Both the position numbers and the translations under genes were made by a program. From assembly GCA_945889005.1 (NCBI GenBank), contig CAMDBI010000005.1, positions 1 to 64,000 of the forward strand: 64,000 nucleotides of DNA, in the 5' to 3' direction. This document shows, one piece after another, positions 1 to 64,000 of this stretch (its first letter is position 1; every line of letters begins with the position of its first letter). The stretch is from Bacteroides fragilis. Its GTDB lineage: Bacteria > Bacteroidota > Bacteroidia > Bacteroidales > DTGW01. Under the pieces are notes generated by a model. It was not told the DNA's origin. It made no database searches and saw nothing but the letters and a program-made list of their open reading frames with translations.

Positions 1-113
1 CTATGGGCATTGATTGGTTTGAAGAGCAAGGTTTGTATAACCTGACATTAAATTACGAACGGTTAAACAATTTAAGGAAACCGCCGTGTGCGAAAGCATG
101 CACGGTGGTGTGA
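1..113 (+). CDS. C-terminal tail of a group II intron reverse transcriptase/maturase (partial)
   Basis: An open frame enters from the left edge, is in phase with codons from position 3, and ends at TGA 111-113. The visible residues include DWFEEQGLY and end KACTVV. The stop lies inside the intron's domain V hairpin, so the last codons double as ribozyme sequence. Only about 36 residues are visible and no catalytic motif is in view. The assignment rests mainly on the RNA structure directly overlapping and following it. A tail of some other mobile-element protein is the alternative. Confidence 0.55.
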   Translation, partial: MGIDWFEEQGLYNLTLNYERLNNLRKPPCAKACTVV

Positions 114-147
114 GAGGGCGGGGGAGTAATCTCCCTACCTACTCGAT
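79..147 (+). mobile_element. 3' end of a bacterial group II intron (domains V and VI)
   Basis: Positions 80-109 form a long hairpin with a GAAA tetraloop at 92-95 (arms ACCGCCGTGTGC and GCATGCACGGTGGT), which is the form of domain V. It is followed by GTGAGAGG and a second stem around GGGGGAG/CTCCC with an unpaired A near the end, as in domain VI. The motif CCTACTCGAT is the usual end of many bacterial group II introns, which places the 3' splice site near 147. Domains I-IV lie outside the window. This is recognised from the pattern, not from an alignment. Confidence 0.85.
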
Positions 148-155
148 TAGATTGC

Positions 156-200
156 AAAAAACCCGCTTAAAACATGTGTTTTAAGCGGGTTTTTTATTTT
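156..200. terminator. Strong bidirectional intrinsic terminator
   Basis: Positions 161-174 and 177-190 are perfectly complementary (14 bp, starting ACCCGCTTAAAAC). The stem is preceded by an A-run and followed by a T-run, so it can stop transcription from either side. It starts 14 bases after the intron's 3' end and lies between the intron and the oppositely oriented tRNA-Ser. Confidence 0.85.
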
Positions 201-248
201 CTCTATCGCTGAACAACGGTTGGTGAGCGAAGTCGAAACAAATCGAAG

Positions 249-336
249 TGGCGGAGAAAGAGGGATTCGAACCCCCGGAACCTTACAGTTCAACAGTTTT
301 CAAGACTGCCGCAATCGACCACTCTGCCATTTCTCC
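249..336 (-). tRNA. tRNA-Ser (anticodon UGA)
   Basis: Read on the minus strand, the acceptor arms GGAGAAA (336-330) and TTTCTCC (259-253) pair, followed by discriminator G and an encoded CCA (251-249). The anticodon stem GCAGT/ACTGT encloses the loop CTTGAAA, which gives anticodon TGA at 302-300. The T arm contains GGTTCGAATCC. The long variable arm typical of serine tRNAs is present. It decodes UCA and other UCN codons. Confidence 0.95.
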
Positions 337-742
337 GCCGCAAAAGTAAAAACTTTCTATTACTAAAAAAAAAAATCTTTATATTTTTCAAAAATATTTG
401 ATTACATAGCTGATAGGTAGCTATTTAAAAACATATTATTTGTCTATTCGGCCGATTTGTATACTGCTTTATTAAAAATTATGGTCAATAAGCTTTAATA
501 TAAATGTTTCTTATTATTTTAAAAATTACTATACCTATAAAAAGAGGTGAGTAGGAACCTTGGGTTTAGATATTAACCATGATTACTGCAAATTGTTAAT
601 AAAAAAACGTAAAGAGCTTACACTGTGCGATATTAATTATAATTAATTTATATTCATAGTTATATATAATACTAATTAAAGTATAACATTAGATAAAGCT
701 TGTATATATTAATTTATATGAAAGCATTTTTTTGGTTAAAAA
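337..742. other. AT-rich intergenic region without a recognised gene
   Basis: About 400 bases between tRNA-Ser and the HU promoter. Composition is strongly AT-rich with stop codons in all frames. I see no convincing open frame, structured RNA or repeat here. Confidence 0.6.
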
Positions 743-773
743 TTTGCAATTCAGAACAAAAAAACTAAATTTG
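743..773 (+). promoter_or_regulatory. Bacteroidota-type promoter of the HU gene
   Basis: TTTG at 743-746 and TAAATTTG at 766-773 are separated by 19 bases. This matches the known Bacteroides -33 TTTG and -7 TAnnTTTG consensus. Transcription would start near 780, giving a leader of about 40 bases before the ATG at 821. Confidence 0.75.
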
Positions 774-820
774 TGTAGGTTTTTATAAATAAATAGTATT
801 TACCCTAAAAACGTATTGTC

Positions 821-1096
821 ATGAATAAAGCACAACTAATCGATGCTATTGCTGCAGAAGCAAAATTAACTAAAGCTGATTCTAAAAAAGCTTTAGACGC
901 TTTCATTAAAGCTACTACTGTTTCTTTGAAAAAAGGTGACCGTGTTGCTTTAGTAGGTTTTGGATCTTTCTCAGTTACTAAGAGAAGCGCTCGTACTGGT
1001 CGTAACCCTCAAACTGGTAAAGAAATTAAAATTGCTGCTAAAAAAGTATGCAAGTTTAAAGCTGGTAGCGAACTTGCAGCTGCAGTTCAGAAATAA
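821..1096 (+). CDS. hup: DNA-binding protein HU family
   Basis: A 91-residue histone-like protein that bends and compacts DNA as a dimer. The sequence begins [18 protein letters not shown], a typical HU helix-turn-helix start. The DNA-binding arm contains [12 protein letters not shown] near residues 64-75, and the length fits the 90-residue family norm. It has its own strong promoter upstream and an intrinsic terminator right after, so it is probably monocistronic and highly expressed. Whether it is an HU homodimer or pairs with a second HU elsewhere cannot be seen here. Confidence 0.96.
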
Positions 1097-1115
1097 TCAA
1101 AACTTGATTTTCTAG

Positions 1116-1146
1116 AAAAAGGGATACTTGTTATCCCTTTTTTTAT
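1116..1146 (+). terminator. Terminator of the HU gene
   Basis: The stem AAAGGGATA/TATCCCTTT (1118-1126 with 1132-1140) is followed by a T-run from 1138, 20 bases after the HU stop codon. Confidence 0.85.
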
Positions 1147-1222
1147 TTTACTTTGGTGTAAAATATCGATTACGACTCAAAAAGTAATAAACTAATAAAT
1201 TACTTGTTTGCCTTTAGAAAAT

Positions 1223-1262
1223 AAAAAAGCAGTATAGAATAAGTTTTATACTGCTTTTTTTA
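1223..1262. terminator. Bidirectional terminator between convergent genes
   Basis: Perfect 14-bp inverted repeat AAAAAAGCAGTATA/TATACTGCTTTTTT (1223-1236 with 1247-1260). It lies between HU (plus strand) and the acidic protein gene (minus strand). Given the A- and T-runs it should act in both directions, mainly for the minus-strand gene. Confidence 0.8.
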
Positions 1263-1326
1263 TGAGTTTATACAATTACTATATATTGATCGAAGCACTC
1301 AACTTCTTTCAAATTATATACAAAGC

Positions 1327-1704
1327 TTATTCATCATCGTCGCCGTCGTCTGCTGGAATATTGCTTACCTCATCGTCTTTGTCGTCGTCGTCGGCTGCAT
1401 CGGCAAATTCATCGGCTCCAGCAATGGTGTCGTCGTCGCTTCCGAAACCTTGTTCCTCGAATTCTTCGGGATTGGTGTCGATTTTTACGGGTACTTTTAT
1501 TAAATAACTAACATCTGGAGTATCTAAAGTGACTCCGTAAAAAAAATTGTCGCCATGTGTGGTTACTTTAAACACATGGTTTGTATAACCATCAGGATAC
1601 TTTTTTATCAGCACGTCAAGCAATTCGGGTGCCAAATTTTGTATACTTACTATTTTATTTACCTTTCCCATATTTTGATTTAGAATTACGCTGCAATTAT
1701 ACAT
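1327..1704 (-). CDS. Conserved hypothetical small acidic-tailed protein
   Basis: A 125-residue protein with no family I can name. Residues about 12-80 look like a compact mixed fold (MGKVNKIVSIQNLAPELLDV, then a segment with HVFKVTTHGDNFFYGV). The last third, from about residue 88, is a low-complexity Asp/Glu/Ala tail ending DDGDDDE. There is no signal peptide, so it is probably cytoplasmic. Met12 is an equally plausible start and would give 114 residues. The tail is GC-rich in repeated GAC/GAT codons, which produces a spurious serine-rich frame on the opposite strand. Acidic tails of this type often keep small basic partners soluble, but no partner can be inferred here. Confidence 0.75.
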   Translation of the reverse strand: MYNCSVILNQNMGKVNKIVSIQNLAPELLDVLIKKYPDGYTNHVFKVTTHGDNFFYGVTLDTPDVSYLIKVPVKIDTNPEEFEEQGFGSDDDTIAGADEFADAADDDDKDDEVSNIPADDGDDDE

Positions 1705-1893
1705 TTAAATTTAAAATCATGAAAAAATTTTTTAATAAAATCAATAATTTGTTTTGAAATTTATTTATGTCTTTCTATTTCAGCAAGAAAGTTTATTCAT
1801 TAAATATTTTTTTCATTTAATCTAAGTTAATAAAAACTAAATTGAAAAAACAAACAAAATTTTAAAAAATATTTTAAATCACAGATATTTCAG

Positions 1894-1901
1894 TACCTTT
1901 G
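1894..1901 (+). promoter_or_regulatory. Putative -7 element of the B12 locus promoter
   Basis: TACCTTTG matches the Bacteroidota -7 consensus TAnnTTTG. It lies just before the riboswitch, so transcription would start at or near the first riboswitch stem. The -33 position 19 bases upstream is only T-rich and has no clear TTTG. Confidence 0.55.
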
Positions 1902-1905
1902 GAGC

Positions 1906-2084
1906 ATCAATGGTGATTCTGTTTTTGTTTAGAATAGAGTAAAAGGGAACCCGGTGCAATACCGGGGCTGTACCCGCAGCTGTAAGCTCATTAATGGCAT
2001 TGAACGACACTTCCGCCACTGTCCCGGTACTTCGCGATGGGAAGGCAGTTCAATTGCAGAGTTAGCCAGAAAACCTGCCATGAT
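1906..2084 (+). promoter_or_regulatory. Cobalamin (AdoCbl-type) riboswitch
   Basis: The segment holds the conserved cobalamin riboswitch core: GGGAACCCGGTGCAATACC then GGGGCTGTACCCGCAGCTGTAA (1949-1987), the GCCACTG segment with its partner GGGAAGGC (around 2014-2046), and the B12 box AGCCAGAAAACCTGCC (2064-2079). The closing stem P1 is ATCAaTGG with CCATGAT (1906-1913 with 2078-2084). It lies about 50 bases ahead of the btuF-like gene, so B12 would lower expression of the downstream uptake and assembly genes. A weak hairpin ACACTT/AAGTGT follows at about 2097-2116 with no T-run, which fits translational rather than transcriptional control. Confidence 0.96.
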
Positions 2085-2132
2085 TTAGTATTTACCACAC
2101 TTCGGGGAAAAAGTGTTTAAATAAAAGTATTC

Positions 2133-2936
2133 ATGAAAAATCTTCTTTCTTTTCTTTACTTAATGCTATTTTTGCAAGCTGTACATAGTGAAAGCTATAC
2201 CCGTATAGTTTCTTTAGCGCCTTCACTAACCAAACACATTGTACTGCTTAGTTCCGAAAAAAATATAGTGGGGTGCACCAATTATTGCCCCATAAAAAGC
2301 AATACTACTGTTGTTGCCAATGCTCTGAATGTAAATTTTGAACAAATATTAAAGTTAAAGCCCGATATTATTATTACTACCGATTTGACTAGTCCTGAAA
2401 TCATTGCAGGGCTTAAAAAATTAAAACTCAATATTCGTATATTTCCTTTACCCAGCAATTTCGAATTGTTGTGTAAAGAATTCATTGAGGTTGGAACGCT
2501 TGTGGGTCATAAAAAAGAGGCTGAAAGTATTGTAAATAAATCGAAGCAAGATCTTGTAGTGTTCCAACAATCTATAAAGACCGATAAAAAACCTGTTGTC
2601 TTTATCGAAATTGGTGCAAAACCTCTATTTGGTGCCATCGACAATACTTTTATGGCCGATTATATTAGATATGCCGGTGGGTTAAACGCCTTAGCCTCTA
2701 TTAAAAATGGGGCAATTACCCGCGAAAGTGTATTGAAAACCAATCCTGATGCAATTTTTATTGTTACAATGGGTGTTTTGGGCGACGAAGAAAAGAACGT
2801 ATGGTTGGCATACAAAAACATGAAGGCTTCCAAAAACAATTCGATCTTTCTGATCGATCCCGATATGTCGTGTAGTCCTACTCCTCCCGATTTTGTCGAG
2901 ATAACAGGGCAAATGATTAAATGCATTTATAAATAG
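2133..2936 (+). CDS. btuF: Cobalamin ABC transporter, periplasmic binding protein
   Basis: A 267-residue exported protein with a signal peptide at residues 1 to about 19 and no lipobox cysteine. The mature part begins with the class III binding-protein pattern YTRIVSLAPSLT and keeps the two-lobe organisation with a helix linker (PVVFIEIGAKPLFGA near residues 155-170). It would bind corrinoids in the periplasm and deliver them to the permease encoded 10 bases downstream. Family membership (BtuF/FhuD-like) is visible in the sequence. The corrinoid substrate is inferred from the riboswitch and the cob genes; iron-siderophore or heme binding would be the alternative without that context. Confidence 0.85.
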   Translation: MKNLLSFLYLMLFLQAVHSESYTRIVSLAPSLTKHIVLLSSEKNIVGCTNYCPIKSNTTVVANALNVNFEQILKLKPDIIITTDLTSPEIIAGLKKLKLNIRIFPLPSNFELLCKEFIEVGTLVGHKKEAESIVNKSKQDLVVFQQSIKTDKKPVVFIEIGAKPLFGAIDNTFMADYIRYAGGLNALASIKNGAITRESVLKTNPDAIFIVTMGVLGDEEKNVWLAYKNMKASKNNSIFLIDPDMSCSPTPPDFVEITGQMIKCIYK

Positions 2937-2946
2937 CCCTATTGAT

Positions 2947-3954
2947 ATGAATTTTATTCAAAAGTGGTATATATCTGTCCCATTATTGCTAGTTCTATTG
3001 CTAATATCGTCGGCTATCTCATTGTCTACTGGCGATCTGAGCGTTTCAGTATTCGATATCCCCTCTATTATTCGATCAAAAACTGAAGGGATCGAATATA
3101 CTGTTTTATTTGATATTCGATTGCCTCGTATTATTTTGGCTATTGGCACAGGTGGTGCATTGAGTGTAGCTGGTGCTATATTACAAGGTATTTATCGCAA
3201 TCCTCTTGTCGAGCCATATACTTTAGGTATTTCGGGGGGCGCTGCAATGGGAGTGGCCATAGCCATTGTTTTTGGGCTGAATGTGGTATTTGGAAATTCC
3301 ATTCTGCCAATTGCCGGATTTGCAGGAGCGCTGTTAATTATTGTTCTTTTATACTTGCTTAGTCTCAGTCAAGGGCGTATAAAAATACAGAGCATGCTTT
3401 TGACCGGGGTTATGATTAGTTTTATTACTTCTTCTTGTATACTGTTGCTCATGTCAATTACAAGCAAGGAAAACCTGCATGGAATCATATTTTGGATTAT
3501 GGGTTCGCTCGACGAACCCGATACGACAATGGTTTTTGTAGTTCTGTATACATCAATAGCAGGCTTGTTCGTTTCTTTTCTATTTGCTCAGCCTTTAAAT
3601 GCACTTAGGCTTGGCGAAGAAAAAGCCCGACATCTGGGAGTTAATACCGATGTGGTTATTAGGGTACTGTTCGTTATTTCGTCTGTTCTTACAGGTGTTT
3701 CGGTAGCTGTTGCAGGTGTCATTAGTTTTGTTGGACTGGTCATTCCTCATTTAATGCGAATTCTCTTCGGTACAGACTATCGTAAGTTGTTGATTAATAG
3801 TTTTCTGGGGGGTGCCGTGTTTTTGGTTTTGTCCGATTCAATTGCTCGTACAATTATTGCGCCCAACGAGTTGCCAATAGGTGTTATTACGGGCATTATC
3901 GGAGGGGTAACATTTGTTGTTCTATTAGCACGTATTGGAAGCAAAAAAATATAA
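2947..3954 (+). CDS. btuC: Cobalamin ABC transporter, permease (FecCD family)
   Basis: A 335-residue integral membrane protein with about ten hydrophobic segments. It carries FecCD family landmarks: DIRLPRIILAIGTGGALSVAG near residues 56-76, YRNPLVEPYTLGISGGA near 88-104, and FVGLVIPHLMRILFGTDYR near 260-278, the region that contacts the ATPase. It would form the inner-membrane channel for B12 with the neighbouring binding protein and ATPase. The downstream ATPase gene starts 4 bases after its stop, so the two are translated together. Confidence 0.9.
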   Translation: MNFIQKWYISVPLLLVLLLISSAISLSTGDLSVSVFDIPSIIRSKTEGIEYTVLFDIRLPRIILAIGTGGALSVAGAILQGIYRNPLVEPYTLGISGGAAMGVAIAIVFGLNVVFGNSILPIAGFAGALLIIVLLYLLSLSQGRIKIQSMLLTGVMISFITSSCILLLMSITSKENLHGIIFWIMGSLDEPDTTMVFVVLYTSIAGLFVSFLFAQPLNALRLGEEKARHLGVNTDVVIRVLFVISSVLTGVSVAVAGVISFVGLVIPHLMRILFGTDYRKLLINSFLGGAVFLVLSDSIARTIIAPNELPIGVITGIIGGVTFVVLLARIGSKKI

Positions 3955-3958
3955 AAGG

Positions 3959-4762
3959 ATGTCTGCATTACTTCAAATAATCGATTTTTCATGTGGATAT
4001 AAATCGGGCTTTTGTCTCGAAAATATAAACTTATCGATAGAGAAAGCTAGTTTTACAGGTATTATTGGTCCCAATGGTTCTGGTAAAACCACTTTATTTA
4101 AAGGCATTTCGGGTATTCTTCCCAAACACAAAGGACAATTGTTGCTCAATAATAAAGATATGGGGCACATGGGCTATAAAGAAAAAGCCCGACATATAGC
4201 TGTTGTAAGCCAGTTTATTGATCCAGTGGCTATTTCGGTCGAAGAATATGTTCTCATGGGTCGATTGCCGTACCAAGCCAATTTTAGTTTTTTCGAATCG
4301 AAGGAAGATATTGACATTGCGCATCATTACATGCAACTTACCGATATTTGGCACATGAAAGATATGATGCTCGACTCTTTAAGTGGAGGCGAGCAACAAA
4401 TGGTTGCTATTGCTCGTGCGCTTACCCAACAGCCCGAATTGCTCTTGCTCGACGAACCAACTGCTCATCTTGACATTACGCACCAATTAAATGTTATGAA
4501 TCTTATTCAGAAATTAAACAACCAGTTGCAATTATCGGTTCTTATGATTATTCACGATTTGAACATGGCAGGGGAGTATTGCAATAATTTAATTTTAATG
4601 AATAATGGGAAAATTCATTGTGAAGGTACGCCCGATGAGGTATTGAACTACTCCAATATAGAAGAGGTTTACAAAACAGTTGTAATTTCGCTAAAAAATC
4701 CACTTTCGGGTCGACCGGTTGTTTTTCCTGTTTCGCAAGATGTGTTGAATAAAAGAATATAA
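3959..4762 (+). CDS. btuD: Cobalamin ABC transporter, ATPase
   Basis: A 267-residue ABC ATPase. The Walker A motif GPNGSGKTT is at residues 37-45, the Q-loop Gln near 85, the signature LSGGEQQ at 141-147, Walker B LLLLDEP at 161-167, and the H-loop His follows in MIIHDLN. It powers the BtuC channel. The frame is open from an ATG at 3935 inside btuC, but the start at 3959 (MSALLQIIDF) is preferred because family members begin at this point and it avoids overlap. No terminator separates it from the cob genes that follow. Confidence 0.93.
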   Translation: MSALLQIIDFSCGYKSGFCLENINLSIEKASFTGIIGPNGSGKTTLFKGISGILPKHKGQLLLNNKDMGHMGYKEKARHIAVVSQFIDPVAISVEEYVLMGRLPYQANFSFFESKEDIDIAHHYMQLTDIWHMKDMMLDSLSGGEQQMVAIARALTQQPELLLLDEPTAHLDITHQLNVMNLIQKLNNQLQLSVLMIIHDLNMAGEYCNNLILMNNGKIHCEGTPDEVLNYSNIEEVYKTVVISLKNPLSGRPVVFPVSQDVLNKRI

Positions 4763-4763
4763 T

Positions 4764-4797
4764 AATTTGCAAATATGCAAATGTGCAAATGAAAATA
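4764..4797. repeat. Short tandem repeat of GCAAATRTGCAAAT type
   Basis: TTTGCAAATATGCAAATGTG continues as a near-8-bp repeat right after the btuD stop. A fragment (AATGTGCAAAT) recurs at about 6425-6435 after cobT. Non-coding. Confidence 0.6.
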
Positions 4798-4850
4798 GAT
4801 GCTATTTATTTTTTTTGTTGTAAAATGGTGAGATGTTATATTAAATTCTA

Positions 4851-5357
4851 ATGGAAATAATCTTTATAACAGGTGGTGCTAGGTCGGGGAAAAGCAAATT
4901 TGCCCAACAATTGGCATTGGAAAAGACCACAAACCCAATATACATAGCCACTGCTCGTCGATGGGACAGCGATTTCGAAAATCGAATAGCCCGTCACCAA
5001 TCGGATAGAGGAAATAATTGGCAAACTATTGAAAAAGAAAAAAATATTAGTGATATTTGTTTAGAGGGAAAAGTTGCAGTTTTGGATTGTATAACCCTTT
5101 GGTTGACCAATATCTTTGCCGATTGTAATTTTGATTTTCAGAAAACTTTGGACGAGGCTATAGCTGAATGGAAAAAATTTTCCGAAAATGAAGGTTTTGT
5201 ATTGGTTGTAAGCAACGAATTGGGTATGGGTGTTCATCCCGAAAACGAAGCTGCCAGAAAGTTTGCCGATATTCAGGGCTGGGTAAACCAACTTATTGCA
5301 AAGAATGCAAATGAAGTATATTTAATGGTATCGGGTATTCCGTTGAAAGTAAAATAA
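4851..5357 (+). CDS. cobU: Adenosylcobinamide kinase / cobinamide-phosphate guanylyltransferase
   Basis: A 168-residue bifunctional enzyme that phosphorylates adenosylcobinamide and then attaches GMP, activating it for nucleotide-loop assembly. The P-loop GGARSGKS is at residues 8-15, followed by the conserved YIATARRWDSDFENRIARHQ region, which contains the His that carries the guanylyl group. VLDCITLWLTN supplies the Walker B-like segment. Length is slightly short of the 180 residues seen in enteric CobU. It sits in the B12 locus before cobT. Confidence 0.95.
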   Translation: MEIIFITGGARSGKSKFAQQLALEKTTNPIYIATARRWDSDFENRIARHQSDRGNNWQTIEKEKNISDICLEGKVAVLDCITLWLTNIFADCNFDFQKTLDEAIAEWKKFSENEGFVLVVSNELGMGVHPENEAARKFADIQGWVNQLIAKNANEVYLMVSGIPLKVK

Positions 5358-5401
5358 TTGATGTTGATAATTCTAACGTTTGTTTTTAAATATCTTATAC
5401 G

Positions 5402-6403
5402 ATGAGCCTACAAGAAGACATACAGAGAAAAATAGATTTAAAAACCAAGCCCCTTGGATCGTTGGGTAAGTTGGAAAAATTGGCAATGAAAATTGCTGAA
5501 ATTCAACAAACACTTTCTCCATCGCTCAAAAATCCGCTTATGTTGGTATTTGCAGCCGATCATGGTCTTACCGACGAAGGAATCAGTCCATTTCCTAAAG
5601 AAGTTACCTACCAAATGGTTATGAACTTTATTAGAGGAGGAGCTGCAATTAGTGTTTTCTGTAAGCATAATGCTATAGCATTGAAGGTGATAGATGCTGG
5701 AGTCGATTTCGATTTTCCGGGCACGAACTCAATTACCAATGCTAAAATTGGTAAGGGAACAAAAAATATTCTTCAAGAACCAGCCATGACAGTTGAAACC
5801 TGTTTAAAAGCCATGAGAAAAGGCCGGGAAATAATGAAATCGGAATTCGATAAAGGTTCCAATATTGTTGGATTTGGAGAAATGGGTATTGGAAATACCT
5901 CATCGGCAGCTCTTCTTATGAGTCGATTTACTGGAATTCCCATTGAACAATGCGTTGGAAGGGGAACAGGCTTAGACGACCAGGGTCTTTTGAAGAAAAA
6001 AGAGATTCTTAAAAAATGTATCGATAAATATTCCTATAAAGATCCAGTTGAGATCTTAGCTACTTTTGGAGGATTCGAAATAGCTATGATGTGTGGCGCT
6101 ATGCTCGAAGCTCAGAAGCTGGGCATGGTTTTGCTTATCGATGGATTTATAGCTACTTCTGCATTGCTTGCCGCCCAAAAGATCGATAATGCAGTGTTGG
6201 ACAATTGTATTTTTTGTCACGAATCGGATGAACAGGGTCATAAGTTGATGCTCGAATATCTTAAAGCTGAACCATTGCTTAATTTGGGAATGCGTTTGGG
6301 CGAAGGTACTGGAGCAGCATTGGCGTATCCAATCGTAAAAGCGGCTGTTGCTTTTCTCAACGAAATGGCAAGTTTCGAAGAAGCTCATGTGAGTAATAAA
6401 TAA
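5402..6403 (+). CDS. cobT: Nicotinate-nucleotide--dimethylbenzimidazole phosphoribosyltransferase
   Basis: A 333-residue enzyme that makes alpha-ribazole phosphate from nicotinate mononucleotide and a lower-ligand base. Family landmarks are visible: KTKPLGSLGKLE near residues 14-25, VFAADHGLTDEGISPFP near 48-64, GEMGIGNTSSAA near 159-170, and RLGEGTGAALA near 298-308 with the catalytic Glu at about 301. It provides the nucleotide that CobS joins to GDP-cobinamide. Its stop codon is the first base triplet of a short intergenic repeat. Confidence 0.95.
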   Translation: MSLQEDIQRKIDLKTKPLGSLGKLEKLAMKIAEIQQTLSPSLKNPLMLVFAADHGLTDEGISPFPKEVTYQMVMNFIRGGAAISVFCKHNAIALKVIDAGVDFDFPGTNSITNAKIGKGTKNILQEPAMTVETCLKAMRKGREIMKSEFDKGSNIVGFGEMGIGNTSSAALLMSRFTGIPIEQCVGRGTGLDDQGLLKKKEILKKCIDKYSYKDPVEILATFGGFEIAMMCGAMLEAQKLGMVLLIDGFIATSALLAAQKIDNAVLDNCIFCHESDEQGHKLMLEYLKAEPLLNLGMRLGEGTGAALAYPIVKAAVAFLNEMASFEEAHVSNK

Positions 6404-6431
6404 TTACTAATGACTAATTACTAATGACAAA
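6401..6431. repeat. Tandem TAATTACTAATGAC repeat after cobT
   Basis: Two copies of a 14-base unit, TAATTACTAATGAC, begin exactly at the cobT stop codon. Related copies occur at 27420-27451 and, inverted, at 44861-44890, each time at a gene's 3' end. Confidence 0.75.
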
Positions 6432-6539
6432 TGTGCAAATAAATCGTTAAAAAGGTTTTGTAGAAGTTATAGAAATTTGCACACTTCGGCTGCATCACTA
6501 CATAGCATTTTCATATTAGTCATTTTCAAATTAATTTCT

Positions 6540-7289
6540 ATGAATACTTTACTTTTTGCAATAAGTTATTTTACCCGAATTCCGGTTCCTAAATGGGTTT
6601 ATGCTACAGAAACACCTGTCGACAAAGCAATACGATATTTGCCACTTATTGGAATACTTGTTGGTAGCTTTGGGGCGCTTATATTGTATTTTTGCCAAAT
6701 GCTAATGAGCTATGAAATGGCAATTCTCTTAAGTATGGTTGCTACAATAATCATTACTGGGGCTTTTCACGAAGATGGATGGGCCGATACCTGCGATGGT
6801 TTTGGCGGAGGAGGGAATAAAAATCAGGTTCTGACAATAATGAAAGATAGCCGGATAGGTACTTATGGTACTATTGGGCTTATAATGGTATTACTTGTAA
6901 AATTTCAATTGCTCATAGCAGTTACCCCCGGTAAAATATATTTTTCGCTCATCGCGGCTCATGCACTTAGTCGTATGTTGCCGGTACTTATGGCTTATAC
7001 ATCGCAATATGCTGGTGTTGAGGATCAATCAAAATCTAAATTTCTGGCGCATAAAATCAATTGGATCGATGTTGCTATAGCAGCTGTCTTTGCATTGTTG
7101 CCCTTTTATTTTCTTTCGTGGTCTAAGTTCTTTCTATCTATTCTCCTTTTGGCACTTGTGTTTTTGGGAATGAGATGGTTTAGCCATCGACGAATTGGTG
7201 GATTCACAGGCGATGTACTTGGTGCTATGCAACAAGTAGCTGAAATTGTTATATATATATCGGTTGTATATATTCAGGACAATTACTAA
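6540..7289 (+). CDS. cobS: Adenosylcobinamide-GDP ribazoletransferase (cobalamin synthase)
   Basis: A 249-residue inner-membrane enzyme that joins alpha-ribazole (phosphate) to adenosylcobinamide-GDP, the final assembly step. The family motif HEDGWADTCDGFGGG lies at residues 77-91, followed by MKDSRIGTYG, and there are five or six hydrophobic helices. The frame is open from 6477, but the start at 6540 (MNTLLFAISYFTRIPVP) matches the usual CobS N terminus. Its stop overlaps the cobC start by one base (TAATG), so the two are translationally coupled. Confidence 0.94.
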   Translation: MNTLLFAISYFTRIPVPKWVYATETPVDKAIRYLPLIGILVGSFGALILYFCQMLMSYEMAILLSMVATIIITGAFHEDGWADTCDGFGGGGNKNQVLTIMKDSRIGTYGTIGLIMVLLVKFQLLIAVTPGKIYFSLIAAHALSRMLPVLMAYTSQYAGVEDQSKSKFLAHKINWIDVAIAAVFALLPFYFLSWSKFFLSILLLALVFLGMRWFSHRRIGGFTGDVLGAMQQVAEIVIYISVVYIQDNY

Positions 7290-7825
7290 TGAATCTTTGG
7301 GCTATTCGTCATACTAAAACCGAAGTTCAAGAAGGCATTTGTTATGGTCAGTCAGATGTAGGTCTCGCCGAAACATCTATCTACGATTTAGAAAAGGCTG
7401 TAGCCTCTTTCAATAATCAGAAATTTGATATCATTTATTCGAGTCCCCTTATCCGGTGTGCTATATTGGCTCAACATATTGCTCAAGGACAAGAAATAAT
7501 CTACGATTCAAGGTTGAAAGAATTGAATTTTGGTCAATGGGAATTGATTGCATGGAATGATATCTTCAATACCCCGTATGGCAAACATTGGATGGATAAC
7601 TATATCGAAACACCTTGTCCGGATGGTGAATCTTATATGCAGCTTTTCTTTCGAATTCAGGATTTTTATAACGAAATTTTATTGAAACACACACAAGATA
7701 ATGTTTTACTTGTTACTCATTCGGGCTGTATCATTGCTTTTCATTCTTTACTCCTGAAAATTACTCCCGAAGTTGCTTTTAAATTTCATCGCCCCGATTT
7801 TGGACAAATTATTAAACTCCTTTAA
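7289..7825 (+). CDS. cobC: Alpha-ribazole phosphatase (histidine phosphatase family)
   Basis: A 178-residue phosphoglycerate-mutase-like phosphatase. The phosphoacceptor histidine is in the N-terminal motif IRHTK (His8), the second catalytic His is in VTHSG near residue 148, and the conserved Arg/Glu positions are in SSPLIRC and LKELNFGQWE. It is predicted to remove the 5' phosphate from alpha-ribazole phosphate or cobalamin phosphate. It is coupled to cobS by a one-base overlap and closes the riboswitch-controlled gene set. General sugar-phosphate phosphatase activity is less likely given the context. Confidence 0.88.
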   Translation: MNLWAIRHTKTEVQEGICYGQSDVGLAETSIYDLEKAVASFNNQKFDIIYSSPLIRCAILAQHIAQGQEIIYDSRLKELNFGQWELIAWNDIFNTPYGKHWMDNYIETPCPDGESYMQLFFRIQDFYNEILLKHTQDNVLLVTHSGCIIAFHSLLLKITPEVAFKFHRPDFGQIIKLL

Positions 7826-7847
7826 CCATCAATCATCAACTATCAAC

Positions 7848-7908
7848 CTTCCACCTTCCACTATCCACTGTCCACTGTCCACTGTTCACTGTTCACTGTC
7901 CACAGTCA
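7848..7908. repeat. Tandem CCACTGTCCACTGTTCACTG simple repeat
   Basis: Between cobC and larE there are about seven imperfect copies of a 10-base unit ACTGTCCACT/ACTGTTCACT. The same words appear on the opposite strand at 38747-38772 between dnaN and the exonuclease gene. No spacers separate the units, so it is not CRISPR. Confidence 0.8.
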
Positions 7909-7909
7909 A

Positions 7910-8725
7910 CTATTTTCTCCCTATCAGCTCGTTATAACTGCCGCCCATTCTATATCCCAGAATATCTACCGTAATATAATCGAAGCCATAAGTTTTGAGT
8001 TGTTTGTAAACCTCTAATCGAATCGATTCATCGAACAATCGATTCATGTCGCTTTTCGAAACCTCAATTCTGGCAAGTTTATCGTGGCATCGAACACGTA
8101 CTTGTCTGAAACCAATGCTTTGCAGATAATCTTCCGATTGCTCTACTTTTCGCAAATCGTCGGGTTTTATTTCACTTCCATAAGGTATGCGTGAATACAG
8201 GCAGGCAGCAGCGGGTTTGTCCCAAGTTTCGAGTCCCATTTTTTTCGATAAAGTTCTGATTTCCTCTTTCGTAAAACCAAGTTCCATCAATGGACTTTTC
8301 ACTTGAAGTTCCTTAATGGCTTTTTGTCCAGGTCGGTAGTCGTTCAAATCGTCGGCATTCGAGCCATCTATAACCCATTTGAAACCCAATCGGTTGGCCT
8401 CGTTAATGATGTTGCCAAATTCCATTTTCTTGCAGAAATAGCAGCGGTTTTCGGGGTTAAAGCGTATTTCTTCTTCAATTTTATGGTCGGTAAGTATTAC
8501 ATGTTTGGCTCCAATTTGTGCCGAAAGTCTAATAGAATCGTCCAATTCTTTTCTCGAAAACGAAGGAGAATCGATTGTAATACCAATGGTTTTACTGTCC
8601 AAAGCCTCTTTAGCTGCAGCTAGCAGAAAGGTGCTGTCTACTCCTCCCGAAAAAGCAATTGCAACCGATTCGAGATTTCTGAAATAATTGAGTAATTGTT
8701 GGTACTTTGTGTCTAATCTTTCCAT
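7910..8725 (-). CDS. larE: LarE-family ATP-dependent sulfur transferase
   Basis: A 271-residue PP-loop enzyme. The ATP-binding motif SGGVDST is at residues 26-32. LarE turns the two carboxylates of a nicotinate-derived precursor into thiocarboxylates while building the nickel-pincer cofactor of lactate racemase and relatives. Three cysteines are placed at 95, 98 (CYFC) and 175 (AACLYSR). As I recall, that pattern marks the iron-sulfur-cluster subgroup, which need not sacrifice its own cysteine. No larA, larB or larC is nearby, so the partner genes must be elsewhere. Function beyond the family is therefore inferred. It is the first minus-strand gene after the B12 locus and is not part of it. 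Confidence 0.88.
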   Translation of the reverse strand: MERLDTKYQQLLNYFRNLESVAIAFSGGVDSTFLLAAAKEALDSKTIGITIDSPSFSRKELDDSIRLSAQIGAKHVILTDHKIEEEIRFNPENRCYFCKKMEFGNIINEANRLGFKWVIDGSNADDLNDYRPGQKAIKELQVKSPLMELGFTKEEIRTLSKKMGLETWDKPAAACLYSRIPYGSEIKPDDLRKVEQSEDYLQSIGFRQVRVRCHDKLARIEVSKSDMNRLFDESIRLEVYKQLKTYGFDYITVDILGYRMGGSYNELIGRK

Positions 8726-9106
8726 GAATGTTTATTTTGTAAATGACAATTGAAAGGCGCTATTGTTCGGTGCTCGTAAATTAATAGTTGAAAATATTAA
8801 ATATTAATACCTGAAATTGTAAATGTGTATGTTTTCTATTTTTTGTGCTGAAAATAATTTGATAAAGAATTTGAGTATACTTACTCATAGTATATGTTTT
8901 TCAATCTATTAAACCCCTTCTGGGGTTTGTGTTGATGTAGCATTTGTACCACGGATTTTATCCGTGTTATTCAAATTAAAGCCTTTCAGGCTTTGACTAT
9001 TTCTCAAATACAGAAAAAACAGACATTACTTATTAAATAACAATTCTCCGTGTCTTTGTGTCTCTGTGTTTAATTCAGGGTATGCATTAAAAAAATAGCA
9101 AATACA
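8726..9106. repeat. Intergenic region with a cluster of three small hairpins
   Basis: Between larE and tex no gene is visible. Three perfect short palindromes follow each other: AAACCCCTTCTGGGGTTT (8911-8928), CACGGATTTTATCCGTG (8950-8966) and AAAGCCTTTCAGGCTTT (8978-8994). A CTCCGTGTCTTTGTGTCTCT stretch follows at 9047-9066; similar words recur near 29013. These look like extragenic interspersed repeats rather than regulatory sites of either neighbour. Confidence 0.65.
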
Positions 9107-9206
9107 AATAAACCCCTATCCCTTTAAAAGGGGCAATAACAGATTTGTGCTTTTATAAACCACTGCTCTGTTAGCCCTCCTTTTTAAGGAGGGTTGGGAG
9201 GTTATT
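9107..9206. repeat. MITE-like inverted-repeat element, copy 1
   Basis: A roughly 100-bp block starts AATAAACCCCTATCCC and ends GGGTTGGGAGGTTATT, whose reverse complement AATAACCTCCCAACCC nearly matches the start. Inside are CCTTTAAAAGG and CCCTCCTTTTTAAGGAGGG hairpins. A second copy with the same plan is at 49570-49656. There is no coding capacity. Confidence 0.7.
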
Positions 9207-9288
9207 AAATTCAAAAAATATATAAAGCATTAAATAAAAGCAATATGCGATTAATTATAATGCCGTTGCCTTGTTGTTTCAAAAATAT

Positions 9289-11412
9289 TTAAAGTTTCAT
9301 TGTCAATTGAATTCTTTTGCGAGATGCATCTACTTCGAGCACTTTTACCCTAACATGTTGGTGAAGTTTAACTACTTCGTTGGGATCTTTTACAAACCTA
9401 TCGGCCAATTGAGAAACGTGTACCAGTCCATCTTGTTTCACTCCAATATCGACAAATGCCCCAAAGTTGGTAATATTTGATACAATGCCGGGTAATTCCA
9501 TGCCGGGAATCAGATCGCCAATGCTATGTACGTTTTTGTCGAACTCAAACACTTTAACAGCGCCACGGGGGTCGCGCCCAGGCTTCGACAATTCTTGTAA
9601 AATGTCATTTAATGTTGGTAATCCAATTTTGTCTGAGACATACTTTTTAACATCAATTTTTTTTCTAGTTTCTTCTTCTTTCAGTATCTCGGCAATATCG
9701 ACATGTAGGTCTTTAGCTATCTTATCAACTATATAGTAACTTTCGGGGTGAACGGCACTATTGTCTAATGGGTTTTTCGAATCGGGTATTCGCAAAAAAC
9801 CTGCCGATTGCTCAAAAGCTTTGTCGCCCATGCGTGCAACCTTTTGTAAATCTTTTCTCGATTCGAAGGGCCCGTTTTTAGCTCTGTAATCGACAATATT
9901 TTGTGCCAATTGAGGCCCCAGTCCCGAAATATACATAAGCAAATGCATACTGGCTGTGTTTACATTGACGCCTACTCGGTTTACGCACGATTCTACTACC
10001 TGGTCGAGACTTTCTTTCAACTTTTTTTGATCTACATCGTGCTGGTATTGACCTACCCCAATCGATTTTGCATCGATTTTAACGAGCTCAGCCAATGGAT
10101 CCATCAAACGGCGACCAATTGAAATGGCTCCTCGAACAGTAACATCGTATTCGGGAAATTCTTTTCGGGCAATATCCGATGCCGAATATATAGATGCGCC
10201 ATTTTCGCTCACTACAAATACCTGCACATCGCTATCGAACTTTATTTTCTGAATAAAATGCTCTGTTTCTCTGCCAGCTGTTCCATTTCCAATGGCAATA
10301 GCCTGTATTTTATAGGAAGTCACCAGGGTATTTATTTTTTTCATAGCTATGCCGGTCTCATTTTGAGGCGGATGGGGATAAATAGTTTCATTGTGAACTG
10401 GTTTTCCTTGTGCATCGAGACATACCAGTTTGCAACCAGTACGAAAACCCGGATCAATAGCCATTACACGTTTCTGCCCAAGTGGCGAAGCCAGTAACAA
10501 TTGGCGAAGGTTTTCGGCAAATACCCTTATGGCTTCGTCATCGGCTTTTTCTTTATAAATTGTTTTGGATTCGTTTTCAATAGAAGGGGCAAGAAGTCTT
10601 TTGTACGAATCTTTAATGGCTATTGAAACCTGATTCGTAGAGGGGGTGTTGCTTTTCAAAATAATTTCGTCTAGTATTTCAAGTGCTTTATCTTCGTCGG
10701 GTTCGATCGATAATTTAAGAAAACCTTCTTCTTCGCCTCGGCGCATTGCAAGGTAACGGTGCGAAGGGCAACGTTTGAGCTGTTCGCCGAATTCGAAATA
10801 ATCTTTATACTTTTCTCCTTCTGTTTCTTTTCCTTTTACCAATTTAGTCGAAATTACTGCTTCGTGAGCAAACAGTTTACGTACAGCGTTTCGGGCACGA
10901 ATGTTTTCACTTATCCATTCGGCTATAATATCGCGGGCTCCTTCGAGGGCTTCATCGGTATCTTTTACCTGGTCGTTTAAATATTTCAGCGCAATGGTTT
11001 CAATATCGCTTTCGGTTTGACGCATTATTAAAGCTGCTAGGGCTTCTAGTCCTTTTTCGCGTGCTATCGAAGCTTTGGTTTTGCGTTTGGGCTTATAAGG
11101 AAGGTAAATGTCTTCCAGCTCGGTTAGTGTCCAAGTCGATTCGAGCTTTTGCTTAAGTTCGGCAGTAAGCTTGTTTTGTTCTTCTATCGATTTAATAATT
11201 GCTTCGCGGCGTTTTTCGACTTCGAGTAGTTTATTGTACTGCTCCTTGATAGATAGTACTGCTACTTCATCGAGACTTCCAGTCATTTCTTTGCGGTAAC
11301 GGCTAATGAATGGAACTGTTGCGCCTTCGCTAATGAGTTTAATTGTATTTGTTACCTGAAATTCATTAATATTCAGGTTTTTAGAAATGATAGAGGGGAA
11401 AATATTAGGCAT
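9289..11412 (-). CDS. tex: Tex-family RNA-binding transcription accessory protein
   Basis: A 707-residue cytoplasmic protein. Its N-terminal helical region carries TVPFISRYRKEMTGSLDE near residues 32-50. A YqgF/RNase H-like domain (VMAIDPGFRTGCK near 316-328) follows, then helix-hairpin-helix segments (MYISGLGPQLAQNIVDYR near 487-505), and a C-terminal S1 RNA-binding domain (PGIVSNITNFGAFVDIGVK near 638-656). All Tex modules are present in the usual order and length. Tex binds nucleic acids and affects transcription and toxin expression in other bacteria; its exact role is not settled. It is separated by about 50 bases and a small hairpin from the upstream cyclase-HD gene. Confidence 0.95.
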   Translation of the reverse strand: MPNIFPSIISKNLNINEFQVTNTIKLISEGATVPFISRYRKEMTGSLDEVAVLSIKEQYNKLLEVEKRREAIIKSIEEQNKLTAELKQKLESTWTLTELEDIYLPYKPKRKTKASIAREKGLEALAALIMRQTESDIETIALKYLNDQVKDTDEALEGARDIIAEWISENIRARNAVRKLFAHEAVISTKLVKGKETEGEKYKDYFEFGEQLKRCPSHRYLAMRRGEEEGFLKLSIEPDEDKALEILDEIILKSNTPSTNQVSIAIKDSYKRLLAPSIENESKTIYKEKADDEAIRVFAENLRQLLLASPLGQKRVMAIDPGFRTGCKLVCLDAQGKPVHNETIYPHPPQNETGIAMKKINTLVTSYKIQAIAIGNGTAGRETEHFIQKIKFDSDVQVFVVSENGASIYSASDIARKEFPEYDVTVRGAISIGRRLMDPLAELVKIDAKSIGVGQYQHDVDQKKLKESLDQVVESCVNRVGVNVNTASMHLLMYISGLGPQLAQNIVDYRAKNGPFESRKDLQKVARMGDKAFEQSAGFLRIPDSKNPLDNSAVHPESYYIVDKIAKDLHVDIAEILKEEETRKKIDVKKYVSDKIGLPTLNDILQELSKPGRDPRGAVKVFEFDKNVHSIGDLIPGMELPGIVSNITNFGAFVDIGVKQDGLVHVSQLADRFVKDPNEVVKLHQHVRVKVLEVDASRKRIQLTMKL

Positions 11413-11437
11413 ATTAAGTTTGTTTTCAAATGGGCAA

Positions 11438-11457
11438 GCTCCCTTTTTAAAGGAAGC
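11438..11457 (-). terminator. Possible hairpin between cyclase-HD gene and tex
   Basis: GCTTCCTTTAAAAAGGGAGC on the minus strand is an imperfect 20-base palindrome just after the cyclase-HD stop. No clear T-run follows, so it is at best a weak terminator or a fragment of an intergenic repeat. Confidence 0.35.
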
Positions 11458-11463
11458 GATATA

Positions 11464-12855
11464 CTATTGTTCGGAATCGATTAAAGCCATAATTCGTTCA
11501 ATCTGTTTCTGCTTATTTACTTCTCGCAATCCACGTGCTGTTTTAGTAAAATATTGGTGCCCCGATATAAATTTTATTTGAAGTTTGTTCCAATCGTTTA
11601 GCGTTCCTATTTTGTTTATTTCTTTAAGCTCCCTATAAAGTGTATTCGAAACAGGTATAAAATCGGTGCGTCCAAGATAATCGAGGTCAGCATCGCAGAT
11701 TATTTCTTCCAAAAGATTTTTGGGTTTGGGGGGCAATTTGGTAGCTATTATTATTTCGCAAATTCGGTCAATCTGGCTTTTCGAATATTTGTATTTTGGC
11801 AACATCGCCCGCACCATTTCAGTTCCATGATATTCATGATTGTCGTATGCTTTTACATGACCCACATCGTGAAACAAAGCCGCTGTTTTGAGTAAAAGTA
11901 TTTCTTCGTCGGTACATCCTTCGCCCCAGCCAATAAGCTCTACCTCTGTTACTACATCTACTGTATGTTTAACATTGTGGTAATAAAGATAGGGTGGGAG
12001 TTCTTTTTCAAGTTTGTCGAGTATCATTTCTTGAATGTCGGTAAATTGAATGGATCCAAAGCGTGTGAAAAACAAATCGTTTACTTCGCGTCCATTTCCG
12101 TCGATCGACAACTCGGGGATCAAACCTTTAACCGAATAAAGATCAATATCGCCTTTGTATTTTATAGGCATTTTACCATAATGATCGCACTCAAAAAACT
12201 CTTTAACAAGTTCATAAGTATTGGCAGAGATCAATATTTTGCCTATTTCTCCCGACGATTCTATTCGAGTTACAATATTTACAGTGTCGCCTTTCAAATC
12301 GTACGATATTTTTTTTGTCCCCGAAACAGTTGCATTAACTGGACCGGTATGTATACCAAGTTTAATATCCCATATCTTGCCATTTTCTTGTTTATATTGG
12401 CAATCGTCTACGGCTCTCTGCATTTCGATTGCTGCCAACACTACATCTATAGGGTTTGTAATATTCTTGATGGGAATTCCTCCAGCTACCATGAGCGAGT
12501 CTCCAATGGTTTTTATACGAACAATATCATATTTCTCAATAATGCTATTAAGTTGAAACAAAAGAGAGTCTAGCATATCCATTAAATGCTTCGATTCTGA
12601 ATTGTCGGTAATTTTCGAAAATCCATGAATATAGCCAAATAGTATGGTTACCATATTGAATCGTAGACTGGGAGTATTGTCCGATTCTTTTTTAAGGAAT
12701 AATGATTGATCTTTTAGCTCTTCGAAACTTAAACGAAATGCATCATTCTCTTCTGTAAGTTCGTTGACACGTATTTTTAATGCTTCGTTTTGTTCCCGTA
12801 GCAGATTGTTTTCCTTTATTAATCGATATATTCTTTTTACAAACTCGTTTTGCAT
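11464..12855 (-). CDS. Coiled coil - class III nucleotide cyclase-like - HD phosphohydrolase fusion
   Basis: A 463-residue protein. Residues 1-55 form a charged coiled coil. Residues about 66-245 are a class III cyclase homology domain. The adenine-specifying pair Lys115 (IKTIGD) and Asp186 (YDLKGD) is present, as are the transition-state residues Asn193 and Arg198 and the second metal Asp119. The first metal Asp of the canonical FADI motif is replaced: the sequence reads FGYI with Tyr75. Residues about 275-440 are an HD domain with the His-Asp pair at 329-330 (ALFHDVGH), His343 and Asp388/390. The protein may make, break or only sense a nucleotide; the substitution argues against normal two-metal cyclase chemistry. 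There is no membrane segment. Confidence 0.82.
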   Translation of the reverse strand: MQNEFVKRIYRLIKENNLLREQNEALKIRVNELTEENDAFRLSFEELKDQSLFLKKESDNTPSLRFNMVTILFGYIHGFSKITDNSESKHLMDMLDSLLFQLNSIIEKYDIVRIKTIGDSLMVAGGIPIKNITNPIDVVLAAIEMQRAVDDCQYKQENGKIWDIKLGIHTGPVNATVSGTKKISYDLKGDTVNIVTRIESSGEIGKILISANTYELVKEFFECDHYGKMPIKYKGDIDLYSVKGLIPELSIDGNGREVNDLFFTRFGSIQFTDIQEMILDKLEKELPPYLYYHNVKHTVDVVTEVELIGWGEGCTDEEILLLKTAALFHDVGHVKAYDNHEYHGTEMVRAMLPKYKYSKSQIDRICEIIIATKLPPKPKNLLEEIICDADLDYLGRTDFIPVSNTLYRELKEINKIGTLNDWNKLQIKFISGHQYFTKTARGLREVNKQKQIERIMALIDSEQ

Positions 12856-12978
12856 AGAAGTGTCAATAGCTATAAAGGTAAAAATACTTAAAATTCGGAA
12901 AATATTGTAAATTTGCGGGGTTTTTTAATAGAAATAAATCAACAATAGTTTTTAATAATTTGTATTTATAAAAAAATA

Positions 12979-13473
12979 ATGCGCTTATTTATTGTATTAC
13001 TTCCTTTTTTGTTTTTCTTGATTTCCTGCGAAGAGGGGACCAATTGCGATGCATCTATTAACGCTGTAAAAATAAAGTTTAAAAAAGAATTGTTAAAAAA
13101 TACCAAAGATACAACTATCACAGGTTTTGGTGCACGTGGTATTTATCCCGAAATCAAAGATTCCATTTTATATAATAATGATGATAAATTTCTTACCACA
13201 ACTTTGCCATTGTCCAAAAATAGCGATACGAGTGTTTATGAGTTTTATTTTTATCATCCAAAGGATACAATATTAAATACAACTTTTAAAATTGATACCG
13301 TATTTTTTGTTTATTCCCGAAAGGTCGAGCTTGTTTCGAGCGATTGTGGCTTTGTAATTCGTTTCGACTTAAAAAGTGTTCTTCTAAAATCTAATCGTGT
13401 AATAAAAGGTATTACATTGAAAAAGCCAGTTATCGATAATCTAACAGATCCAAATGTTGAAGTTATTCTTTAA
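12979..13473 (+). CDS. DUF6452-family lipoprotein
   Basis: A 164-residue predicted lipoprotein with a lipobox ending at Cys17 (LFFLISCEEG). The mature part is beta-rich and contains GFGARGIYPE and SDCGFVIRFDLKSV, as I recall for the Bacteroidota family DUF6452. It would be anchored in the outer or inner membrane facing the periplasm. Its 3' end overlaps the start of the next gene by 20 bases, so the two are coupled. Function is unknown; pairing with DUF6048 is a recurrent arrangement in this phylum. Confidence 0.8.
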   Translation: MRLFIVLLPFLFFLISCEEGTNCDASINAVKIKFKKELLKNTKDTTITGFGARGIYPEIKDSILYNNDDKFLTTTLPLSKNSDTSVYEFYFYHPKDTILNTTFKIDTVFFVYSRKVELVSSDCGFVIRFDLKSVLLKSNRVIKGITLKKPVIDNLTDPNVEVIL

Positions 13474-14104
13474 TATATTATTTATTATTACCCTTTGCAA
13501 TTTGTATGCTCAAGACAGTGCAACATTCAAACCGGGAGTTTTTATAGGTTTTGATCTTGCTCGACCTGCCATAGCATTGTATAATCCCGAGCAACATACT
13601 TATGAAGCTTCTCTCGATTGGCGATTTACTAAAAAATATATGCTCTCTTTCGAAGTCGGTACTACTACAATCGATTTAGACAAACAAAGTTACTCTTATA
13701 AATCGGAAGGAAATTATTATAGAATGGGGATAAATTATAATTTCTTGAAACTTTCACCAGATTGGGATCGTGGAATGTTTACTGTTGGTCTAAAATATGG
13801 AATGAGCAATTTAAAACATTACTCACCCCAACTTACTATCGACGACAGGTATTGGACTATATACAAAAGCAGTCTTCCCGAATCAAAAATTAATAGCCAA
13901 TGGATCGAATTGTCGACTTCACTCAGAACCGAAATATTGAAAAACATCTATTTGGGTTATACGCTGAAAATGAATTTTATTGTGAAAACCGACAATAACG
14001 GCTCTATGAAACCTTATTATATCCCCGGTTACGGAAAAGGAGTTTTCACTTCGTTTCCGCTTATCAACTATTACATTTATTATATGATACCTTACAGAAA
14101 ATAG
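13454..14104 (+). CDS. DUF6048-family outer-membrane beta-barrel-like protein
   Basis: A 216-residue exported protein with a signal peptide at residues 1 to about 19 (ending LYAQDS). The rest alternates in short amphipathic strands (YEASLDWRFTKKYMLSFEVG, later YYRMGINYNFLKLS and MFTVGLKYGMSN), as in small outer-membrane barrels. It is coupled to the DUF6452 lipoprotein gene by a 20-base overlap. The two products may form one envelope complex; function is unknown. Confidence 0.78.
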   Translation: MLKLFFNILFIITLCNLYAQDSATFKPGVFIGFDLARPAIALYNPEQHTYEASLDWRFTKKYMLSFEVGTTTIDLDKQSYSYKSEGNYYRMGINYNFLKLSPDWDRGMFTVGLKYGMSNLKHYSPQLTIDDRYWTIYKSSLPESKINSQWIELSTSLRTEILKNIYLGYTLKMNFIVKTDNNGSMKPYYIPGYGKGVFTSFPLINYYIYYMIPYRK

Positions 14105-14228
14105 CGGCAACTTTTAAATAAAGTTAAATACAATACATTTATTTCTTTTCAGCGTTTTATTTCAAACTTAAGGAATGTTTTTTGATTCTTTTTGATCAAA
14201 AATAAAAAATTATTAAAATTGAAATATT

Positions 14229-15659
14229 ATGAAAACTAAAAAATTTGTAGGTCAATTGCTATTTGTTGTACTTATCAGTGCGATAGTAACATTTTCAATC
14301 AATTATTATTTCAACAAACAGTTAGTGCAAAGTGGGCAATTTGTAACAGAGCCTCTGCAATATGTCAATTACTCGGCAAGTGGTCAGCAAATGGTCGATC
14401 TAACGCTAGCTGCCGAAAAAACAGTACATGCTGTTGTTCACGTGCGCATAAAATCCGATGTCGAATATTCAAATCCGTTGATGGAGTTCTTTTATGGAGG
14501 CAATTATAGCCAACGATCGCAGCAAGTAACAGGTTTTGGTTCGGGGGTTATAGTTAGCAGCAACGGTTATATTATTACCAATAACCATGTTATAAAAGAA
14601 GCAGGCGATATTAGCGTAAAACTCAACGACAATCGCGAGTTCGATGCCAAAATTGTTGGCTCAGACCCCAATACCGATATCGCTGTATTGAAAATAGAAG
14701 CCAACGATTTACCTTTTATTTCTTTTGGTAATTCAGACAACCTACGATTGGGCGAGTGGGTGCTTGCTGTTGGCAACCCATTCAATCTAACCTCTACTGT
14801 AACAGCAGGTATAGTAAGTGCCAAATCGCGTAATCTAGATATTATTCCCGGTCAATATAGCATTGAGTCGTTTATACAAACCGATGCCGCATTAAACCCT
14901 GGTAATAGCGGGGGCGCTTTGGTTAATGTTAATGGCAATTTGGTTGGTATCAATACTGCCATTATGTCACCCAGCGGTGCATATTCTGGCAATTCATTTG
15001 CAGTACCTGTTTCAATTGTGAAAAAAATATATGAAGACATTAAGCAGTTTGGAACCCCTCAGCATCCCAAATTGGGGATAGTACCTGTCGATGTCGACGA
15101 CGAAATGGCTAAAAAATATGGACTAGGAAAGGTTACTGGAGTATATGTTCAGGATTTGTCTACTAATGGAGCTGCCATTGATGCCGGAATTGAAAAAGGC
15201 GATATAATAGTAAAGATTAATGAAATAATGGTCGACAATTCAGCGCAACTTATCGAACAGCTCAATAAGTATCGCCCTGGCGATCAAATTACTGTTGACT
15301 TAATACACGATGGTAAAAATAAAAAGCTTAACGTAACATTGAGGAATGTTCAAGGTACAACCAATCTTTTGAAAAGCGATCCGGAGGGAACCAGCATATT
15401 TGGAGCTACAGTCAAAAATCTTTCGCCTCAAGATAAACAATCTTTACGATTGAAATATGGTGTTCAAATAGTCGAAACAGGTACTGGCAAATTTAAGCAG
15501 GCTGGTATTGGTAAAGGTTTTATTATAACTCGTTTGAACAATAAAATAATTAATAATACCGACGATCTTATAAGCATTATTAATAATTCTCGTGGTGGTG
15601 TATATATAGAAGGTATGTATCCCAATGGCTTGATAGCCTATTATGCATTTGGCTTGTAA
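14229..15659 (+). CDS. degP: Do-like periplasmic serine protease (HtrA/DegP)
   Basis: A 476-residue protease/chaperone for misfolded envelope proteins. An N-terminal hydrophobic anchor or signal lies at residues 8-26. The trypsin-like domain carries the catalytic triad His120 (ITNNHV), Asp150 (NTDIAVLK) and Ser227 (NPGNSGGAL). Two PDZ domains follow (about 275-380 and 385-470), the first with GVYVQDLSTNGAAIDAGIEK. Length and domain order match the DegP/HtrA class. It stands alone, with its own terminator downstream. Confidence 0.95.
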   Translation: MKTKKFVGQLLFVVLISAIVTFSINYYFNKQLVQSGQFVTEPLQYVNYSASGQQMVDLTLAAEKTVHAVVHVRIKSDVEYSNPLMEFFYGGNYSQRSQQVTGFGSGVIVSSNGYIITNNHVIKEAGDISVKLNDNREFDAKIVGSDPNTDIAVLKIEANDLPFISFGNSDNLRLGEWVLAVGNPFNLTSTVTAGIVSAKSRNLDIIPGQYSIESFIQTDAALNPGNSGGALVNVNGNLVGINTAIMSPSGAYSGNSFAVPVSIVKKIYEDIKQFGTPQHPKLGIVPVDVDDEMAKKYGLGKVTGVYVQDLSTNGAAIDAGIEKGDIIVKINEIMVDNSAQLIEQLNKYRPGDQITVDLIHDGKNKKLNVTLRNVQGTTNLLKSDPEGTSIFGATVKNLSPQDKQSLRLKYGVQIVETGTGKFKQAGIGKGFIITRLNNKIINNTDDLISIINNSRGGVYIEGMYPNGLIAYYAFGL

Positions 15660-15687
15660 TTCAATGAGGGCAACTCAAATTAAACAC

Positions 15688-15740
15688 AAAGACAAATTCA
15701 TTTGTCTTTCGAAGAAAATTCTTCCATTTTTTTTTATTAT
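15688..15740 (+). terminator. Terminator region after degP
   Basis: The perfect stem AAAGACAAA/TTTGTCTTT (15688-15696 with 15701-15709) and a second small palindrome GAAGAAAATTCTTC (15711-15724) are followed by a run of about ten T residues. Confidence 0.75.
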
Positions 15741-15840
15741 TTTAAAAAAACTTACTACATTTATCATAAATAAAAAATGGTCTTAAACATATAATTTGAT
15801 TTTTTTTGTTTAATTTTAGTTTAATAAGCATAAAGTTTTT

Positions 15841-15848
15841 TAATTTTG
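15841..15848 (+). promoter_or_regulatory. Putative -7 element for rpsA
   Basis: TAATTTTG fits TAnnTTTG about 50 bases before the rpsA start. No clear TTTG lies at the expected upstream spacing. Confidence 0.45.
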
Positions 15849-15899
15849 CAGCTCTTATTTTAAACATAATGTCTAACTCATTAATTTTTAAAAATTTAA

Positions 15900-17885
15900 A
15901 TGGCTAAAAAATTATTAAACGCAGAAAATGAAGAGGTTAATGACGATTCAAAAATCGTAACCGACGAATTGGTTGAAAATGCTGAAATCGATTCGGAAGA
16001 ATTAGTAGAAGAAGTAGAAGAAATTGTTGATGAATTTGAAGATGACGATGAAATTATTGAAGCAGACGATGTAGAAGACATCGCTCAGATCAAGAAAAAA
16101 CAATTTGAATCGCAATTGGCAGACTTCGATTGGAGTCGTTACACCAACAAAGGCGATGTATACTCGAAAGAAGAAAAAGATCACTTTTCTTCAATGTACG
16201 ACAAAACCCTTTCGACTGTTGCAGAAGCAGAAGTGGTTGACGGAACAGTAATTTCGATGAACAAACGCGAAGTAGTTGTAAACATCGGTTACAAATCGGA
16301 AGGCGTAGTAAGTTTGAACGAATTCAGGTACAATCCTGAACTTGCAATCGGCGACAAAGTTGAAGTGTATGTCGAAAGCAAAGAAGACAAAAAAGGACAA
16401 TTAATTTTATCGCATAAAAAGGCTCGTTCGCTCCGTTCATGGGATAGAGTAAATGAAGCACTCGATAAAGACGAAATAATTAAAGGTTTCATCAAATGTC
16501 GCACCAAAGGTGGTATGATTGTAGATGTATTCGGTATCGAAGCATTCTTACCAGGTTCGCAAATCGATGTTAAACCTATTAGAGATTACGATGCATTTGT
16601 AGGTAAAACTATGGAATTCAAAGTTGTAAAAATCAACCACGAATTTAAAAACGTAGTAGTATCGCACAAAGCACTTATCGAAGCCGAACTCGAGCAACAG
16701 AAAAAAGACATTATCGGTAAGCTCGAAAAAGGTCAGGTTCTTGAAGGTACTGTTAAAAACATTACATCTTACGGTGTATTTATCGATCTTGGTGGAGTCG
16801 ATGGTCTTATTCACATTACCGACTTATCGTGGGGACGTGTTAACCATCCAGAAGAAATCGTTAAGCTCGATCAAAAACTTAATGTGGTTATTCTCGATTT
16901 CGACGACGACAAAAAACGTATTGCTCTTGGTCTTAAACAACTTACTCCTCACCCATGGGATGCACTCGATGCGCAACTTGCAGTGGGCGATAAAGTTAAA
17001 GGTCGCGTAGTGGTATTGGCCGACTACGGAGCATTTATAGAAATAAACACAGGAGTAGAAGGTTTAATTCACGTTTCAGAAATGTCGTGGTCGCAACATC
17101 TACGCAGTGCTCAGGAGTTTTTCAAAGTTAACGACGAGGTTGAAGCTGTTATTTTAACTCTCGATCGCGAAGAACGTAAAATGTCATTGGGTATCAAACA
17201 ACTCAAAGACGATCCTTGGGCTAAAGTTGAAGAAAAATATGCCGTTGGTACTAAACATACAGCTAAAGTTCGCAATTTCACCAATTTTGGTGTATTTGTA
17301 GAAATTGAAGAAGGTGTAGATGGTTTAATTCATATTTCGGATCTTTCGTGGACTAAGAAAGTGAAACATCCTGCCGAATTTACCAATGTTGGTGACGAAA
17401 TCGAAGTGATGGTTCTAGAAATTGATAGAGAAAACCGTCGTTTAAGTTTAGGACACAAACAAATGGAAGAAAATCCTTGGGATGTATTTGAAACACTCTT
17501 TACAGTAGATTCGATACACGAAGGTAGCATTGTTGAAAATGTCGATAAAGGTGCTGTTATTGCACTTCCATATGGTGTAGAAGGATTTGCTACTCCTAAA
17601 CATTTGGTTAAAGAAGATGGAACAACAGCTAAAGTTGAAGAAAAGTTAGAATTCAAAGTAATTGAATTTAACAAAAGTGCAAAACGCATTATTCTGTCGC
17701 ATAGCCGTGTTTGGGAAGATGTAAAACGTACCGAAGACAATGCAAGTAAAAAAGCAGAAGTAGAAGCTACAAAGAAAGCAACAAAGAAAATAAAAGCCAA
17801 TATTGAAAAAACAACATTAGGCGATATTTCAGAACTTGCAGCTTTGAAGACTGAAATGGAAGAAAACCAAAAAAAAGGTAATTAA
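15900..17885 (+). CDS. rpsA: Ribosomal protein S1
   Basis: A 661-residue protein that holds mRNA on the 30S subunit. About 85 N-terminal residues form a strongly acidic extension (runs such as EELVEEVEEIVDEFEDDDE). Six S1 RNA-binding repeats follow, with repeat signatures such as GTVKNITSYGVFIDLGGVDG near 284-303 and VRNFTNFGVFVEIEEGVDG near 460-478. The C-terminal tail is Lys-rich. In Bacteroidota, where genes lack Shine-Dalgarno sequences, S1 carries much of the initiation load. The gene leads a run with STAS and RNase Z genes 40-60 bases apart. Confidence 0.96.
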   Translation: MAKKLLNAENEEVNDDSKIVTDELVENAEIDSEELVEEVEEIVDEFEDDDEIIEADDVEDIAQIKKKQFESQLADFDWSRYTNKGDVYSKEEKDHFSSMYDKTLSTVAEAEVVDGTVISMNKREVVVNIGYKSEGVVSLNEFRYNPELAIGDKVEVYVESKEDKKGQLILSHKKARSLRSWDRVNEALDKDEIIKGFIKCRTKGGMIVDVFGIEAFLPGSQIDVKPIRDYDAFVGKTMEFKVVKINHEFKNVVVSHKALIEAELEQQKKDIIGKLEKGQVLEGTVKNITSYGVFIDLGGVDGLIHITDLSWGRVNHPEEIVKLDQKLNVVILDFDDDKKRIALGLKQLTPHPWDALDAQLAVGDKVKGRVVVLADYGAFIEINTGVEGLIHVSEMSWSQHLRSAQEFFKVNDEVEAVILTLDREERKMSLGIKQLKDDPWAKVEEKYAVGTKHTAKVRNFTNFGVFVEIEEGVDGLIHISDLSWTKKVKHPAEFTNVGDEIEVMVLEIDRENRRLSLGHKQMEENPWDVFETLFTVDSIHEGSIVENVDKGAVIALPYGVEGFATPKHLVKEDGTTAKVEEKLEFKVIEFNKSAKRIILSHSRVWEDVKRTEDNASKKAEVEATKKATKKIKANIEKTTLGDISELAALKTEMEENQKKGN

Positions 17886-17928
17886 TATTTCAGAATAGTC
17901 AATAGACACAACTCTAAATAATTGTACA

Positions 17929-18267
17929 ATGGAATTCAAGATTGAAAAACAGGACAATTACACATTAATCAGGGTTTTAGAAGAAAAACTCGATACTCAT
18001 ATTGCTCCGTCGTTAAAATCGGAACTGGTTTTAATTTCTGGAAATGGAGAGAAAAATATAATTCTCGATTTAAGCAATTGTCGTTATTGCGATTCTTCAG
18101 GACTAAGTGCTATTCTTGTGGCCAATCGACTTTGTAAAAATGCAGGTGGTAAATTTTACCTTACTGGATTAAACGAAGCAGTTGAACGACTTATTGTTAT
18201 ATCGCATCTTGATACGGTTCTCAACATAGTTGAAACAATTAACGAAGCGATCGAGAACATTAAATAG
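17929..18267 (+). CDS. STAS-domain anti-sigma-factor-antagonist-like protein
   Basis: A 112-residue single STAS domain, similar to SpoIIAA/RsbV. The phosphorylation-site region reads CRYCDSSGLSAILVANR near residues 47-63, with the Asp-Ser-Ser-Gly pattern intact. Such proteins switch partner kinases by Ser phosphorylation. No anti-sigma kinase or sigma gene is adjacent; a second STAS gene lies on the other side of RNase Z, on the opposite strand. It sits 44 bases after rpsA and 18 before rnz, probably in one transcript. Confidence 0.9.
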   Translation: MEFKIEKQDNYTLIRVLEEKLDTHIAPSLKSELVLISGNGEKNIILDLSNCRYCDSSGLSAILVANRLCKNAGGKFYLTGLNEAVERLIVISHLDTVLNIVETINEAIENIK

Positions 18268-18284
18268 TACTTTAGCCATGTGCA

Positions 18285-19199
18285 ATGTCTTTTTATGTAA
18301 CTATTTTAGGGAGTAGTTCAGCTATTCCTTCATATAAAAGAAACTTAGCCGCTCATCTGGTCAATCACGATGAGCGGCTTTTTTTAATTGATTGTGGCGA
18401 AGGTACTCAAATGCAATTGTTGCGTTATAACCTGAAATTCCATCGAATCAATCATATTTTTATTTCGCATCTTCATGGCGATCATGTATTTGGCTTGTTT
18501 GGCTTGTTGGCAACCTTGTCGATGGCTAATAGAAAAAGCCCACTAAATATTTATTCACATTATTCACTCGAAGAAATTGTTCAAACTCATCTTAAACTTT
18601 TCAACTACGAACTTACATTTCCTCTTATTTTTCATAAGATCAATCACAAAGATTCACAAATTTTATATGACGATAAAAAACTTGAGGTACATACAATTCC
18701 TCTTAAACATAGAATACCTTGTGTAGGGTTTTTATTTAAGGAAAAGCAGAAACTTTTAACAATCAATAAAGAATTAATATCTGTTTTTGATATTCCTGTA
18801 AAAGAAATATTTAATATCAAATCGGGAAGCGACTTTGTGACAAAAGAAGGGCGCGTAATACCTAATAATGTATTAACCCAAAAGAGTGCCCCCCCAAAAT
18901 CTTATGCTTATTGCACAGATACATTGATCCAAGAAAAAAATGTAGATTTAATAAAAGATGTAGATTTGCTTTATCACGAAGCTACCTTTCTAGAGCGAGA
19001 TGCAAAACTTGCCAAAAATACGTATCACTCTACAGCCCATCAAGCAGCAGCACTTGCTCAAAAAGCAAATGCCCAAAAATTAGTTATTGGGCATTTTTCT
19101 AATCGCTATAATAACGATTATGATTTCTTAGTAGAAGCCAAATCTGTTTTTGAAAATACTATTTTAGCCGAAGACGGTGCTACTATAGAAATTTCTTAA
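18285..19199 (+). CDS. rnz: Ribonuclease Z
   Basis: A 304-residue metallo-beta-lactamase-fold endonuclease that matures tRNA 3' ends. The zinc motif SHLHGDH is at residues 61-67 (His62, His64, Asp66, His67). Further metal ligands appear in the YCTDT segment near 206-210 and the late GHFSNRY motif. The N-terminal LGSSSAIPSYKRN and DCGEGTQMQLLR are also typical. Length matches the 305-residue short form. Its last bases overlap the convergent STAS gene by four. Confidence 0.95.
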   Translation: MSFYVTILGSSSAIPSYKRNLAAHLVNHDERLFLIDCGEGTQMQLLRYNLKFHRINHIFISHLHGDHVFGLFGLLATLSMANRKSPLNIYSHYSLEEIVQTHLKLFNYELTFPLIFHKINHKDSQILYDDKKLEVHTIPLKHRIPCVGFLFKEKQKLLTINKELISVFDIPVKEIFNIKSGSDFVTKEGRVIPNNVLTQKSAPPKSYAYCTDTLIQEKNVDLIKDVDLLYHEATFLERDAKLAKNTYHSTAHQAAALAQKANAQKLVIGHFSNRYNNDYDFLVEAKSVFENTILAEDGATIEIS

Positions 19200-19543
19200 A
19201 CGTTGAAACTTTTTACCGAATCTTGTACTGAACCATATATTTCAAAAACATTGTGTAATTGAAGCAATTTAAATAATTCCATTACCTCTGTTGCCACATT
19301 GCATATCTTAAATGCTCCATAATTGTTGTTTGCTACTTTCATTACAGAAAGAAACACTCCAAACCCCGAACTATCAATAAACTGAATTCCTTCAAGATTA
19401 ATAATTAATTTTGTGTTAGGTTTGTTAAATAAACTTTTCAATTCTTCTTTAACGGGTTCCGAAACAAGTGCATTTAGCCTGCTAATATCGTTAAATGTGG
19501 CTACTACAACATTGTTAATTACCTCGGTTTTAATCATTGCCAT
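19196..19543 (-). CDS. STAS-domain protein, second copy
   Basis: A 115-residue STAS domain with the motif IQFIDSSGFGVFLSV near residues 53-67, so the phosphorylatable Ser is kept. It differs from the plus-strand copy in most positions and is not a recent duplicate. It follows the HPt gene by two bases, which suggests that phosphotransfer and partner switching belong to one signalling unit. It converges with rnz and overlaps it by four bases. Confidence 0.88.
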   Translation of the reverse strand: MAMIKTEVINNVVVATFNDISRLNALVSEPVKEELKSLFNKPNTKLIINLEGIQFIDSSGFGVFLSVMKVANNNYGAFKICNVATEVMELFKLLQLHNVFEIYGSVQDSVKSFNV

Positions 19544-19545
19544 AT

Positions 19546-19899
19546 TTACTGGTTTTTTTGTTGATCTATAATATAGTTATGCAATTCCTCAATTGCTTCT
19601 GTGCATTCTATCATAAAACGTGCAACAATGGATGGATACATCTCTTTTTTTTCTCCATGACCCGCATTAATCTCTAATTCCTTTAGAGCTGCAGCCAAAT
19701 CGGTCATACCCATTATTGCTACAGACGATTTTGCTTTATGTGCTATTCTGCCTAAATTCTCCCAATTTTGAGATTCAAGTGCCATTTGCATATCGTCCGA
19801 AATTTCTCCAATTTGCTCTGTAAATATGTCTATCATTTCGGCTATCAATGTGTTATTGTCGCCAGACATATTCTTTAAATACGCCAAATCTGTTCTCAT
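19546..19899 (-). CDS. HPt histidine phosphotransfer protein
   Basis: A 117-residue four-helix HPt domain. The phosphorylatable His54 lies in LGRIAHKAKSSVAIMG near residues 49-64, the classical HPt helix. It would relay phosphate between response-regulator receiver domains of a phosphorelay. No histidine kinase or receiver is encoded nearby. It is the first gene of a two-gene unit with the STAS protein. The start ATG lies just downstream of a long AT-rich divergent intergenic region. Confidence 0.88.
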   Translation of the reverse strand: MRTDLAYLKNMSGDNNTLIAEMIDIFTEQIGEISDDMQMALESQNWENLGRIAHKAKSSVAIMGMTDLAAALKELEINAGHGEKKEMYPSIVARFMIECTEAIEELHNYIIDQQKNQ

Positions 19900-20198
19900 T
19901 TTGCAACAGTTAAGTTAATTGAATTAATTGTAATAATAATAATTTTATTTTAAAAAATAAACAAAATATTTTTCAAAAAATAAAACTATCTTTTATACTA
20001 AACTCATACGTTTAAAGTTACAGATTTTTTCTTTCTTTTTTCATATAATTAATTGTTTTATGAACAATTGTTATTAAAATGATTTGTATTTTTCGTTTTT
20101 GATTCATTACTTTACTCATGATTTAATTGTCTTATTTTTGATATTCAATTAAATAACATGAATGCATATTCATATAATTAATAATTAATGATTTAGAG
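19900..20198. other. Divergent AT-rich intergenic region
   Basis: About 300 bases separate the HPt gene and the TPR gene. The only motif I can point to is TATTTTTG at 20133-20140, a TAnnTTTG box about 58 bases before the TPR start. No open frame or structured RNA is evident. Confidence 0.5.
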
Positions 20199-21230
20199 AT
20201 GAAGAAGTACTTCTTTTTTATATTTATTTTTATAATTGCTTTCAATATTAGAGCCCAAGAAACAGATCCAAATATTAAAGCTTCATTTATAAAATTCAAT
20301 TTGGCCGCAAAATTTGTTGAAGAAAAAAAATATTCTCAAGCAATTGATGTATTTTCTAAAGTTATTGAATTAAATCCCAGCATGGAAAAAGCATTTTTTC
20401 TTCGTGCCAAATGTAAATTTGCAAATAACGATATTCGAGCCGCTATTCTCGATTTCAATACAGTTTTAAAACTCAATAAAACTAATGGAGAAGCATACTA
20501 TTACCTTGGATATGCAATTTTGAAAACCGATACCTCTAAAGTTGATATAGAACTTTTCAATAAAGCAATTAACAACGGCTATATAGAGGCAGAAGTGTAT
20601 TATTATAGAGGTGTTGTTCGCATGATTAAAAAGGATTTTTCAAATGCCATTTTAGATTTTTCAAGTGCTATTGAGAAAAAACCAGACTACGCTGTTGCGT
20701 TTTACGATAGAGGATTAGCAAAACTCAATAATAATGAGTTGCAAGCAGCTATTGTCGATTTTCAACAGGCAGTATACATCGATCCGGAACTTACCGATTC
20801 ATACATCAATTTGGCTTATTGTTTAATATTCAATAACGATTTCCAAAATGCTATAAAAGTTCTTACAAAAGCCATTGAACTAAACAATAATAATATTATG
20901 GCATTGAATAATAGGGGGGTAGCATATTTTAAGATGGGCGATTTAAGAATGTCGCTTACCGATTTGGGTAAAGCCATAAAGATTGATAAAGCCAATTTTA
21001 GGGTACTTAATAATATAGGTATTGCTCAAGCAAAAGCAAAAAATTCAAAAGTAGCAATAGATGCTTTAAATTTATGTATAAGCTCAAATCCACAAGCTAG
21101 CGAAGCTTTTCTAAATCGTGGATTTATAAAAGAATCGGGAGGAGATCTCAATGGAGCATGTGCCGATTGGACTTCGGCATATAAATTGGGAAATACGAAC
21201 GCGGGAAACTATATCAAAGAATGTAAATAA
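20199..21230 (+). CDS. Exported TPR-repeat protein
   Basis: A 343-residue protein with a signal peptide at 1 to about 19 (ending NIRAQE). The rest is about eight or nine 34-residue tetratricopeptide repeats, for example YSQAIDVFSKVIELNPSMEK near 41-60 and NNNIMALNNRGVAYFKMGDL near 230-249. TPR solenoids are protein-binding scaffolds, here probably periplasmic. The next gene, a TPR/OmpA protein, begins seven bases after its stop, so the two very likely act together at the cell wall. Confidence 0.85.
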   Translation: MKKYFFFIFIFIIAFNIRAQETDPNIKASFIKFNLAAKFVEEKKYSQAIDVFSKVIELNPSMEKAFFLRAKCKFANNDIRAAILDFNTVLKLNKTNGEAYYYLGYAILKTDTSKVDIELFNKAINNGYIEAEVYYYRGVVRMIKKDFSNAILDFSSAIEKKPDYAVAFYDRGLAKLNNNELQAAIVDFQQAVYIDPELTDSYINLAYCLIFNNDFQNAIKVLTKAIELNNNNIMALNNRGVAYFKMGDLRMSLTDLGKAIKIDKANFRVLNNIGIAQAKAKNSKVAIDALNLCISSNPQASEAFLNRGFIKESGGDLNGACADWTSAYKLGNTNAGNYIKECK

Positions 21231-21236
21231 TACTAT

Positions 21237-23294
21237 ATGAGAATTTTATTACTTTTTTTAGGATTAATAATATTTGAGAGTTCATATTCGCAAGATAATT
21301 TTAAAATAAAAAAAAGAACTTTTAAAGTCGCCGATGAAGGTTTTGATCAGGCATGGGATGCTGTGAAACAGGCTGATAAACTATTTTCAAAAGGTCAAAC
21401 AGTGTACATTAATGCACGCGAATTGTATAAAAAAGCTTGGAATTATAATTCGGGTAATGCTCAGTTGAATTATAAATTGGGAATCTGTTATTTAAATACA
21501 GATCAAAAAGGGGAAGCAGTCACATATTTTAAAAAGGCTCTTGAAATAGATCCGAAAATTTCAATCGATATTCATTTTTTATTGGGCAGGTCTTTACAAA
21601 TGAAAGGTGAATTTAATGATGCAATAAAATACTTTAATATTTCAAAAAGCACATTGACAAAAAGGCAATTGAAAAAGCTGAAAGTCAATATCGATTGGTA
21701 CATCGACGAATGTCAGAATGCGTTGGTGATAGTAAATGAACCGGCAAGAGTTATAATTTCGAACGCAGGTAAAGAGTTGAATTCAACGTTCGACGATTTT
21801 TACCCTGTTGTATTGGAAGGCGAACAAAAGATGTATTTCAATTCGCTTAAAACAATTGAAAATAAGAAAAAGAAATTGGATAAATACAGGTCTTTTGCTC
21901 ACGATATTTATGTTTCTGAAAAAGAAAATGAAAATTGGGGAAAGCCTAAACTTGTTGCAGATTTATACTCCAAAACATCAAATAACGCTATTATTGATAT
22001 AGCTGCAGACGAAAAAACCATGTACATCTATCGTGAAGAAAAAGGTATGGGCGATATTTATGTTTGTAAATGGGATGATGAAGATAAAGTGTGGAATGAT
22101 CCCAAATCGTTTAAAAAAATAAATAATAGAGGTTCAAACGAAAGCTCCGGAAGCCTATCACCTAAAGGTGATAAATTTTATTTTATTAGCGATAACGATG
22201 AGGAATCGTTTGGCGGGAAAGATATATACTATACTACTTTGGAAAAGGGGAAATGGACTAAACCTCGTAATATTGGTTTTCCAATCAACACCTTATACAA
22301 CGAAGAAGCAGTATTTATTGCTGCAGACGATAAAACACTTTATTTCTCATCAAAAGGTCATTCTTCTATGGGAGGGTACGATATTTTTAAATCGGTTATG
22401 GACAATAGTGGGAAATGGAGTAAGCCAGTGAATATTGGCTATCCAATTAATACACCCGACGACGATTTGTTTTTTAGAATTCAAGCAAACAATAAAGTTG
22501 CATATTATACAACCATTAAAGAGGGATCGTTGGGTGAAAAGGACATATTTAAAGTTGTGTTTTTAGGAGCAGAAAAAGAAATGATTGCTTTGACTGATGT
22601 TGCTCCAATGGCTTTTTTAAACTACGACAAGATCGATTTGTTCAATAAAAAAATTGAAACAGTTACTATCGATACATCTATATATCTAAGTGGACGAATT
22701 TTAGACAAAAAAACTCAAATGCCATTGATGTCAAAAATTGAATTTATCGATTCAGATATTAGTAAGGTAATATCTACTTCAATTGTAGATTCTACAGGTG
22801 TATATAGGGTGTCGTTTCCGAAAAAGAAAAATTATGGTGTTCAAATAACATCAAATGGATATTTGCTTTTTCTCGACATAGTTGATTTACTAAAACTTCC
22901 GGGCGACGATAAGCTAATCAAAGACTTTTTACTTACGAAACTTGAGGTTGGTACTAAAGTCGTGATGAAAAATATTTTCTTTCCAAATGGAAAAGCCACA
23001 CTATTGCCCGAATCTTATGCCGAACTTGGTAAAGTGCTAATATTCTTGCAAGATAATGCCACGTTGAAGCTCGAAATATCGGGACATACCGACAATTTGG
23101 GAGGAGCTGCGATCAATAAAAAATTATCTGAAAGTAGAGCCAAGTCGGTTGTCAATTATTTGGTGTCGCAAGGTGTTGATGAGTCTCGTTTGACCTATGT
23201 TGGTTATGGTCCAGCACAACCTGTTGCGAGCAATAAAACGAAAGCAGGGCAAGCGCAAAATCGTAGAGTTGAGTTCAAAATAGTTGGAAAATAA
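21237..23294 (+). CDS. PorE-like TPR/beta-propeller/OmpA envelope protein
   Basis: A 685-residue protein with a signal peptide (1-18), TPR repeats (about 38-150), a six-bladed PD40-type propeller (about 185-440; blade motifs SGSLSPKGDKFYFISD and AADDKTLYFSSKG), a carboxypeptidase-regulatory-like beta sandwich (about 480-568) and a C-terminal OmpA peptidoglycan-binding domain (575-685). The OmpA motif has Asp619 in GHTDN and N627-KKLSESRAKSV with Arg634, the peptidoglycan-binding residues. This order is the architecture reported for PorE, which ties the T9SS to peptidoglycan. A T9SS cargo protein is encoded at 53744, which shows the system is used here. Bacteroidota also carry paralogues with this plan, so orthology is not certain. 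Confidence 0.8.
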   Translation: MRILLLFLGLIIFESSYSQDNFKIKKRTFKVADEGFDQAWDAVKQADKLFSKGQTVYINARELYKKAWNYNSGNAQLNYKLGICYLNTDQKGEAVTYFKKALEIDPKISIDIHFLLGRSLQMKGEFNDAIKYFNISKSTLTKRQLKKLKVNIDWYIDECQNALVIVNEPARVIISNAGKELNSTFDDFYPVVLEGEQKMYFNSLKTIENKKKKLDKYRSFAHDIYVSEKENENWGKPKLVADLYSKTSNNAIIDIAADEKTMYIYREEKGMGDIYVCKWDDEDKVWNDPKSFKKINNRGSNESSGSLSPKGDKFYFISDNDEESFGGKDIYYTTLEKGKWTKPRNIGFPINTLYNEEAVFIAADDKTLYFSSKGHSSMGGYDIFKSVMDNSGKWSKPVNIGYPINTPDDDLFFRIQANNKVAYYTTIKEGSLGEKDIFKVVFLGAEKEMIALTDVAPMAFLNYDKIDLFNKKIETVTIDTSIYLSGRILDKKTQMPLMSKIEFIDSDISKVISTSIVDSTGVYRVSFPKKKNYGVQITSNGYLLFLDIVDLLKLPGDDKLIKDFLLTKLEVGTKVVMKNIFFPNGKATLLPESYAELGKVLIFLQDNATLKLEISGHTDNLGGAAINKKLSESRAKSVVNYLVSQGVDESRLTYVGYGPAQPVASNKTKAGQAQNRRVEFKIVGK

Positions 23295-23392
23295 TAAATG
23301 TTAATAAATAGTTAATTTTATTATTTTAATCATACAATTATTTTAAAACTATACATCTACTTTTGAACCCTTATTTTTTTTATTCAAACCCA

Positions 23393-24478
23393 ATGAAAAT
23401 TACCCCTTTTAATAAGTTTCATCAGAGTTTAGGTGCTAAAATGGTTCCTTTTGCTGGTTATCTGATGCCAGTTGAATATAACGGAATAACCGATGAACAT
23501 TTGTTTGTTAGGAGCAGTTGCGGACTTTTCGATGTATCGCATATGGGAACAGTATGGGTTAAAGGTCCAAATGCTTTAGCAACACTTCAATGGCTTACCA
23601 CTAACGATGTGTCGGCTTTGACTCCAGGAAAAGCACAGTATTCATGTTTCCCAAATGGTAAAGGTGGCATTGTTGACGATTTGCTTGTATATAAATATGA
23701 CGAACAAAAATATTTTTTAGTTATTAATGCTTCCAATATTGAAAAAGATTGGAATTGGATGCTTGCTAACAATAAATTTGGTGCAGAACTCGAAAATAGT
23801 TCCGATAAAATTGCACAATTGGCCTTGCAAGGTCCTAGAGCCGCTGAAATACTTCAACTACTGACTTCCGACAATGTTGCAAGCATGAAAAGCTTTACAT
23901 TTAAGGAGATTACTCTGGCTGGGGTTAGCAACGTAATTGTTTCAACTACTGGATATACTGGAGAACATGGATACGAAATATATTTTTATAAGGAACACGC
24001 CGAGACAATTTGGAATGCTTTGTTTAATGCAGGTGGCGAATTGTTAAGACCTGTTGGTCTTGGTGCTCGCGATACTTTGCGTCTCGAAATGGGCTATAAT
24101 CTTTATGGTAACGATATCGACGATACTACTTCGCCAATTGAAGCTGGTTTGGCATGGGTTACAAAATTTACCGATACAAAAGATTTTATCGATAAGGCAT
24201 TGCTCAAAAAGCAAAAAGAACAAGGACCTGAGCGTTGCTTAGTAGGTTTTGAATTGATAGACAGAGGAATTCCAAGGCATTACTATGTAATAGAGGACGA
24301 AATAGGCAATAATATTGGTGTAGTTACCTCGGGAACCATGTCGCCTTCATTAAAAAAGGCGATTGGAATGGGTTATGTTAAAAGCAAATTTTCAAAGCCG
24401 GGAAGTGAAATATTTATCAGGATTAGAGACAGAGCTATTAAAGCAAAAATAGTTAATAAACCATTTTTGATTAAATAA
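23393..24478 (+). CDS. gcvT: Glycine cleavage system T protein (aminomethyltransferase)
   Basis: A 361-residue enzyme that transfers the methylene group from lipoyl-bound aminomethyl to tetrahydrofolate. It shows [24 protein letters not shown] and [11 protein letters not shown], with the conserved Asp near residue 96 in the DDLLVYK segment and the arginine-containing [21 protein letters not shown]. The frame opens at 23363, but the start at 23393 ([17 protein letters not shown]) fits family N termini. The H and P proteins are not encoded nearby. One-carbon units made here link to the serine genes downstream. Confidence 0.95.
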
Positions 24479-24498
24479 TTGATTTAAGATCAATTAAA

Positions 24499-25260
24499 TT
24501 GTTAATTATTTTACATAAGATATTTATATTGAGAGATTTAAGTAAGGTTGAAGTTTGTTTTTCTCCTGCAACTTATCAAAGGTTTCATAACAAAGAAGCT
24601 AATGTAGTGGTGGTAGATATTCTACGTGCGACCTCTGCCATGTGTACTGCATTTATGAATGGAGTTAAATCAATTATTCCTGTGGCAACACTTGAGGAAG
24701 CTCAACAATTAAAGCAACAAGGTTATTTGACTGCTGCGGAGCGCGATGGAATTAAGCCCGATTTTTCAGATTTTGGAAATTCGCCTTTCAATTTTACAAA
24801 AGAAAGAATTTGCGGACGAGATGTAGTATATAGCACAACCAATGGAACAATGGCTGTAAATATGGCAAAAGATTGCAACAGAGTTCTAATAGGTTCCTAT
24901 TTAAATATAGATGCATTGGCTCAATTGCTTATTAAGGACCAAAAGGATGTAGTAATATTTTGCTCGGGATGGAAAGATCGCTTTAGTCTCGAAGATTCGG
25001 TTTTTGCAGGAGCATTAGGAAGCAAACTATTAGAGTCAAAGCATTTTGATAGCAATTGTGATTCTCTTGTAGCAACAATCGATTTGTGGTCAATAGCTCA
25101 ACTCAATTTAATAAAATATATTCAAAAAGCTGCACAAAGAGAGCGTTTGAAAAAAAATGGACTTGACGATAGTATTGAATATTGTCATACTTTGAATTTA
25201 ACAGATATAATTCCTTGTTATATTGGAGGTAAGCTTGTTTCAATAAATGATTGTGAATAA
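24499..25260 (+). CDS. comB: 2-phosphosulfolactate phosphatase-like protein (ComB family)
   Basis: A protein of up to 253 residues in the ComB family. Landmarks include VVVDILRATSAMCTAFMNGV near 37-56, the SDFGNSP segment near 90-96, YSTTNGTMAV near 112-121 and FCSGWKDRFSLEDSVFAGAL near 154-173. In methanogens ComB dephosphorylates 2-phosphosulfolactate for coenzyme M; the bacterial role is unclear. No ATG is available upstream of the conserved part: the frame starts with TTG at 24499, and TTG at 24529 (LRDLSKVEVCFSP) fits the family start better. It follows gcvT by about 20 to 50 bases and precedes serC. Confidence 0.85.
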   Translation: MLIILHKIFILRDLSKVEVCFSPATYQRFHNKEANVVVVDILRATSAMCTAFMNGVKSIIPVATLEEAQQLKQQGYLTAAERDGIKPDFSDFGNSPFNFTKERICGRDVVYSTTNGTMAVNMAKDCNRVLIGSYLNIDALAQLLIKDQKDVVIFCSGWKDRFSLEDSVFAGALGSKLLESKHFDSNCDSLVATIDLWSIAQLNLIKYIQKAAQRERLKKNGLDDSIEYCHTLNLTDIIPCYIGGKLVSINDCE

Positions 25261-25306
25261 AATAACAAAAAACAAGTTTTTAAAATTTTTTTCACAGATA
25301 ATTAAT

Positions 25307-25314
25307 TATTTTTG
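25307..25314 (+). promoter_or_regulatory. Putative -7 element for serC
   Basis: TATTTTTG fits TAnnTTTG, about 48 bases before the serC start. The -33 region is T-rich without a clean TTTG. Confidence 0.45.
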
Positions 25315-25362
25315 TAATTTCAATTTTTAAACTAAATCGATAGATTCTATAAAATTATTTTT

Positions 25363-26430
25363 ATGAAGAAGCACAATTTTAACGCTGGGCCATCAATTCT
25401 GCCACAAATTACTCTCGAAAATTCAGCAAAAGCTGTTTTAGATCTCAATGGAATCGGTTTGTCGTTAATCGAAATATCACACAGAAGCAAAGAATTTGAA
25501 GGTATTTTGGATGAAACTATCACATTGTTCAAAGACCTTTTGTCGATTCCCGAAGGATACTCTGTATTATTTTTAGGAGGAGGAGCAAGTATGCAATTTT
25601 GCATGATTCCGTATAACTTTTTTGACAAAAAAGCTGCATACCTTAATACAGGTGTTTGGGCTACAAAAGCCATAAAAGAGGCTAAATTTCATGGAGAAGT
25701 TGTTGAAGTAGCATCTTCAAAGAGTAGTAATTATACATTTATACCAAAAGATTTTACAATTCCGACCGATGCCGATTATTTCCATATCACGACAAACAAT
25801 ACCATATATGGAACTCAGCTGAAAAAAGACTTGGATTCGCCAATTCCAATGATTGCCGATGCTTCGTCTGATATTTTGAGTCGCCCGATAGATGTTTCGA
25901 AATATGGAATGATTTACGGTGGTGTTCAGAAAAATTTGGGACCAGCAGGTGCAGCATTTGTTATTGTTAAAGACGAAATCTTAGGAAAGGTTAAAAGACC
26001 GATACCTTCGATGCTCGATTATAAAGTACATATCGAAAACAATTCATTATATAATACTCCTCCTGTATTTACAATCTATGCATGCTTGCAAACTCTCAAA
26101 TGGCTCAAAGGGCTTGGAGGAGTCGAAGCTATTAATAAAATAAATGTTGAGAAAGCCGCATTGTTGTACAACGAGATTGATCGCAACAAAATGTTTAAAG
26201 GAACTTGTGCTGTAGAAGATCGTTCGGATATGAATATCTGTTTTGTAATGGCCGATGAGTACAAAGAATTGGAAGAAGACTTTTTGAACTTTACTAAAAC
26301 CAAAGGAATTGTTGGTTTCAAAGGCCATCGTTCGGTGGGTGGTTTCAGAGCCTCTACATACAATGCTTTGCCTCGCGAAAGTGTGGTAGCACTTGTCGAT
26401 GCCATGAAAGATTATGAAAAATCTAAATAA
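25363..26430 (+). CDS. serC: Phosphoserine aminotransferase
   Basis: A 355-residue PLP enzyme that makes O-phosphoserine from 3-phosphohydroxypyruvate. It starts with the characteristic [29 protein letters not shown] near 67-83 contacts the cofactor phosphate, and the PLP lysine is in [12 protein letters not shown] near residues 185-196. The C-terminal [19 protein letters not shown] is typical of SerC. It is followed after 67 bases by serA, giving two consecutive steps of serine synthesis. Confidence 0.96.
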
Positions 26431-26497
26431 TAGTTGCATCTCAGTAGCAGAGCTAAATTGATGCGACTGAGATGAATTAATATAAAATATTGTAAAA

Positions 26498-27421
26498 ATG
26501 ACAAAGGTATTAGTTGCAACAGAAAAGCCTTTTGCAAAGGCTGCTGTAGAAAGTATTAAAAAAGTAATTACAGATGCAGGGTTTGAATTTACTGTATTTG
26601 AAAAATATACTCAACAGTCCGATCTTGTTGGAGCTGTTTCGGATGCCGATGCAATTATAATTCGTAGCGACATTGTAGATCAAGCAGTAGTCGATGCTGC
26701 AAAAAAACTAAAAATAGTAGTTCGTGCAGGGGCCGGTTACGATAATATAGACCTTAAGGCATGCACTGCTAAAGGTATTGTTGCAATGAATACGCCCGGA
26801 CAAAATGCTAATGCAGTTGCCGAGTTGGTTTTTGGTTTACTTATTTACACTGTTCGTGGTGGTTACGATGGTAGTACAGGTATTGAACTACGTGGAAAAT
26901 CAATAGGTATTCATGGGTACGGATATATCGGAAAAATAGTAGCTTCTATTGCTAAAGGATTTGGAATGAAAGTACATGCCTTCGATCCGTTTGTAGACAA
27001 AACTGTAATGGACAAAGATGGTGTTGTATACGAATCTGCAATTGAAAGCCTATACAAAAACTGTCAATTTGTATCGCTTCATGTTCCTGCCAACGACAAA
27101 ACAAAGAAAAGTATCAATTACGATTTGTTGAAACTGATGCCCGAAGGTGCTACTATAGTAAATACGGCTCGCAAAGAAGTAATTGACGAAGAAGGAATGC
27201 TTAAACTTTTTGCCGAACGCAAAGATATAAAATATGCTTCGGACGTTGCTCCAGATACGATCAAGGAATTTGAAGAAAAATACAAAGGTCGTTTCTGTTT
27301 TACTTCTAAAAAAACAGGCGCACAAACTCACGAAGCAAACAACAATGCTGGTATTGCTGCTGCAAACCAAATTGTAAATTTCTTTGTTAAAGGCGACAAG
27401 ACTTTTCAGGTAAACAAATAA
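26498..27421 (+). CDS. serA: D-3-phosphoglycerate dehydrogenase, short form
   Basis: A 307-residue NAD-dependent 2-hydroxyacid dehydrogenase. VRAGAGYDNIDLKACTAKGI near 76-95 is the substrate loop and GYGYIGKIVASIAKGFGMKV near 145-165 the Rossmann nucleotide site. The active-site Arg is in VNTARKEVIDEEG near 222-234 and the His in GAQTHEANNNAG near 276-287. It lacks the C-terminal ACT regulatory domain of long SerA, so allosteric serine inhibition of the usual kind is not expected. Its place directly after serC supports the assignment over other 2-hydroxyacid dehydrogenases. Confidence 0.92.
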   Translation: MTKVLVATEKPFAKAAVESIKKVITDAGFEFTVFEKYTQQSDLVGAVSDADAIIIRSDIVDQAVVDAAKKLKIVVRAGAGYDNIDLKACTAKGIVAMNTPGQNANAVAELVFGLLIYTVRGGYDGSTGIELRGKSIGIHGYGYIGKIVASIAKGFGMKVHAFDPFVDKTVMDKDGVVYESAIESLYKNCQFVSLHVPANDKTKKSINYDLLKLMPEGATIVNTARKEVIDEEGMLKLFAERKDIKYASDVAPDTIKEFEEKYKGRFCFTSKKTGAQTHEANNNAGIAAANQIVNFFVKGDKTFQVNK

Positions 27422-27451
27422 TAATTACTAATGACAAATTACTAATAATTT
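27420..27451. repeat. ATTACTAATGAC-type repeat after serA
   Basis: AATTACTAATGACAAATTAC and a further partial copy begin two bases after the serA stop. The same words occur at 6401-6431 and inverted at 44861-44890. Confidence 0.7.
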
Positions 27452-27477
27452 GTCTTGGTGGTATTATAAGGATCTAT

Positions 27478-27514
27478 AAAAGAGAGGCTTTTAGATAAAA
27501 GGCTTCTCTTTTTT
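27478..27514 (+). terminator. Terminator of the serC-serA unit
   Basis: The stem AAAGAGAGGCTTTT with AAAAGGCTTCTCTTT (one bulge), loop AGAT, is followed by T residues at 27508-27514. Confidence 0.75.
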
Positions 27515-27590
27515 AATTTAAATAGCATTTTTCAAAAATATTTTTCACTTTTGTGCTCCAAAAATTTTAACACAAATAAACTCTAAGGCT

Positions 27591-27662
27591 ATCACAAAGT
27601 AACACTAAGAAAAAATTTACTTTATGTTACTTCGTGATGTCCTTTGTGAAACTTTGTGGTTC
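27591..27662. repeat. Palindromic CACAAAGTAAC-type repeat before the DUF1015 gene
   Basis: ATCACAAAGTAAC (27591-27603) is inverted as GTTACTTCGTGAT (27626-27638), followed by CCTTTGTGAAACTTTGTGGT. It resembles other CTTTGTG-rich intergenic repeats in the window and lies immediately ahead of the next gene's start. Confidence 0.6.
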
Positions 27663-27681
27663 ATTAAAAATAATAAATAAT

Positions 27682-28929
27682 ATGGCAATAGTTAAACCAT
27701 TCAAAGGTTACAGACCTACAAAAGAAATAGCTGAACAATTGGCAAGCCGCCCGTACGACGTATTGAATAGCGACGAGGCTCGTGACGAAGCTATGGGCAA
27801 TAAATACTCGTTTCTACATGTTGTAAAATCAGAAATTGATCTTTCAAAAGACATTGACGTGCATAGCGATGAGGTATACAATAAGGCAAAGGAAAATTTG
27901 CAGCAATTCATCAAAGATGCTTGGTTGAAACAGGATTTAAAACCTTGCTATTATATTTATGCACAAACCATGAATGGTCGAACTCAATATGGTATTGTTG
28001 GCTGTGCTGCTACAGAAGATTACACCAACAATATAATAAAAAAACACGAATTGACCCGTCCCGATAAAGAGGACGACCGTGTAAACCATATCAATATTAC
28101 CAATTTCAATGCAGAGCCGGTATTTTTTGCTTTTCCTGATCACGCTGAACTTGACCAGATTATAAAAAATACTGCTAAAAATGCACCGATCTACGATTTT
28201 ACGCTACCCGATGGTATAGGACATCATTTCTGGATGATAGATAACGAATCTTCAGTTAAACGTATTGAAGAAATATTTAAGAACGATATAAAATACACGT
28301 ATGTAGCCGATGGACACCATCGTACCGCTGCAGCAGCAAGGGTAGGAGCAGATCGCAGTAAGAAAAACCCAGCACATACTGGCAACGAAGAGTACAATTT
28401 CTTTATGGCAGTTCATTTTCCTGCTGGTCAATTGGCAATAATGGATTATAACCGCGTGGTAAAAGACCTAAATGGAAATACATCTGATCAATTTGTCGAA
28501 AAACTTAAGAAAAGTTTTGATATTAAAGAAGTGGGCACATCGGAATACAGACCATGCTGTTTACATAATATCTCAATGTATTTAGGAGGAAAATGGTATT
28601 CGTTGCAAGCCCACAGTAACACGTACAACGACAGCGATCCAATTGGAGTACTCGATGTAACCATTCTCTCGAATGAAGTACTGACTCCAATACTCGATAT
28701 TACCGATCTTCGCAAATCGACTCGAATCGATTTTGTTGGAGGTATACGTGGTTTGGGCGAATTGAAACGCCGTGTCGATAGTGGCGAGATGGCTGCTGCA
28801 TTTGCCATTTACCCAGTTTCGATGAAACAGTTGATAGACATTGCCGACTCGGGCAATATAATGCCTCCCAAAACTACCTGGTTCGAACCAAAGCTCAGAA
28901 GTGGTTTGGTAATACATTGTTTGGATTAA
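27682..28929 (+). CDS. DUF1015-family protein
   Basis: A 415-residue protein of the DUF1015 family. It begins MAIVKPFKGYRP and has RPYDVLNSDEARDEAMGNKYSFLHV near 23-46. The conserved YVADGHHRTAAAARV lies near residues 209-223, and RIDFVGGIRGLGEL near 351-364. The frame opens at 27634 inside a repeat, but the start at 27682 matches the family. The biochemical role is not established; the gene commonly follows serC-serA in Bacteroidota, which suggests a link to serine metabolism. No signal peptide is seen. Confidence 0.9.
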   Translation: MAIVKPFKGYRPTKEIAEQLASRPYDVLNSDEARDEAMGNKYSFLHVVKSEIDLSKDIDVHSDEVYNKAKENLQQFIKDAWLKQDLKPCYYIYAQTMNGRTQYGIVGCAATEDYTNNIIKKHELTRPDKEDDRVNHINITNFNAEPVFFAFPDHAELDQIIKNTAKNAPIYDFTLPDGIGHHFWMIDNESSVKRIEEIFKNDIKYTYVADGHHRTAAAARVGADRSKKNPAHTGNEEYNFFMAVHFPAGQLAIMDYNRVVKDLNGNTSDQFVEKLKKSFDIKEVGTSEYRPCCLHNISMYLGGKWYSLQAHSNTYNDSDPIGVLDVTILSNEVLTPILDITDLRKSTRIDFVGGIRGLGELKRRVDSGEMAAAFAIYPVSMKQLIDIADSGNIMPPKTTWFEPKLRSGLVIHCLD

Positions 28930-28965
28930 CAACTTTTCATATTTTAAAAAAATAATTTTATAAAT

Positions 28966-29034
28966 ACGGAGGCACAAAGGCACAGAGTTTTAAATAGAAT
29001 AACTCAGTGTTTCTGTGCCTCTGTGTTTTTTTAT
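28966..29034. terminator. Long imperfect palindrome with T-run after the DUF1015 gene
   Basis: GGAGGCACAAAGGCACAGAG (from 28968) pairs imperfectly with AACTCAGTGTTTCTGTGCCT through 29020, then CTGTGTTTTTTT. It can serve as a terminator and belongs to the GGCACAGAG class of intergenic repeats also glimpsed at 9047-9066. Confidence 0.65.
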
Positions 29035-29208
29035 TATATACATCGATTTTATAAGTTTTTTTAAACTCATAAATGACCCAAAACCTTAATGCAAATTAAT
29101 ATTTGCTTAAAAAATTAAACAATACTTAATTTATTAAGCAAAATAGTTTAATTTTGAATAATTAATTTTTAGTACAAAAAGAATAAAAAAGATTAATACA
29201 ATAAAATT

Positions 29209-30501
29209 ATGGATTCGCAGGCGTTATCGTTAAACACAACTATCGAAAAAATCAATGCAAATGTTTTGAAAATGCTCTCGGAGCGAGGTAAAAACATTTT
29301 CTTTCCTAAACTTGGCATTTTGTCTCAATCTGCTCAGGCAAAAGGCAAAGAAATAAATGCAACAATTGGAGAAGCTGTAGAGGATGATGGTACTTCGATG
29401 CACCTTCCTGAGTTCGATGCTTTAATAAATATGCCTACTGCAAATATATTTCCGTATGCACCAAGTTTTGGCAAGCCCGAATTGCGCACTCTTTGGAAGG
29501 AATCAATTTATAGAAAAAACCCGTCGTTGAAAGATAAAGTAATTAGTAATCCGATAGCTACCAATGGTTTAACTCATGGTATCAGCATGGCTGGGTATAT
29601 GTTTGCCAATGAGGGCGATACTGTTTTGCTTTCGAACCATTATTGGGAAAATTACAATCTTATTTTTGAAAATAATTATGGGGCAAAGATTTCGACTTTT
29701 GAGCTTTTTAGCAACGGAGGGTTCAATGTAGCTGACTTTTCAAAAAGACTGAACGAGATTGAAGGTGAAAAAATAATTACACTTCTCAATTTTCCGAATA
29801 ATCCAGCTGGATATACACCTCTGGTTTCCGAAATTAAGGCTATTGTTGCTGAAATTAAAAAAGTAGCAGATAAGGGTAAGAAGGTAATTGTACTGATTGA
29901 CGATGCATACTTTGGTTTAGTATATGAAAAAAATGTATTTACTGAATCAATCTTTGTAGAATTGGCAGATCTTTCGGAAAATGTTTTGGCTGTAAAGCTC
30001 GACGGGCCTACTAAAGAAGATTACGTGTGGGGTTTTCGTGTTGGATTTTTGACTTATGCCATTAAAGGTGGAAATGCTGAGCTTTATGATGCACTCGAAA
30101 ATAAAACTGCCGGAGCTGTTCGTGGCAATATTTCTAACATAAGCCAATTGTCGCAATCGCTTTTACATAAAGTGTATTCGGCTCCAACGTATGAAGAGTC
30201 GAAGAAAAATAAATTCGATTTACTAAAGAATCGTTACCAAATACTTCGAAAAGAACTTTCGAATTCGAAATATGAAGAATATTTTACAGCACTTCCTTTC
30301 AACTCTGGCTATTTTATGTGTATTGAACCTAAAAAAGGTTTAGTTGCAGAAGATATTAGAAAACACTTGCTAGAAAAATATAGTACTGGAGTAATTGTGT
30401 TGGGAAGTGTTATACGTTTGGCTTTCTCTGCTGTACCTGTAAACAAATTGCCCAATTTGGTTGAGAATATCTACAAGGCTTGTGTCGATTTAGACAAGTA
30501 A
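29209..30501 (+). CDS. Class I/II PLP-dependent aminotransferase
   Basis: A 430-residue fold-type I aminotransferase. An Asn-Pro motif lies in LLNFPNNPAGYTP near residues 192-204, the cofactor Asp and Tyr in VLIDDAYFGL near 228-237, the PLP lysine in VKLDGPTKEDYVWGFRVGF near 260-278, and the carboxylate-binding Arg in SVIRLAFSAVP near 403-413. The DGPTKEDYVWG form of the lysine motif is unusual and marks a Bacteroidota subgroup whose substrate I cannot name. A TAATTTTG box at 29149-29156 is a candidate -7 element, giving a monocistronic gene. Confidence 0.85.
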   Translation: MDSQALSLNTTIEKINANVLKMLSERGKNIFFPKLGILSQSAQAKGKEINATIGEAVEDDGTSMHLPEFDALINMPTANIFPYAPSFGKPELRTLWKESIYRKNPSLKDKVISNPIATNGLTHGISMAGYMFANEGDTVLLSNHYWENYNLIFENNYGAKISTFELFSNGGFNVADFSKRLNEIEGEKIITLLNFPNNPAGYTPLVSEIKAIVAEIKKVADKGKKVIVLIDDAYFGLVYEKNVFTESIFVELADLSENVLAVKLDGPTKEDYVWGFRVGFLTYAIKGGNAELYDALENKTAGAVRGNISNISQLSQSLLHKVYSAPTYEESKKNKFDLLKNRYQILRKELSNSKYEEYFTALPFNSGYFMCIEPKKGLVAEDIRKHLLEKYSTGVIVLGSVIRLAFSAVPVNKLPNLVENIYKACVDLDK

Positions 30502-30601
30502 TTTTTTTTTATAATAGTACTGTATAGTTTTGGTTAAAGCCTAATATATTGCACATTTCATTGCCGTTGGTTTTTAGTCTACGGCAATGAATATCAAATA
30601 A

Positions 30602-30834
30602 TTATGAGCATGTAGTTTGTGAATTATCGCCTTCCAAATAAGATTGAAAAAGGTATTGGGGGGCTTGCGTAATATATACTGCTGTTTGTTTATCTATATT
30701 TTCGTTTTGATAAATATCGGCTAAGTCAATTATGGCTGTAAATCCTTTTTACCTATTGTATTTACTATTACATTACGGTGATTTTTTGTTTTTCTGCCTA
30801 TGTATTTAATCAATGAACAAAGAAAAACAAATTA
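30602..30834 (-). pseudogene. Possible decayed gene remnant with a frameshift
   Basis: On the minus strand a 48-codon stretch ends at TAA 30604-30602. It reads GFTAIIDLADIYQNENIDKQ and then AVYITQAPQYLFQSYLEGDN, with protein-like composition, but has no start codon and is preceded by TAA at 30751-30749. Immediately upstream in another frame, about 27 codons read LIKYIGRKTKNHRNVIVNT. Adding one A to the AAAAA run at 30746-30750 would join them. I do not recognise the protein. It may be chance in AT-rich DNA or a homopolymer sequencing error. Confidence 0.3.
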
Positions 30835-31079
30835 TTTCAACTTAATTTTCTCTGTCAATCATAATTGCTTATAGTTTTATATTCAATAAATTGTAGTGTT
30901 TTTAAAGCTATATTGCTAAAAAAACAGACTTGGTGGATTGGTAGTTTAAATTTAGCTAAAAAACCAAAACTGTTCACGATTAATTATTCCATCGATAAAG
31001 TCGGAAATGTTAAAACCAGCTGTAAATATCAGATAAACAAGAATATTTTTATTGCGTAAATTGCATTTTACAATTTGTG
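30835..31079. other. AT-rich intergenic region without a convincing gene
   Basis: A 64-codon plus-strand frame (30865-31059) exists but is rich in Lys, Ile and Trp with no family likeness and no promoter box. Nothing else is recognised. Confidence 0.5.
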
Positions 31080-32168
31080 CTATTTTTCTTCGATGAGCGA
31101 ATTGAAGAAAGTTTCGTATTCGCTTATTGTATTTTCTATATTGAATTGAAATTTGGCAGCCTGAAGCCCATTTTCAATCAAACGTTTTCTTTCGTTTTCA
31201 TTATAAAGAACAGTTTCAATTTTATTAGCAAGTTCTTTGCAATCGCCATCTTCGAACCAAAGTCCATTTTTCTCATTGTCGAGCACATCGATAATTCCTG
31301 CATATTTGGTGCCAATTACTGGAGTGCCAGATCCCATAGCTTCTACTAAAACTAGTCCAAAACCATCTGTTGTCGATGGAAGCACCTTTACATCAATTAT
31401 TTTGTAGTAATTCATTAATAGAGCCTTGTCAATTCTACCGGTATAGATTATTTCATTTTTAATATTATTATTTACAACAAATTCATTGAAAAATCCTTCA
31501 TTAACACCAATAAATATAACTTTTATTGAAGGATCGAGATATTTTAAAGCAGATAATAATTGTTCTTGTTTTTTGTGACGTGAAACACAACCAATGATTT
31601 TATCGTCGGGTTTAAAACCATGCTTTTGCTTTAATTCAGATATTATTTCGGGGTTTGAGAAAGTAAAAATTTCATCTGGCAAACCATTGAAAATTGCTTT
31701 AATATGCTTTGGGGGGTAACCTTTTGAAATAAAAACATTTCTCAGTTCATTGCTAACGGTTACAATTTTTTTGGTGTTTAGAATATAAAACCATCGTTGT
31801 AATATACCACCGTCGCTTCGAGGGGTTTGTCTACGAGTATGAACAATAATGGGGTCGATTCCATAAAACCATTTTGCAAAAATAGTGGTATAACGGTCTT
31901 TACTCGATTGAGCATTAATAATTTGTATGTTATTATTTTTTACTACGTCTCTTATTTCGCGCATATTGGTTCTCGAAATCTTCGATTTAAAATGCATAGG
32001 TACAGCAATGGCTTTGCTGTTTTTGAGAAGATTCATTAAATAACAGTCCGGATGACAACCAACAAAAACATTGTGCCCTCTTGCTGCCAAACCTTTTGAA
32101 AGCAATGCAATAGACTCTGATGAGCCTGCACCTTGATAACCTTCGTTTGTGATAAGTAGAATATTCAT
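31080..32168 (-). CDS. GT4-type glycosyltransferase
   Basis: A 362-residue GT-B-fold transferase. The N-terminal domain begins MNILLITNEGYQGAGSSESI with the sugar-acceptor loop. The C-terminal nucleotide-sugar domain has IIGCVSRHKKQEQLLSALK and the EX7E region VLPSTTDGFGLVLVEAMGSG near residues 271-290, followed by TPVIGTKYAG. It probably adds a sugar in lipopolysaccharide or another surface glycan; donor and acceptor cannot be read from sequence. The frame opens at 32195, but the start at 32168 matches the family. It is a lone gene. Confidence 0.88.
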   Translation of the reverse strand: MNILLITNEGYQGAGSSESIALLSKGLAARGHNVFVGCHPDCYLMNLLKNSKAIAVPMHFKSKISRTNMREIRDVVKNNNIQIINAQSSKDRYTTIFAKWFYGIDPIIVHTRRQTPRSDGGILQRWFYILNTKKIVTVSNELRNVFISKGYPPKHIKAIFNGLPDEIFTFSNPEIISELKQKHGFKPDDKIIGCVSRHKKQEQLLSALKYLDPSIKVIFIGVNEGFFNEFVVNNNIKNEIIYTGRIDKALLMNYYKIIDVKVLPSTTDGFGLVLVEAMGSGTPVIGTKYAGIIDVLDNEKNGLWFEDGDCKELANKIETVLYNENERKRLIENGLQAAKFQFNIENTISEYETFFNSLIEEK

Positions 32169-32313
32169 TTCAATAGTATAAAATATATTTTTCAATATTG
32201 ATTGTGCGAATTTAATATTGAATTCAATACATAATCATTTAAAATGAAATTTTTATGTTCATAAATTGTCAATTGCATTTTTTATGAGAGATAGTTAAAC
32301 CCTTTTATTTTAC

Positions 32314-32321
32314 TAATTTTG
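32314..32321 (+). promoter_or_regulatory. Putative -7 element for purL
   Basis: TAATTTTG fits TAnnTTTG 23 bases before the purL ATG, giving a very short leader. The upstream -33 motif is not clear. Confidence 0.45.
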
Positions 32322-32344
32322 CACTGAAAATTAAAATAAGGTTC

Positions 32345-35300
32345 ATGGTACATTTTTTTGAAAGTGCTCAAGGTATAGTTTTTACAGTCGATTCGAAGGT
32401 TTCGTTGATGTCGGAAGATATTGAAAAACTAAAATGGTTATTTGGTAATGCTCAAGAAATCAAAAACGAAAAGGTTTCGGGTTTTTTTGTTGGTCCACGC
32501 AAGGAAATGATTACCCCTTGGAGTACCAATGCTGTTGAAATATGCCAAAATATGGGTGTTTTTGGTATATTCCGCATTGAAGAATTTTACAAAGTATCAT
32601 CAAAGTCGGCAAAATACGACCCAATGCTTCAGGCAATGTACGAAAACGTAGACCAGTCTGTTTTTTCGATAGACCGTAAGCCAGAACCCATAGTTTTTAT
32701 TGACAATATAACTGAATACAATAAGAAAGAGGGCTTAGCTCTAAACGAAGACGAAATTGCATATTTGGAATCGTTGCCAGCAAAGCTGGGCCGAAAATTG
32801 ACCGATAGCGAGATATTTGGTTTTTCGCAAGTGAACTCGGAGCATTGTCGCCACAAGATATTTAACGGTACTTTTATTATAGATGGGGTCGAGAAGCCCT
32901 CTACATTGTTTCAATTGATAAAAAAAACCACTAAAGAAAATAATAACAGAGTGGTATCGGCTTATAAAGACAATTGTGCCTTTATAGATGGACCAAAAGC
33001 CGAACAATTTGCTCCTAAGAACCAAGACAGGCCCGATTTTTTTGAAGTGAAAGATATTGATACCGTACTATCGATAAAAGCCGAGACACATAACTTTCCA
33101 ACTACTGTAGAGCCGTTCAATGGAGCAGCTACAGGTGCCGGAGGCGAGATACGCGATCGTATTGCTGGTGGTAAAGGTGCATTTCCTGTTGCTGGTACCG
33201 CTATTTACATGACTTCGTATGCTAGAACCGAGGAAGGGCGCGAATGGGAAAAGAACATAGCTCCACGTAATTGGTTATATCAGAAACCCGACGATATTTT
33301 GGTGAAAGCATCGAACGGGGCAAGCGATTTCGGAAATAAATATGGTCAACCACTTATATGTGGTAGTGTACTTACATTCGAACATTTGGAAGCAGGCAAG
33401 AAATATGGATTTGATAAAGTGATAATGCTTGCAGGCGGTATAGGATATGGCAAGAAACAAGATAGCTTGAAAGATACCCCACGTGTAGGCGATAAAGTAG
33501 TGTTGCTTGGAGGCGACAACTACCGTATTGGTATGGGTGGAGGAGCTGTGTCGTCGGTAGCTACCGGAGAATATGGCAATAAAATTGAGCTAAATGCTGT
33601 ACAGCGTTCAAATCCAGAGATGCAGAAACGTGCATATAATGCAATCCGTGCATTGTCGGAGCTCGATCACAATCCAATTATATCAATTCACGACCACGGC
33701 GCTGGAGGGCATCTCAACTGCTTGTCGGAACTGGTCGAAGCAACCGGCGGTACTATTGATATAAGCAAGTTGCCAGTTGGTGACCCAACTCTTTCTGCAA
33801 AGGAAATAGTAGGTAACGAATCGCAAGAGCGTATGGGGCTTGTAATGCACGAAAATGATATTGAATTACTAAAGAATATTGCAGATCGCGAACGCGCTCC
33901 TATGTATGTAATTGGAGAAACAACAGGAGATCATCAGTTTACATTCAAAAATCCCGTGAATGGTGAAAAACCAATTGACCTGAAGCTGGAAGATATGTTT
34001 GGCAATCCGCCCAAAACTATCATGCGCGACAATGCACTTGACACAAAGTATTCGGAACTCAAATACGATGTAAGTAAAGTATATGAATATCTCGAAAGCA
34101 TACTTCAACTCGAAGGAGTTGCTTGTAAAGATTGGTTGACCAACAAGGTTGATCGCTCTGTTACTGGTAAAATAGCTACACAGCAAACAAGTGGTCCATT
34201 GCAATTGCCATTGAACAACCTTGGCGTAATAAACATCGATTATGCAGGGCATAAAGGTATGGCAACCTCGCTGGGGCATGCTCCAGCTGTTGCCATGATA
34301 GATTCAATGGCCGGATCGGTTATGGCTATTGCCGAATCGTTGACCAACATTGTGTGGGCTCCAATAGAAGGTGGGCTTAAAGGAGTTTCACTTAGTGCAA
34401 ACTGGATGTGGCCTTGCAAAAATGAAGGCGAAGATGCCCGACTATACGACGCTGTAAAGGCTGCGTCGGATTTTGCATTGGGATTGAGCATTAATATTCC
34501 AACCGGAAAGGATTCTCTTTCGATGACACAGAAATATCCAGATGGTTCGGTAGTTTTTTCTCCCGGAACAGTTATTATTACAGCAGCCGGAGAGGTTAAA
34601 GATATAAGAAAGACCATTTCGCCTGTCGTTATGCACGACAGCACTTCGAAATTATTATATATCGACTTTTCGGGTTCTGCATTTGAATTGGGGGGTAGTA
34701 GCTTTGCTCAGGTAATCAATCAACTTGGTACAAAAGTACCCAAAATAAGTAGTGCTGAATATTTTGCCAAAGCATTTGAAGCAGTACAACAACTAGTCGA
34801 GAATAAAGCAATTGTAGCCGGTCACGATATATCATCGGGAGGTATTGTTACAAGCCTTTTGGAGATGTGTTTTGCCGACAACACAGTAGGTATAGATGTT
34901 AATCTTTCGGCTCTAGGCGAAACCGACGATGCAAAATTACTCTTTAGCGAAAACCCTGGAGTTATAATACAGACAGAAACACCTACTTTAACTTTAGCAT
35001 TTTTAATTGGTTGTGGAGTAAGGGCATTTCAAATAGGCTCTGTAACACATTCTCGCACGTTGAATATAAGTAATGGAGCTCAGACATATAGCTTCGATAT
35101 TGATAAGTATCGCGACAAGTGGTACAAAACATCGTATTTGCTCGATAAAAAACAAAGTGGCGAAGTAAAAGCCCTTGAACGTTATCAATCGTACAAAAAG
35201 CATGAGCTTTCTTATATATTCCCTGAGAATTTTACAGGTAAGGCTTCGCAATATGGCATTGATTTGCATCGTAGAAAATCGTCGGGAGTGAAAGCTGCAA

Positions 35301-36037
35301 TTATTCGCGAAAAAGGGGTAAATGGCGATCGAGAAATGGCATGGATGATGTATTTAGCTGGTCTCGATGTTAAAGATGTACACATGACCGACCTTATAGC
35401 AGGTCGCGAAACACTCGAAGATATCAATTTGATAGTTTTTGTTGGAGGTTTCTCAAATTCCGATGTATTAGGCTCTGCCAAGGGCTGGGCTGGGGCATTC
35501 TTGTATAATCCAAAAGCCCGACAAGCACTCGATAATTTTTATGCACGCCCCGATACCATGAGTCTTGGTGTATGTAATGGTTGTCAATTGGTTATTGAGC
35601 TCGGGCTTATAACTCCAGATCATGCAGATAAGCCAAAAATGTTGCACAACGAGAGTCATAAGTTCGAATCGGGCTTTATCAATGTAAATGTTGAAAAGAA
35701 TCAGTCGATTATGTTGAATTCATTGTCGGGAACACGATTGGGTATTTGGATTGCTCATGGCGAGGGTAAATTCGAATTACCCTATGACGAAAGCCGCTAC
35801 AATATTGTAATGAAATATAGTTACGCATCGTATCCGGCCAACCCAAACGGTTCGAAGTATAACACTGCCGGTATTTGTAGCAACGATGGTCGACATCTTG
35901 CTATGATGCCTCATTTGGAACGTGCTACCTATCCTTGGAACTGGCCTTATTACATGACCGAAAGAAACGATGAAGTAAGCCCTTGGATAGAGGCTTTTGT
36001 AAATGCACGCGAATGGATAAAAAAGAATAAGAAATAA
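32345..36037 (+). CDS. purL: Phosphoribosylformylglycinamidine synthase, single-chain form
   Basis: A 1230-residue enzyme that converts FGAR to FGAM with glutamine and ATP in purine synthesis. GFSQVNSEHCRHKIFNG near 159-175 and AETHNFPTTVEPFNGAATGA near 249-268 form the first ATP/FGAR site, and SIHDHGAGGHLNCLSELVEA near 447-466 is also typical. The C-terminal class I glutaminase domain has VFVGGFSNSDVLGSAKGWAG and the nucleophile Cys in LGVCNGCQL near 1075-1083, with His in AHGEGKF. All domains are fused, as in E. coli (1295 residues), so no separate PurS or PurQ is needed. Confidence 0.97.
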   Translation: MVHFFESAQGIVFTVDSKVSLMSEDIEKLKWLFGNAQEIKNEKVSGFFVGPRKEMITPWSTNAVEICQNMGVFGIFRIEEFYKVSSKSAKYDPMLQAMYENVDQSVFSIDRKPEPIVFIDNITEYNKKEGLALNEDEIAYLESLPAKLGRKLTDSEIFGFSQVNSEHCRHKIFNGTFIIDGVEKPSTLFQLIKKTTKENNNRVVSAYKDNCAFIDGPKAEQFAPKNQDRPDFFEVKDIDTVLSIKAETHNFPTTVEPFNGAATGAGGEIRDRIAGGKGAFPVAGTAIYMTSYARTEEGREWEKNIAPRNWLYQKPDDILVKASNGASDFGNKYGQPLICGSVLTFEHLEAGKKYGFDKVIMLAGGIGYGKKQDSLKDTPRVGDKVVLLGGDNYRIGMGGGAVSSVATGEYGNKIELNAVQRSNPEMQKRAYNAIRALSELDHNPIISIHDHGAGGHLNCLSELVEATGGTIDISKLPVGDPTLSAKEIVGNESQERMGLVMHENDIELLKNIADRERAPMYVIGETTGDHQFTFKNPVNGEKPIDLKLEDMFGNPPKTIMRDNALDTKYSELKYDVSKVYEYLESILQLEGVACKDWLTNKVDRSVTGKIATQQTSGPLQLPLNNLGVINIDYAGHKGMATSLGHAPAVAMIDSMAGSVMAIAESLTNIVWAPIEGGLKGVSLSANWMWPCKNEGEDARLYDAVKAASDFALGLSINIPTGKDSLSMTQKYPDGSVVFSPGTVIITAAGEVKDIRKTISPVVMHDSTSKLLYIDFSGSAFELGGSSFAQVINQLGTKVPKISSAEYFAKAFEAVQQLVENKAIVAGHDISSGGIVTSLLEMCFADNTVGIDVNLSALGETDDAKLLFSENPGVIIQTETPTLTLAFLIGCGVRAFQIGSVTHSRTLNISNGAQTYSFDIDKYRDKWYKTSYLLDKKQSGEVKALERYQSYKKHELSYIFPENFTGKASQYGIDLHRRKSSGVKAAIIREKGVNGDREMAWMMYLAGLDVKDVHMTDLIAGRETLEDINLIVFVGGFSNSDVLGSAKGWAGAFLYNPKARQALDNFYARPDTMSLGVCNGCQLVIELGLITPDHADKPKMLHNESHKFESGFINVNVEKNQSIMLNSLSGTRLGIWIAHGEGKFELPYDESRYNIVMKYSYASYPANPNGSKYNTAGICSNDGRHLAMMPHLERATYPWNWPYYMTERNDEVSPWIEAFVNAREWIKKNKK

Positions 36038-36106
36038 TAGTCATTTCTGAATATTATTTGTCAACTTTATAGTTCGTTTTGGTGTTTAAATCAAAATTAT
36101 GAAATT

Positions 36107-36544
36107 ATGGCAAAAGTTAGAGAAATATTAGATAAAAAAGGACATGTTTACTGGTATGTAAATCCAGATAACACTGTATTTGATGCCCTTGAACTTATGG
36201 CAAGTAAGGATGTTGGTTCATTGTTGGTTTTGCAAAACGGTCAATTGGTTGGAATCTTCTCTGAGAGGGATTATGCCCGCAAAGTAATATTGCAAGGTTT
36301 AGCATCGAAAGTGTCGAAGGTTTCTGAAATAATGACACGCGACGTAATGTGTGTCAATCTAGATACTTCTGTTGAAGAATGTATGGCTATTATGACAAGT
36401 AAACATATCAGGCATTTGCCAGTTCTCGAAAACAAAAACCTTGTTGGAGTAATCTCGATTGGCGATGTTGTAAATTCGTATATAGAGCAGCAACACATTA
36501 CGATAAGTGATTTAGAAAATTATATTTATGGGGGTAAAATATAA
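36107..36544 (+). CDS. Tandem CBS-domain protein
   Basis: A 145-residue protein made of two CBS motifs: residues about 18-75 (GSLLVLQNGQLVGIFSERDY) and about 77-135 (IRHLPVLENKNLVGVISIGD). CBS pairs bind adenine nucleotides and act as energy sensors or regulatory modules. There is no catalytic domain, so it would regulate a partner not encoded next to it. It begins 69 bases after purL and lies 15 bases before the DUF4340-like gene. Confidence 0.9.
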   Translation: MAKVREILDKKGHVYWYVNPDNTVFDALELMASKDVGSLLVLQNGQLVGIFSERDYARKVILQGLASKVSKVSEIMTRDVMCVNLDTSVEECMAIMTSKHIRHLPVLENKNLVGVISIGDVVNSYIEQQHITISDLENYIYGGKI

Positions 36545-36559
36545 CCTCACTTCTTATGT

Positions 36560-37489
36560 ATGAAAAAAAATAAAAATTGGTTTGTACTTTTTGGTATTTT
36601 ATCTGCGATTGCTGTTGCTCTTTATTTCTCAGATAATACAAGTACTTATCGAAGAACTCAAATTGAATTTTCGGTTAAGGATGTACAGGACATCGAAAAG
36701 ATTATTATTACTCAACAATCTGATACGTTCGAATTAAAAAAAAATGCTGGTCAATGGGTATATAGCAATTTTTCAGTGGCTAGAAAAGAAGCACTAATTA
36801 ATTTGTTTAGATTGATAGGCGAAATAAGTGCAAAGGCTCCTATTAGAGGTAATTTTGATGATCAATTTAAAAATGGAGCATCGGTGAGCATATTTGATCA
36901 TGAAAAGCTTTTGAAGAAATACATAATAGCCGAGGATACATTAAAACATATTACGATCGGTCGAATCGTGGGTTCCAATCAGGTGTTTGAAATTGAAGCT
37001 TTAGGTTATCCTCCCAGAATTTTACCATTTTTCAGAACCGACAAACTATGGTGGCGCGATTTAGTGATTCTTAAGCAAAATCCTGAACAAATAAAATCAA
37101 TTACATTGCAAAACCTCCGAAATCCAGATTTGTCATTTGTTATACGTAATTACGGAAAAGGTCAATTTGGTGTAGTTCAAGGGAAATCTGACAAATTGCT
37201 TCAAAATGTATCGTCAGACCGCTTGATTCAATACTTGCAGCTTTATACCAACATAGAGGTATCGGAATATATAGATTCCGAAAAAGTCGATAGTATTATA
37301 AGCTTGCAGAATCAAATGTTTACTATTGCTATTGAGTCTATATCGAGCGAATCGTTTATAATTGAGGCTTATGAAAAAGTAGGTGATTCCAATCAATTTT
37401 TTATTTTTACAAACAAGTCGCAACTTTCAATTGCTAAGTATGTTGTGTTCGATTTGCTGATTGTTCATCCAAACTTTTTTTGTAAATAG
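36560..37489 (+). CDS. Membrane-anchored DUF4340-like protein
   Basis: A 309-residue protein with one N-terminal transmembrane segment (residues about 7-24, WFVLFGILSAIAVALYF) and a periplasmic beta-rich body. The pattern IEKIIITQQSDTFELKKNAG followed by GQWVYSN resembles DUF4340 proteins, where such units repeat and often accompany ABC-type gliding or export genes; no transporter is adjacent here. It follows the CBS gene closely and precedes dnaN. Function unknown; the family call is from the pattern only. Confidence 0.6.
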   Translation: MKKNKNWFVLFGILSAIAVALYFSDNTSTYRRTQIEFSVKDVQDIEKIIITQQSDTFELKKNAGQWVYSNFSVARKEALINLFRLIGEISAKAPIRGNFDDQFKNGASVSIFDHEKLLKKYIIAEDTLKHITIGRIVGSNQVFEIEALGYPPRILPFFRTDKLWWRDLVILKQNPEQIKSITLQNLRNPDLSFVIRNYGKGQFGVVQGKSDKLLQNVSSDRLIQYLQLYTNIEVSEYIDSEKVDSIISLQNQMFTIAIESISSESFIIEAYEKVGDSNQFFIFTNKSQLSIAKYVVFDLLIVHPNFFCK

Positions 37490-37540
37490 CTAATAACCAT
37501 TGTAATAAAAATAATTGTATAAGTATGTTGTTTAAGTAGT

Positions 37541-37567
37541 TTTGAACAATTTCATTTTATATATTTG
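37541..37567 (+). promoter_or_regulatory. Putative dnaN promoter
   Basis: TTTG (37541-37544) and TATATTTG (37560-37567) resemble the Bacteroidota promoter, though the 15-base spacing is shorter than usual. The start codon is 45 bases downstream. Confidence 0.5.
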
Positions 37568-37611
37568 TGGAAATTTGAATAATAATAAAAAAAAACTAAA
37601 TTATAGATCCA

Positions 37612-38739
37612 ATGAAATTTGTAGTTTCAAGCAGTAGCTTATTGAGTCATTTACAGGCAATTAGTAAAGTTATCAGTAGTAAAAATACTTTACCCATACT
37701 CGACAATTTTTTATTTCAACTTACAGGTAACCAATTAAATATAATAGCTTCCGACTTGGAAACAACGATGGTAACCACCATGAACCTCGAAAATGTATCG
37801 GACGAGGGCAAAATAGCTATGCCTGCAAAACTATTGCTCGATACACTAAAAGAATTTCCGGAACAACCCCTAACATTTGAGATTAATTCTGATGATTACA
37901 AGGTAGTTATAAGTTCTCAAAATGGAAAGTTTACTATTGTGGGTCAAAATGGCGAGGACTTTCCGCAAACACCCAAGATCAAAGACGACAAAAAAGTTAT
38001 AATAAAACTTAAGGGCGATGTGTTGTTGAGCGGTATTAACAAGACTATATTTGCCACAGCCGACGACGAATTGCGCCCTGTAATGAATGGAATATTTGTT
38101 GAGCTGACTTCGAAAGATATTACATTTGTTGCTTCCGATGCCCATAAATTGGTGCGCTACAAACGTTCAGATATTGAAAGCTCGGTAGATGGTTCATTTA
38201 TTTTCCCCAAAAAACCAGCATCTTTATTGAAAAACCTGGTTTTAAAGAGCGAAAATGTTATGGTCGAGTTTGACGAAAAAAATGCATATTTCGAACTAGC
38301 CAATTATAAAATGATTTGCCGTTTGGTTGACGGTACTTACCCAAGTTACAACTCGGTAATTCCAACCAATAACCCCAATAAGCTAACTATCGATCGTTTA
38401 GAATTGTTCAACACCCTTCGTCGTGTGTCAATATTTGCAAACCAAGCAAGCAATTTGGTTAAATTGCAACTTAAAGGCAACGAAATAGTTGTTTCGGCTC
38501 AGGATATTGATTTCTCAATTTCAGCATACGAACGTTTGATGTGCCAATTTGAAGGCGACGACATGGAAATAGGTTTCAAATCGTCATTCTTAAACGAAAT
38601 ACTTTCAAATATTGGCTCTACCGATGTAAAGATCGAATTGTCGGATCCGTCACGCGCAGGTATCGTACTTCCGGCAATAAAGGATTCTGAAAACGAGGAT
38701 ATTCTGATGCTTCTTATGCCAATGATGATAAACGCTTAA
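37612..38739 (+). CDS. dnaN: DNA polymerase III beta sliding clamp
   Basis: A 375-residue clamp made of three repeated domains. It starts MKFVVSSSSLLSHLQAISKV, has LPILDNFLFQLTGNQLNIIA near 26-45, and the third domain ends with the conserved LMPMMIN (family consensus LMPMRL). It tethers the replicative polymerase to DNA. A DnaQ-type exonuclease follows, which fits a replication context. It is separated from it only by an interspersed repeat. Confidence 0.97.
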   Translation: MKFVVSSSSLLSHLQAISKVISSKNTLPILDNFLFQLTGNQLNIIASDLETTMVTTMNLENVSDEGKIAMPAKLLLDTLKEFPEQPLTFEINSDDYKVVISSQNGKFTIVGQNGEDFPQTPKIKDDKKVIIKLKGDVLLSGINKTIFATADDELRPVMNGIFVELTSKDITFVASDAHKLVRYKRSDIESSVDGSFIFPKKPASLLKNLVLKSENVMVEFDEKNAYFELANYKMICRLVDGTYPSYNSVIPTNNPNKLTIDRLELFNTLRRVSIFANQASNLVKLQLKGNEIVVSAQDIDFSISAYERLMCQFEGDDMEIGFKSSFLNEILSNIGSTDVKIELSDPSRAGIVLPAIKDSENEDILMLLMPMMINA

Positions 38740-38744
38740 TTTCG

Positions 38745-38820
38745 TGCATAGTGGACAGTGGACAGTGAACCGTGACAGTAACACAAACCACGGTTCACGG
38801 AACACGGTTCACAAAACACG
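38745..38820. repeat. GTGGACAGTG / CACGGTTCACGG simple repeat
   Basis: Between dnaN and the exonuclease gene: AGTGGACAGTGGACAGTGAA, then ACCACGGTTCACGGAACACG continuing to GTTCACAAAACACG. The first block is the reverse complement of words in the 7848-7908 repeat. It keeps an open frame into the exonuclease gene, but not one that looks coding. Confidence 0.75.
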
Positions 38821-38827
38821 TTATATA

Positions 38828-39637
38828 ATGAATTTAAATCTTAAAAATCCCTTAGTTTTCATCGATTTAGAAACTACAGGTTTAAACATTGCGTCTGACC
38901 GTATTATTGAAATAACTGTACTTAAGATACATCCAAATGGCAAGGAAGACGTAAAAACTTGGCGTATAAACCCAACCATTCCAATTCCTGAGAAAGCCTC
39001 TTTAATACATGGAATTTACGACATGGATGTGAAAGATTGCCAAACATTTAAAGACTTAGCCAAGAATTTGGCAAATGAGATGGAAGGTTGCGATTTTGCG
39101 GGTTTCAATTCTAATAAATTTGATTTTCCATTGCTAATTGAGGAGTTTCTGCGTGCCGATGTCGATTTCGACCTAAAGAAAAGAAAGTTTATCGATGTTC
39201 AAGTAATTTTTCATAAAATGGAGCAGCGTACATTGAGTGCTGCATACAAATTTTATTGCAACAAAGAACTTGAAGATGCCCATTCGTCGAAAGCCGATAC
39301 CATAGCTACTTTTGAAGTGCTAAAAGCCCAACTCGACCGCTATCAAGGCGCAAAACATATCGATCACAACGGAGTTGTGTCGGAACCCATAGTAAATGAT
39401 ATTGATCAGTTGTCGAAATTCTCTGCACACAATGTCAATGTCGATTTTGCAGGTCGTATTGTTTATAACGAAAAAGGGGTGGAAGTTTTTAATTTTGGCA
39501 AATACAAAGGCGTTTCGGTCGATGAAGTGCTATTAAAAAAAGATCCAAATTATTACAATTGGATGATGAATGGCGATTTTCCGTTACATACCAAGAAAGT
39601 GCTGACACAGTTGAAGTTGAGAGGCGGAAAACTATAA
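38828..39637 (+). CDS. DnaQ-type 3'-5' exonuclease with exonuclease-X-like C terminus
   Basis: A 269-residue DEDD exonuclease. Exo I is VFIDLETTGL near residues 10-19 (Asp and Glu), Exo II is CDFAGFNSNKFDFPLL near 89-104, and Exo III is DAHSSKADTIATFEV near 148-162 with its Asp. The last 60 residues (FNFGKYKGVSVDEVLLKKDP, then NYYNWMMNGDFP) form the small domain often attached to exonuclease X or DnaQ-like proteins. The frame runs back to 38744 through repeat DNA, but the start at 38828 (MNLNLKNPLVFIDLE) is preferred. It could be a proofreading subunit or a repair exonuclease. Confidence 0.88.
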   Translation: MNLNLKNPLVFIDLETTGLNIASDRIIEITVLKIHPNGKEDVKTWRINPTIPIPEKASLIHGIYDMDVKDCQTFKDLAKNLANEMEGCDFAGFNSNKFDFPLLIEEFLRADVDFDLKKRKFIDVQVIFHKMEQRTLSAAYKFYCNKELEDAHSSKADTIATFEVLKAQLDRYQGAKHIDHNGVVSEPIVNDIDQLSKFSAHNVNVDFAGRIVYNEKGVEVFNFGKYKGVSVDEVLLKKDPNYYNWMMNGDFPLHTKKVLTQLKLRGGKL

Positions 39638-39660
39638 GAGTTTTTTAATATATAATAAAT

Positions 39661-40500
39661 ATGCCCTACATAGAAGTAAACATAAGCATTACACCTTTTT
39701 CTGAAGAAAATTGCGATATAGTTACAGCTTACTTAGCCGATTTGCCTTTCGAATCATTTTCAGCTGAAAACGATTGTTTGAAAGCTTATATTCGCAAAGA
39801 ATCTTTTGATAACGAGTCGATTAAAGATTGTTTAGATCAGGTTAAAGAAATGGCGATCAATTGCTCGTATACATTTACCGAAATAGCCGATGTAAACTGG
39901 AATAGCGAATGGGAGAAAAACTTTGACCCAATATTGGTCGACAATATATGTATGGTGCGCGCTCCATTTCACTCACCTGTAGAGGGTTTGAAGTACGACA
40001 TAGTGATAGAACCTAAGATGTCGTTCGGAACTGGGCATCATGGCACTACCTACCAAATGATAGACGAAGCTTTGCGAACAGATTTTGCAAACAAAGTGGT
40101 TATAGATATGGGTTGCGGTACAGGAGTATTGGCAATATTGGCTGTGAAAATGGGTGCAAAATCTGCTATCGCTATAGATATTGATCAGTGGGCTTATGAC
40201 AACACCATAGAAAATTGCTTGAGAAACAATGTTACTCAAATTAAAGTATTGTTGGGCGATGTAAGTCAAGCCAACGGTTCAACCTGCGATTTAATGTTTG
40301 CAAACATTAACCGTAATGTGCTTTTGGCAGATATGGTTACTTACAAAAACAATGTTATAAAAGGAGGAGTGCTACTTTTAAGTGGTTTCTACACCGAAGA
40401 CCTCGATATGATTAGACAATCTGCAGAAACTAACGGATTTGTTTTTAAAAAACATACTGTCATGAACAATTGGGTAATGGCTAAATTTGTGAGAGGATAG
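39661..40500 (+). CDS. prmA: Ribosomal protein L11 methyltransferase
   Basis: A 279-residue SAM-dependent enzyme. The N-terminal substrate-recognition domain is about residues 1-85. PKMSFGTGHHGTTYQMIDEA near 118-137 is the PrmA signature, VVIDMGCGTGVLAILAVKMG near 146-165 the SAM motif I, and CDLMFANINRNVLLADM near 209-225 the catalytic loop with the Asn-Ile-Asn motif. It trimethylates lysines and the N terminus of L11. It lies 23 bases after the exonuclease gene and ends the run. Confidence 0.95.
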   Translation: MPYIEVNISITPFSEENCDIVTAYLADLPFESFSAENDCLKAYIRKESFDNESIKDCLDQVKEMAINCSYTFTEIADVNWNSEWEKNFDPILVDNICMVRAPFHSPVEGLKYDIVIEPKMSFGTGHHGTTYQMIDEALRTDFANKVVIDMGCGTGVLAILAVKMGAKSAIAIDIDQWAYDNTIENCLRNNVTQIKVLLGDVSQANGSTCDLMFANINRNVLLADMVTYKNNVIKGGVLLLSGFYTEDLDMIRQSAETNGFVFKKHTVMNNWVMAKFVRG

Positions 40501-40546
40501 TGATTTGTATTTGGTGATGTTCGATATAAAATTGTACAAAGTGGTA

Positions 40547-40576
40547 TTTGCATTTTAAATGAAAATATTATATTTG
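40547..40576 (+). promoter_or_regulatory. Promoter of the TonB receptor cluster
   Basis: TTTG (40547-40550), an 18-base spacer and TATATTTG (40569-40576) closely match the Bacteroidota consensus. Transcription would begin about 35 bases before the GTG start at 40619. Confidence 0.7.
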
Positions 40577-40618
40577 TTCAATTTTTTACGCAAAATAACC
40601 TAATAAACCTCATTTTTT

Positions 40619-41659
40619 GTGCATACTAAGTGTATCTATTTGTTTATTCTCCTTCTTTTTACTAGGTTTTGTTTTACTCAGGATTTTGTAAAAGATTCTA
40701 CGGTTATAAATTTTGGCAACAATACTATTCGACCTGTTTTATATTCGATCGATTCGGTAATTGACCAAAGAACTGAACTATCGTCGAACGTGTTGCGTAT
40801 CTCTGAGAAGAAACAATATCGGTATATTCCTGTAGACTATTATTTTGTAACTCAACAGTCAATAGCATCTAATATTAAGCAATTAATTATCGATGATACA
40901 TTGTCGGACGAGTCGATAAATTTAGTATTAAAGAAATTTGAAATTAACCACCGTGGGGGAATTCTTCCAGCATCGGTATTATCTGCACAAATTTCAATCT
41001 ATAAAGGGAAAATAAATAGTCGTAAAACCCTTGATGGGACACTCATATATGAGACAAGTGGGAAAAAACCCAATAAGAGAAACTCTCAAGAATGTTACGA
41101 AAATCTTATTGATTCATGGCGTTCGGATTTTATTATCGATATAAAAAGGTTACAATCGAATCATTCCGACAGTATTTATCATTACAGAATAGGCAAAGAA
41201 GATGCGAAAACACGTCTTTATTGTTCTTCAGCGTTTTATTATGGTATCGACTGGTGTATGCTTGATGTTAATCTCGGATTTTACGAACCCGAAGCATCGA
41301 AGCGATTTGTTAGGCATTCACATTTTTTTAGATATAGAAACGAGAAACGGTTTGAATCTGTCGCTATGGGCTCAAATGCAAGCCATTTCTATTGTCGTAT
41401 AAACAAAGACTTTATATCTGAAATTGAAGGAAGATTTTGTGTTGGCTTTAACCGTTGGCGCGATATGGATACCTTTAAGCATAAATTGTATGATATTGCC
41501 AATGTCAATGCAAGTATTAAAACTGGAATATTGTATTCGCCTTTCGACAAAAAAGGTATTTCAATGGGAGGAGGACTGCTGCTTGATAGTTATTATATTT
41601 ACTCATTAAATATACAGCTCAAACCTGCTGTATATTTAATATTTGGAATAAGCCTTTAA
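40619..41659 (+). CDS. Exported protein of unknown function
   Basis: A 346-residue protein that starts with GTG and a signal peptide (residues 1 to about 20, ending RFCFTQ). I do not recognise the family. The middle holds polar, beta-rich sequence with an ordered motif YYGIDWCMLDVNLGFYEPEA near residues 208-227. The end contains GISMGGGLLLDSYYIYSLNI and stops in FGISL, which looks like terminal strands of an outer-membrane barrel. It is followed nine bases later by the TonB receptor and then the DUF4249 lipoprotein, so it is probably the first gene of that transcript. Confidence 0.7.
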   Translation: MHTKCIYLFILLLFTRFCFTQDFVKDSTVINFGNNTIRPVLYSIDSVIDQRTELSSNVLRISEKKQYRYIPVDYYFVTQQSIASNIKQLIIDDTLSDESINLVLKKFEINHRGGILPASVLSAQISIYKGKINSRKTLDGTLIYETSGKKPNKRNSQECYENLIDSWRSDFIIDIKRLQSNHSDSIYHYRIGKEDAKTRLYCSSAFYYGIDWCMLDVNLGFYEPEASKRFVRHSHFFRYRNEKRFESVAMGSNASHFYCRINKDFISEIEGRFCVGFNRWRDMDTFKHKLYDIANVNASIKTGILYSPFDKKGISMGGGLLLDSYYIYSLNIQLKPAVYLIFGISL

Positions 41660-41668
41660 ACCCGTGAA

Positions 41669-44062
41669 ATGAGATTGAAAAACAACATAATAGTCCCAAT
41701 AATATTGTTTGTAATTTTAGGTTTTAATATACAATCGATATCGGTAATTGCTCAAAATTACACCTTATCGGGTTATGTTGCAGATAGTCTTAGTGGTGAA
41801 ACCATTATTGGAGTTACCGTTGCTCTCGATGGTACGAGCAAATCAACAGTGACCGATTCAAAAGGCTTTTATCGTTTAAGTGGTGTCAAAGCCGGAAACA
41901 ATCGTCTTTTTTTTTCGCATATTACATACAAGAGCACATCAATAAGTGTAAGAGTTAGTAACGATTTGCTTTTGAAAGAAATTTTGCTTGAGGAAGATAA
42001 GATATCGATAAAAGAAATAGCTATTGTCGGTGTTGGCAACAAAAGGTTGGGCGATAGGGAAGTAGAAACGAGTTTGATAGGTTTGTCGTTAAAAGCAATA
42101 AAAACCATACCTGGCGCTGGTGGCGATGTTTTTAAAGCAATCAAATACCTTCCGGGAATCGAAGGTGGTTCGCCTTTTAGTCCATTGGTCTCGGTTCGTG
42201 GAGGCGACCCTTCGGAAAATCTAATATCGCTTGATGGAGTAACAATTTACAACCCTTATCATGTTGTTAGTTCGGCGGGTGCATTTAATACCAATTCGAT
42301 AAAAGATGTAGAAATAATGCTCGGGGGTTTTGGTGCCGAGTATGGCGGACGCAATTCTTCTATTATTAATATAGTTACAAAAGAAGGTTCAAATAAAGGC
42401 TTTCATGGCGAGTTTGAACCCTCATCGAACAATTTTACTGGTTATTGCGAATTTCCGGTATCCGAAAATTCAAAAATGACCCTTGCCGGACGGTTTTTCT
42501 ACCCCATTATCAGCAATTTTGCATTGTATTCAAACAATTGGTTTTACGATTTTAACCTTTCGTATGTATATAAAATAAATGAAAGAAATAAAATTTCAAT
42601 GAAGTATTTTACTTCGCGCGATAATCAAGATTTTAGTATTAAAGAAATATACCAGTACATAGGCAATATGATTAGCGATGAAGATGTTAGTCAAGTCTTT
42701 AATAATTTCGATATTAGTAAGACCAACAAATGGAAAAACAATGCCGTAACTCTTATTTGTCAAAGTATTATAACTCCCCGTCTTATTTTCGATAGTCAGG
42801 TATATGGCTCATTTCACTCGTCGGAAAATGCTTCGGGTTTCAGCTTCAAAATACACATTAATGATTCTTTTCCCGATATTAAATATGAGGCCAATACACG
42901 TTTTTCGAGTAGTATCGACGACATTTGCTTCAAATCGTCGCTCAATTGGAAACCAACCGAATGGAATAGTATAAAATTTGGATTTGAAGCCAATAATTAC
43001 AAATTCTCAAATTCGGCAAGTATTAGTAATTTTGAAAAAGGACAAGAAAATCGCAAACCCTTGCTATTTGCTTTTTTTGTTGAAGATAAATTAAAACTAG
43101 GATCGCTTATCGTAAGACCTGGCGTGCGAATGAGCCGTTATAGCCTTACCGACAATTATTATATAGAACCTCGAGTCAATGCTGTATTGAATCTTTCTTG
43201 GAATTGGGAGCTTAAGGCCGCTTGGGGTCAATACTACCAGTACATAACAAGTATGAACACCAGCGAATATGAGTTTTCGCAAATGCTCGATTACTACTAT
43301 CCGCTTCAGAACCTAAAACCAGCTAGCTCTGAGCATTTTATTGTTGGTTTTGGAAAGAAATTAAATCAATCCTTATCGGTTTCTTTCGATGCTTACAAAA
43401 AAAACATAAAACGGATTTATACATTTAACCTCACTCAAAGCGAAATAGAAGCATATAGCTTTGCCGATAAATTGCAACAAGGTCATGGCGAAGCGAATGG
43501 TATAGAAATATTGACAAAAGGGCAATACCAAAAACTTTCGGGTTGGACATCATTAGGCATTGGGCGCACCACGAGAAGCTACCCTCAATATATGAATGGT
43601 AAAGATTTTTTGTCGGACTACGACAAAACATTTACATTTAAAGGTGTTTGCAATTATCAACTGTCCGAAAACCTATCGTATAGTGCTGGTTGGTTGGTAT
43701 TGTCGGGGCGCCCGATTACAATTTCGACTACTTCGCAACAATATTTTTCGTACGACCCCAATGCCAACAATCTTGCTATGTCGCCTCAATATGTTACTCG
43801 CGAAAAAAACAATGCCCGATTGACCATGGTAATTCAGCTCGATATTGGTTTCAAGAAACAGTTGCGCGAAGGGTTTGGAGCTAAACTTAAGAATTGGTTA
43901 CATGCCAAAGAATCGTATGTTACCGGAAGCTTGCAGAACCTAACTTTTTTCAGACGTAACATAGATTTTTATATGTATGAACCATCTTCGAATTATTATT
44001 TGCCAATAGGTGTTATGAATTTATATCCTGTTGCTGTAATTGGTTATTCAATAAAGTTTTAG
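41669..44062 (+). CDS. TonB-dependent receptor with N-terminal carboxypeptidase-regulatory-like domain
   Basis: A 797-residue outer-membrane transporter. The signal peptide ends near residue 29 (SVIAQN). A CarboxypepD-reg-like domain spans about 31-115 (SGYVADSLSGETIIGVTVAL). The plug domain (about 140-240) has GGDVFKAIKYLPGIEG, VSVRGGDPSENLISLDGVTI and GGFGAEYGGRNSSIINIVT. The rest is a 22-strand barrel ending in an aromatic-flanked strand (AVIGYSIKF). The substrate is unknown. Its partner is the DUF4249 lipoprotein four bases downstream, the arrangement in which the lipoprotein serves as a surface lid or binding subunit. Confidence 0.9.
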   Translation: MRLKNNIIVPIILFVILGFNIQSISVIAQNYTLSGYVADSLSGETIIGVTVALDGTSKSTVTDSKGFYRLSGVKAGNNRLFFSHITYKSTSISVRVSNDLLLKEILLEEDKISIKEIAIVGVGNKRLGDREVETSLIGLSLKAIKTIPGAGGDVFKAIKYLPGIEGGSPFSPLVSVRGGDPSENLISLDGVTIYNPYHVVSSAGAFNTNSIKDVEIMLGGFGAEYGGRNSSIINIVTKEGSNKGFHGEFEPSSNNFTGYCEFPVSENSKMTLAGRFFYPIISNFALYSNNWFYDFNLSYVYKINERNKISMKYFTSRDNQDFSIKEIYQYIGNMISDEDVSQVFNNFDISKTNKWKNNAVTLICQSIITPRLIFDSQVYGSFHSSENASGFSFKIHINDSFPDIKYEANTRFSSSIDDICFKSSLNWKPTEWNSIKFGFEANNYKFSNSASISNFEKGQENRKPLLFAFFVEDKLKLGSLIVRPGVRMSRYSLTDNYYIEPRVNAVLNLSWNWELKAAWGQYYQYITSMNTSEYEFSQMLDYYYPLQNLKPASSEHFIVGFGKKLNQSLSVSFDAYKKNIKRIYTFNLTQSEIEAYSFADKLQQGHGEANGIEILTKGQYQKLSGWTSLGIGRTTRSYPQYMNGKDFLSDYDKTFTFKGVCNYQLSENLSYSAGWLVLSGRPITISTTSQQYFSYDPNANNLAMSPQYVTREKNNARLTMVIQLDIGFKKQLREGFGAKLKNWLHAKESYVTGSLQNLTFFRRNIDFYMYEPSSNYYLPIGVMNLYPVAVIGYSIKF

Positions 44063-44065
44063 ACA

Positions 44066-44878
44066 ATGAGAAAAAATAAATTTTTAATAACATATTTTGT
44101 TAGCATATTTCTACTAATAGTATCGTGCGACGAAGCTATTGATTATTATTATGGTACACCAATGCAGCCCATATTTATGGGCGACGACCAATATGAACGT
44201 AAGTTGAATATTTTTGGCATAATACAACCCGATCAAAAATCGTTTATTCATGTTCTGCAAACCACTCCAACAAAAGGCGATACTATTACAAATTTATATA
44301 TTGAAAATGCCAATGTTGAGGTTGCAGAATACGATACAATAGGGCAAATATTAAAATCGAATTTTTTATTTTCTTATCCAGATTCGGGCAGTATTTCAAT
44401 GATACCCCAATACAGTTGTAAAAATATTAAACCTCAGGCTCATAAAAAATACACATTCAATTGTACTTTCGGCACATTTCCAGTTGTCTATGCCGAAACA
44501 GTAGTACCCGAAGTGCCCCAGTTGGTAGCAAACTCATTGCAAGTTTCCACAAAAAGGGTAAGTTTTAAAATAAGTCGCGACACACTCGCTTATATGTACG
44601 ATGTATATTTAATCAGCGACAATAATTTTTACTCGAAACGTATTGTAGCAAGCGATTCAAGCGAATTGTCAGTAGAATTAAATCCAAGCAATTCGTCTAA
44701 TTGGAAAATATTAAAAATATTCGCTTACGATAAGAATTTGGCTTTGTATTTTTCAACATCATCCAATTCGTTTTATAGTTTCAATACCTATCGTCCACCT
44801 ATTACAACATTAACAGGCGGTTTTGGTTGTATTGGATCTATTAATTGCAACTTCTTTGAATTAGTCATTAGTAATTAG
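44066..44878 (+). CDS. DUF4249-family lipoprotein
   Basis: A 270-residue lipoprotein with lipobox ending at Cys21 (LLIVSCDEA). The order of segments (NIFGIIQPDQKSFIHVLQTT, later YTFNCTFGTFPVVYAETVVP) fits the DUF4249 family, which typically sits next to a TonB receptor. The last codons and the stop lie inside a TTAGTCATTAGTAATTAG repeat, so the C-terminal LVISN is encoded by repeat DNA. This suggests the original 3' end has been replaced or extended by an interspersed repeat. Confidence 0.8.
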   Translation: MRKNKFLITYFVSIFLLIVSCDEAIDYYYGTPMQPIFMGDDQYERKLNIFGIIQPDQKSFIHVLQTTPTKGDTITNLYIENANVEVAEYDTIGQILKSNFLFSYPDSGSISMIPQYSCKNIKPQAHKKYTFNCTFGTFPVVYAETVVPEVPQLVANSLQVSTKRVSFKISRDTLAYMYDVYLISDNNFYSKRIVASDSSELSVELNPSNSSNWKILKIFAYDKNLALYFSTSSNSFYSFNTYRPPITTLTGGFGCIGSINCNFFELVISN

Positions 44879-44890
44879 TCATTAGTAATT
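44861..44890. repeat. Inverted copy of the ATTACTAATGAC repeat
   Basis: TTAGTCATTAGTAATTAGTC followed by ATTAGTAATT. It overlaps the end of the DUF4249 gene, including its stop codon. Same unit as at 6401-6431 and 27420-27451, in the opposite orientation. Confidence 0.75.
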
Positions 44891-44979
44891 TTTTTGGTTT
44901 ATATCTTCTTTATATCTTTTTTTAAATAATCATTTTTCAGAAACTTTTCAGAACTATTTTTGGAGCTAAACGCACCCAG

Positions 44980-47900
44980 ATGAAAAAGTTACTGATTATT
45001 TTATCATTGTTTATATTATTGAATGTATATGGCAACCGCTCGAACCAACAGTTTAAAAAGTTTAGTGGCGATATTGCATTGTTCAATTCAGAAATTATGC
45101 AATTTATCGGCTATTCGGGCGACGAAGAGCTGAACCAATTTTTAACTTTTTTCAAGCTCAAATGGGATTCGCTCGAATATACACCCGATCAACAAAAACA
45201 AATAATTACAATTTCTAACTGCCTTATCGAAAAAAAGATAAGACCAACTCCAGATTATATTAGTTTTATTAAAGCACTTTTTTACTTCAGCGATAGTAAA
45301 CACGATAAAGAGAGTTTCCAGCAATGGCTCAATGGAGTAGAAAAATATTGTAGCCGGAAAAAAGCTAGGATTTCAATATTTGTACAATTGTGTACAAGTG
45401 CACTTAACCTTTTAGACAAACAATTGCTTTTCGAATCGAGCTCAACACAATGGAAAACAAGTAATAATCAGTTTAAGTTTATAACAACAAATGAGTTAAA
45501 AGTAGAAATTAATAATACGGATCTTATTTGTTTTGCCAAACACGATAGTATCAAGATTTTTAATACTTCAGGTTTTTTCTATCCCGAACAAATGATTTGG
45601 AGAGGAGAGAAAGGTTTGGTTACCTGGGAGCGAAGTAATTACGATAGAAATACTGTAAATGCTAAATTATATACATACAAAATTGAACTTAACAAATCGA
45701 CCTACAAAGCCGATTCGGTTGAATTTACAAACACCAATTACTTTAAATATAAATTGTTGGGAGTGCTTGAAGATAATGTAATGCAAATTATGACTGCAAC
45801 TAGCGCTACATTTCCAAAATTTGATTCGTATCAAAAAACTTTTGAGTTGAAAAACCTATACAAGAATGTCGATTACAAAGGTGGTTTTTCTATGCAAGGA
45901 TCAAAGTTATTGGGAAAAGGTAATGATGAAGCTTTGGCAACCTTGTTTTTTTACCGCAACGATACACTTCGACTCAAAGCATTTTCAAAATATTTGATTT
46001 TTACCCCTCAGAAAATTTCAGGGAATAACACAGGTGCTAGTATTTATCTTGAAAACGATTCAATTTATCATGCCAACCTATTGTTTACCTATTCGGTTCA
46101 AAATAGGGAAGTTACTTTATTGAAGAGCGAAGAGTTTACTGCCCAATGTCCCTTTTTAAATTCGTATCATAAAATAGATATGAACTTTGAGCAATTGGTT
46201 TGGCGAATCAACGATCCGATACTTTATATGAATTCGACACCCGGTTCTGCACAAGGGAAAGCAACGTTTGAGTCGGTCAACTTTTTTAATTATTCCAACT
46301 ATCTCGATATAATGAAGTACGACGAGCAGCATCCCTTGTTTCTGCTAAAGAGATACGCGAAAAAGATCAATTTGCAGAAGTTTTATGCATCGTCGTATGC
46401 TGAATCGCTGGGTTTGCCCATCGAACGTATACAGGAAACTTTATTTAGACTTGCTGTTGAAGGTTATATTTTTTACGATGCTAAAAATGACCTAATAGAG
46501 CTGAAAACTAAAATGTACAATAACCTCGATGCAAGTGTTGGTCGTATCGATTACGATGTGATAAAGTTCAATTCGGTAACCGATATGCCTTTGGAAAATG
46601 CTAGCCTTGATTTGCGGAATCTTGATTTGCGAATCAATGGTATACCTTTTATTCAGGTGAGCGACTCGCAAAATGTTGTTTTTTACCCGAAAAACAATCA
46701 AATAATATTGAAGCACAATCGTAATTTCCAGTTCGACGGTACAGTGCAAGCAGGTTTATTTACATTTTATGGAAAAAAATATATATTTAACTACGATACC
46801 TTTAAAATGACGCTAAACGATGTCGATTCAATTAGGATTAAAGTAATTACCGGGTATGACAATTTTATGAAACCAATTACTCACGATGTTAGCAATGTAA
46901 TCAATAAACTTACCGGCGAACTTTTTATCGACAAAAACGACAATAAATCGGGACGAATCAACTACTCACAATATCCATTGTTTAGATCAAAGGGAAACTC
47001 CTATGTTTACTACGACGATCCCAATGTATTTAAAGGAGTATATAATCGAAGCAGTTTCTATTACAAAGTTTTTCCTTTTGAAATGGATAGTTTGGACAAT
47101 TTCAAAAAAGAATCGATGAGTTTGAAAGGCGAATTGACATCGGCCGATATATTTCCACCCATTAATCAGGCATTGATTTTACAGCCCGACTTTTCATTAG
47201 GTTTTTATCACACAACGCCCGGCGAAGGTTTGTCGACTTATTTGGGTAAAGGAAAGTTTTTCGATGTTGTACAACTTTCTAATGGAGGCCTAGTCGGTCA
47301 TGGACGGCTCAATTATTTGACTTCTATGACGAAAGCAAAAGATATTTACTTTTTCCCCGACTCGGCAAATTCGCAAGCCGAGGATTTTACTATTGCTTCG
47401 TCGGGAGCAAGCTATTCCGATGTAATAGGCAAGGACATTTATTTACATTGGATGCCCAAAAAAGACCATTTATATTCGAAAAGTACAAAAACGCCTTTCG
47501 ATTTCTTTGGTCAGCAAGGATATTTGACTGGAGCTCTCGACCTATCGCCTGGCAAATTGACCGGTTCCGGATTTATGAATTTGATAGCGGCTAATGCCAG
47601 TTCGAAACTTTTTGTTTTTGGCAATAAGGTAGTTCAGGCCGATACCATGTCGTTTCAGCTAAAATCGCTGCATGGAGAGGGTTTTACTGTGCTAACAAAC
47701 AATGTTAAAGCAAAAATCGACTACAATTCTCGTATCGGTAACTTTAAAGCAAATACCGATTCAACAAGTGTCGAATTTCCGGAAAACAAGTACATATCGT
47801 ACTTACAAACCTTTGTATGGCGAATGGATAAAAAAGAACTCGAGATGGGTTCGTCGCAAATACACAAACCAAGTGGCGATGGAGCTCAATATGGCTTTCA

Positions 47901-49536
47901 GGATGAAGTTCTTAAAGGAGCAAAGTATATATCGACCAAGAAAGGACAAGATTCATTATATTTTATTTCGCCAGTTGCCATTTACGACTATGAAAAGAAT
48001 TTGTTGAAAGCCTCACAAGTTGAATATGTAGATGTAGCCGATGCCCGAATCTTGCCGAAATCGAAACAATTAACGATTGAATCCAATGCAGTAATGCAAA
48101 CGATTGGCCAATGTGATATAATGGCAAACAGAAGTACCCGTTTTCATAAAATACATACAGCTAGAGCAACCATTGCTGGTCGATACGAATATAGTGCCAG
48201 CGGTCGATACGACTATAAAGACATAAACAATCAAATTCAAACTATCGATTTTACTGAGATTAAAGTAGATACTTCGCGACAAACAATTGCCAATGGAGTT
48301 ATTACTGAACCCGATAATTTTACACTCAGTCCAGAGTTTTCGTATCAGGGAAAGGTTAAATTGCTGGGAGCTCAGAAATATCTCAATTTCAATGGAGCTA
48401 CTCGCCTCAATTTTATGTGTCCAAACTATAGCTCTACCTGGACAAAGTTTGATACTATTATAAACCCCAACAATATCGAAATACCCATTAGACAGCGTAT
48501 TTTCGATATAAACTTGAACAGAATTTATGCAGGAACTTATCTTACAGTAGACTCAATACATGTATACTCCAATTTTCTTGCTCAACGAAAAGATTATAAC
48601 GACGGATACATTGTTACTGCCGGTGGTCAAATAAGCTACAACAGCGATAGTGCTACATTCTTGATAGGACAAAGAGATAAACGAGAAAACCGCAATGTGT
48701 ATGGGGGGTTATTGAGCATCAATACCAAAAGTTGTATTCATAGAGGAGAAGGACCTGTCGATCTAAATATCGATTGTGGTTTGTTTAAACTTGCAAGTTC
48801 GGGGAGTTTAAGTCACGACCTAAACAAAGACAAAGCTACACTTGACATTATGCTTTCGCTCGACTTTAAGCTCAACGATCAGTCCTTAGCCATTTTTGCT
48901 CACGATCTCGATAGCTTGGGCAAAGACTCGGTCGATATTACAAAAGGTGCTATTCGTAAAAATTATACCAACCTTATTGGACAAGATGCATCAAATATCT
49001 ATTATACAGCCTTCGAGAAAGAAGGTCGACCCGCGGTAATGCCTGTAGAGCTTAATAAAACCATTATTATTACCAGTGTAAAGCTTTGGTGGGACGATGT
49101 TTCGAACTCGTACCGTTCTATAGGTAAAATAGGTATAGGCATTGCCAATGGTAAGCAAGTAAATGCCCAATTCGACGGGTTTATGGAAATATCGAGAAAA
49201 CGATCGGGCGATTTGCTCGACCTTTACCTGAAAATCGACGACAAAAACTGGTATTATTTCGGATATACACGTGGCGTAATGCAAGTGTTGTCGTCGAACA
49301 AGAACTTTATAGCTCCTATAGCAGCCATGAAACCATCGCAACGTATGACTTTGGCAAAAGGCAATCAGCAATCGTACACCTATTTGCCTTCGCCCGAGCG
49401 AAAGAAAAGTCTTTTTTTAAAACGTGCCGAAAAAATGGAATCGGTCGAGCAAGATGAACCAGAACCTATTGAACTGCCTCAAGATTCAGTTGATCAACCC
49501 ACTATTGTTGTGCCAGATTCATTAAATAAAAAGTAA
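44980..49536 (+). CDS. Very large exported protein of unknown function (1518 residues)
   Basis: Signal peptide at residues 1 to about 18 (LFILLNVYGN). Residues about 20-170 are helical. The rest is largely short beta strands with recurring aromatic patterns such as FEQLVWRINDP near 406 and QTFVWRMDKKELEMG near 946. A helical insertion LPIERIQETLFRLAVEGYIF near 483-502 looks like a small winged-helix segment. The C-terminal 50 residues are charged and Pro-rich (EPEPIELPQDSVDQPTIVVP), with no T9SS sorting domain and no obvious terminal barrel strand. It may be a periplasmic or surface scaffold. It stands alone after the receptor cluster. I can assign no family; similar giant proteins occur in this phylum. 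Confidence 0.75.
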   Translation: MKKLLIILSLFILLNVYGNRSNQQFKKFSGDIALFNSEIMQFIGYSGDEELNQFLTFFKLKWDSLEYTPDQQKQIITISNCLIEKKIRPTPDYISFIKALFYFSDSKHDKESFQQWLNGVEKYCSRKKARISIFVQLCTSALNLLDKQLLFESSSTQWKTSNNQFKFITTNELKVEINNTDLICFAKHDSIKIFNTSGFFYPEQMIWRGEKGLVTWERSNYDRNTVNAKLYTYKIELNKSTYKADSVEFTNTNYFKYKLLGVLEDNVMQIMTATSATFPKFDSYQKTFELKNLYKNVDYKGGFSMQGSKLLGKGNDEALATLFFYRNDTLRLKAFSKYLIFTPQKISGNNTGASIYLENDSIYHANLLFTYSVQNREVTLLKSEEFTAQCPFLNSYHKIDMNFEQLVWRINDPILYMNSTPGSAQGKATFESVNFFNYSNYLDIMKYDEQHPLFLLKRYAKKINLQKFYASSYAESLGLPIERIQETLFRLAVEGYIFYDAKNDLIELKTKMYNNLDASVGRIDYDVIKFNSVTDMPLENASLDLRNLDLRINGIPFIQVSDSQNVVFYPKNNQIILKHNRNFQFDGTVQAGLFTFYGKKYIFNYDTFKMTLNDVDSIRIKVITGYDNFMKPITHDVSNVINKLTGELFIDKNDNKSGRINYSQYPLFRSKGNSYVYYDDPNVFKGVYNRSSFYYKVFPFEMDSLDNFKKESMSLKGELTSADIFPPINQALILQPDFSLGFYHTTPGEGLSTYLGKGKFFDVVQLSNGGLVGHGRLNYLTSMTKAKDIYFFPDSANSQAEDFTIASSGASYSDVIGKDIYLHWMPKKDHLYSKSTKTPFDFFGQQGYLTGALDLSPGKLTGSGFMNLIAANASSKLFVFGNKVVQADTMSFQLKSLHGEGFTVLTNNVKAKIDYNSRIGNFKANTDSTSVEFPENKYISYLQTFVWRMDKKELEMGSSQIHKPSGDGAQYGFQDEVLKGAKYISTKKGQDSLYFISPVAIYDYEKNLLKASQVEYVDVADARILPKSKQLTIESNAVMQTIGQCDIMANRSTRFHKIHTARATIAGRYEYSASGRYDYKDINNQIQTIDFTEIKVDTSRQTIANGVITEPDNFTLSPEFSYQGKVKLLGAQKYLNFNGATRLNFMCPNYSSTWTKFDTIINPNNIEIPIRQRIFDINLNRIYAGTYLTVDSIHVYSNFLAQRKDYNDGYIVTAGGQISYNSDSATFLIGQRDKRENRNVYGGLLSINTKSCIHRGEGPVDLNIDCGLFKLASSGSLSHDLNKDKATLDIMLSLDFKLNDQSLAIFAHDLDSLGKDSVDITKGAIRKNYTNLIGQDASNIYYTAFEKEGRPAVMPVELNKTIIITSVKLWWDDVSNSYRSIGKIGIGIANGKQVNAQFDGFMEISRKRSGDLLDLYLKIDDKNWYYFGYTRGVMQVLSSNKNFIAPIAAMKPSQRMTLAKGNQQSYTYLPSPERKKSLFLKRAEKMESVEQDEPEPIELPQDSVDQPTIVVPDSLNKK

Positions 49537-49569
49537 TTCTAATTCAATGTCTTTAAGTAAAAGAAATTA

Positions 49570-49656
49570 AATAAACCCCAACCCCTAAAAAAGGGGCAAA
49601 AACAGAGTGGCGAAGTTGTTTTCCCTCCTTCTTAAGGAGGGGTAGGGGTGGTTAAT
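49570..49656. repeat. MITE-like inverted-repeat element, copy 2
   Basis: It starts ATAAACCCCAACCCCT and ends AGGGGTAGGGGTGGTTAA, so the ends are near-inverted. It contains AAGGGGCAAAAACAGA and CCCTCCTTCTTAAGGAGGGG, matching the plan of the element at 9107-9206. Non-coding. Confidence 0.7.
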
Positions 49657-49702
49657 TGCTTTACAAAACAACTTTGAATTCAAATTAAAACTGTTATTCA
49701 GT

Positions 49703-50197
49703 ATGAGGCAAATAGGCATACTATCCGATACCCACGGCACATTTGACGAATCGCTCGAGAAATTCTTTGAACCCTGCGACGAGTTGTGGCATGCCGGCGA
49801 TATTGGAAATCTCGAAATAGCTCATAAAATGGAGAAATTTAAACTTCTAAAAGCAGTATCGGGCAATATCGACGATTATAAAGTACGAAGTATTTATAAG
49901 CCCTTGCTAAGGTTCAATTGCGAGGATGTTGATGTAATGATTACCCATATTGGCGGCTATCCCGGAAGATGGGAGCCGGAAATTAAAAAAATATTTGAGT
50001 TGAATGCCCCAAAACTTTTTATTTGCGGTCATTCGCATATTTGTAAAGTTATTTTTGATAAACAATACAACATGCTGCATATAAACCCGGGAGCAGCCGG
50101 TTGTTCGGGGTTTCATGCAGTAAGAACCGCCATTAGGTTGAAAATCGATAACAAACAGATAAAAGATGTGGAAGTTTGGGAAAAAAAAAGAAATTGA
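49703..50197 (+). CDS. YfcE/MJ0936-type metallophosphoesterase
   Basis: A 164-residue calcineurin-like phosphoesterase. The metal-binding motifs are in order: SDTHG at residues 8-12, ELWHAGDIGN near 27-36, SGNID near 53-57, ITHIGGYPG near 80-88 and CGHSHICKV near 111-119. It is the short single-domain form that hydrolyses phosphodiesters; the natural substrate is unknown. It is followed by a small exported protein and rsmE in one run. Confidence 0.92.
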   Translation: MRQIGILSDTHGTFDESLEKFFEPCDELWHAGDIGNLEIAHKMEKFKLLKAVSGNIDDYKVRSIYKPLLRFNCEDVDVMITHIGGYPGRWEPEIKKIFELNAPKLFICGHSHICKVIFDKQYNMLHINPGAAGCSGFHAVRTAIRLKIDNKQIKDVEVWEKKRN

Positions 50198-50252
50198 TTT
50201 GAGCAACTACAGAGTTGAAAATGCTTGCATGGAGCAAATAGGAAGAGTTAAA

Positions 50253-50675
50253 ATGAAACTTATAATAACTTCATTTCTTTGTTTATTCACTATGAATATG
50301 AATGCGCAACTTGACTTCGAATTGATCGAAGTGTTGAATAAACAAGCTGAAAAAAATGAACATACTGTATTGAGCGATTTCTATTGCCAGCTACAAAAAG
50401 AACCCAATTTGCAAGAGTCCAATACAATTACGTTGCGAAGGGGACAAAAATATATTTTTTATTTCAAAGGATCAAAAGCAAACTCAACCGATGCTGAAAT
50501 AAAAATTTATGCACCAAACAACAAGCAATCCTTTTCGAAAGCTCAAATAAAGAACAACGAAATAGGCGAACTTCGGTTGTTGAGCTCTATTACTCAAAAT
50601 TTTATTATTGAAATAACCAAACCCAAAGCCGGAATATTCAATGGCTTGGTATTAGTAACATTAGATAGCAATTGA
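50253..50675 (+). CDS. Small exported protein of unknown function
   Basis: A 140-residue protein with a signal peptide (residues 1 to about 16, ending NMNAQL). The frame opens at 50166, overlapping the phosphoesterase, but the start at 50253 gives a proper signal sequence. The mature part is beta-rich with GQKYIFYFKGSKANSTDAEI near 63-82 and ends in a strand (GLVLVTLD). No family recognised. Its stop overlaps the start region of rsmE. Confidence 0.65.
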   Translation: MKLIITSFLCLFTMNMNAQLDFELIEVLNKQAEKNEHTVLSDFYCQLQKEPNLQESNTITLRRGQKYIFYFKGSKANSTDAEIKIYAPNNKQSFSKAQIKNNEIGELRLLSSITQNFIIEITKPKAGIFNGLVLVTLDSN

Positions 50676-50677
50676 CC

Positions 50678-51379
50678 ATGAACATATTTTACGCACCCGA
50701 CATAGCCGGCAACCAATACATGCTCAACGAAGACGAATCGAAGCATTGCATAAGGGTTTTGCGAATGCAAGCCAGCGAAAAGCTTATACTGATCGATGGT
50801 CGCGGAGGCTACTATCGCGCATCTATTGCCGATGCTCATCCCAAACGATGTTTGCTTGTAGTCGACGAGACCATACTCGAATACGAAAAGCCCAATTACA
50901 AGCTACACATTGCCATTGCTCCAACCAAAAACCTCGACCGCCTCGAATGGTTTGCCGAGAAAGCTACCGAGATAGGTATTAGCGAAATAACACCCATTAT
51001 TTGTGATCATTCGGAACGCAAAGTAGTGAATACCGAACGACTCGAAAAGATAGTGATTGCAGCCATCAAACAATCGGTAAAAGCATATAAACCGAAGATA
51101 AATGAAGCTATTTCGTTCAATTCGTTTATTAAAACACCCAAAGAAGGTTTCAGATTCTTAGCACATTGCGAAGAGGCAGATAAAAAATATATTCAACAAT
51201 TGTACAAACCCAGTTCAGATGCACTGATTCTGATTGGACCCGAAGGCGATTTCTCGACAACAGAAATAAACGATGCTATTAAGGCGGGTTTCTTGCCCAT
51301 TTCGCTTGGCAAAAGTCGTTTGAGAACCGAAACGGCAGGGGTTTTCTCTTGTAGTCTAATTAATATTTTAAATGATTAA
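50678..51379 (+). CDS. rsmE: 16S rRNA (uracil-1498-N3)-methyltransferase
   Basis: A 233-residue SPOUT (trefoil-knot) methyltransferase. The N-terminal PUA-like part has DESKHCIRVLRMQASEKLIL near 18-37. The knot region has LIGPEGDFSTTEINDAI near 186-202 and SLGKSRLRTETAGVFSCSLI near 210-229, both RsmE signatures. It methylates helix 44 of 16S rRNA. The ATG at 50678 is used because the in-frame TTG at 50672 lies inside the previous gene. Confidence 0.95.
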   Translation: MNIFYAPDIAGNQYMLNEDESKHCIRVLRMQASEKLILIDGRGGYYRASIADAHPKRCLLVVDETILEYEKPNYKLHIAIAPTKNLDRLEWFAEKATEIGISEITPIICDHSERKVVNTERLEKIVIAAIKQSVKAYKPKINEAISFNSFIKTPKEGFRFLAHCEEADKKYIQQLYKPSSDALILIGPEGDFSTTEINDAIKAGFLPISLGKSRLRTETAGVFSCSLINILND

Positions 51380-51436
51380 TAACCGACTATTATTAATATT
51401 AGATATGAGATTCTTCGCTCCACTGCGTTACGCCTC

Positions 51437-51548
51437 GCTAGGCGGCAAATGATAATCGAAGGGCTAAGCGGCATTTAGCATAGCTGAGCTCCCTTTGGTC
51501 GGTTGCAATGCCGCTTGGAATATAGTCGAATTTGCAAATTCGACATTT
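51437..51548 (+). repeat. Interspersed 111-bp direct repeat, copy 1
   Basis: It starts GCTAGGCGGCAAATGATAAT and ends TTTGCAAATTCGACATTT. It contains an internal 10-base inverted repeat AAGCGGCATT/AATGCCGCTT (51466-51475 with 51507-51516) and ends in the perfect palindrome GTCGAATTTGCAAATTCGAC (51525-51544). Nearly identical, in the same orientation, to 52524-52634. The two copies frame the toxin-antitoxin genes. Confidence 0.9.
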
Positions 51549-51559
51549 AAAAAATCACA

Positions 51560-51598
51560 ACAAAGACCATGTAATAGCAATATTTACATGGTCTTTGT
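51560..51598. terminator. Perfect 15-bp hairpin after rsmE
   Basis: ACAAAGACCATGTAA (51560-51574) pairs with TTACATGGTCTTTGT (51584-51598). It may stop rsmE transcription, though the downstream T-run is weak. Confidence 0.55.
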
Positions 51599-51639
51599 AA
51601 TTTGCAGTATTATGTAAACAATACATAAAGTTGATTTTG

Positions 51640-51852
51640 TAATTCAGCATTTATTTTTTATTTTAGTGCAAAATAAGCAATGCCAACTGGTTATCAAATA
51701 AAAGAACAAGATGCCCCTCATTTCATTACCTCTGATCGGCGTAGAATGTACTAGAAGCACGGTTCGGCGAAGCACGGTTGTTGAGCGTAGCCGAAACATT
51801 CGCTTCGTCGGACTATATTGGTGGCATTTGCTACAAGTATGGAATATAACAC
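51640..51852. other. Intergenic region with GTAGCCGAAAC-type repeat fragments
   Basis: Contains AGCACGGTTCGGCGAAGCAC and TTGTTGAGCGTAGCCGAAAC. The latter resembles GGTTGGTGAGCGAAGTCGAAAC at 218-239 near the window start. No convincing gene; short frames on both strands come from the repeats. Confidence 0.5.
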
Positions 51853-51880
51853 AAAGAGCCTCGGGAGTCTGGGGCTTTTT
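51853..51880 (-). terminator. Terminator of the toxin-antitoxin operon
   Basis: AAAGAGCCTC (51853-51862) pairs with GGGGCTTTTT (51871-51880), allowing G-T pairs. It lies just past the toxin stop codon and has A/T runs on both sides. Confidence 0.65.
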
Positions 51881-51884
51881 GTGT

Positions 51885-52220
51885 TTATTTAATAAGTTCA
51901 ATAATTTTAGATATCACGTTATCAAGGAAATTGGGTTTAATCGATGTCGCTTTTGACAATACGAGGCTTTCGTTAAGCAAGAATATTTTATGTAGTCGAA
52001 TATAGCTTTTTAGTGGTAGTTCTTTATTGTCGGTGAAATCGGTCGGTTTAATAGATAAAGAAAGTGCATCTTCTTTATCCTTAGATGTAATTTGAACCAT
52101 CAAGTAATCGCCGGTTTTGTTTACTTCATTGTTAGAAATAACCAACGCTGGGCGTTTTTTGTACAGTGCCGCATCGGCAAACGGAAACTTAATAATAACG
52201 ATATCGCCTTTCTGTAACAT
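51885..52220 (-). CDS. MazF/PemK-type toxin (mRNA interferase family)
   Basis: A 111-residue protein of the PemK/MazF fold. It begins MLQKGDIVIIKFPFAD and continues YKKRPALVISNN near residues 20-31 (the conserved RP-x-L-V-I-S block), then SYIRLHKIFLLNESL near 72-86 with the conserved Arg. Toxins of this family cut mRNA at short motifs. It starts one base after the antitoxin stop, the normal antitoxin-first order. The pair sits between two direct repeats, suggesting acquisition as a unit. Confidence 0.85.
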   Translation of the reverse strand: MLQKGDIVIIKFPFADAALYKKRPALVISNNEVNKTGDYLMVQITSKDKEDALSLSIKPTDFTDNKELPLKSYIRLHKIFLLNESLVLSKATSIKPNFLDNVISKIIELIK

Positions 52221-52221
52221 G

Positions 52222-52443
52222 TTACAATACTTTATCCCATCGGTTATCTTCTTCCGAAAGCCACTCCTCGGCTAATGATTTTTCGGCCATTAGAGTAACC
52301 ACATCAATCATTATATCCGTTTTCCCTTTTTCCTTTTCTTTACGAGGCTTAATAGCCTTGATAAAATTTACACTTTTGAGGAAATTAAGGGCAAAATCGG
52401 GAGTAACCCTATTGTCAATTGTTATTACAAACTGGTTTTGCAT
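52222..52443 (-). CDS. Cognate antitoxin
   Basis: A 73-residue protein upstream of the toxin with a one-base gap. The C terminus SLAEEWLSEEDNRWDKVL is acidic and aromatic, as seen in antitoxins that wrap PemK/MazF toxins in this phylum. No clear DNA-binding domain can be assigned to the N-terminal part (MQNQFVITIDNRVTPDFALN). The function is inferred from position and tail. Confidence 0.75.
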   Translation of the reverse strand: MQNQFVITIDNRVTPDFALNFLKSVNFIKAIKPRKEKEKGKTDIMIDVVTLMAEKSLAEEWLSEEDNRWDKVL

Positions 52444-52523
52444 AGTTTAATATTTTTACTACGAAGCATATTCTTTTTTGTAAAATTACAAAAAAATAAT
52501 CAATGTTACCATAATCCCCCCTA

Positions 52524-52634
52524 GCTAAGCGGCAAATGATTAGCGAAGGGCAAAGCGGCATTTAGCATAGCTGAGCTCCCTTTGGTCGGTTGAAATGCCG
52601 CTTGGAATATAGTCAAATTGCAAATTCGACATTT
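52524..52634 (+). repeat. Interspersed 111-bp direct repeat, copy 2
   Basis: Same sequence plan as 51437-51548, including the inverted repeat AAGCGGCATT/AATGCCGCTT (52553-52562 with 52594-52603) and ending CAAATTCGACATTT. It lies just upstream of the antitoxin gene, outside the operon. Confidence 0.9.
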
Positions 52635-52672
52635 GTTAAGTAATAATGCAATTATAAATTTTAAATGCGAAA

Positions 52673-52698
52673 TAAGTTGAATTGCAAATTCAACTTAG
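52673..52698. repeat. Palindrome AAGTTGAATTGCAAATTCAA-CTT
   Basis: A nearly perfect palindrome, AAGTTGAATT-GC-AAATTCAACTT, related to the GAATTTGCAAATTC core that ends repeat copy 1. It lies between repeat copy 2 and the nitronate monooxygenase gene. Confidence 0.6.
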
Positions 52699-52738
52699 TG
52701 AGGTGTAAAATACAAACTTAATTCTATTTAAAAAATTT

Positions 52739-52746
52739 ACCTTTGT
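52739..52746 (+). promoter_or_regulatory. Putative -7 element for the nitronate monooxygenase-like gene
   Basis: TACCTTTG matches TAnnTTTG, 16 bases before the ATG at 52763, implying a very short or leaderless transcript. Confidence 0.45.
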
Positions 52747-52762
52747 GAATAAAAAATAAAAT

Positions 52763-53722
52763 ATGTCAAATATTGTAAGTCAGTTATTTAATATAAAATA
52801 TCCCATTGTTCAAGCCGGTATGGTATGGTGCAGCGGATGGGAGCTAGCTAGTGCTGTGAGTAACGAGGGTGGGCTAGGAATAATCGGTTCAGGATCTATG
52901 TCGCCCGATGTATTACGTATACACATACAGAAAACACAAAATAACACTAAGAAACCTTTTGGAGTAAATGTTCCGCTTATGTATTCTCGTATCGAAGAGA
53001 TTATGCAAGTGATCGTCGAAGAGAAGGTACCTGTAGTAATTACCTCGGCAGGTAACCCGGCTACATGGACTTCGAAGCTTCAGGAAAAAGGTATAAAAGT
53101 TGTACATGTAGTATCAAACTTGAAATTTGCCTTGAAAAGTCAGCAAGCCGGAGTCGATGCAATAGTTGCCGAGGGGGTTGAAGCAGGAGGGCACAACGGG
53201 CGCGAAGAAACAAGTACTTTTGCACTTATACCCCTTATTCGCAAGAATGTAGATGTTCCGTTAATTGCAGCCGGTGGTATTTTCTCTGGGGCAAGCATGT
53301 TGGCGGCTATGGCATTGGGTGCCGATGGTGTGCAGATTGGTTCTCGATTTGTGGCAAGTATAGAATCGTCGGCTCACCAGGCGTTTAAAGAACGGGTAAT
53401 TGCAACCCACGATGGTGATACTCGGCTTGGAATGCGAAGTGTGGCTCCTGTTCGTTTGATTAAAAATAAGTATTCCGATTTGCTCGAACAAGCCGAAATG
53501 CGTTGTGCATCGAACGAAGAACTGCTTCAAATAAAGGGCTCTGGACGCTCACGCGTTGGAATGTTTGAAGGAAACATAAGCGATGGTGAACTGGAGATTG
53601 GACAGGTTGCTGCTTCTATCGACGAAATATTGCCAGCTCAAACCATTATGGACAATATAATTTCAGAATACAATAGTTTGAAATTATTATTTAATTCATC
53701 CAATTCTCGCTTTGTATTTTGA
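52763..53722 (+). CDS. Nitronate monooxygenase / FabK-like FMN enzyme
   Basis: A 319-residue TIM-barrel flavoprotein. It starts with IKYPIVQAGMVWCSGWELAS, the FMN-site beginning, and has GVDAIVAEGVEAGGHNGREE near residues 131-150, where the His of GGHNG is the family's catalytic-site residue. VPLIAAGGIFSGASMLAAMA and LGADGVQIGSRFVAS follow as phosphate-binding loops. It may oxidise nitronates or act as an enoyl reductase; sequence alone does not separate the two. It is monocistronic. Confidence 0.85.
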   Translation: MSNIVSQLFNIKYPIVQAGMVWCSGWELASAVSNEGGLGIIGSGSMSPDVLRIHIQKTQNNTKKPFGVNVPLMYSRIEEIMQVIVEEKVPVVITSAGNPATWTSKLQEKGIKVVHVVSNLKFALKSQQAGVDAIVAEGVEAGGHNGREETSTFALIPLIRKNVDVPLIAAGGIFSGASMLAAMALGADGVQIGSRFVASIESSAHQAFKERVIATHDGDTRLGMRSVAPVRLIKNKYSDLLEQAEMRCASNEELLQIKGSGRSRVGMFEGNISDGELEIGQVAASIDEILPAQTIMDNIISEYNSLKLLFNSSNSRFVF

Positions 53723-53743
53723 AATGTGTTTTTAAATAATTAG

Positions 53744-55282
53744 ATGAAATATCTATTAGTCCTCATATTTTTTATTGTTTCTGTAAAAGTTTTATTGGCT
53801 TCACCCATAAGCCCTGAAATTAAATATATTTCTACCGACCCCATAACCGGTAATATTCTTATCAGATGGAAGAATATAACTACCAATGGCGTTGAGAAAT
53901 TTATCATTTATAAGTACGAATTAAATGGGCTTGCCGATCAGTGGAATGTATGGGATACGGTTCCAGTAGTAAAAAATGTGCCTTTATTAGATTCTTTTAT
54001 TATTCACGACAAGGATTTGGTCAAACAAATGAATTTCTATAGAATCGAAATTGTTGATATTTCTGGTAATGTCAGTAAAAATATATCTCACGATAAGCCC
54101 TTTTTGAATGCAGCGTCCAATATTATACTTCGTGCAACAATCGACACATGTTTACGTAAGGTACGCTTTAATTGGAGTCAGTATTATGGATATGGGCATT
54201 CTAATGCTGTTTTAGAAATACCTTATTATTTGTATAAAATAAATGAAAAAGGGGAGGAGCGTGTTTTGCCAGATCCTGTCACTTCGCTTATTTACGATAC
54301 ATTTAGAGTGGTCGAAAATCTCGACATTAACAAAAGTATAAAATATGTTGTAAAAGCAGAGCAGAAGAATTTTTTCCCTCCATATATCAATTCGTCAAAT
54401 TTAATTGATATTTATCTGCCCTTTAACGATACTATGCAGATAATAAGTTTGAATAGTCAAATAAGTCAAAATCAAAAGGTGCAATTAACGTATTCATTAT
54501 CAAAGGAAGTTGCAAATGCCGATTTTTTATTGATGAGATTCAACGAAACTTCAAACATATTTGATAGTATACAGAAATTATCAAAAATTACGGGAAAGAT
54601 TATACATTTTGAAGTTGACGAAAATCAGCAAGTGAAAAATATTTACAAAGCTGCTTTGTTAAATACATGTGGAAAACCATCTGTTTTTTCTACTGAAAGC
54701 CAGAATATTCAATTGACAATAAATAGAATCAACGACATGGTTCAACTTCAATGGAATACTTACAACAAGTTTGAAGGTAATACTAACAGATACGATGTTT
54801 ATAGAAGTGTATCTAGTCAGAATGAATTTATTAGCGCTATACCTCCCATTCAAAATCAATATTTCGACAATATTGCCAATATATCTGATGTTTCGAATAC
54901 CGGGGTTTTATGTTATGATGTTGTAGCTTACGAAAGCAACAATCCAAATAATATAAATGCCTATGTACAATCGGCAACTGAATGTATTACAATTGAAAAT
55001 CTATTTAAATTGCTTCCCACAGTTTTTACTCCAAATGGAGATGGTAAAAACGATACATTTATACCATTATTGAAATTTATACCCAAAGACTTTTATATGA
55101 TTGTAACCGACAGAGCCGGAATTAAAGTGTTTGAAACAACAAAAGTTGAAGAAGCATGGAATGGTCACTACAAAAATGGAGCAAAAGCAAAAGCGGGGGC
55201 TTATATTTTTTATATAAAAGTTAAAAGCTTCAACAATCAAACTATAGAAAGAACTGGAATAGTCAATATAGTGTATCCCTAA
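53744..55282 (+). CDS. T9SS type B cargo protein with fibronectin-like modules
   Basis: A 512-residue secreted protein. The signal peptide ends near residue 19 (VLLASP). The body consists of several beta-sandwich modules with fibronectin-like edges (GNILIRWKNIT near 37-47, MVQLQWNTYNKFEG near 332-345). Residues about 424-512 form the gliding-motility-associated type B sorting domain: TVFTPNGDGKNDTFIPL, YMIVTDRAGIKVFET and KAGAYIFYIKVKS. This tail directs export through the type IX system and attachment to the surface. No catalytic motif is seen; adhesion is the likely role. Confidence 0.88.
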   Translation: MKYLLVLIFFIVSVKVLLASPISPEIKYISTDPITGNILIRWKNITTNGVEKFIIYKYELNGLADQWNVWDTVPVVKNVPLLDSFIIHDKDLVKQMNFYRIEIVDISGNVSKNISHDKPFLNAASNIILRATIDTCLRKVRFNWSQYYGYGHSNAVLEIPYYLYKINEKGEERVLPDPVTSLIYDTFRVVENLDINKSIKYVVKAEQKNFFPPYINSSNLIDIYLPFNDTMQIISLNSQISQNQKVQLTYSLSKEVANADFLLMRFNETSNIFDSIQKLSKITGKIIHFEVDENQQVKNIYKAALLNTCGKPSVFSTESQNIQLTINRINDMVQLQWNTYNKFEGNTNRYDVYRSVSSQNEFISAIPPIQNQYFDNIANISDVSNTGVLCYDVVAYESNNPNNINAYVQSATECITIENLFKLLPTVFTPNGDGKNDTFIPLLKFIPKDFYMIVTDRAGIKVFETTKVEEAWNGHYKNGAKAKAGAYIFYIKVKSFNNQTIERTGIVNIVYP

Positions 55283-55355
55283 TGAGTTTGTTTTAAATAT
55301 AATACTAAACATTTTTAACGTTCGATCAACTATTACCAAAACCAACAATTTTTCC

Positions 55356-55363
55356 TACATTTG
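55356..55363 (+). promoter_or_regulatory. Putative -7 element for relA/spoT
   Basis: TACATTTG fits TAnnTTTG, 30 bases before the start codon at 55393. No clear TTTG at the -33 position. Confidence 0.45.
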
Positions 55364-55392
55364 CCAATAGCCAAAAAGGCAAAAGGGTAAAT

Positions 55393-57651
55393 ATGATAGG
55401 TACACTCACACACGAAGAGGAAAAGGAAATAAACAGGCTTTTTTACGATTTGCTTGACAATACTATTAAGAGCGAAAGTGCAGAAGATCGTTCGCAAATT
55501 GAAAAGGCATTCAAAATAGCTTTTGAGGCTCATAAAGAAATGCGACGTCGATCGGGGGAGCCATATATTATCCACCCTATTGAAGTTGCTCGTATAGTTA
55601 TAGAAGAAATTGGTTTAGGAGTTAAATCTGTTATTAGTGCTCTTCTTCACGATGTAGTTGAAGATACCGATTATACGCTCGAAGAGGTAGAACATAATTT
55701 TGGACCAAAAGTAGCTTCGATAGTCGATGGTCTTACCAAAATTGGGGAGCTATACAATAACGATTCGACCTTACAAGCCGAGAATTTTAAAAAAATGTTG
55801 TTGACTCTATCAGACGATGTAAGGGTTATTCTTATAAAGCTTGCCGATCGCCTTCACAACATGCGAACTCTCGATGCGATGCCTCACGACAAGCAGTTGA
55901 AAATAGCATCGGAAACAATCTACCTGTATGCACCTCTCGCTCATCGTATGGGCTTGTATATGATCAAAACCGAGCTCGAAGATCTGAGTCTTAAATATCG
56001 ATATCCCGATGTTTACTTCGAAATTCTGAGTAAGATAAACGAAACTGAGCAACGTAGGCTTATGTTTATCAATAAGTTTGTATTGCCCATCATTATTAAA
56101 CTCAATGATCAAAAAATAAAATACGATATATCGGGAAGACCAAAATCGGTCTATTCGATTTGGAATAAAATGCAGATAAAAAAGGTTCCTTTCGAAGAAA
56201 TATACGATTTGTTTGCTGTACGAATTGTTTTTGAAACCGATCCCGATATACCTGAGAAAACGCAGTGCTGGAATATTTATTCGATCATAACCGACATTTA
56301 CGCTCCTCGTCCCGACCGATTGCGCGATTGGGTGAGTACACCAAAGGGCAATGGATACGAAGCGCTTCATTTAACAGTAATGGGTCCCGAGGGTCGTTGG
56401 GTCGAGGTGCAAATACGAACCACACGTATGGACGAGATTGCAGAGCGCGGATTTGCAGCCCATTGGAAATACAAAAAAGCAGATTCGCAAGAGTCTGAGC
56501 TCGACAAATGGCTCAAACGGGTTAGGGAAATGCTGCAGTCGAGCAACTCCAATGCTCTAGAGTTTATGGACGATTTCAAACTCAACCTTTTTTCTTCAGA
56601 AATACACATTTTTACACCCAAAGGTGAAATAAAAACCTTGCCAAAAGGAGCTAATATACTTGATTTTGCATACGAAATTCACTCTCATATTGGCAATAAA
56701 GCCATTGGTGCTAAGGTCAATCACAAACTAGTTCCTCTCAACTACGAACTCTCTAGTGGCGATCAGGTAGAAATTATTACATCAGACAAGCAAAAAATTC
56801 AGCGCGAATGGCTCGATGTTGTTAAAACACTCAAAGCAAAGCAAAGTATTAAAAATGCGTTAAAGTCTGAGAATAGAAACCGTATTGAACGGGGAAGGCA
56901 TATTTTAGAAAAAAGACTTCTTGAAATAAACCTTCACCCAAGTTCCAGAGTAATGCAAAAGTTACTGCCCGCCTATGGTGTAGCTACAAAAGAAGAGCTT
57001 TACAGTAAAGTTGGCAGCGATATTATTAATCTCGACGATCTTAAACGAATCGTAAGCAAGAATACGCTTAATAAATGGATTCGTTACTGGGAGCTTACAT
57101 TGGGTATTGCAAATACAAAGTCGGGCAACGACACTAAACCTGAAACTAACGAAAACAATAATACTCCCAAAAAATATACATCCAAAACACCTTTTGTACT
57201 AAAAGAAATTCAGGAGGGTTCGAGTGCAAGTTATAACATAGCAAAGTGTTGTAGCCCAATTCCTGGCGAAGATGTAATTGGGTACAGGAATATGCACGAT
57301 CACATTGTGATTCATAAATCGAAATGCGTCAATGCTGTGAAACTTCTGTCGAGCCAAAGCGAACGAATTGTTCCTACTCAGTGGACTATTCACAAGATTT
57401 TGTCTTTTATGGTTCGAATCCATATTGTGGGTATCGACCGTTTTGGAATATTTAACGTGATTATTAATGTAATATCGAAAGAGTTAAAAGTTAACATACG
57501 TAATATTAATATTGCTGCACACGACGGCATTTTCGAGGGCGATATAGATTTGTATGTTCACGATATCGAAGACGTCAATGTACTAATCGATAAAATTGGT
57601 GCAGTGAAAGGAGTTGAAAAGGTATCGAGAGTCGAAAGCAAAGAAGAATAG
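55393..57651 (+). CDS. Bifunctional (p)ppGpp synthetase/hydrolase (Rel/SpoT)
   Basis: A 752-residue long RSH protein that makes and degrades the alarmone (p)ppGpp. The hydrolase HD domain has GEPYIIHPIEVARIV near 56-70 and ALLHDVVEDTDYT near 83-95, with its metal residues intact. The synthetase domain has SGRPKSVYSIWNKMQ near 246-260 and GYEALHLTVMGPEGRWVEVQ near 321-340. A TGS domain follows (about 409-470), then a conserved NIAKCCSPIPGEDVIGY segment and a C-terminal ACT domain (RIHIVGIDRFGIFNVIINVI). Both active sites look intact, so both activities are expected. Confidence 0.95.
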   Translation: MIGTLTHEEEKEINRLFYDLLDNTIKSESAEDRSQIEKAFKIAFEAHKEMRRRSGEPYIIHPIEVARIVIEEIGLGVKSVISALLHDVVEDTDYTLEEVEHNFGPKVASIVDGLTKIGELYNNDSTLQAENFKKMLLTLSDDVRVILIKLADRLHNMRTLDAMPHDKQLKIASETIYLYAPLAHRMGLYMIKTELEDLSLKYRYPDVYFEILSKINETEQRRLMFINKFVLPIIIKLNDQKIKYDISGRPKSVYSIWNKMQIKKVPFEEIYDLFAVRIVFETDPDIPEKTQCWNIYSIITDIYAPRPDRLRDWVSTPKGNGYEALHLTVMGPEGRWVEVQIRTTRMDEIAERGFAAHWKYKKADSQESELDKWLKRVREMLQSSNSNALEFMDDFKLNLFSSEIHIFTPKGEIKTLPKGANILDFAYEIHSHIGNKAIGAKVNHKLVPLNYELSSGDQVEIITSDKQKIQREWLDVVKTLKAKQSIKNALKSENRNRIERGRHILEKRLLEINLHPSSRVMQKLLPAYGVATKEELYSKVGSDIINLDDLKRIVSKNTLNKWIRYWELTLGIANTKSGNDTKPETNENNNTPKKYTSKTPFVLKEIQEGSSASYNIAKCCSPIPGEDVIGYRNMHDHIVIHKSKCVNAVKLLSSQSERIVPTQWTIHKILSFMVRIHIVGIDRFGIFNVIINVISKELKVNIRNINIAAHDGIFEGDIDLYVHDIEDVNVLIDKIGAVKGVEKVSRVESKEE

Positions 57652-57675
57652 TGATTTGTATTATTGTTATTTTTA

Positions 57676-58677
57676 CTATTCAATTATATTGACCTCAATT
57701 TCGAGTTTAATTTTAAATCTATTTTTTACCGATTCAATTATTTCATCTGCCAAATCGAGAATTTGCTCTCCAGTTGCCTTTTCATAATTTACCAATACAA
57801 GGCATTGCTTGTCGTGTACCCCAGCATCACCTTTGCGGTAGCCTTTCCAGCCACATTGCTCGATTAGGTATGCTGCAGGAATTTTTACAGTTCCATCGCC
57901 ATTGTCGAAATGGGGCATATTGGGAAATTGTGCTACGAGCGTCTGTGCCAAATTATTATCGACCGATGGATTTTTAAAAAAACTACCGGCATTACCTATA
58001 ACTGATGGCTCGGGTAGTTTGCTTTTTCTAACATTTGTAACTACTTCGCGTACATTGGCAATGGTAATATTTTTGTAAGCCGTCAATTCGTTCATTAAAT
58101 TGCCATACGAAATATTGACTTTTGGAATTTTCGAGAGCTTGAATGTTACACTCCAAATTAAAACTTTCGATTTAAGTAACTGTTTGAATATACTGTTTCT
58201 GTAACCAAAGCTGCACTGCTCATTTGAAAATGAAAATGGCTGCATGGACTCTAAATAAAAGCCTTCAACTTTTACAATTGTATCTTTTACTTCGCTACCA
58301 TAAGCTCCAATATTTTGAATTGGACAAGCGCCTACCGTTCCCGGAATGTACGATAGGTTCTCGAGTCCACTCCAGTTTTTGTCTACGGTATATTTCACAA
58401 GTTCGTCCCAAACAACACCCGATCCTACTTTTACAACTACATTTTCGTAGTCCTCAGATAAAACAACTATTTCGCTATTGATAGGTTTCAAAACCAAGCC
58501 GTGGTAGCTGTTTGTAAATAACATATTGCTACCTCCTCCTAAAATCAGGTGTTTAGGATATTGTTTAAGTATTGATGGTAAATCGTCAATGGAATATATT
58601 TCGTAGAAATTATCGGCACGAACATCTATTCCAAAAGTATTGTAAGGCAATAGAGAAATATTTTTTTCGATTTTCAT
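57676..58677 (-). CDS. murB: UDP-N-acetylenolpyruvoylglucosamine reductase
   Basis: A 333-residue FAD enzyme that completes UDP-N-acetylmuramate synthesis for peptidoglycan. LLPYNTFGIDVRADNFYEI near 8-26 is the E. coli-type N terminus. LSYIPGTVGACPIQNIGAYG near 112-131 binds FAD, and the catalytic Ser is in VIGNAGSFFKNP near 229-240. The C-terminal AGVHDKQCLVLVNY region provides late substrate contacts. The frame is open from 58764, but the start at 58677 matches the family. It diverges from the glycosyltransferase gene. Confidence 0.95.
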   Translation of the reverse strand: MKIEKNISLLPYNTFGIDVRADNFYEIYSIDDLPSILKQYPKHLILGGGSNMLFTNSYHGLVLKPINSEIVVLSEDYENVVVKVGSGVVWDELVKYTVDKNWSGLENLSYIPGTVGACPIQNIGAYGSEVKDTIVKVEGFYLESMQPFSFSNEQCSFGYRNSIFKQLLKSKVLIWSVTFKLSKIPKVNISYGNLMNELTAYKNITIANVREVVTNVRKSKLPEPSVIGNAGSFFKNPSVDNNLAQTLVAQFPNMPHFDNGDGTVKIPAAYLIEQCGWKGYRKGDAGVHDKQCLVLVNYEKATGEQILDLADEIIESVKNRFKIKLEIEVNIIE

Positions 58678-58746
58678 TTTTAATTGTGTTGTATTTGAGC
58701 AAACGTATAAATATATTTTTAATTTCGAACACAAATAAAAGAACAA

Positions 58747-59850
58747 ATGAGCAAAAGGCCTCAAGCCATCATTTCAGTAATAAACGATATTGTAACCGAT
58801 CAACGTGTTTTTCGCATAGCATCGACCTTACAGAAAGCCGGATATGAAGTATTAATCGTTGGTCGCATAACACCCGGTAGTCCAGTTTTATATAATTTTC
58901 CATTTCATATAAAACGCTTTCGCTTGTTAATCAATAAAGGACCATTGTTTTATGTATTATACAATGTGAGGCTGTTATTTTTTTTGTTGTCGAGACGTTT
59001 CAATATATTGTGGTCGTGCGATTTAGATACATTGTTGCCCAATTTTGTAGTTTCGAAAATAAGAAATTCTTTTTTGGTATACGATAGCCACGAGCTGTTT
59101 ACCGAAGTGCCCGAATTGGTCAATCGTCGAAATGTACAAAAAATATGGCTCAGCATCGAAAAATTGCTTTTACCTCATATTAAGCATTCGTGTACGGTTA
59201 GCAATGGAGTGGCTTTTGAATATAAAAAAAGATACGGTATTGATATGGTGCTTGTTAGGAATGTGCCTTTTTATAAACCAACTAAAAAAGTTGAGCAAAT
59301 TTCAAGTTCTGATAAAAAGAAAATTGTTATTTATCAAGGTGCAATAAACCTTAATAGGGGCATTGAGAAAGTTGTTTTAGCATTTAAATACATAGAAAAT
59401 GCTGAGTTTTGGATTGTCGGAACCGGCGATATAGACCATAAAATTAGCAAATTAATTATTGACGAAAAACTATCTGATAAAGTAAAAATGCTCGGGCGAA
59501 TTGTTCCCGAAAAGCTTCAGGAAATTACCCCTCAGGCTCACTTGGGCATTTCGCTCGAAGAAAATACCAACCTTAATTACTACTATGCCTTGCCAAATAA
59601 ACTGTTTGATTATATTCAGGCACGAATTCCGGTTTTGGTTTCTGACTTTCCCGACATGGCGGGTATTGTAAAGCATTACAATATTGGAGTTACTACTAAT
59701 GAATTTAATCCGGTAAAACTTGCACTTATTATTTCAAAAATGCTTATAGATACTGAAAGTCGTGTTGCTTGGCGACGCAATTTGGAGACTGCTGCAAATG
59801 AACTTTGCTGGGAACACGAAGAAATTAAAATATTGAATGCTTTTAGGTAA
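58747..59850 (+). CDS. GT4-like glycosyltransferase
   Basis: A 367-residue GT-B-fold enzyme. The N-terminal domain starts ISVINDIVTDQRVFRIASTL near residues 10-29. A donor-binding C-terminal domain has VIYQGAINLNRGIEKVVLAF near 196-215, then YALPNKLFDYIQARIPVLVS near 280-299, which occupies the place of the EX7E motif with partial divergence. Sugar and acceptor unknown; a surface polysaccharide or lipid-linked glycan is likely. It is a single gene next to murB and shares the short divergent promoter region. Confidence 0.85.
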   Translation: MSKRPQAIISVINDIVTDQRVFRIASTLQKAGYEVLIVGRITPGSPVLYNFPFHIKRFRLLINKGPLFYVLYNVRLLFFLLSRRFNILWSCDLDTLLPNFVVSKIRNSFLVYDSHELFTEVPELVNRRNVQKIWLSIEKLLLPHIKHSCTVSNGVAFEYKKRYGIDMVLVRNVPFYKPTKKVEQISSSDKKKIVIYQGAINLNRGIEKVVLAFKYIENAEFWIVGTGDIDHKISKLIIDEKLSDKVKMLGRIVPEKLQEITPQAHLGISLEENTNLNYYYALPNKLFDYIQARIPVLVSDFPDMAGIVKHYNIGVTTNEFNPVKLALIISKMLIDTESRVAWRRNLETAANELCWEHEEIKILNAFR

Positions 59851-59888
59851 AAAAAACGAAACCCCGGGAATAGCAGTCCCCGAGGTCT
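59849..59888 (-). terminator. Terminator for the minus-strand barrel gene
   Basis: On the minus strand the stem ACCTCGGGG...CCCGGGGT (one mismatch) is followed by TTTCG and eight T residues (plus-strand A-run 59849-59856). It also closes the convergent glycosyltransferase gene. Confidence 0.7.
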
Positions 59889-59918
59889 CTAACACTTAAA
59901 AACGTAGTTTGGAATCTT

Positions 59919-60512
59919 TTAAAATATTTTTACACCTACACTAACCTTACCCATGAAACCAAAACTATCTTTACCCTTAATGTCAAACATTACTTTTGTG
60001 CGATATTGAGTTTTTTCGATCGACCCAAGATAACCTCCAAAACCCATACTTCCTTCTATAAATGTATTCTTACTCATGCTCAATCTGCCACCTAAGCCAA
60101 CATAGTGTTCGATAGATGTAACAGTTCCATTCATATAATTATAAGCCTTTCCATTGACCATCATAGTAGGAGCTACTATATCGGTATGTCTGTAAATACA
60201 ATTGTAATTGAAAAAAGGAACAAATTTGCTGCGAGAACTAATGTGTAATTTTTTGCTTTTAAACATGTGAATGTATTGAACTTCTGCTCCCGAAATTAAT
60301 CCAGACTTTCCGTCGCCAAAAATACCTACTTCCAAAAGTCTGTTGTTGCTTTGAACAAATACATCGAAACCTGCTTGGTAACCAAAGCCACTGTTTGTCG
60401 AAAAATTGTTAACCTTTACTCCATATACAGTTTTTGAACCATTGCTATTAACCTGCGCAAATGATAATGCTGCTATCATCATCAAACTTGCTATTGTAAT
60501 TGTGCTTTTCAT
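59919..60512 (-). CDS. Small outer-membrane barrel-like protein
   Basis: A 197-residue exported protein with a signal peptide (residues 1-19, AALSFAQVN). Beta strands alternate through the chain (GFGYQAGFDVFVQSNNRLLE, HYVGLGGRLSMSKNTFIEGS, FGFMGKVSVGVKIF) and it ends in an aromatic residue, as small eight-strand barrels do. The frame opens at 60623, but the start at 60512 gives the proper signal peptide. No family name. It is monocistronic with a good terminator. Confidence 0.75.
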   Translation of the reverse strand: MKSTITIASLMMIAALSFAQVNSNGSKTVYGVKVNNFSTNSGFGYQAGFDVFVQSNNRLLEVGIFGDGKSGLISGAEVQYIHMFKSKKLHISSRSKFVPFFNYNCIYRHTDIVAPTMMVNGKAYNYMNGTVTSIEHYVGLGGRLSMSKNTFIEGSMGFGGYLGSIEKTQYRTKVMFDIKGKDSFGFMGKVSVGVKIF

Positions 60513-60694
60513 GGCGTTTTTTTTAAGTGTTTTGTTAATACAAAAATACTTCAACAAAAGACCTATAACGCTTTTATGTATATGAGATGCCGCAGGCTTT
60601 CTAGAGATAAAACTCAACTCCATAAGGTAACAAGGCTCACCGTATTTTTACTTTTCGTCAACGAAAAATGCACGTTCGTCAATATTTTTTAAGT

Positions 60695-60723
60695 TTTGTC
60701 AAAAGGGAAAAATTGTATATTTG
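60695..60723 (+). promoter_or_regulatory. Promoter of the HmuY-like/TonB receptor operon
   Basis: TTTG (60695-60698), a 17-base spacer and TATATTTG (60716-60723) match the Bacteroidota consensus. The leader to the ATG at 60841 would be about 110 bases; I see no known riboswitch in it. Confidence 0.65.
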
Positions 60724-60840
60724 AGAAAAAATGGTATATTAGATTTCGGAATCAAGACAAAAGATTTCTGTATATAGAAACAACATTTTTTCAATACCAA
60801 TGTTAATCATTATCAATTTACTTAAACACTTTAATTTATT

Positions 60841-61848
60841 ATGAGAAAACTAATTTATTGTATTGCCCTATTGGGTTTGTTTTTAGCCTCTTGCGAAGAC
60901 AAAAAGAAAGAAACACCTGACGTACAAACTGCCGACACCATTACAGTAACAATGGGTGCAGAATATGCCAACGATATATATTACAGCCTGTCGCAAGGCG
61001 AAGTATCAAAACAGAATCGTACCGATTGGCAATTGGCTTTCGAGTCTGAAGCTCAGGGTTGTGGTATATTAATTAACGATGGTGCAGGTGTAGAAGTTTT
61101 TACTTATCCAGGTAAAACAATAGCCAACTTTGCTGATACTTTGTATCCATCGACTGTTAAAGGTGTAAAACTTTATAATTCGACATCGACCTGGATCAAA
61201 GCAGGAGCACTCAATACTTATACCAATGTTCAAGCATGGGATTTTGGCTGGGGTATTTATAATGCCTCAAATCACATGCTCTCAGGCGATTCTATTTATA
61301 TAATTAAGTATAAAAATAGTACAGGAACATTTGTTACTCAAAAACTTGCTATATTAAAAAGAGAACCTATTGGTCATTATTACTACTTTGCAGTAGCTGA
61401 TACTAATAAAGCAGCTTCATATGACACAATTAAACTTTCAGGTGACCAGAATTTAACTCAACGATATTTGTATTATTCATTTTTATCACCATCTAAGATT
61501 TTAAATAGAGAACCTGACAAAGACAAATGGGATTTATTATTTACAACATATATGATACCTTTTTCACCATATGCTGTTCCGGGAGCCAAATCGAACGAAG
61601 GTATTACTGTGTTTCTTGCTTCGGGTGCCGATACTCTTAAGAAATATAACGAAGTTACTTATAAAAAGGGCATTACATCAATTGGGTCTGATTGGTACGA
61701 ATTTGACCATGTTACACGTTCATATATTATAAAAAAAATATTTTTTTATGTTAAGGTTGATGATAGCAACTATTACAAAATTAAATTTGTAAGCTTCGAT
61801 CGTTCAAAAGGTATTATCAAATTTATTAAAGAAAAAATAGAGCTATAA
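60841..61848 (+). CDS. HmuY-like heme-binding lipoprotein
   Basis: A 335-residue lipoprotein with lipobox ending at Cys18 (GLFLASCEDKKK). The mature part follows the HmuY pattern: NDIYYSLSQGEVSKQNRTDW near 42-61, QLAFESEAQGCGILINDGAG near 62-81, then KDKWDLLFTTY near 229-239. HmuY proteins capture heme at the surface and hand it to a TonB receptor; some members have lost heme binding. The next gene is such a receptor, three bases downstream. Family resemblance is good; heme as ligand is inferred. Confidence 0.75.
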   Translation: MRKLIYCIALLGLFLASCEDKKKETPDVQTADTITVTMGAEYANDIYYSLSQGEVSKQNRTDWQLAFESEAQGCGILINDGAGVEVFTYPGKTIANFADTLYPSTVKGVKLYNSTSTWIKAGALNTYTNVQAWDFGWGIYNASNHMLSGDSIYIIKYKNSTGTFVTQKLAILKREPIGHYYYFAVADTNKAASYDTIKLSGDQNLTQRYLYYSFLSPSKILNREPDKDKWDLLFTTYMIPFSPYAVPGAKSNEGITVFLASGADTLKKYNEVTYKKGITSIGSDWYEFDHVTRSYIIKKIFFYVKVDDSNYYKIKFVSFDRSKGIIKFIKEKIEL

Positions 61849-61850
61849 CA

Positions 61851-64000
61851 ATGAGGCTCTCAGTTTCGATAGTTTCTCTTTTTCTCATAGTAATTTTGTC
61901 ATATAGCCAGCAGATTAGTGTAGTGGTTAAAGATTCAGCAACAGGAGCACCTCAGAAGGGCGCTCTTGTTGTATTAAAAGAATTTACAAAAAAGAATTTC
62001 GTATACGAAACTACGGGAGCAGATGGTTCTGCCATTTTTAACAATTCATTGCCTTGTGTTGTTAATATTTCGGTCGAAGGTTACAAAATTGTATTTGATA
62101 CCTTGCGAACCATCGAAACGATTTTTTATCTTAGTCCGAACTTTTACAAATTTGGCGAAGTAGTGGTTACCGGTCAAGCAAAGCCTGTGGCTATCGATCA
62201 ATCGATATACAATATCAAACTCATTGGTCGCGACGAAGTGCAGAGTCGACCAGCAAGCAATCTTGCCGAATTGCTTACTTCAGAAACAAATATAAACATT
62301 AATCAAAATGGAGCATTGGGTAGTTCATTGAGCTTACAAGGTTTATCGGGCGATATGGTCAAAATATTAATAGATGGCGTGCCGCTTGTTGGTCGCGAAA
62401 ATCGTAATGTCGATCTGTCAAAAATAAATATTCAAAACGTTGATCACATTGAGATTGTCGAAGGTCCCATGTCTGTTGTATATGGTACCGACGCTTTGGC
62501 AGGAACCATCAATATTATAACCCGCGAGCAATTGTCGCACGAGGCGAATTGCTCTGCAAATGTATATAGTGAACTAAATCGCAATTACAATATCGATTTG
62601 TCGGGTGGTTGGCAAAATGGGAAGCACATCATTTCTTCTGACATTGCCCGTCATTTTTTTGAAGGTTATAGAGCCGACAATCAACAAAGAAAGTTTATGT
62701 GGTATCCACATCTCGACTATACTGGATCTATTAAATACATTTATAAAAAAGAAAAATCGTATTTTAAAATTCAAAGCAATCTATTAAATCAAGAAATGCG
62801 TAATCCTGGCGAAAATCCTATATATGACCCTTTTGTAAAGGACGATCGCTATATTACTAAAAGAATTGTTAATACAACGGAATGGCGAAAAACATTTTCC
62901 GAAAAGTTCAATTTGCAAACTATTGCATCGTATCAGCACTATTCGCGCAATTCGGAAATTTGGTCTAATAACCTTGTTGAATTAAATACCAAACTGATCG
63001 AAAGTAGCCAAACATTGTTCGATGTTGTTACATTGCGAAGTGTGGTTGAAAACCAGCTAAATAATAATGTTTTTATACAATCGGGTGTCGATTATGCAAA
63101 CGAGACTGCAAATGGTGAGCGTATAGGTGGTTATAAAGAAATGTACGACGTTGCAGCATTTCTCAATACCAAGTATTCGAGTAATACAGTGTTTGAAATA
63201 CAGCCTGGTGTGAGATTAAGCATGAATAGTAAATACAAATCGCCGGTAATTTACTCGGTTAGCCTCAAATATGCTCCCGAATTGCCTTTTAATGCACGTT
63301 TCTCAATTGCTCGTGGTTATCGTTCGCCGACCCTTAAGGAGCTATACCTCGAATTTAAAGATGGGTCGCACAATATAACAGGAAACGACTCGCTAAAGCC
63401 TGAATATTCGTACAATTACAATCTGTCGGGAGGTTGGACCCCAAATGTGATGGGAAATATAAGCATTCGAATAAGGAACAGTTATTTTTTCAATACTATT
63501 CAAAATAAAATCGATTACTTGTATTCGAGCGAACGTCCTACCGATGCCAAACTTATTAATATTAAGTCAGATAATTTCAAAACATTGGGGCAGAATATTA
63601 ATGCTGAGTTTAGTTTTTACAACAAAATAACTCTTGGTGGAGGATGGGCATTGTTGGGTCAAAGCAAACCATTGTCGGTCAACAAAATTAGTTTTAGTCA
63701 CAATCTTACCGGATCGCTGATTTACCGTACTTTAAACAGAAATGTATCGTTGTCGTTGCTATATAAATATAATGGCCCGTATATTCGATATTTCTCAAAG
63801 GTCGAAAACAATGCAACTTATATCACTGAAGGACGAGTCGATCGATTTCATAACCTCGATTTGGTTGTTAATCGGAGTTATTTGAACCGAAGCATAGAAA
63901 TTAAAGCAGGTGTGAAAAATATATTCGACAATGTTAGTGTTTTGTCGACTGGTCAAAACGATCCTCATGGTAGTGGAGGCGAAGGTGCTATTGTCGGTTG
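61851..64000 (+). CDS. TonB-dependent receptor (HmuR-like), cut by window end
   Basis: At least 716 residues are visible, with only the extreme C terminus missing. The signal peptide ends near residue 19 (ILSYSQQI). A short carboxypeptidase-like beta domain lies at about 21-100. The plug has EVVVTGQAKPVAIDQSIYNI near 104-123, SSLSLQGLSGDMVKILIDGV near 159-178, and IEIVEGPMSVVYGTDALAGT near 202-221. The barrel carries ARFSIARGYRSPTLKELYLE near 481-500, the FRAP/NPNL-like region of heme receptors, but the exact heme motif is not obvious. It is co-transcribed with the HmuY-like gene, so heme or another porphyrin-like ligand is likely. Confidence 0.88.
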   Translation, partial: MRLSVSIVSLFLIVILSYSQQISVVVKDSATGAPQKGALVVLKEFTKKNFVYETTGADGSAIFNNSLPCVVNISVEGYKIVFDTLRTIETIFYLSPNFYKFGEVVVTGQAKPVAIDQSIYNIKLIGRDEVQSRPASNLAELLTSETNININQNGALGSSLSLQGLSGDMVKILIDGVPLVGRENRNVDLSKINIQNVDHIEIVEGPMSVVYGTDALAGTINIITREQLSHEANCSANVYSELNRNYNIDLSGGWQNGKHIISSDIARHFFEGYRADNQQRKFMWYPHLDYTGSIKYIYKKEKSYFKIQSNLLNQEMRNPGENPIYDPFVKDDRYITKRIVNTTEWRKTFSEKFNLQTIASYQHYSRNSEIWSNNLVELNTKLIESSQTLFDVVTLRSVVENQLNNNVFIQSGVDYANETANGERIGGYKEMYDVAAFLNTKYSSNTVFEIQPGVRLSMNSKYKSPVIYSVSLKYAPELPFNARFSIARGYRSPTLKELYLEFKDGSHNITGNDSLKPEYSYNYNLSGGWTPNVMGNISIRIRNSYFFNTIQNKIDYLYSSERPTDAKLINIKSDNFKTLGQNINAEFSFYNKITLGGGWALLGQSKPLSVNKISFSHNLTGSLIYRTLNRNVSLSLLYKYNGPYIRYFSKVENNATYITEGRVDRFHNLDLVVNRSYLNRSIEIKAGVKNIFDNVSVLSTGQNDPHGSGGEGAIVG

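Follow-up and report, generated by a model that had tools for sequence, protein, structure and literature searches.

A degenerate class III cyclase fused to a conserved HD domain in Bacteroidales: a candidate cyclic-nucleotide phosphodiesterase with a putative pseudo-cyclase regulator

Among the described systems, one of the closest functional parallels to the protein studied here is CAPE (COMBINED AC with PDE), known from streptophytes including liverworts, which also combines in one chain a class III cyclase and an HD-fold cyclic nucleotide phosphodiesterase carrying a conserved His pair (PMC5159850, PMC8115329). According to the original description, both activities are measured for CAPE, the liverwort enzyme mutated at a metal-binding aspartate (D1340A) is devoid of cyclase activity, and the mutation of either H199 or H203 of the conserved pair abolishes the phosphodiesterase activity (PMC5159850). 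CAPE differs from our protein by its reversed domain order, the activity of both domains, its full-size, true class I phosphodiesterase and its eukaryotic origin, and the accessible sections of the two publications report no reciprocal decay (PMC5159850, PMC8115329). A bacterial fusion of a class III cyclase and an HD domain is described nowhere in the literature searched, the partial coverage of which makes this a weak negative. Another parallel is offered by those GGDEF-EAL proteins whose GGDEF domain is degenerate: they unite a c-di-GMP synthase and a c-di-GMP hydrolase in one chain, the synthase being degenerate and the hydrolase intact. Our protein would follow the same pattern, but the domains and the messenger are unrelated and the allostery of our protein is putative.

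This protein is encoded by a single open reading frame in the window, i.e. the whole stretch of 64,000 nucleotides that was analysed, and the features discussed below are located as follows.

11464..12855, minus strand: whole gene (single ORF), 463 aa, coiled coil, pseudo-cyclase and HD hydrolase, member of the "short" family
12706..12852, minus strand: long N-terminal helix or coiled coil, residues 2-50, from the AlphaFold2 secondary structure and weak coiled-coil family matches
12127..12663, minus strand: residues 65-243, class III nucleotidyl cyclase domain that is presumed to be catalytically dead (PF00211, 8.5e-36; CyaB 3r5g, Z 24.3)
12631..12633, minus strand: Tyr75 codon (TAT), where the alignment of 96 fused proteins places the first metal-binding Asp
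12499..12501, minus strand: Asp119, second metal-binding Asp, kept in 57/58 proteins of the short family and 34/34 of the long one
11479..12063, minus strand: residues 265-459, HD domain that is presumed to be an active phosphodiesterase (PF01966; model pLDDT 84; structural matches)
11965..11979, minus strand: H293-x3-H297 of the YHNxxH motif (both His in 58/58 short proteins; partial PDEase_I match)
11866..11871, minus strand: H329-D330, the HD pair (58/58 short proteins)
11686..11688, minus strand: Asp390 within DADLDYLGR, the presumed last metal ligand (58/58 short proteins; another residue in 14/34 long proteins)
11569..11580, minus strand: Q426-I-K-F429, with purine-clamp-like spacing (Q 58/58, F 57/58 short proteins; putative clamp equivalent by its spacing only)

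The original prediction of a coiled coil, a class III cyclase-like domain and an HD domain in one chain is confirmed by Pfam and by AlphaFold2. Pfam places Guanylate_cyc (PF00211) at residues 65-243 with an E-value of 8.5e-36 and 123.7 bits, against a cut-off of 21.9, HD (PF01966) at residues 296-390 with an E-value of 6.7e-9, above its cut-off, and a PDEase_I match at residues 292-333 that stays below threshold (18.0 bits against 24.8) and covers the first 46 positions only. The model of the 463-residue protein (mean pLDDT 80.6) comprises a long helix at residues 2-50, a cyclase fold spanning roughly residues 62-245 and, from residue 260 on, a helical HD part. The cyclase part resembles cyclases of known structure, the highest Z being 24.3 (Pseudomonas aeruginosa CyaB, 3r5g). 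By its PF00211 score and its fold, the domain belongs to the class III nucleotidyl cyclase family; it shares with adenylate cyclases such as CyaB the fold and the substrate-binding residues, but it lacks the first metal-binding Asp and has Lys188 in place of Trp, as in its whole family.

The genes flanking the cyclase-HD gene in the list of open reading frames encode a Tex-like S1 protein, a short lipoprotein-like product and a DegP-like protease. The tex gene lies 51 bp downstream. Across the loci searched, often with only about 1.5 kb of flank, this adjacency is restricted to the genome of the window itself; a conserved operon was therefore rejected and the neighbourhood says little. A Pycsar anti-phage cyclase was also rejected, the match to PycC being at the superfamily level (3.2e-10) and no effector gene being seen among these neighbours. 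Elsewhere in the window, two genes that by sequence are STAS-like anti-sigma antagonists and one Hpt-like phosphotransfer gene form a cluster (17929-18267, 19196-19543 and 19546-19899).

The fusion, initially regarded as unusual, recurs throughout the Bacteroidales in addition to having a known eukaryotic parallel in CAPE. The search gave 23 loci from named genomes and some match in 93 of 149 related genomes, and the alignment contains 96 distinct fused cyclase-HD proteins. Two families account for all but four of them: a short, soluble one of about 465 residues, to which the window protein belongs (58 members), with Lys188 throughout instead of the usual Trp after the base-binding Asp, and a long one, often of about 1220 residues, with Trp188 (34 members). 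The long paralogue in the window's genome is made of propeller repeats and Y_Y_Y followed by the cyclase and HD domains, and is 43% identical to the window protein across these two domains. Its HD domain is partly eroded, with D390 replaced by Ile and F429 by Leu, while H297, H329 and D330 are kept. At L010 and L016, and likewise on contig 11 of G115, a few kilobases separate the short gene from the long one.

Other arrangements and variants were also noticed. At L104 (G033), two ORFs make up the short protein, one of 301 residues for the pseudo-cyclase and one of 257 residues for the HD part; they are in different frames and abut at the junction, which may be a frameshift or a real split. At L096:1067-4945 (G016), the long cyclase ORF stops and the HD ORF resumes in frame three bases on, as if a single stop codon interrupted the fusion. 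A small Trp188-type clade of 581-633 residues (L061, L065, L073 and L075) has Asn at the first metal site and an intact HD domain, and by its residues the same cyclase loss has arisen in the Trp188-type family too. In addition, genes that by sequence are universal-stress-protein-like adjoin the long cyclase gene in the window's genome (L054:246-1085) and, in several other genomes, stand-alone HD genes belonging to this family (L105, L107, L108, L109, L111 and L113).

At the first metal site, the segment F73-G74-Y75-I76 occupies the F-x-D-I position of class III cyclases in the alignment, as read from the single sequence (FADI to FGYI). K115, D119, D186 and N193 are all found where they had been placed, and the arginine initially given as Arg198 is R197. 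The alignment discloses near Tyr75 no other acidic residue that could supply the metal ligand. A sequencing error was rejected because the sister sequences also lack Asp75: within the same family, the three closest relatives carry Asn in this column, and Tyr recurs in a separate clade. Among the 58 short orthologues, position 75 is D in 26, N in 16, E in 7, Y in 5, S in 2 and H in 2, and in a tree of the fused proteins built with the catalytic columns left out it changes at least 16 times, compared with 14 changes for the cyclase residue set and 3 for the HD set. Tyr is only one of the replacements N, E, Y, S and H, and the signal is therefore the recurrent loss of Asp rather than the gain of Tyr to which the original prediction had drawn attention. 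A Tyr75 subgroup does exist, formed by the clade of L005, L006, L009 and L033, but the tree separates the window lineage from it, and a conserved-Tyr subgroup including the window protein was rejected. With Tyr75 in place of the first metal-binding Asp and its other residues present, the window protein does not qualify, as judged from its residues, as a competent class III adenylate cyclase; many short orthologues, which have Asp75 and all the other residues, may still be active cyclases. Another, separate group of degenerate class III cyclases is formed by cyclase-like proteins of about 408 residues at L134 (G092) and L138 (G135), in which metal 1 is N, metal 2 is G and another residue stands for the final Arg.

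The two families decay in opposite directions. In the short family, H293, H297, H329, D330 and D390 of the HD domain are each present in 58/58 proteins and Asp75 in 26/58; the long family has K115 and D119 in 34/34 proteins and Asp75 in 30/34, and HD residues are lost in 14. When the 96 fused proteins are sorted by state, both sites are intact in 37, the cyclase is lost in 44, the HD domain in 15 and both in none (Fisher 3.6e-5, uncorrected for relatedness). The HD losses correspond to three changes on the tree, with one clade of 13, and the co-occurrence statistics are therefore not independent. The same crossing is seen in the mean identities, which are 0.59 for the cyclase and 0.76 for the HD domain in the short proteins, and 0.79 and 0.37, respectively, in the long ones; it holds in 78/78 genome pairs drawn from the 13 genomes (or contigs) that have both families and an eroded long HD domain. 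Between the window's genome and G001, a genome of its own family, the values are 0.61 and 0.82 for the short protein and 0.86 and 0.49 for the long one. This suggests that the short and long genes come from a duplicated bifunctional enzyme that divided its jobs.

The cyclase complement of the genomes was also considered. The window's genome, which is 99.4% complete, encodes exactly two PF00211 proteins, namely the window protein and its long paralogue, together with five Crp-type cNMP-binding domains. A further cyclase with the full residue set is present in 31/31 genomes that have a cyclase-lost fusion, and where a genome encodes one PF00211 protein only, as four do (G035, G072, G084 and G088), both sites are always kept. 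The corresponding test of cyclase loss against a backup cyclase (31, 18, 0 and 4 genomes) gives about 0.025 one-sided, a weak value with relatedness not removed.

On this basis we propose that the window protein is a cyclic-nucleotide phosphodiesterase, most likely acting on cAMP and endowed with a regulatory pseudo-cyclase, a proposal that, taken as a whole, has in our estimation an even chance of being correct.

The HD part is a member of the HD superfamily of phosphohydrolases, with H297, H329-D330 and D390 in 58/58 short proteins, the PF01966 match and a structural match to 2pq7 (Z 17.1 over 167 residues for the model of pLDDT 84). The A-D motif designates D390 as the probable last metal ligand, the alternative D388 being kept even in eroded copies. 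In the structure searches, which were also run with Foldseek, the same model aligns with YpgQ (Z 16.3, 177 residues) and with PDE10A (Z 16.3, rmsd 3.1, 195/201 residues), and the predicted fold fits bacterial HD hydrolases and class I phosphodiesterases (PDE10A, PDE5, PDE4, PDE9) equally well; in the model it is a class I catalytic fold, tied with that of the bacterial enzymes. YpgQ, YedJ and 2pq7 are the top sequence and structure matches, but they lack the YHN start of the motif, having HDIxHT or HDxxH instead, and the solved chains are stand-alone. The window domain shares with the class I phosphodiesterases elements that we take to be common to both, YHNxxH, HDxxH, ADL and QxxF, but it is about 100 residues shorter. 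The class I signature is HDxxHx[AG]xxN, and the window sequence HDVGHVKAYDN lacks its [AG] and N positions; by this signature and by the PDEase_I cut-off, which no protein exceeds in 296 genomes of the phylum, the sequence does not class it as a class I phosphodiesterase. In the sequence-profile comparison, bacterial HD hydrolases likewise come nearer (2pq7 5.7e-8, YedJ, YpgQ), the best class I phosphodiesterase reaching 0.01 and matching in the first motif only, and cAMP therefore stays a candidate substrate.

The best placed of the other readings, which we consider unlikely but worthy of serious attention, starts from these same facts: the HD hydrolase would be intact, but its substrate would not be a 3',5'-cyclic nucleotide; it could be a nucleoside triphosphate, such as has been proposed for the YpgQ-type hydrolases, and the cyclase part would be a nucleotide sensor for the HD domain. 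The best sequence matches, the equal fit of YpgQ and related structures and the departure from the class I signature all favour it. Against it, the phosphodiesterases cover more of the HD model (195 residues versus 167-177), the YHNxxH motif points to cyclic nucleotides, and so does the fusion or direct adjacency to a class III cyclase in many lineages; indeed, at L096, L105, L108 and L111 a class III cyclase gene is directly followed downstream by a stand-alone gene of the same HD family. Furthermore, Q426 and F429 are both present in 21/21 long proteins with an intact HD domain, and 14/14 eroded ones lack F429, the Phe being kept or lost along with the metal ligands. In their spacing they presumably match the Gln and Phe that form the purine clamp in phosphodiesterases, of which they would be the equivalents. 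The literature describes the glutamine as invariant and the clamp as hydrophobic, with residue numbers for the Giardia enzyme that do not give the QxxF spacing (PMC5617230).

A slightly less credible reading, also unlikely, holds that the cyclase domain is a dead scaffold, free of catalysis and of nucleotide binding, that only dimerises the HD domain. It would account for the replacement of K115 in 13/58 short proteins, for the frequent Glu at D186 and for the faster evolution of the cyclase part relative to the HD part in most short proteins. A pure scaffold is not expected, however, to conserve the rest of the site as is observed in the 32 short proteins devoid of Asp75, where D119 is kept in 32/32, N193 in 31/32, R197 in 32/32, K188 in 32/32 and K115 in 24/32. 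Synonymous sites are saturated for almost all pairs, including the Tyr75 pair L005/L009, and dN alone was therefore compared; in this pair the cyclase is the more conserved part, with a dN of 0.032 against 0.089 for the HD domain. Because D119, N193 and R197 are kept and amino-acid change is low at saturated synonymous sites, the pseudo-cyclase is probably a maintained, nucleotide-binding domain, which argues against plain decay. The idea that a non-catalytic cyclase part binds a nucleotide and controls the HD domain is thus partly supported, in that it fits the comparative data.

A heterodimer is improbable. Here the short protein would be a C2-like half, providing K115, D186, N193 and R197, and the long paralogue would provide both metal Asp residues of one joint cyclase site; this agrees with the coexistence of short and long proteins in one genome and with the loss mainly of a metal Asp that is also absent from the aligned mammalian C2 sequences. 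Yet the second metal Asp, absent from C2, is kept in 57/58 short proteins, the K115 that a C2-like half needs is missing from the 13 proteins mentioned above, the long paralogue has a complete residue set and needs no partner, and several short proteins devoid of Asp75 occur in genomes that have no long fused paralogue. Finally, a tolerated Tyr75, which would leave a working adenylate cyclase in a bifunctional fusion, as the presence of every other catalytic residue and of Asp75 in 26/58 short proteins might suggest, is very improbable in view of the essential metal-site Asp of CAPE (D1340A) and of the lack of a neighbouring acid able to substitute.

In the model that we prefer, a cyclic-nucleotide phosphodiesterase with a regulatory pseudo-cyclase, the cyclase dimer would hold a nucleotide, probably ATP, through D119, K115, D186, N193 and R197. 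The window protein would be unable to cyclise this nucleotide because the first metal-binding Asp is gone, and the occupancy of the site would be relayed from the pseudo-cyclase to the intact HD domain, which would hydrolyse cAMP. The cAMP would be made by the membrane-anchored sensor paralogue, comprising a periplasmic propeller, Y_Y_Y, a transmembrane helix, an intact cyclase and an eroded HD domain, and the pair would have arisen from a bifunctional cyclase-phosphodiesterase ancestor by duplication followed by reciprocal decay. A bolder extension, which we hold only tentatively and consider doubtful, is that the two reciprocally decayed copies constitute a cAMP switch in Bacteroidales: the pseudo-cyclase would gate hydrolysis by sensing ATP or another nucleotide, and the membrane pseudo-phosphodiesterase would gate synthesis by sensing cAMP. 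If this is true, each protein would have kept the former active site of the other enzyme as a regulatory pocket.

The turnover of cAMP in the Bacteroidales is poorly known, and a 2005 census of four sequenced Bacteroidetes reported no adenylate cyclases (PMC1183210). The interesting part of the present finding is the reciprocal decay, since the crossed decay of the paralogues is a natural experiment that places the HD domain in the pathway of the cyclase. The prediction that follows is a cAMP phosphodiesterase of a compact and so far uncharacterised type, together with a pseudo-cyclase that would act as its regulator.

Follow-up and report, generated by a model that had tools for sequence, protein, structure and literature searches.

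A conserved giant protein of Bacteroidota, predicted to be exported and to contain stretches of Lpt-type β-taco fold

The gene and its surroundings

The window, the whole stretch of 64,000 nucleotides that was analysed, carries a large gene whose product an earlier note had described as an exported protein of no recognised family. The gene, its upstream neighbours and the parts of its product are listed below.

39661..40500, +: prmA, which in relatives usually lies next upstream (Pfam PrmA, E 2.6e-44)
40619..44878, +: three genes (346 aa, TonB receptor, 270 aa) that separate prmA from the giant-protein gene here
44980..49536, +: whole gene, for a predicted exported giant β-taco protein (1518 codons/aa; open reading frame and homologues)
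44980..45039, +: predicted signal peptide, residues 1-20, ending at 45039, without lipobox (hydrophobic N-terminus in 25 aligned sequences; model helix 2-20)
45073..45420, +: helical head, residues 32-147 (AlphaFold2 model m30f73bd79808, pLDDT mostly >90)
45424..46284, +: first predicted β-taco stretch, residues 149-435, LptC/LptA-like (VIA-align)
46288..46554, +: inserted winged-helix domain, residues 437-525 (MntR/OhrR/MepR-type fold matches)
46564..48867, +: second, long β stretch, residues 529-1296 (AlphaFold2 model m50afa8f002ec, mean pLDDT 89.8)
47413..48180, +: portion of that second stretch, about residues 812-1067, which the LptD/LptC/LptA fold matches directly
48418..48420, +: Cys1147, an invariant position of alignment A1; it and Cys1252 co-occur or are both missing
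48733..48735, +: Cys1252, partner of Cys1147
48877..49452, +: C-terminal α/β domain, residues about 1300-1491, with a conserved WYYFxY motif (alignment, AlphaFold2 model)
49453..49533, +: variable acidic, Pro-containing tail (low pLDDT at C-model residues 1091-1101; poor alignment)

A chance open reading frame is excluded by 24 aligned relatives, whose identity is 30-44% along almost all of the protein. The gene was found in 46 of 60 relative genomes and in 204 of the 295 genomes sampled within the order, and conservation, which the earlier note had proposed to check, is thereby evident. Its absence from the other 91, and from 285 of 296 genomes in a sample across the phylum, means that it is not required for the outer membrane as such. 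At the sequence level the protein does stand outside recognised families, as Pfam, NCBIfam, PHROGs and PADLOC gave no family match and a sequence search of PDB chains gave none beyond chance; a weak sialidase match (E 0.13) and scattered Pfam matches, each in a single member and the best at E 0.006, were regarded as chance. Similarly, the sorting domain that had been reported as lacking was not seen, the Pfam and NCBIfam matches of 25 members including no C-terminal sorting domain of the type IX secretion system (T9SS). No publication describing the family was found by title or abstract start, although a search of open-licence PMC only is weak evidence of absence. One weak internal pair (~540-580 against 1001-1040, probability 61%) was detected, which is insufficient to define a repeat unit.

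The gene had also been called isolated, which is true of this locus, where a TonB-receptor cassette separates it from prmA, but not of its relatives. The gene next upstream is prmA at 48 and tpiA at 17 loci, together 65 of 76, and no such cassette intervenes at the 48 loci with prmA adjacent. Distances mirror those of prmA (r 0.69) and tpiA (r 0.72), against a maximum of 0.12 in permutations, and the prediction from these data is vertical inheritance behind prmA/tpiA.

Predicted architecture

Aligned N-termini of 25 sequences share a hydrophobic stretch, usually followed by Gln, and have no lipobox; this resembles a cleaved signal peptide, as the earlier note had read it, with no obvious inner-membrane anchor, and by prediction the protein is exported. 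Two AlphaFold2 models, an N model and a C model (71 and 68 aligned sequences; pLDDT 92.6 and 89.8), place behind it a helical head and then a long body of antiparallel β strands into which a winged helix is inserted; an α/β part follows at the end, predicted to close with a final helix. The pTM of the C model is 0.50, and its overall shape is therefore uncertain.

Most of what had been noticed from the sequence has a counterpart in these models and alignments. The helical head is present, and the β-rich body agrees with a predicted total of 92 strands for the protein. Likewise, the small helical insertion is real and can now be named as a winged-helix domain, a region that is alignable in 10 of 10 distant homologues examined. 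Recurring VWR and aromatic patterns had been described as well; the conserved aromatic positions are there, and VWR itself, occurring just twice (VWRIND, VWRMDK) besides one IWR, all on such positions, makes this a fair but weak description. The charged, Pro-rich tail corresponds to the acidic, Pro-containing segment beyond about residue 1490, which is variable and modelled with low confidence.

Fold matches

The earlier note had suggested a fold search for LptD/OstA-like or AsmA-like bridges, and it was the fold of LptD, LptC and LptA that emerged. With VIA-align, for which a best Z of 7-8 is, by the tool's own statement, typical of models that match nothing clearly, the best 8 of 50 rows for the N model and the best 15 of 50 for the C model were all LptA/C/D/H, at Z 8.7-10.8. 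In the N model, LptC 4b54 aligned to residues 156-288 (Z 9.2, 117 aligned) and LptA 2r1a to residues 294-434 (Z 9.4, 120 aligned). Over about residues 812-1067 of the C model, the matches were LptD 9rpr (Z 10.8, 142 aligned), LptC 6mit (Z 10.6, 137 aligned), LptC 4b54 (Z 10.1, 119 aligned) and LptA 2r1a (Z 9.8, 121 aligned). Foldseek gave 7 PDB matches at E<=0.001 for the C model, all of them LptD entries when 4q35, titled only "a membrane protein", is included, which we take to be LptD; for the N model, ranks 1-12 were LptD entries, none at E<=0.001. Whole-model TM-scores for LptD were low (0.08-0.19), because only local stretches align.

On this modelling, an OstA/Lpt β-taco fold is predicted for residues ~156-435 and ~812-1067, and the residues between and beyond these stretches are predicted to be antiparallel β. 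Direct fold support would then cover about half of the body, since residues 529-811 and 1068-1296 showed little or no direct fold match in searches with the large models. Hydrophobicity alternates along the strands more than in shuffles (1.96 against 1.32 +/- 0.13; 52 strands). Amphipathic strands are found in ordinary closed sandwiches too.

What the earlier note had named as a refutation, a characterised family that the protein matches with confidence, was thus found for the fold and not for family membership. None of 25 members matches the Pfam profile OstA_2 (PF13100) at E<=1, and no LptD family appeared among their Pfam and NCBIfam results. No sequence homology to OstA_2 was detectable, as hhalign, run against 31 aligned OstA rows, gave probabilities of <=0.7%, like the 0.0-2.4% of 25 neighbour-gene families used as controls.

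In LptA, LptC and LptD, two facing antiparallel sheets form a hydrophobic groove that shields the acyl chains of LPS. The antiparallel β-taco of LptA, LptC and the periplasmic domain of LptD is what the giant protein appears to share, being the best fold match of several stretches, and LptA is also exported without a lipobox. However, the giant protein is many times longer in one chain and adds the winged helix, the helical head and the C-terminal α/β domain.

Other envelope systems in the genome

A separate OstA_2 protein of 504 aa is encoded in this genome, and LptD_2, LptF/G and TamB (open frame of 1495 aa) are likewise encoded separately; the giant protein is therefore additional. Replacement of the ordinary OstA was rejected, OstA_2 occurring in 55 of 60 relatives as well as here. 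LptF/G is present in 57 of 60 relatives, with no clear excess, judged by eye, in gene-bearing genomes, which disfavours extra LptF/G copies as partners. SprA_N was found in 59 of 60 relatives irrespective of the gene, so that presence of the gene cannot be tied to T9SS.

Proposed function and alternatives

That nothing in the sequence tells the role, as was earlier stated, now seems too pessimistic, as fold and conserved position are informative. We consider it somewhat probable, judging from the models, that the protein is exported by Sec, is soluble in the periplasm and has as its body a single, very long Lpt-type β-taco, bridging the periplasm for lipid or lipid-anchored cargo. The taco would be continuous through the whole body, and about 85 body strands, at two per 0.48 nm rung, would extend about as far as a periplasm is wide, on a very rough estimate 15-20 nm, with one molecule in place of a chain of LptA. 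What slides between inner and outer membrane could then be LPS, a different glycolipid, a phospholipid or a cargo with a lipid anchor. Docking on membrane partners would fall to the two ends of the protein, its helical head and its C-terminal α/β domain; as to cargo, partners and direction this reading is conjectural. The winged helix resembles MarR/MntR-type domains (MntR/OhrR/MepR-type matches at Z 8.4-8.5, 67-82 aligned), which bind DNA; here it lies inside an exported β protein, where DNA binding is not expected, and it may be a protein-binding hinge or gate because DNA would not be reachable there. What speaks against the bridge reading is that an Lpt set and TamB are already encoded in this genome.

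The same mechanism could be served by a divergent AsmA/TamB-type phospholipid carrier, of another family and with another, TamL-like partner. AsmA-like domains are described in PMC8593681 and PMC12045153 as a β-taco resembling the Lpt bridge, and the latter source reports several AsmA-like proteins in Flavobacterium johnsoniae, another Bacteroidota species. TamB, YhdP and YdbH are likewise long one-chain β-tacos, proposed to span the periplasm and similar in length, and the TamB open frame of this genome is close in size to the giant protein. However, none of the 25 members matches Pfam TamB (DUF490) or AsmA, a distinct TamB is encoded elsewhere in the genome, and a signal peptide takes the place of an obvious inner-membrane anchor. 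The best solved folds among the matches listed are those of LptD, LptC and LptA, and TamB/AsmA structures were not among them, which does not exclude a TamB-type fold; overall we regard this alternative as rather unlikely.

The β-taco may otherwise hold protein in place of lipid, as a scaffold or chaperone for outer-membrane lipoproteins, T9SS or parts of surface structures. The winged helix and helical head would suit protein binding, and PMC11885536 states that the mechanism by which lipoproteins reach the surface is unknown in Bacteroidota and that spirochaetes use an LptD homologue for this. The near-universal SprA_N and the many Bacteroidota genomes missing the gene argue against such a role, which we hold to be unlikely. 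An exported structural or adhesin-like protein without transport function would account for the large size, the β-rich composition and the variable acidic tail, but whole-length conservation, the housekeeping neighbourhood, the lack of a T9SS tail or lipobox for reaching the surface and fold matches to lipid-transport proteins make it very improbable.

Taking the bridge reading further, we tentatively suggest one more lipid conduit across the envelope, besides Lpt and TAM: a tube of Lpt fold made from one chain, long enough to span the periplasm and gated by the winged helix. It would be ancestral in part of Bacteroidota and lost in others, and might deliver one particular envelope lipid or a surface lipoprotein. 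If the protein is such a one-piece bridge, it would be an additional route for lipids or lipoproteins between the membranes of diderm bacteria. With about two thirds of the order's sampled genomes encoding it and no family entry in the libraries searched, this conserved envelope protein of ~1500 residues would also offer a concrete, testable gene for studying how Bacteroidota traffic material through their envelope, which is an open question. It would be unusual for a DNA-binding fold to be reused, as the winged helix would be here, inside a periplasmic groove. In the second β stretch, the paired occurrence of Cys1147 and Cys1252 in the aligned sequences points to a possible disulfide.

Distribution and family membership

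The earlier note had called attention to a giant exported protein of no recognised family, and the reading frame was confirmed, with homologues from 24 relatives aligning almost end to end at 30-44% identity.

44980-49536, + strand: giant gene, open reading frame of 1518 residues

The window is part of a 126-kb contig in a genome of 3.26 Mb and 62 contigs. The giant gene was found in 46 of 60 near relatives, in 204 of 295 genomes of an order-level sample and in 11 of 296 genomes of a phylum-level sample; carriers named among 78 loci include Alkaliflexus, Alkalitalea, Geofilum, Natronoflexus, Labilibacter and many Bacteroidales and Flavobacteriales MAGs. Searches of Pfam and NCBIfam with 25 members recovered no family, only scattered weak hits, and when the giant family was compared by hhalign with 31 aligned OstA rows the probability was at most 0.7%, with 25 neighbour-gene families as controls giving 0.0-2.4%. 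Judged by sequence, the protein belongs to none of the families tested, and its family is without a name in the libraries searched.

In the same genome an OstA_2 protein (504 aa), LptD_2 and TamB (open frames of 911 and 1495 aa, respectively) and LptF/LptG-family genes are encoded separately, so that the giant gene would add a beta-taco protein (two facing antiparallel sheets) to an existing set. Across the 60 relatives OstA_2 is present in 55, LptF/G in 57 and SprA_N in 59, and none of these tracks the giant gene. The longer of the LptF/G open frames is above 600 aa in 8 of 13 genomes without the giant gene and 3 of about 40 with it, counted by eye among the 60 relatives, with upstream extension included, some frames cut and phylogeny uncontrolled.

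Predicted architecture and fold

Two AlphaFold2 models were analysed, the N model (residues 1-560, pLDDT 92.6, pTM 0.79) and the C model (residues 400-1500, pLDDT 89.8, pTM 0.50).

Architecture of the giant protein in the AlphaFold2 models
Residues 32-147: helical head (N model)
Residues 149-435: antiparallel strands, first stretch
Residues 437-525: winged helix
Residues 529-1296: strands, second stretch
Residues 1300-1491: mixed alpha/beta end domain
Last residues: variable acidic tail

In 25 sequences the N-terminus carries a hydrophobic stretch followed mostly by Gln, and no lipobox was found at these N-termini. The predicted total is 92 strands and 677 strand residues, and the strands are amphipathic, with a mean alternation of 1.96 against 1.32 +/- 0.13 for within-strand shuffles (52 strands of at least 6 residues). 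All 10 distant homologues could be aligned over the winged-helix stretch. Two cysteines, Cys1147 and Cys1252, do not vary across the 25-member alignment and are 94% conserved in a 68-member alignment; amongst the distant homologues one locus (L110) has both and the other nine have neither. Such presence or absence as a pair would fit a disulfide, and would also result from a single clade split.

On searching PDB with Foldseek, the C model gave seven matches at E<=0.001, all LptD entries, including 4q35, which we take to be LptD; for the N model ranks 1-12 were LptD, none at E<=0.001. Among the best 50 VIA-align rows, rows 1-15 for the C model were LptD, LptC, LptA or LptH, and rows 1-8 for the N model were Lpt proteins.

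Selected VIA-align matches (Z; aligned residues; rmsd)
C model, 9rpr LptD: 10.8; 142; 3.3
C model, 6mit LptC: 10.6; 137; 2.9
C model, 4b54 LptC: 10.1; 119; 2.6
C model, 2r1a LptA: 9.8; 121; 3.7
N model, 6mjp LptC: 10.8; 130; 2.8
N model (294-434), 2r1a LptA: 9.4; 120; 3.5
N model (156-288), 4b54 LptC: 9.2; 117; 3.6

VIA-align quotes a best Z of 7-8 as typical of models without a clear match; in the predicted structures the Lpt matches exceed this yardstick and recur on separate stretches of the protein, at about residues 156-435 and 812-1067. Most non-Lpt rows in the best 50 of the N model were winged-helix proteins on residues 437-525 (Z about 7.4-8.5), at the edge of the yardstick, with Foldseek probabilities of 0.93-1.00 for many winged-helix matches. 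The LptD/OstA-like or AsmA-like folds that had been suggested for checking were thus well chosen, the best fold matches being LptD, LptC and LptA.

Gene neighbourhood

Context was examined at 79 loci (78 named and the window), with neighbour identities confirmed on representatives by Pfam. Directly upstream of the giant gene, where 76 loci have an open reading frame, are prmA (48), tpiA (17) or other genes (11, among them the window and contigs that are fragmentary or rearranged); downstream, in 66 loci with an open reading frame, plsY (15), a YfcE-type phosphoesterase (13) and rsmE (7) were found. A prmA-like gene is also directly upstream in 6 of 10 phylum-level homologues from other families (L109, L111, L114, L115, L116, L118). 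Pairwise distances between copies of the giant gene correlate with the prmA distances (r 0.69 over 49 loci) and with the tpiA distances (r 0.72 over 51 loci), with a permuted maximum of 0.12; vertical descent would be expected to give this, and alone it is no proof that the genes are functionally linked. Between prmA and the giant gene, the window has a TonB-receptor cassette.

40619-44878: cassette of three genes, namely a 346-aa protein, a TonB receptor with CarboxypepD_reg and Plug, and a 270-aa protein

The N-terminus of the 270-aa protein is lipobox-like, and Pfam gave no match for this protein. At the 48 loci with prmA adjacent, nothing occupies the cassette position. At some Flavobacteriales-type loci (L052, L050) a protein of 1400-2100 aa, TPR-like by eye, follows the giant gene or its downstream neighbour.

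Possible role

In Lpt-fold domains the groove shields the acyl chains of LPS, and on the strength of the modelled fold we lean towards the giant protein working like an Lpt-type lipid bridge. Its body would form one continuous taco of about 85 strands, two per 0.48 nm rung, giving very roughly 15-20 nm, our own estimate and an upper one as split strands were counted twice. A length of 15-20 nm is of the same order as the periplasm, and for this reason the most likely role would be that of a soluble one-piece protein bridging the periplasm and docked at both ends. AsmA-like proteins are described as long beta-tacos similar to the Lpt bridge (PMC8593681; PMC12045153).

A serious alternative is that the protein handles lipoproteins instead, since how lipoproteins reach the surface in Bacteroidota is described as unexplained and an LptD homologue is used in spirochaetes (PMC11885536); however, many Bacteroidota genomes are without the giant gene, which argues against a general machine of this kind.

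Other features of the window

9174-9194 and 49575-49655 (just downstream of the giant gene): palindromic intergenic element CCCTCCTTNNNAAGGAGGG
50166-50675: 169-aa protein
53744-55282: protein with a C-terminal CHU_C domain (Pfam E 3e-13)
2133-7825: cobalamin uptake and salvage run

The element gave four strand hits at these two places, where none is expected by chance. The 169-aa protein, between the phosphoesterase and rsmE, has no Pfam match and is probably exported, and the CHU_C protein is a likely T9SS cargo. The cobalamin run, assigned by eye from translations, comprises a binding protein, a permease, an ATPase and cobU-, cobT-, cobS- and phosphatase-like genes.
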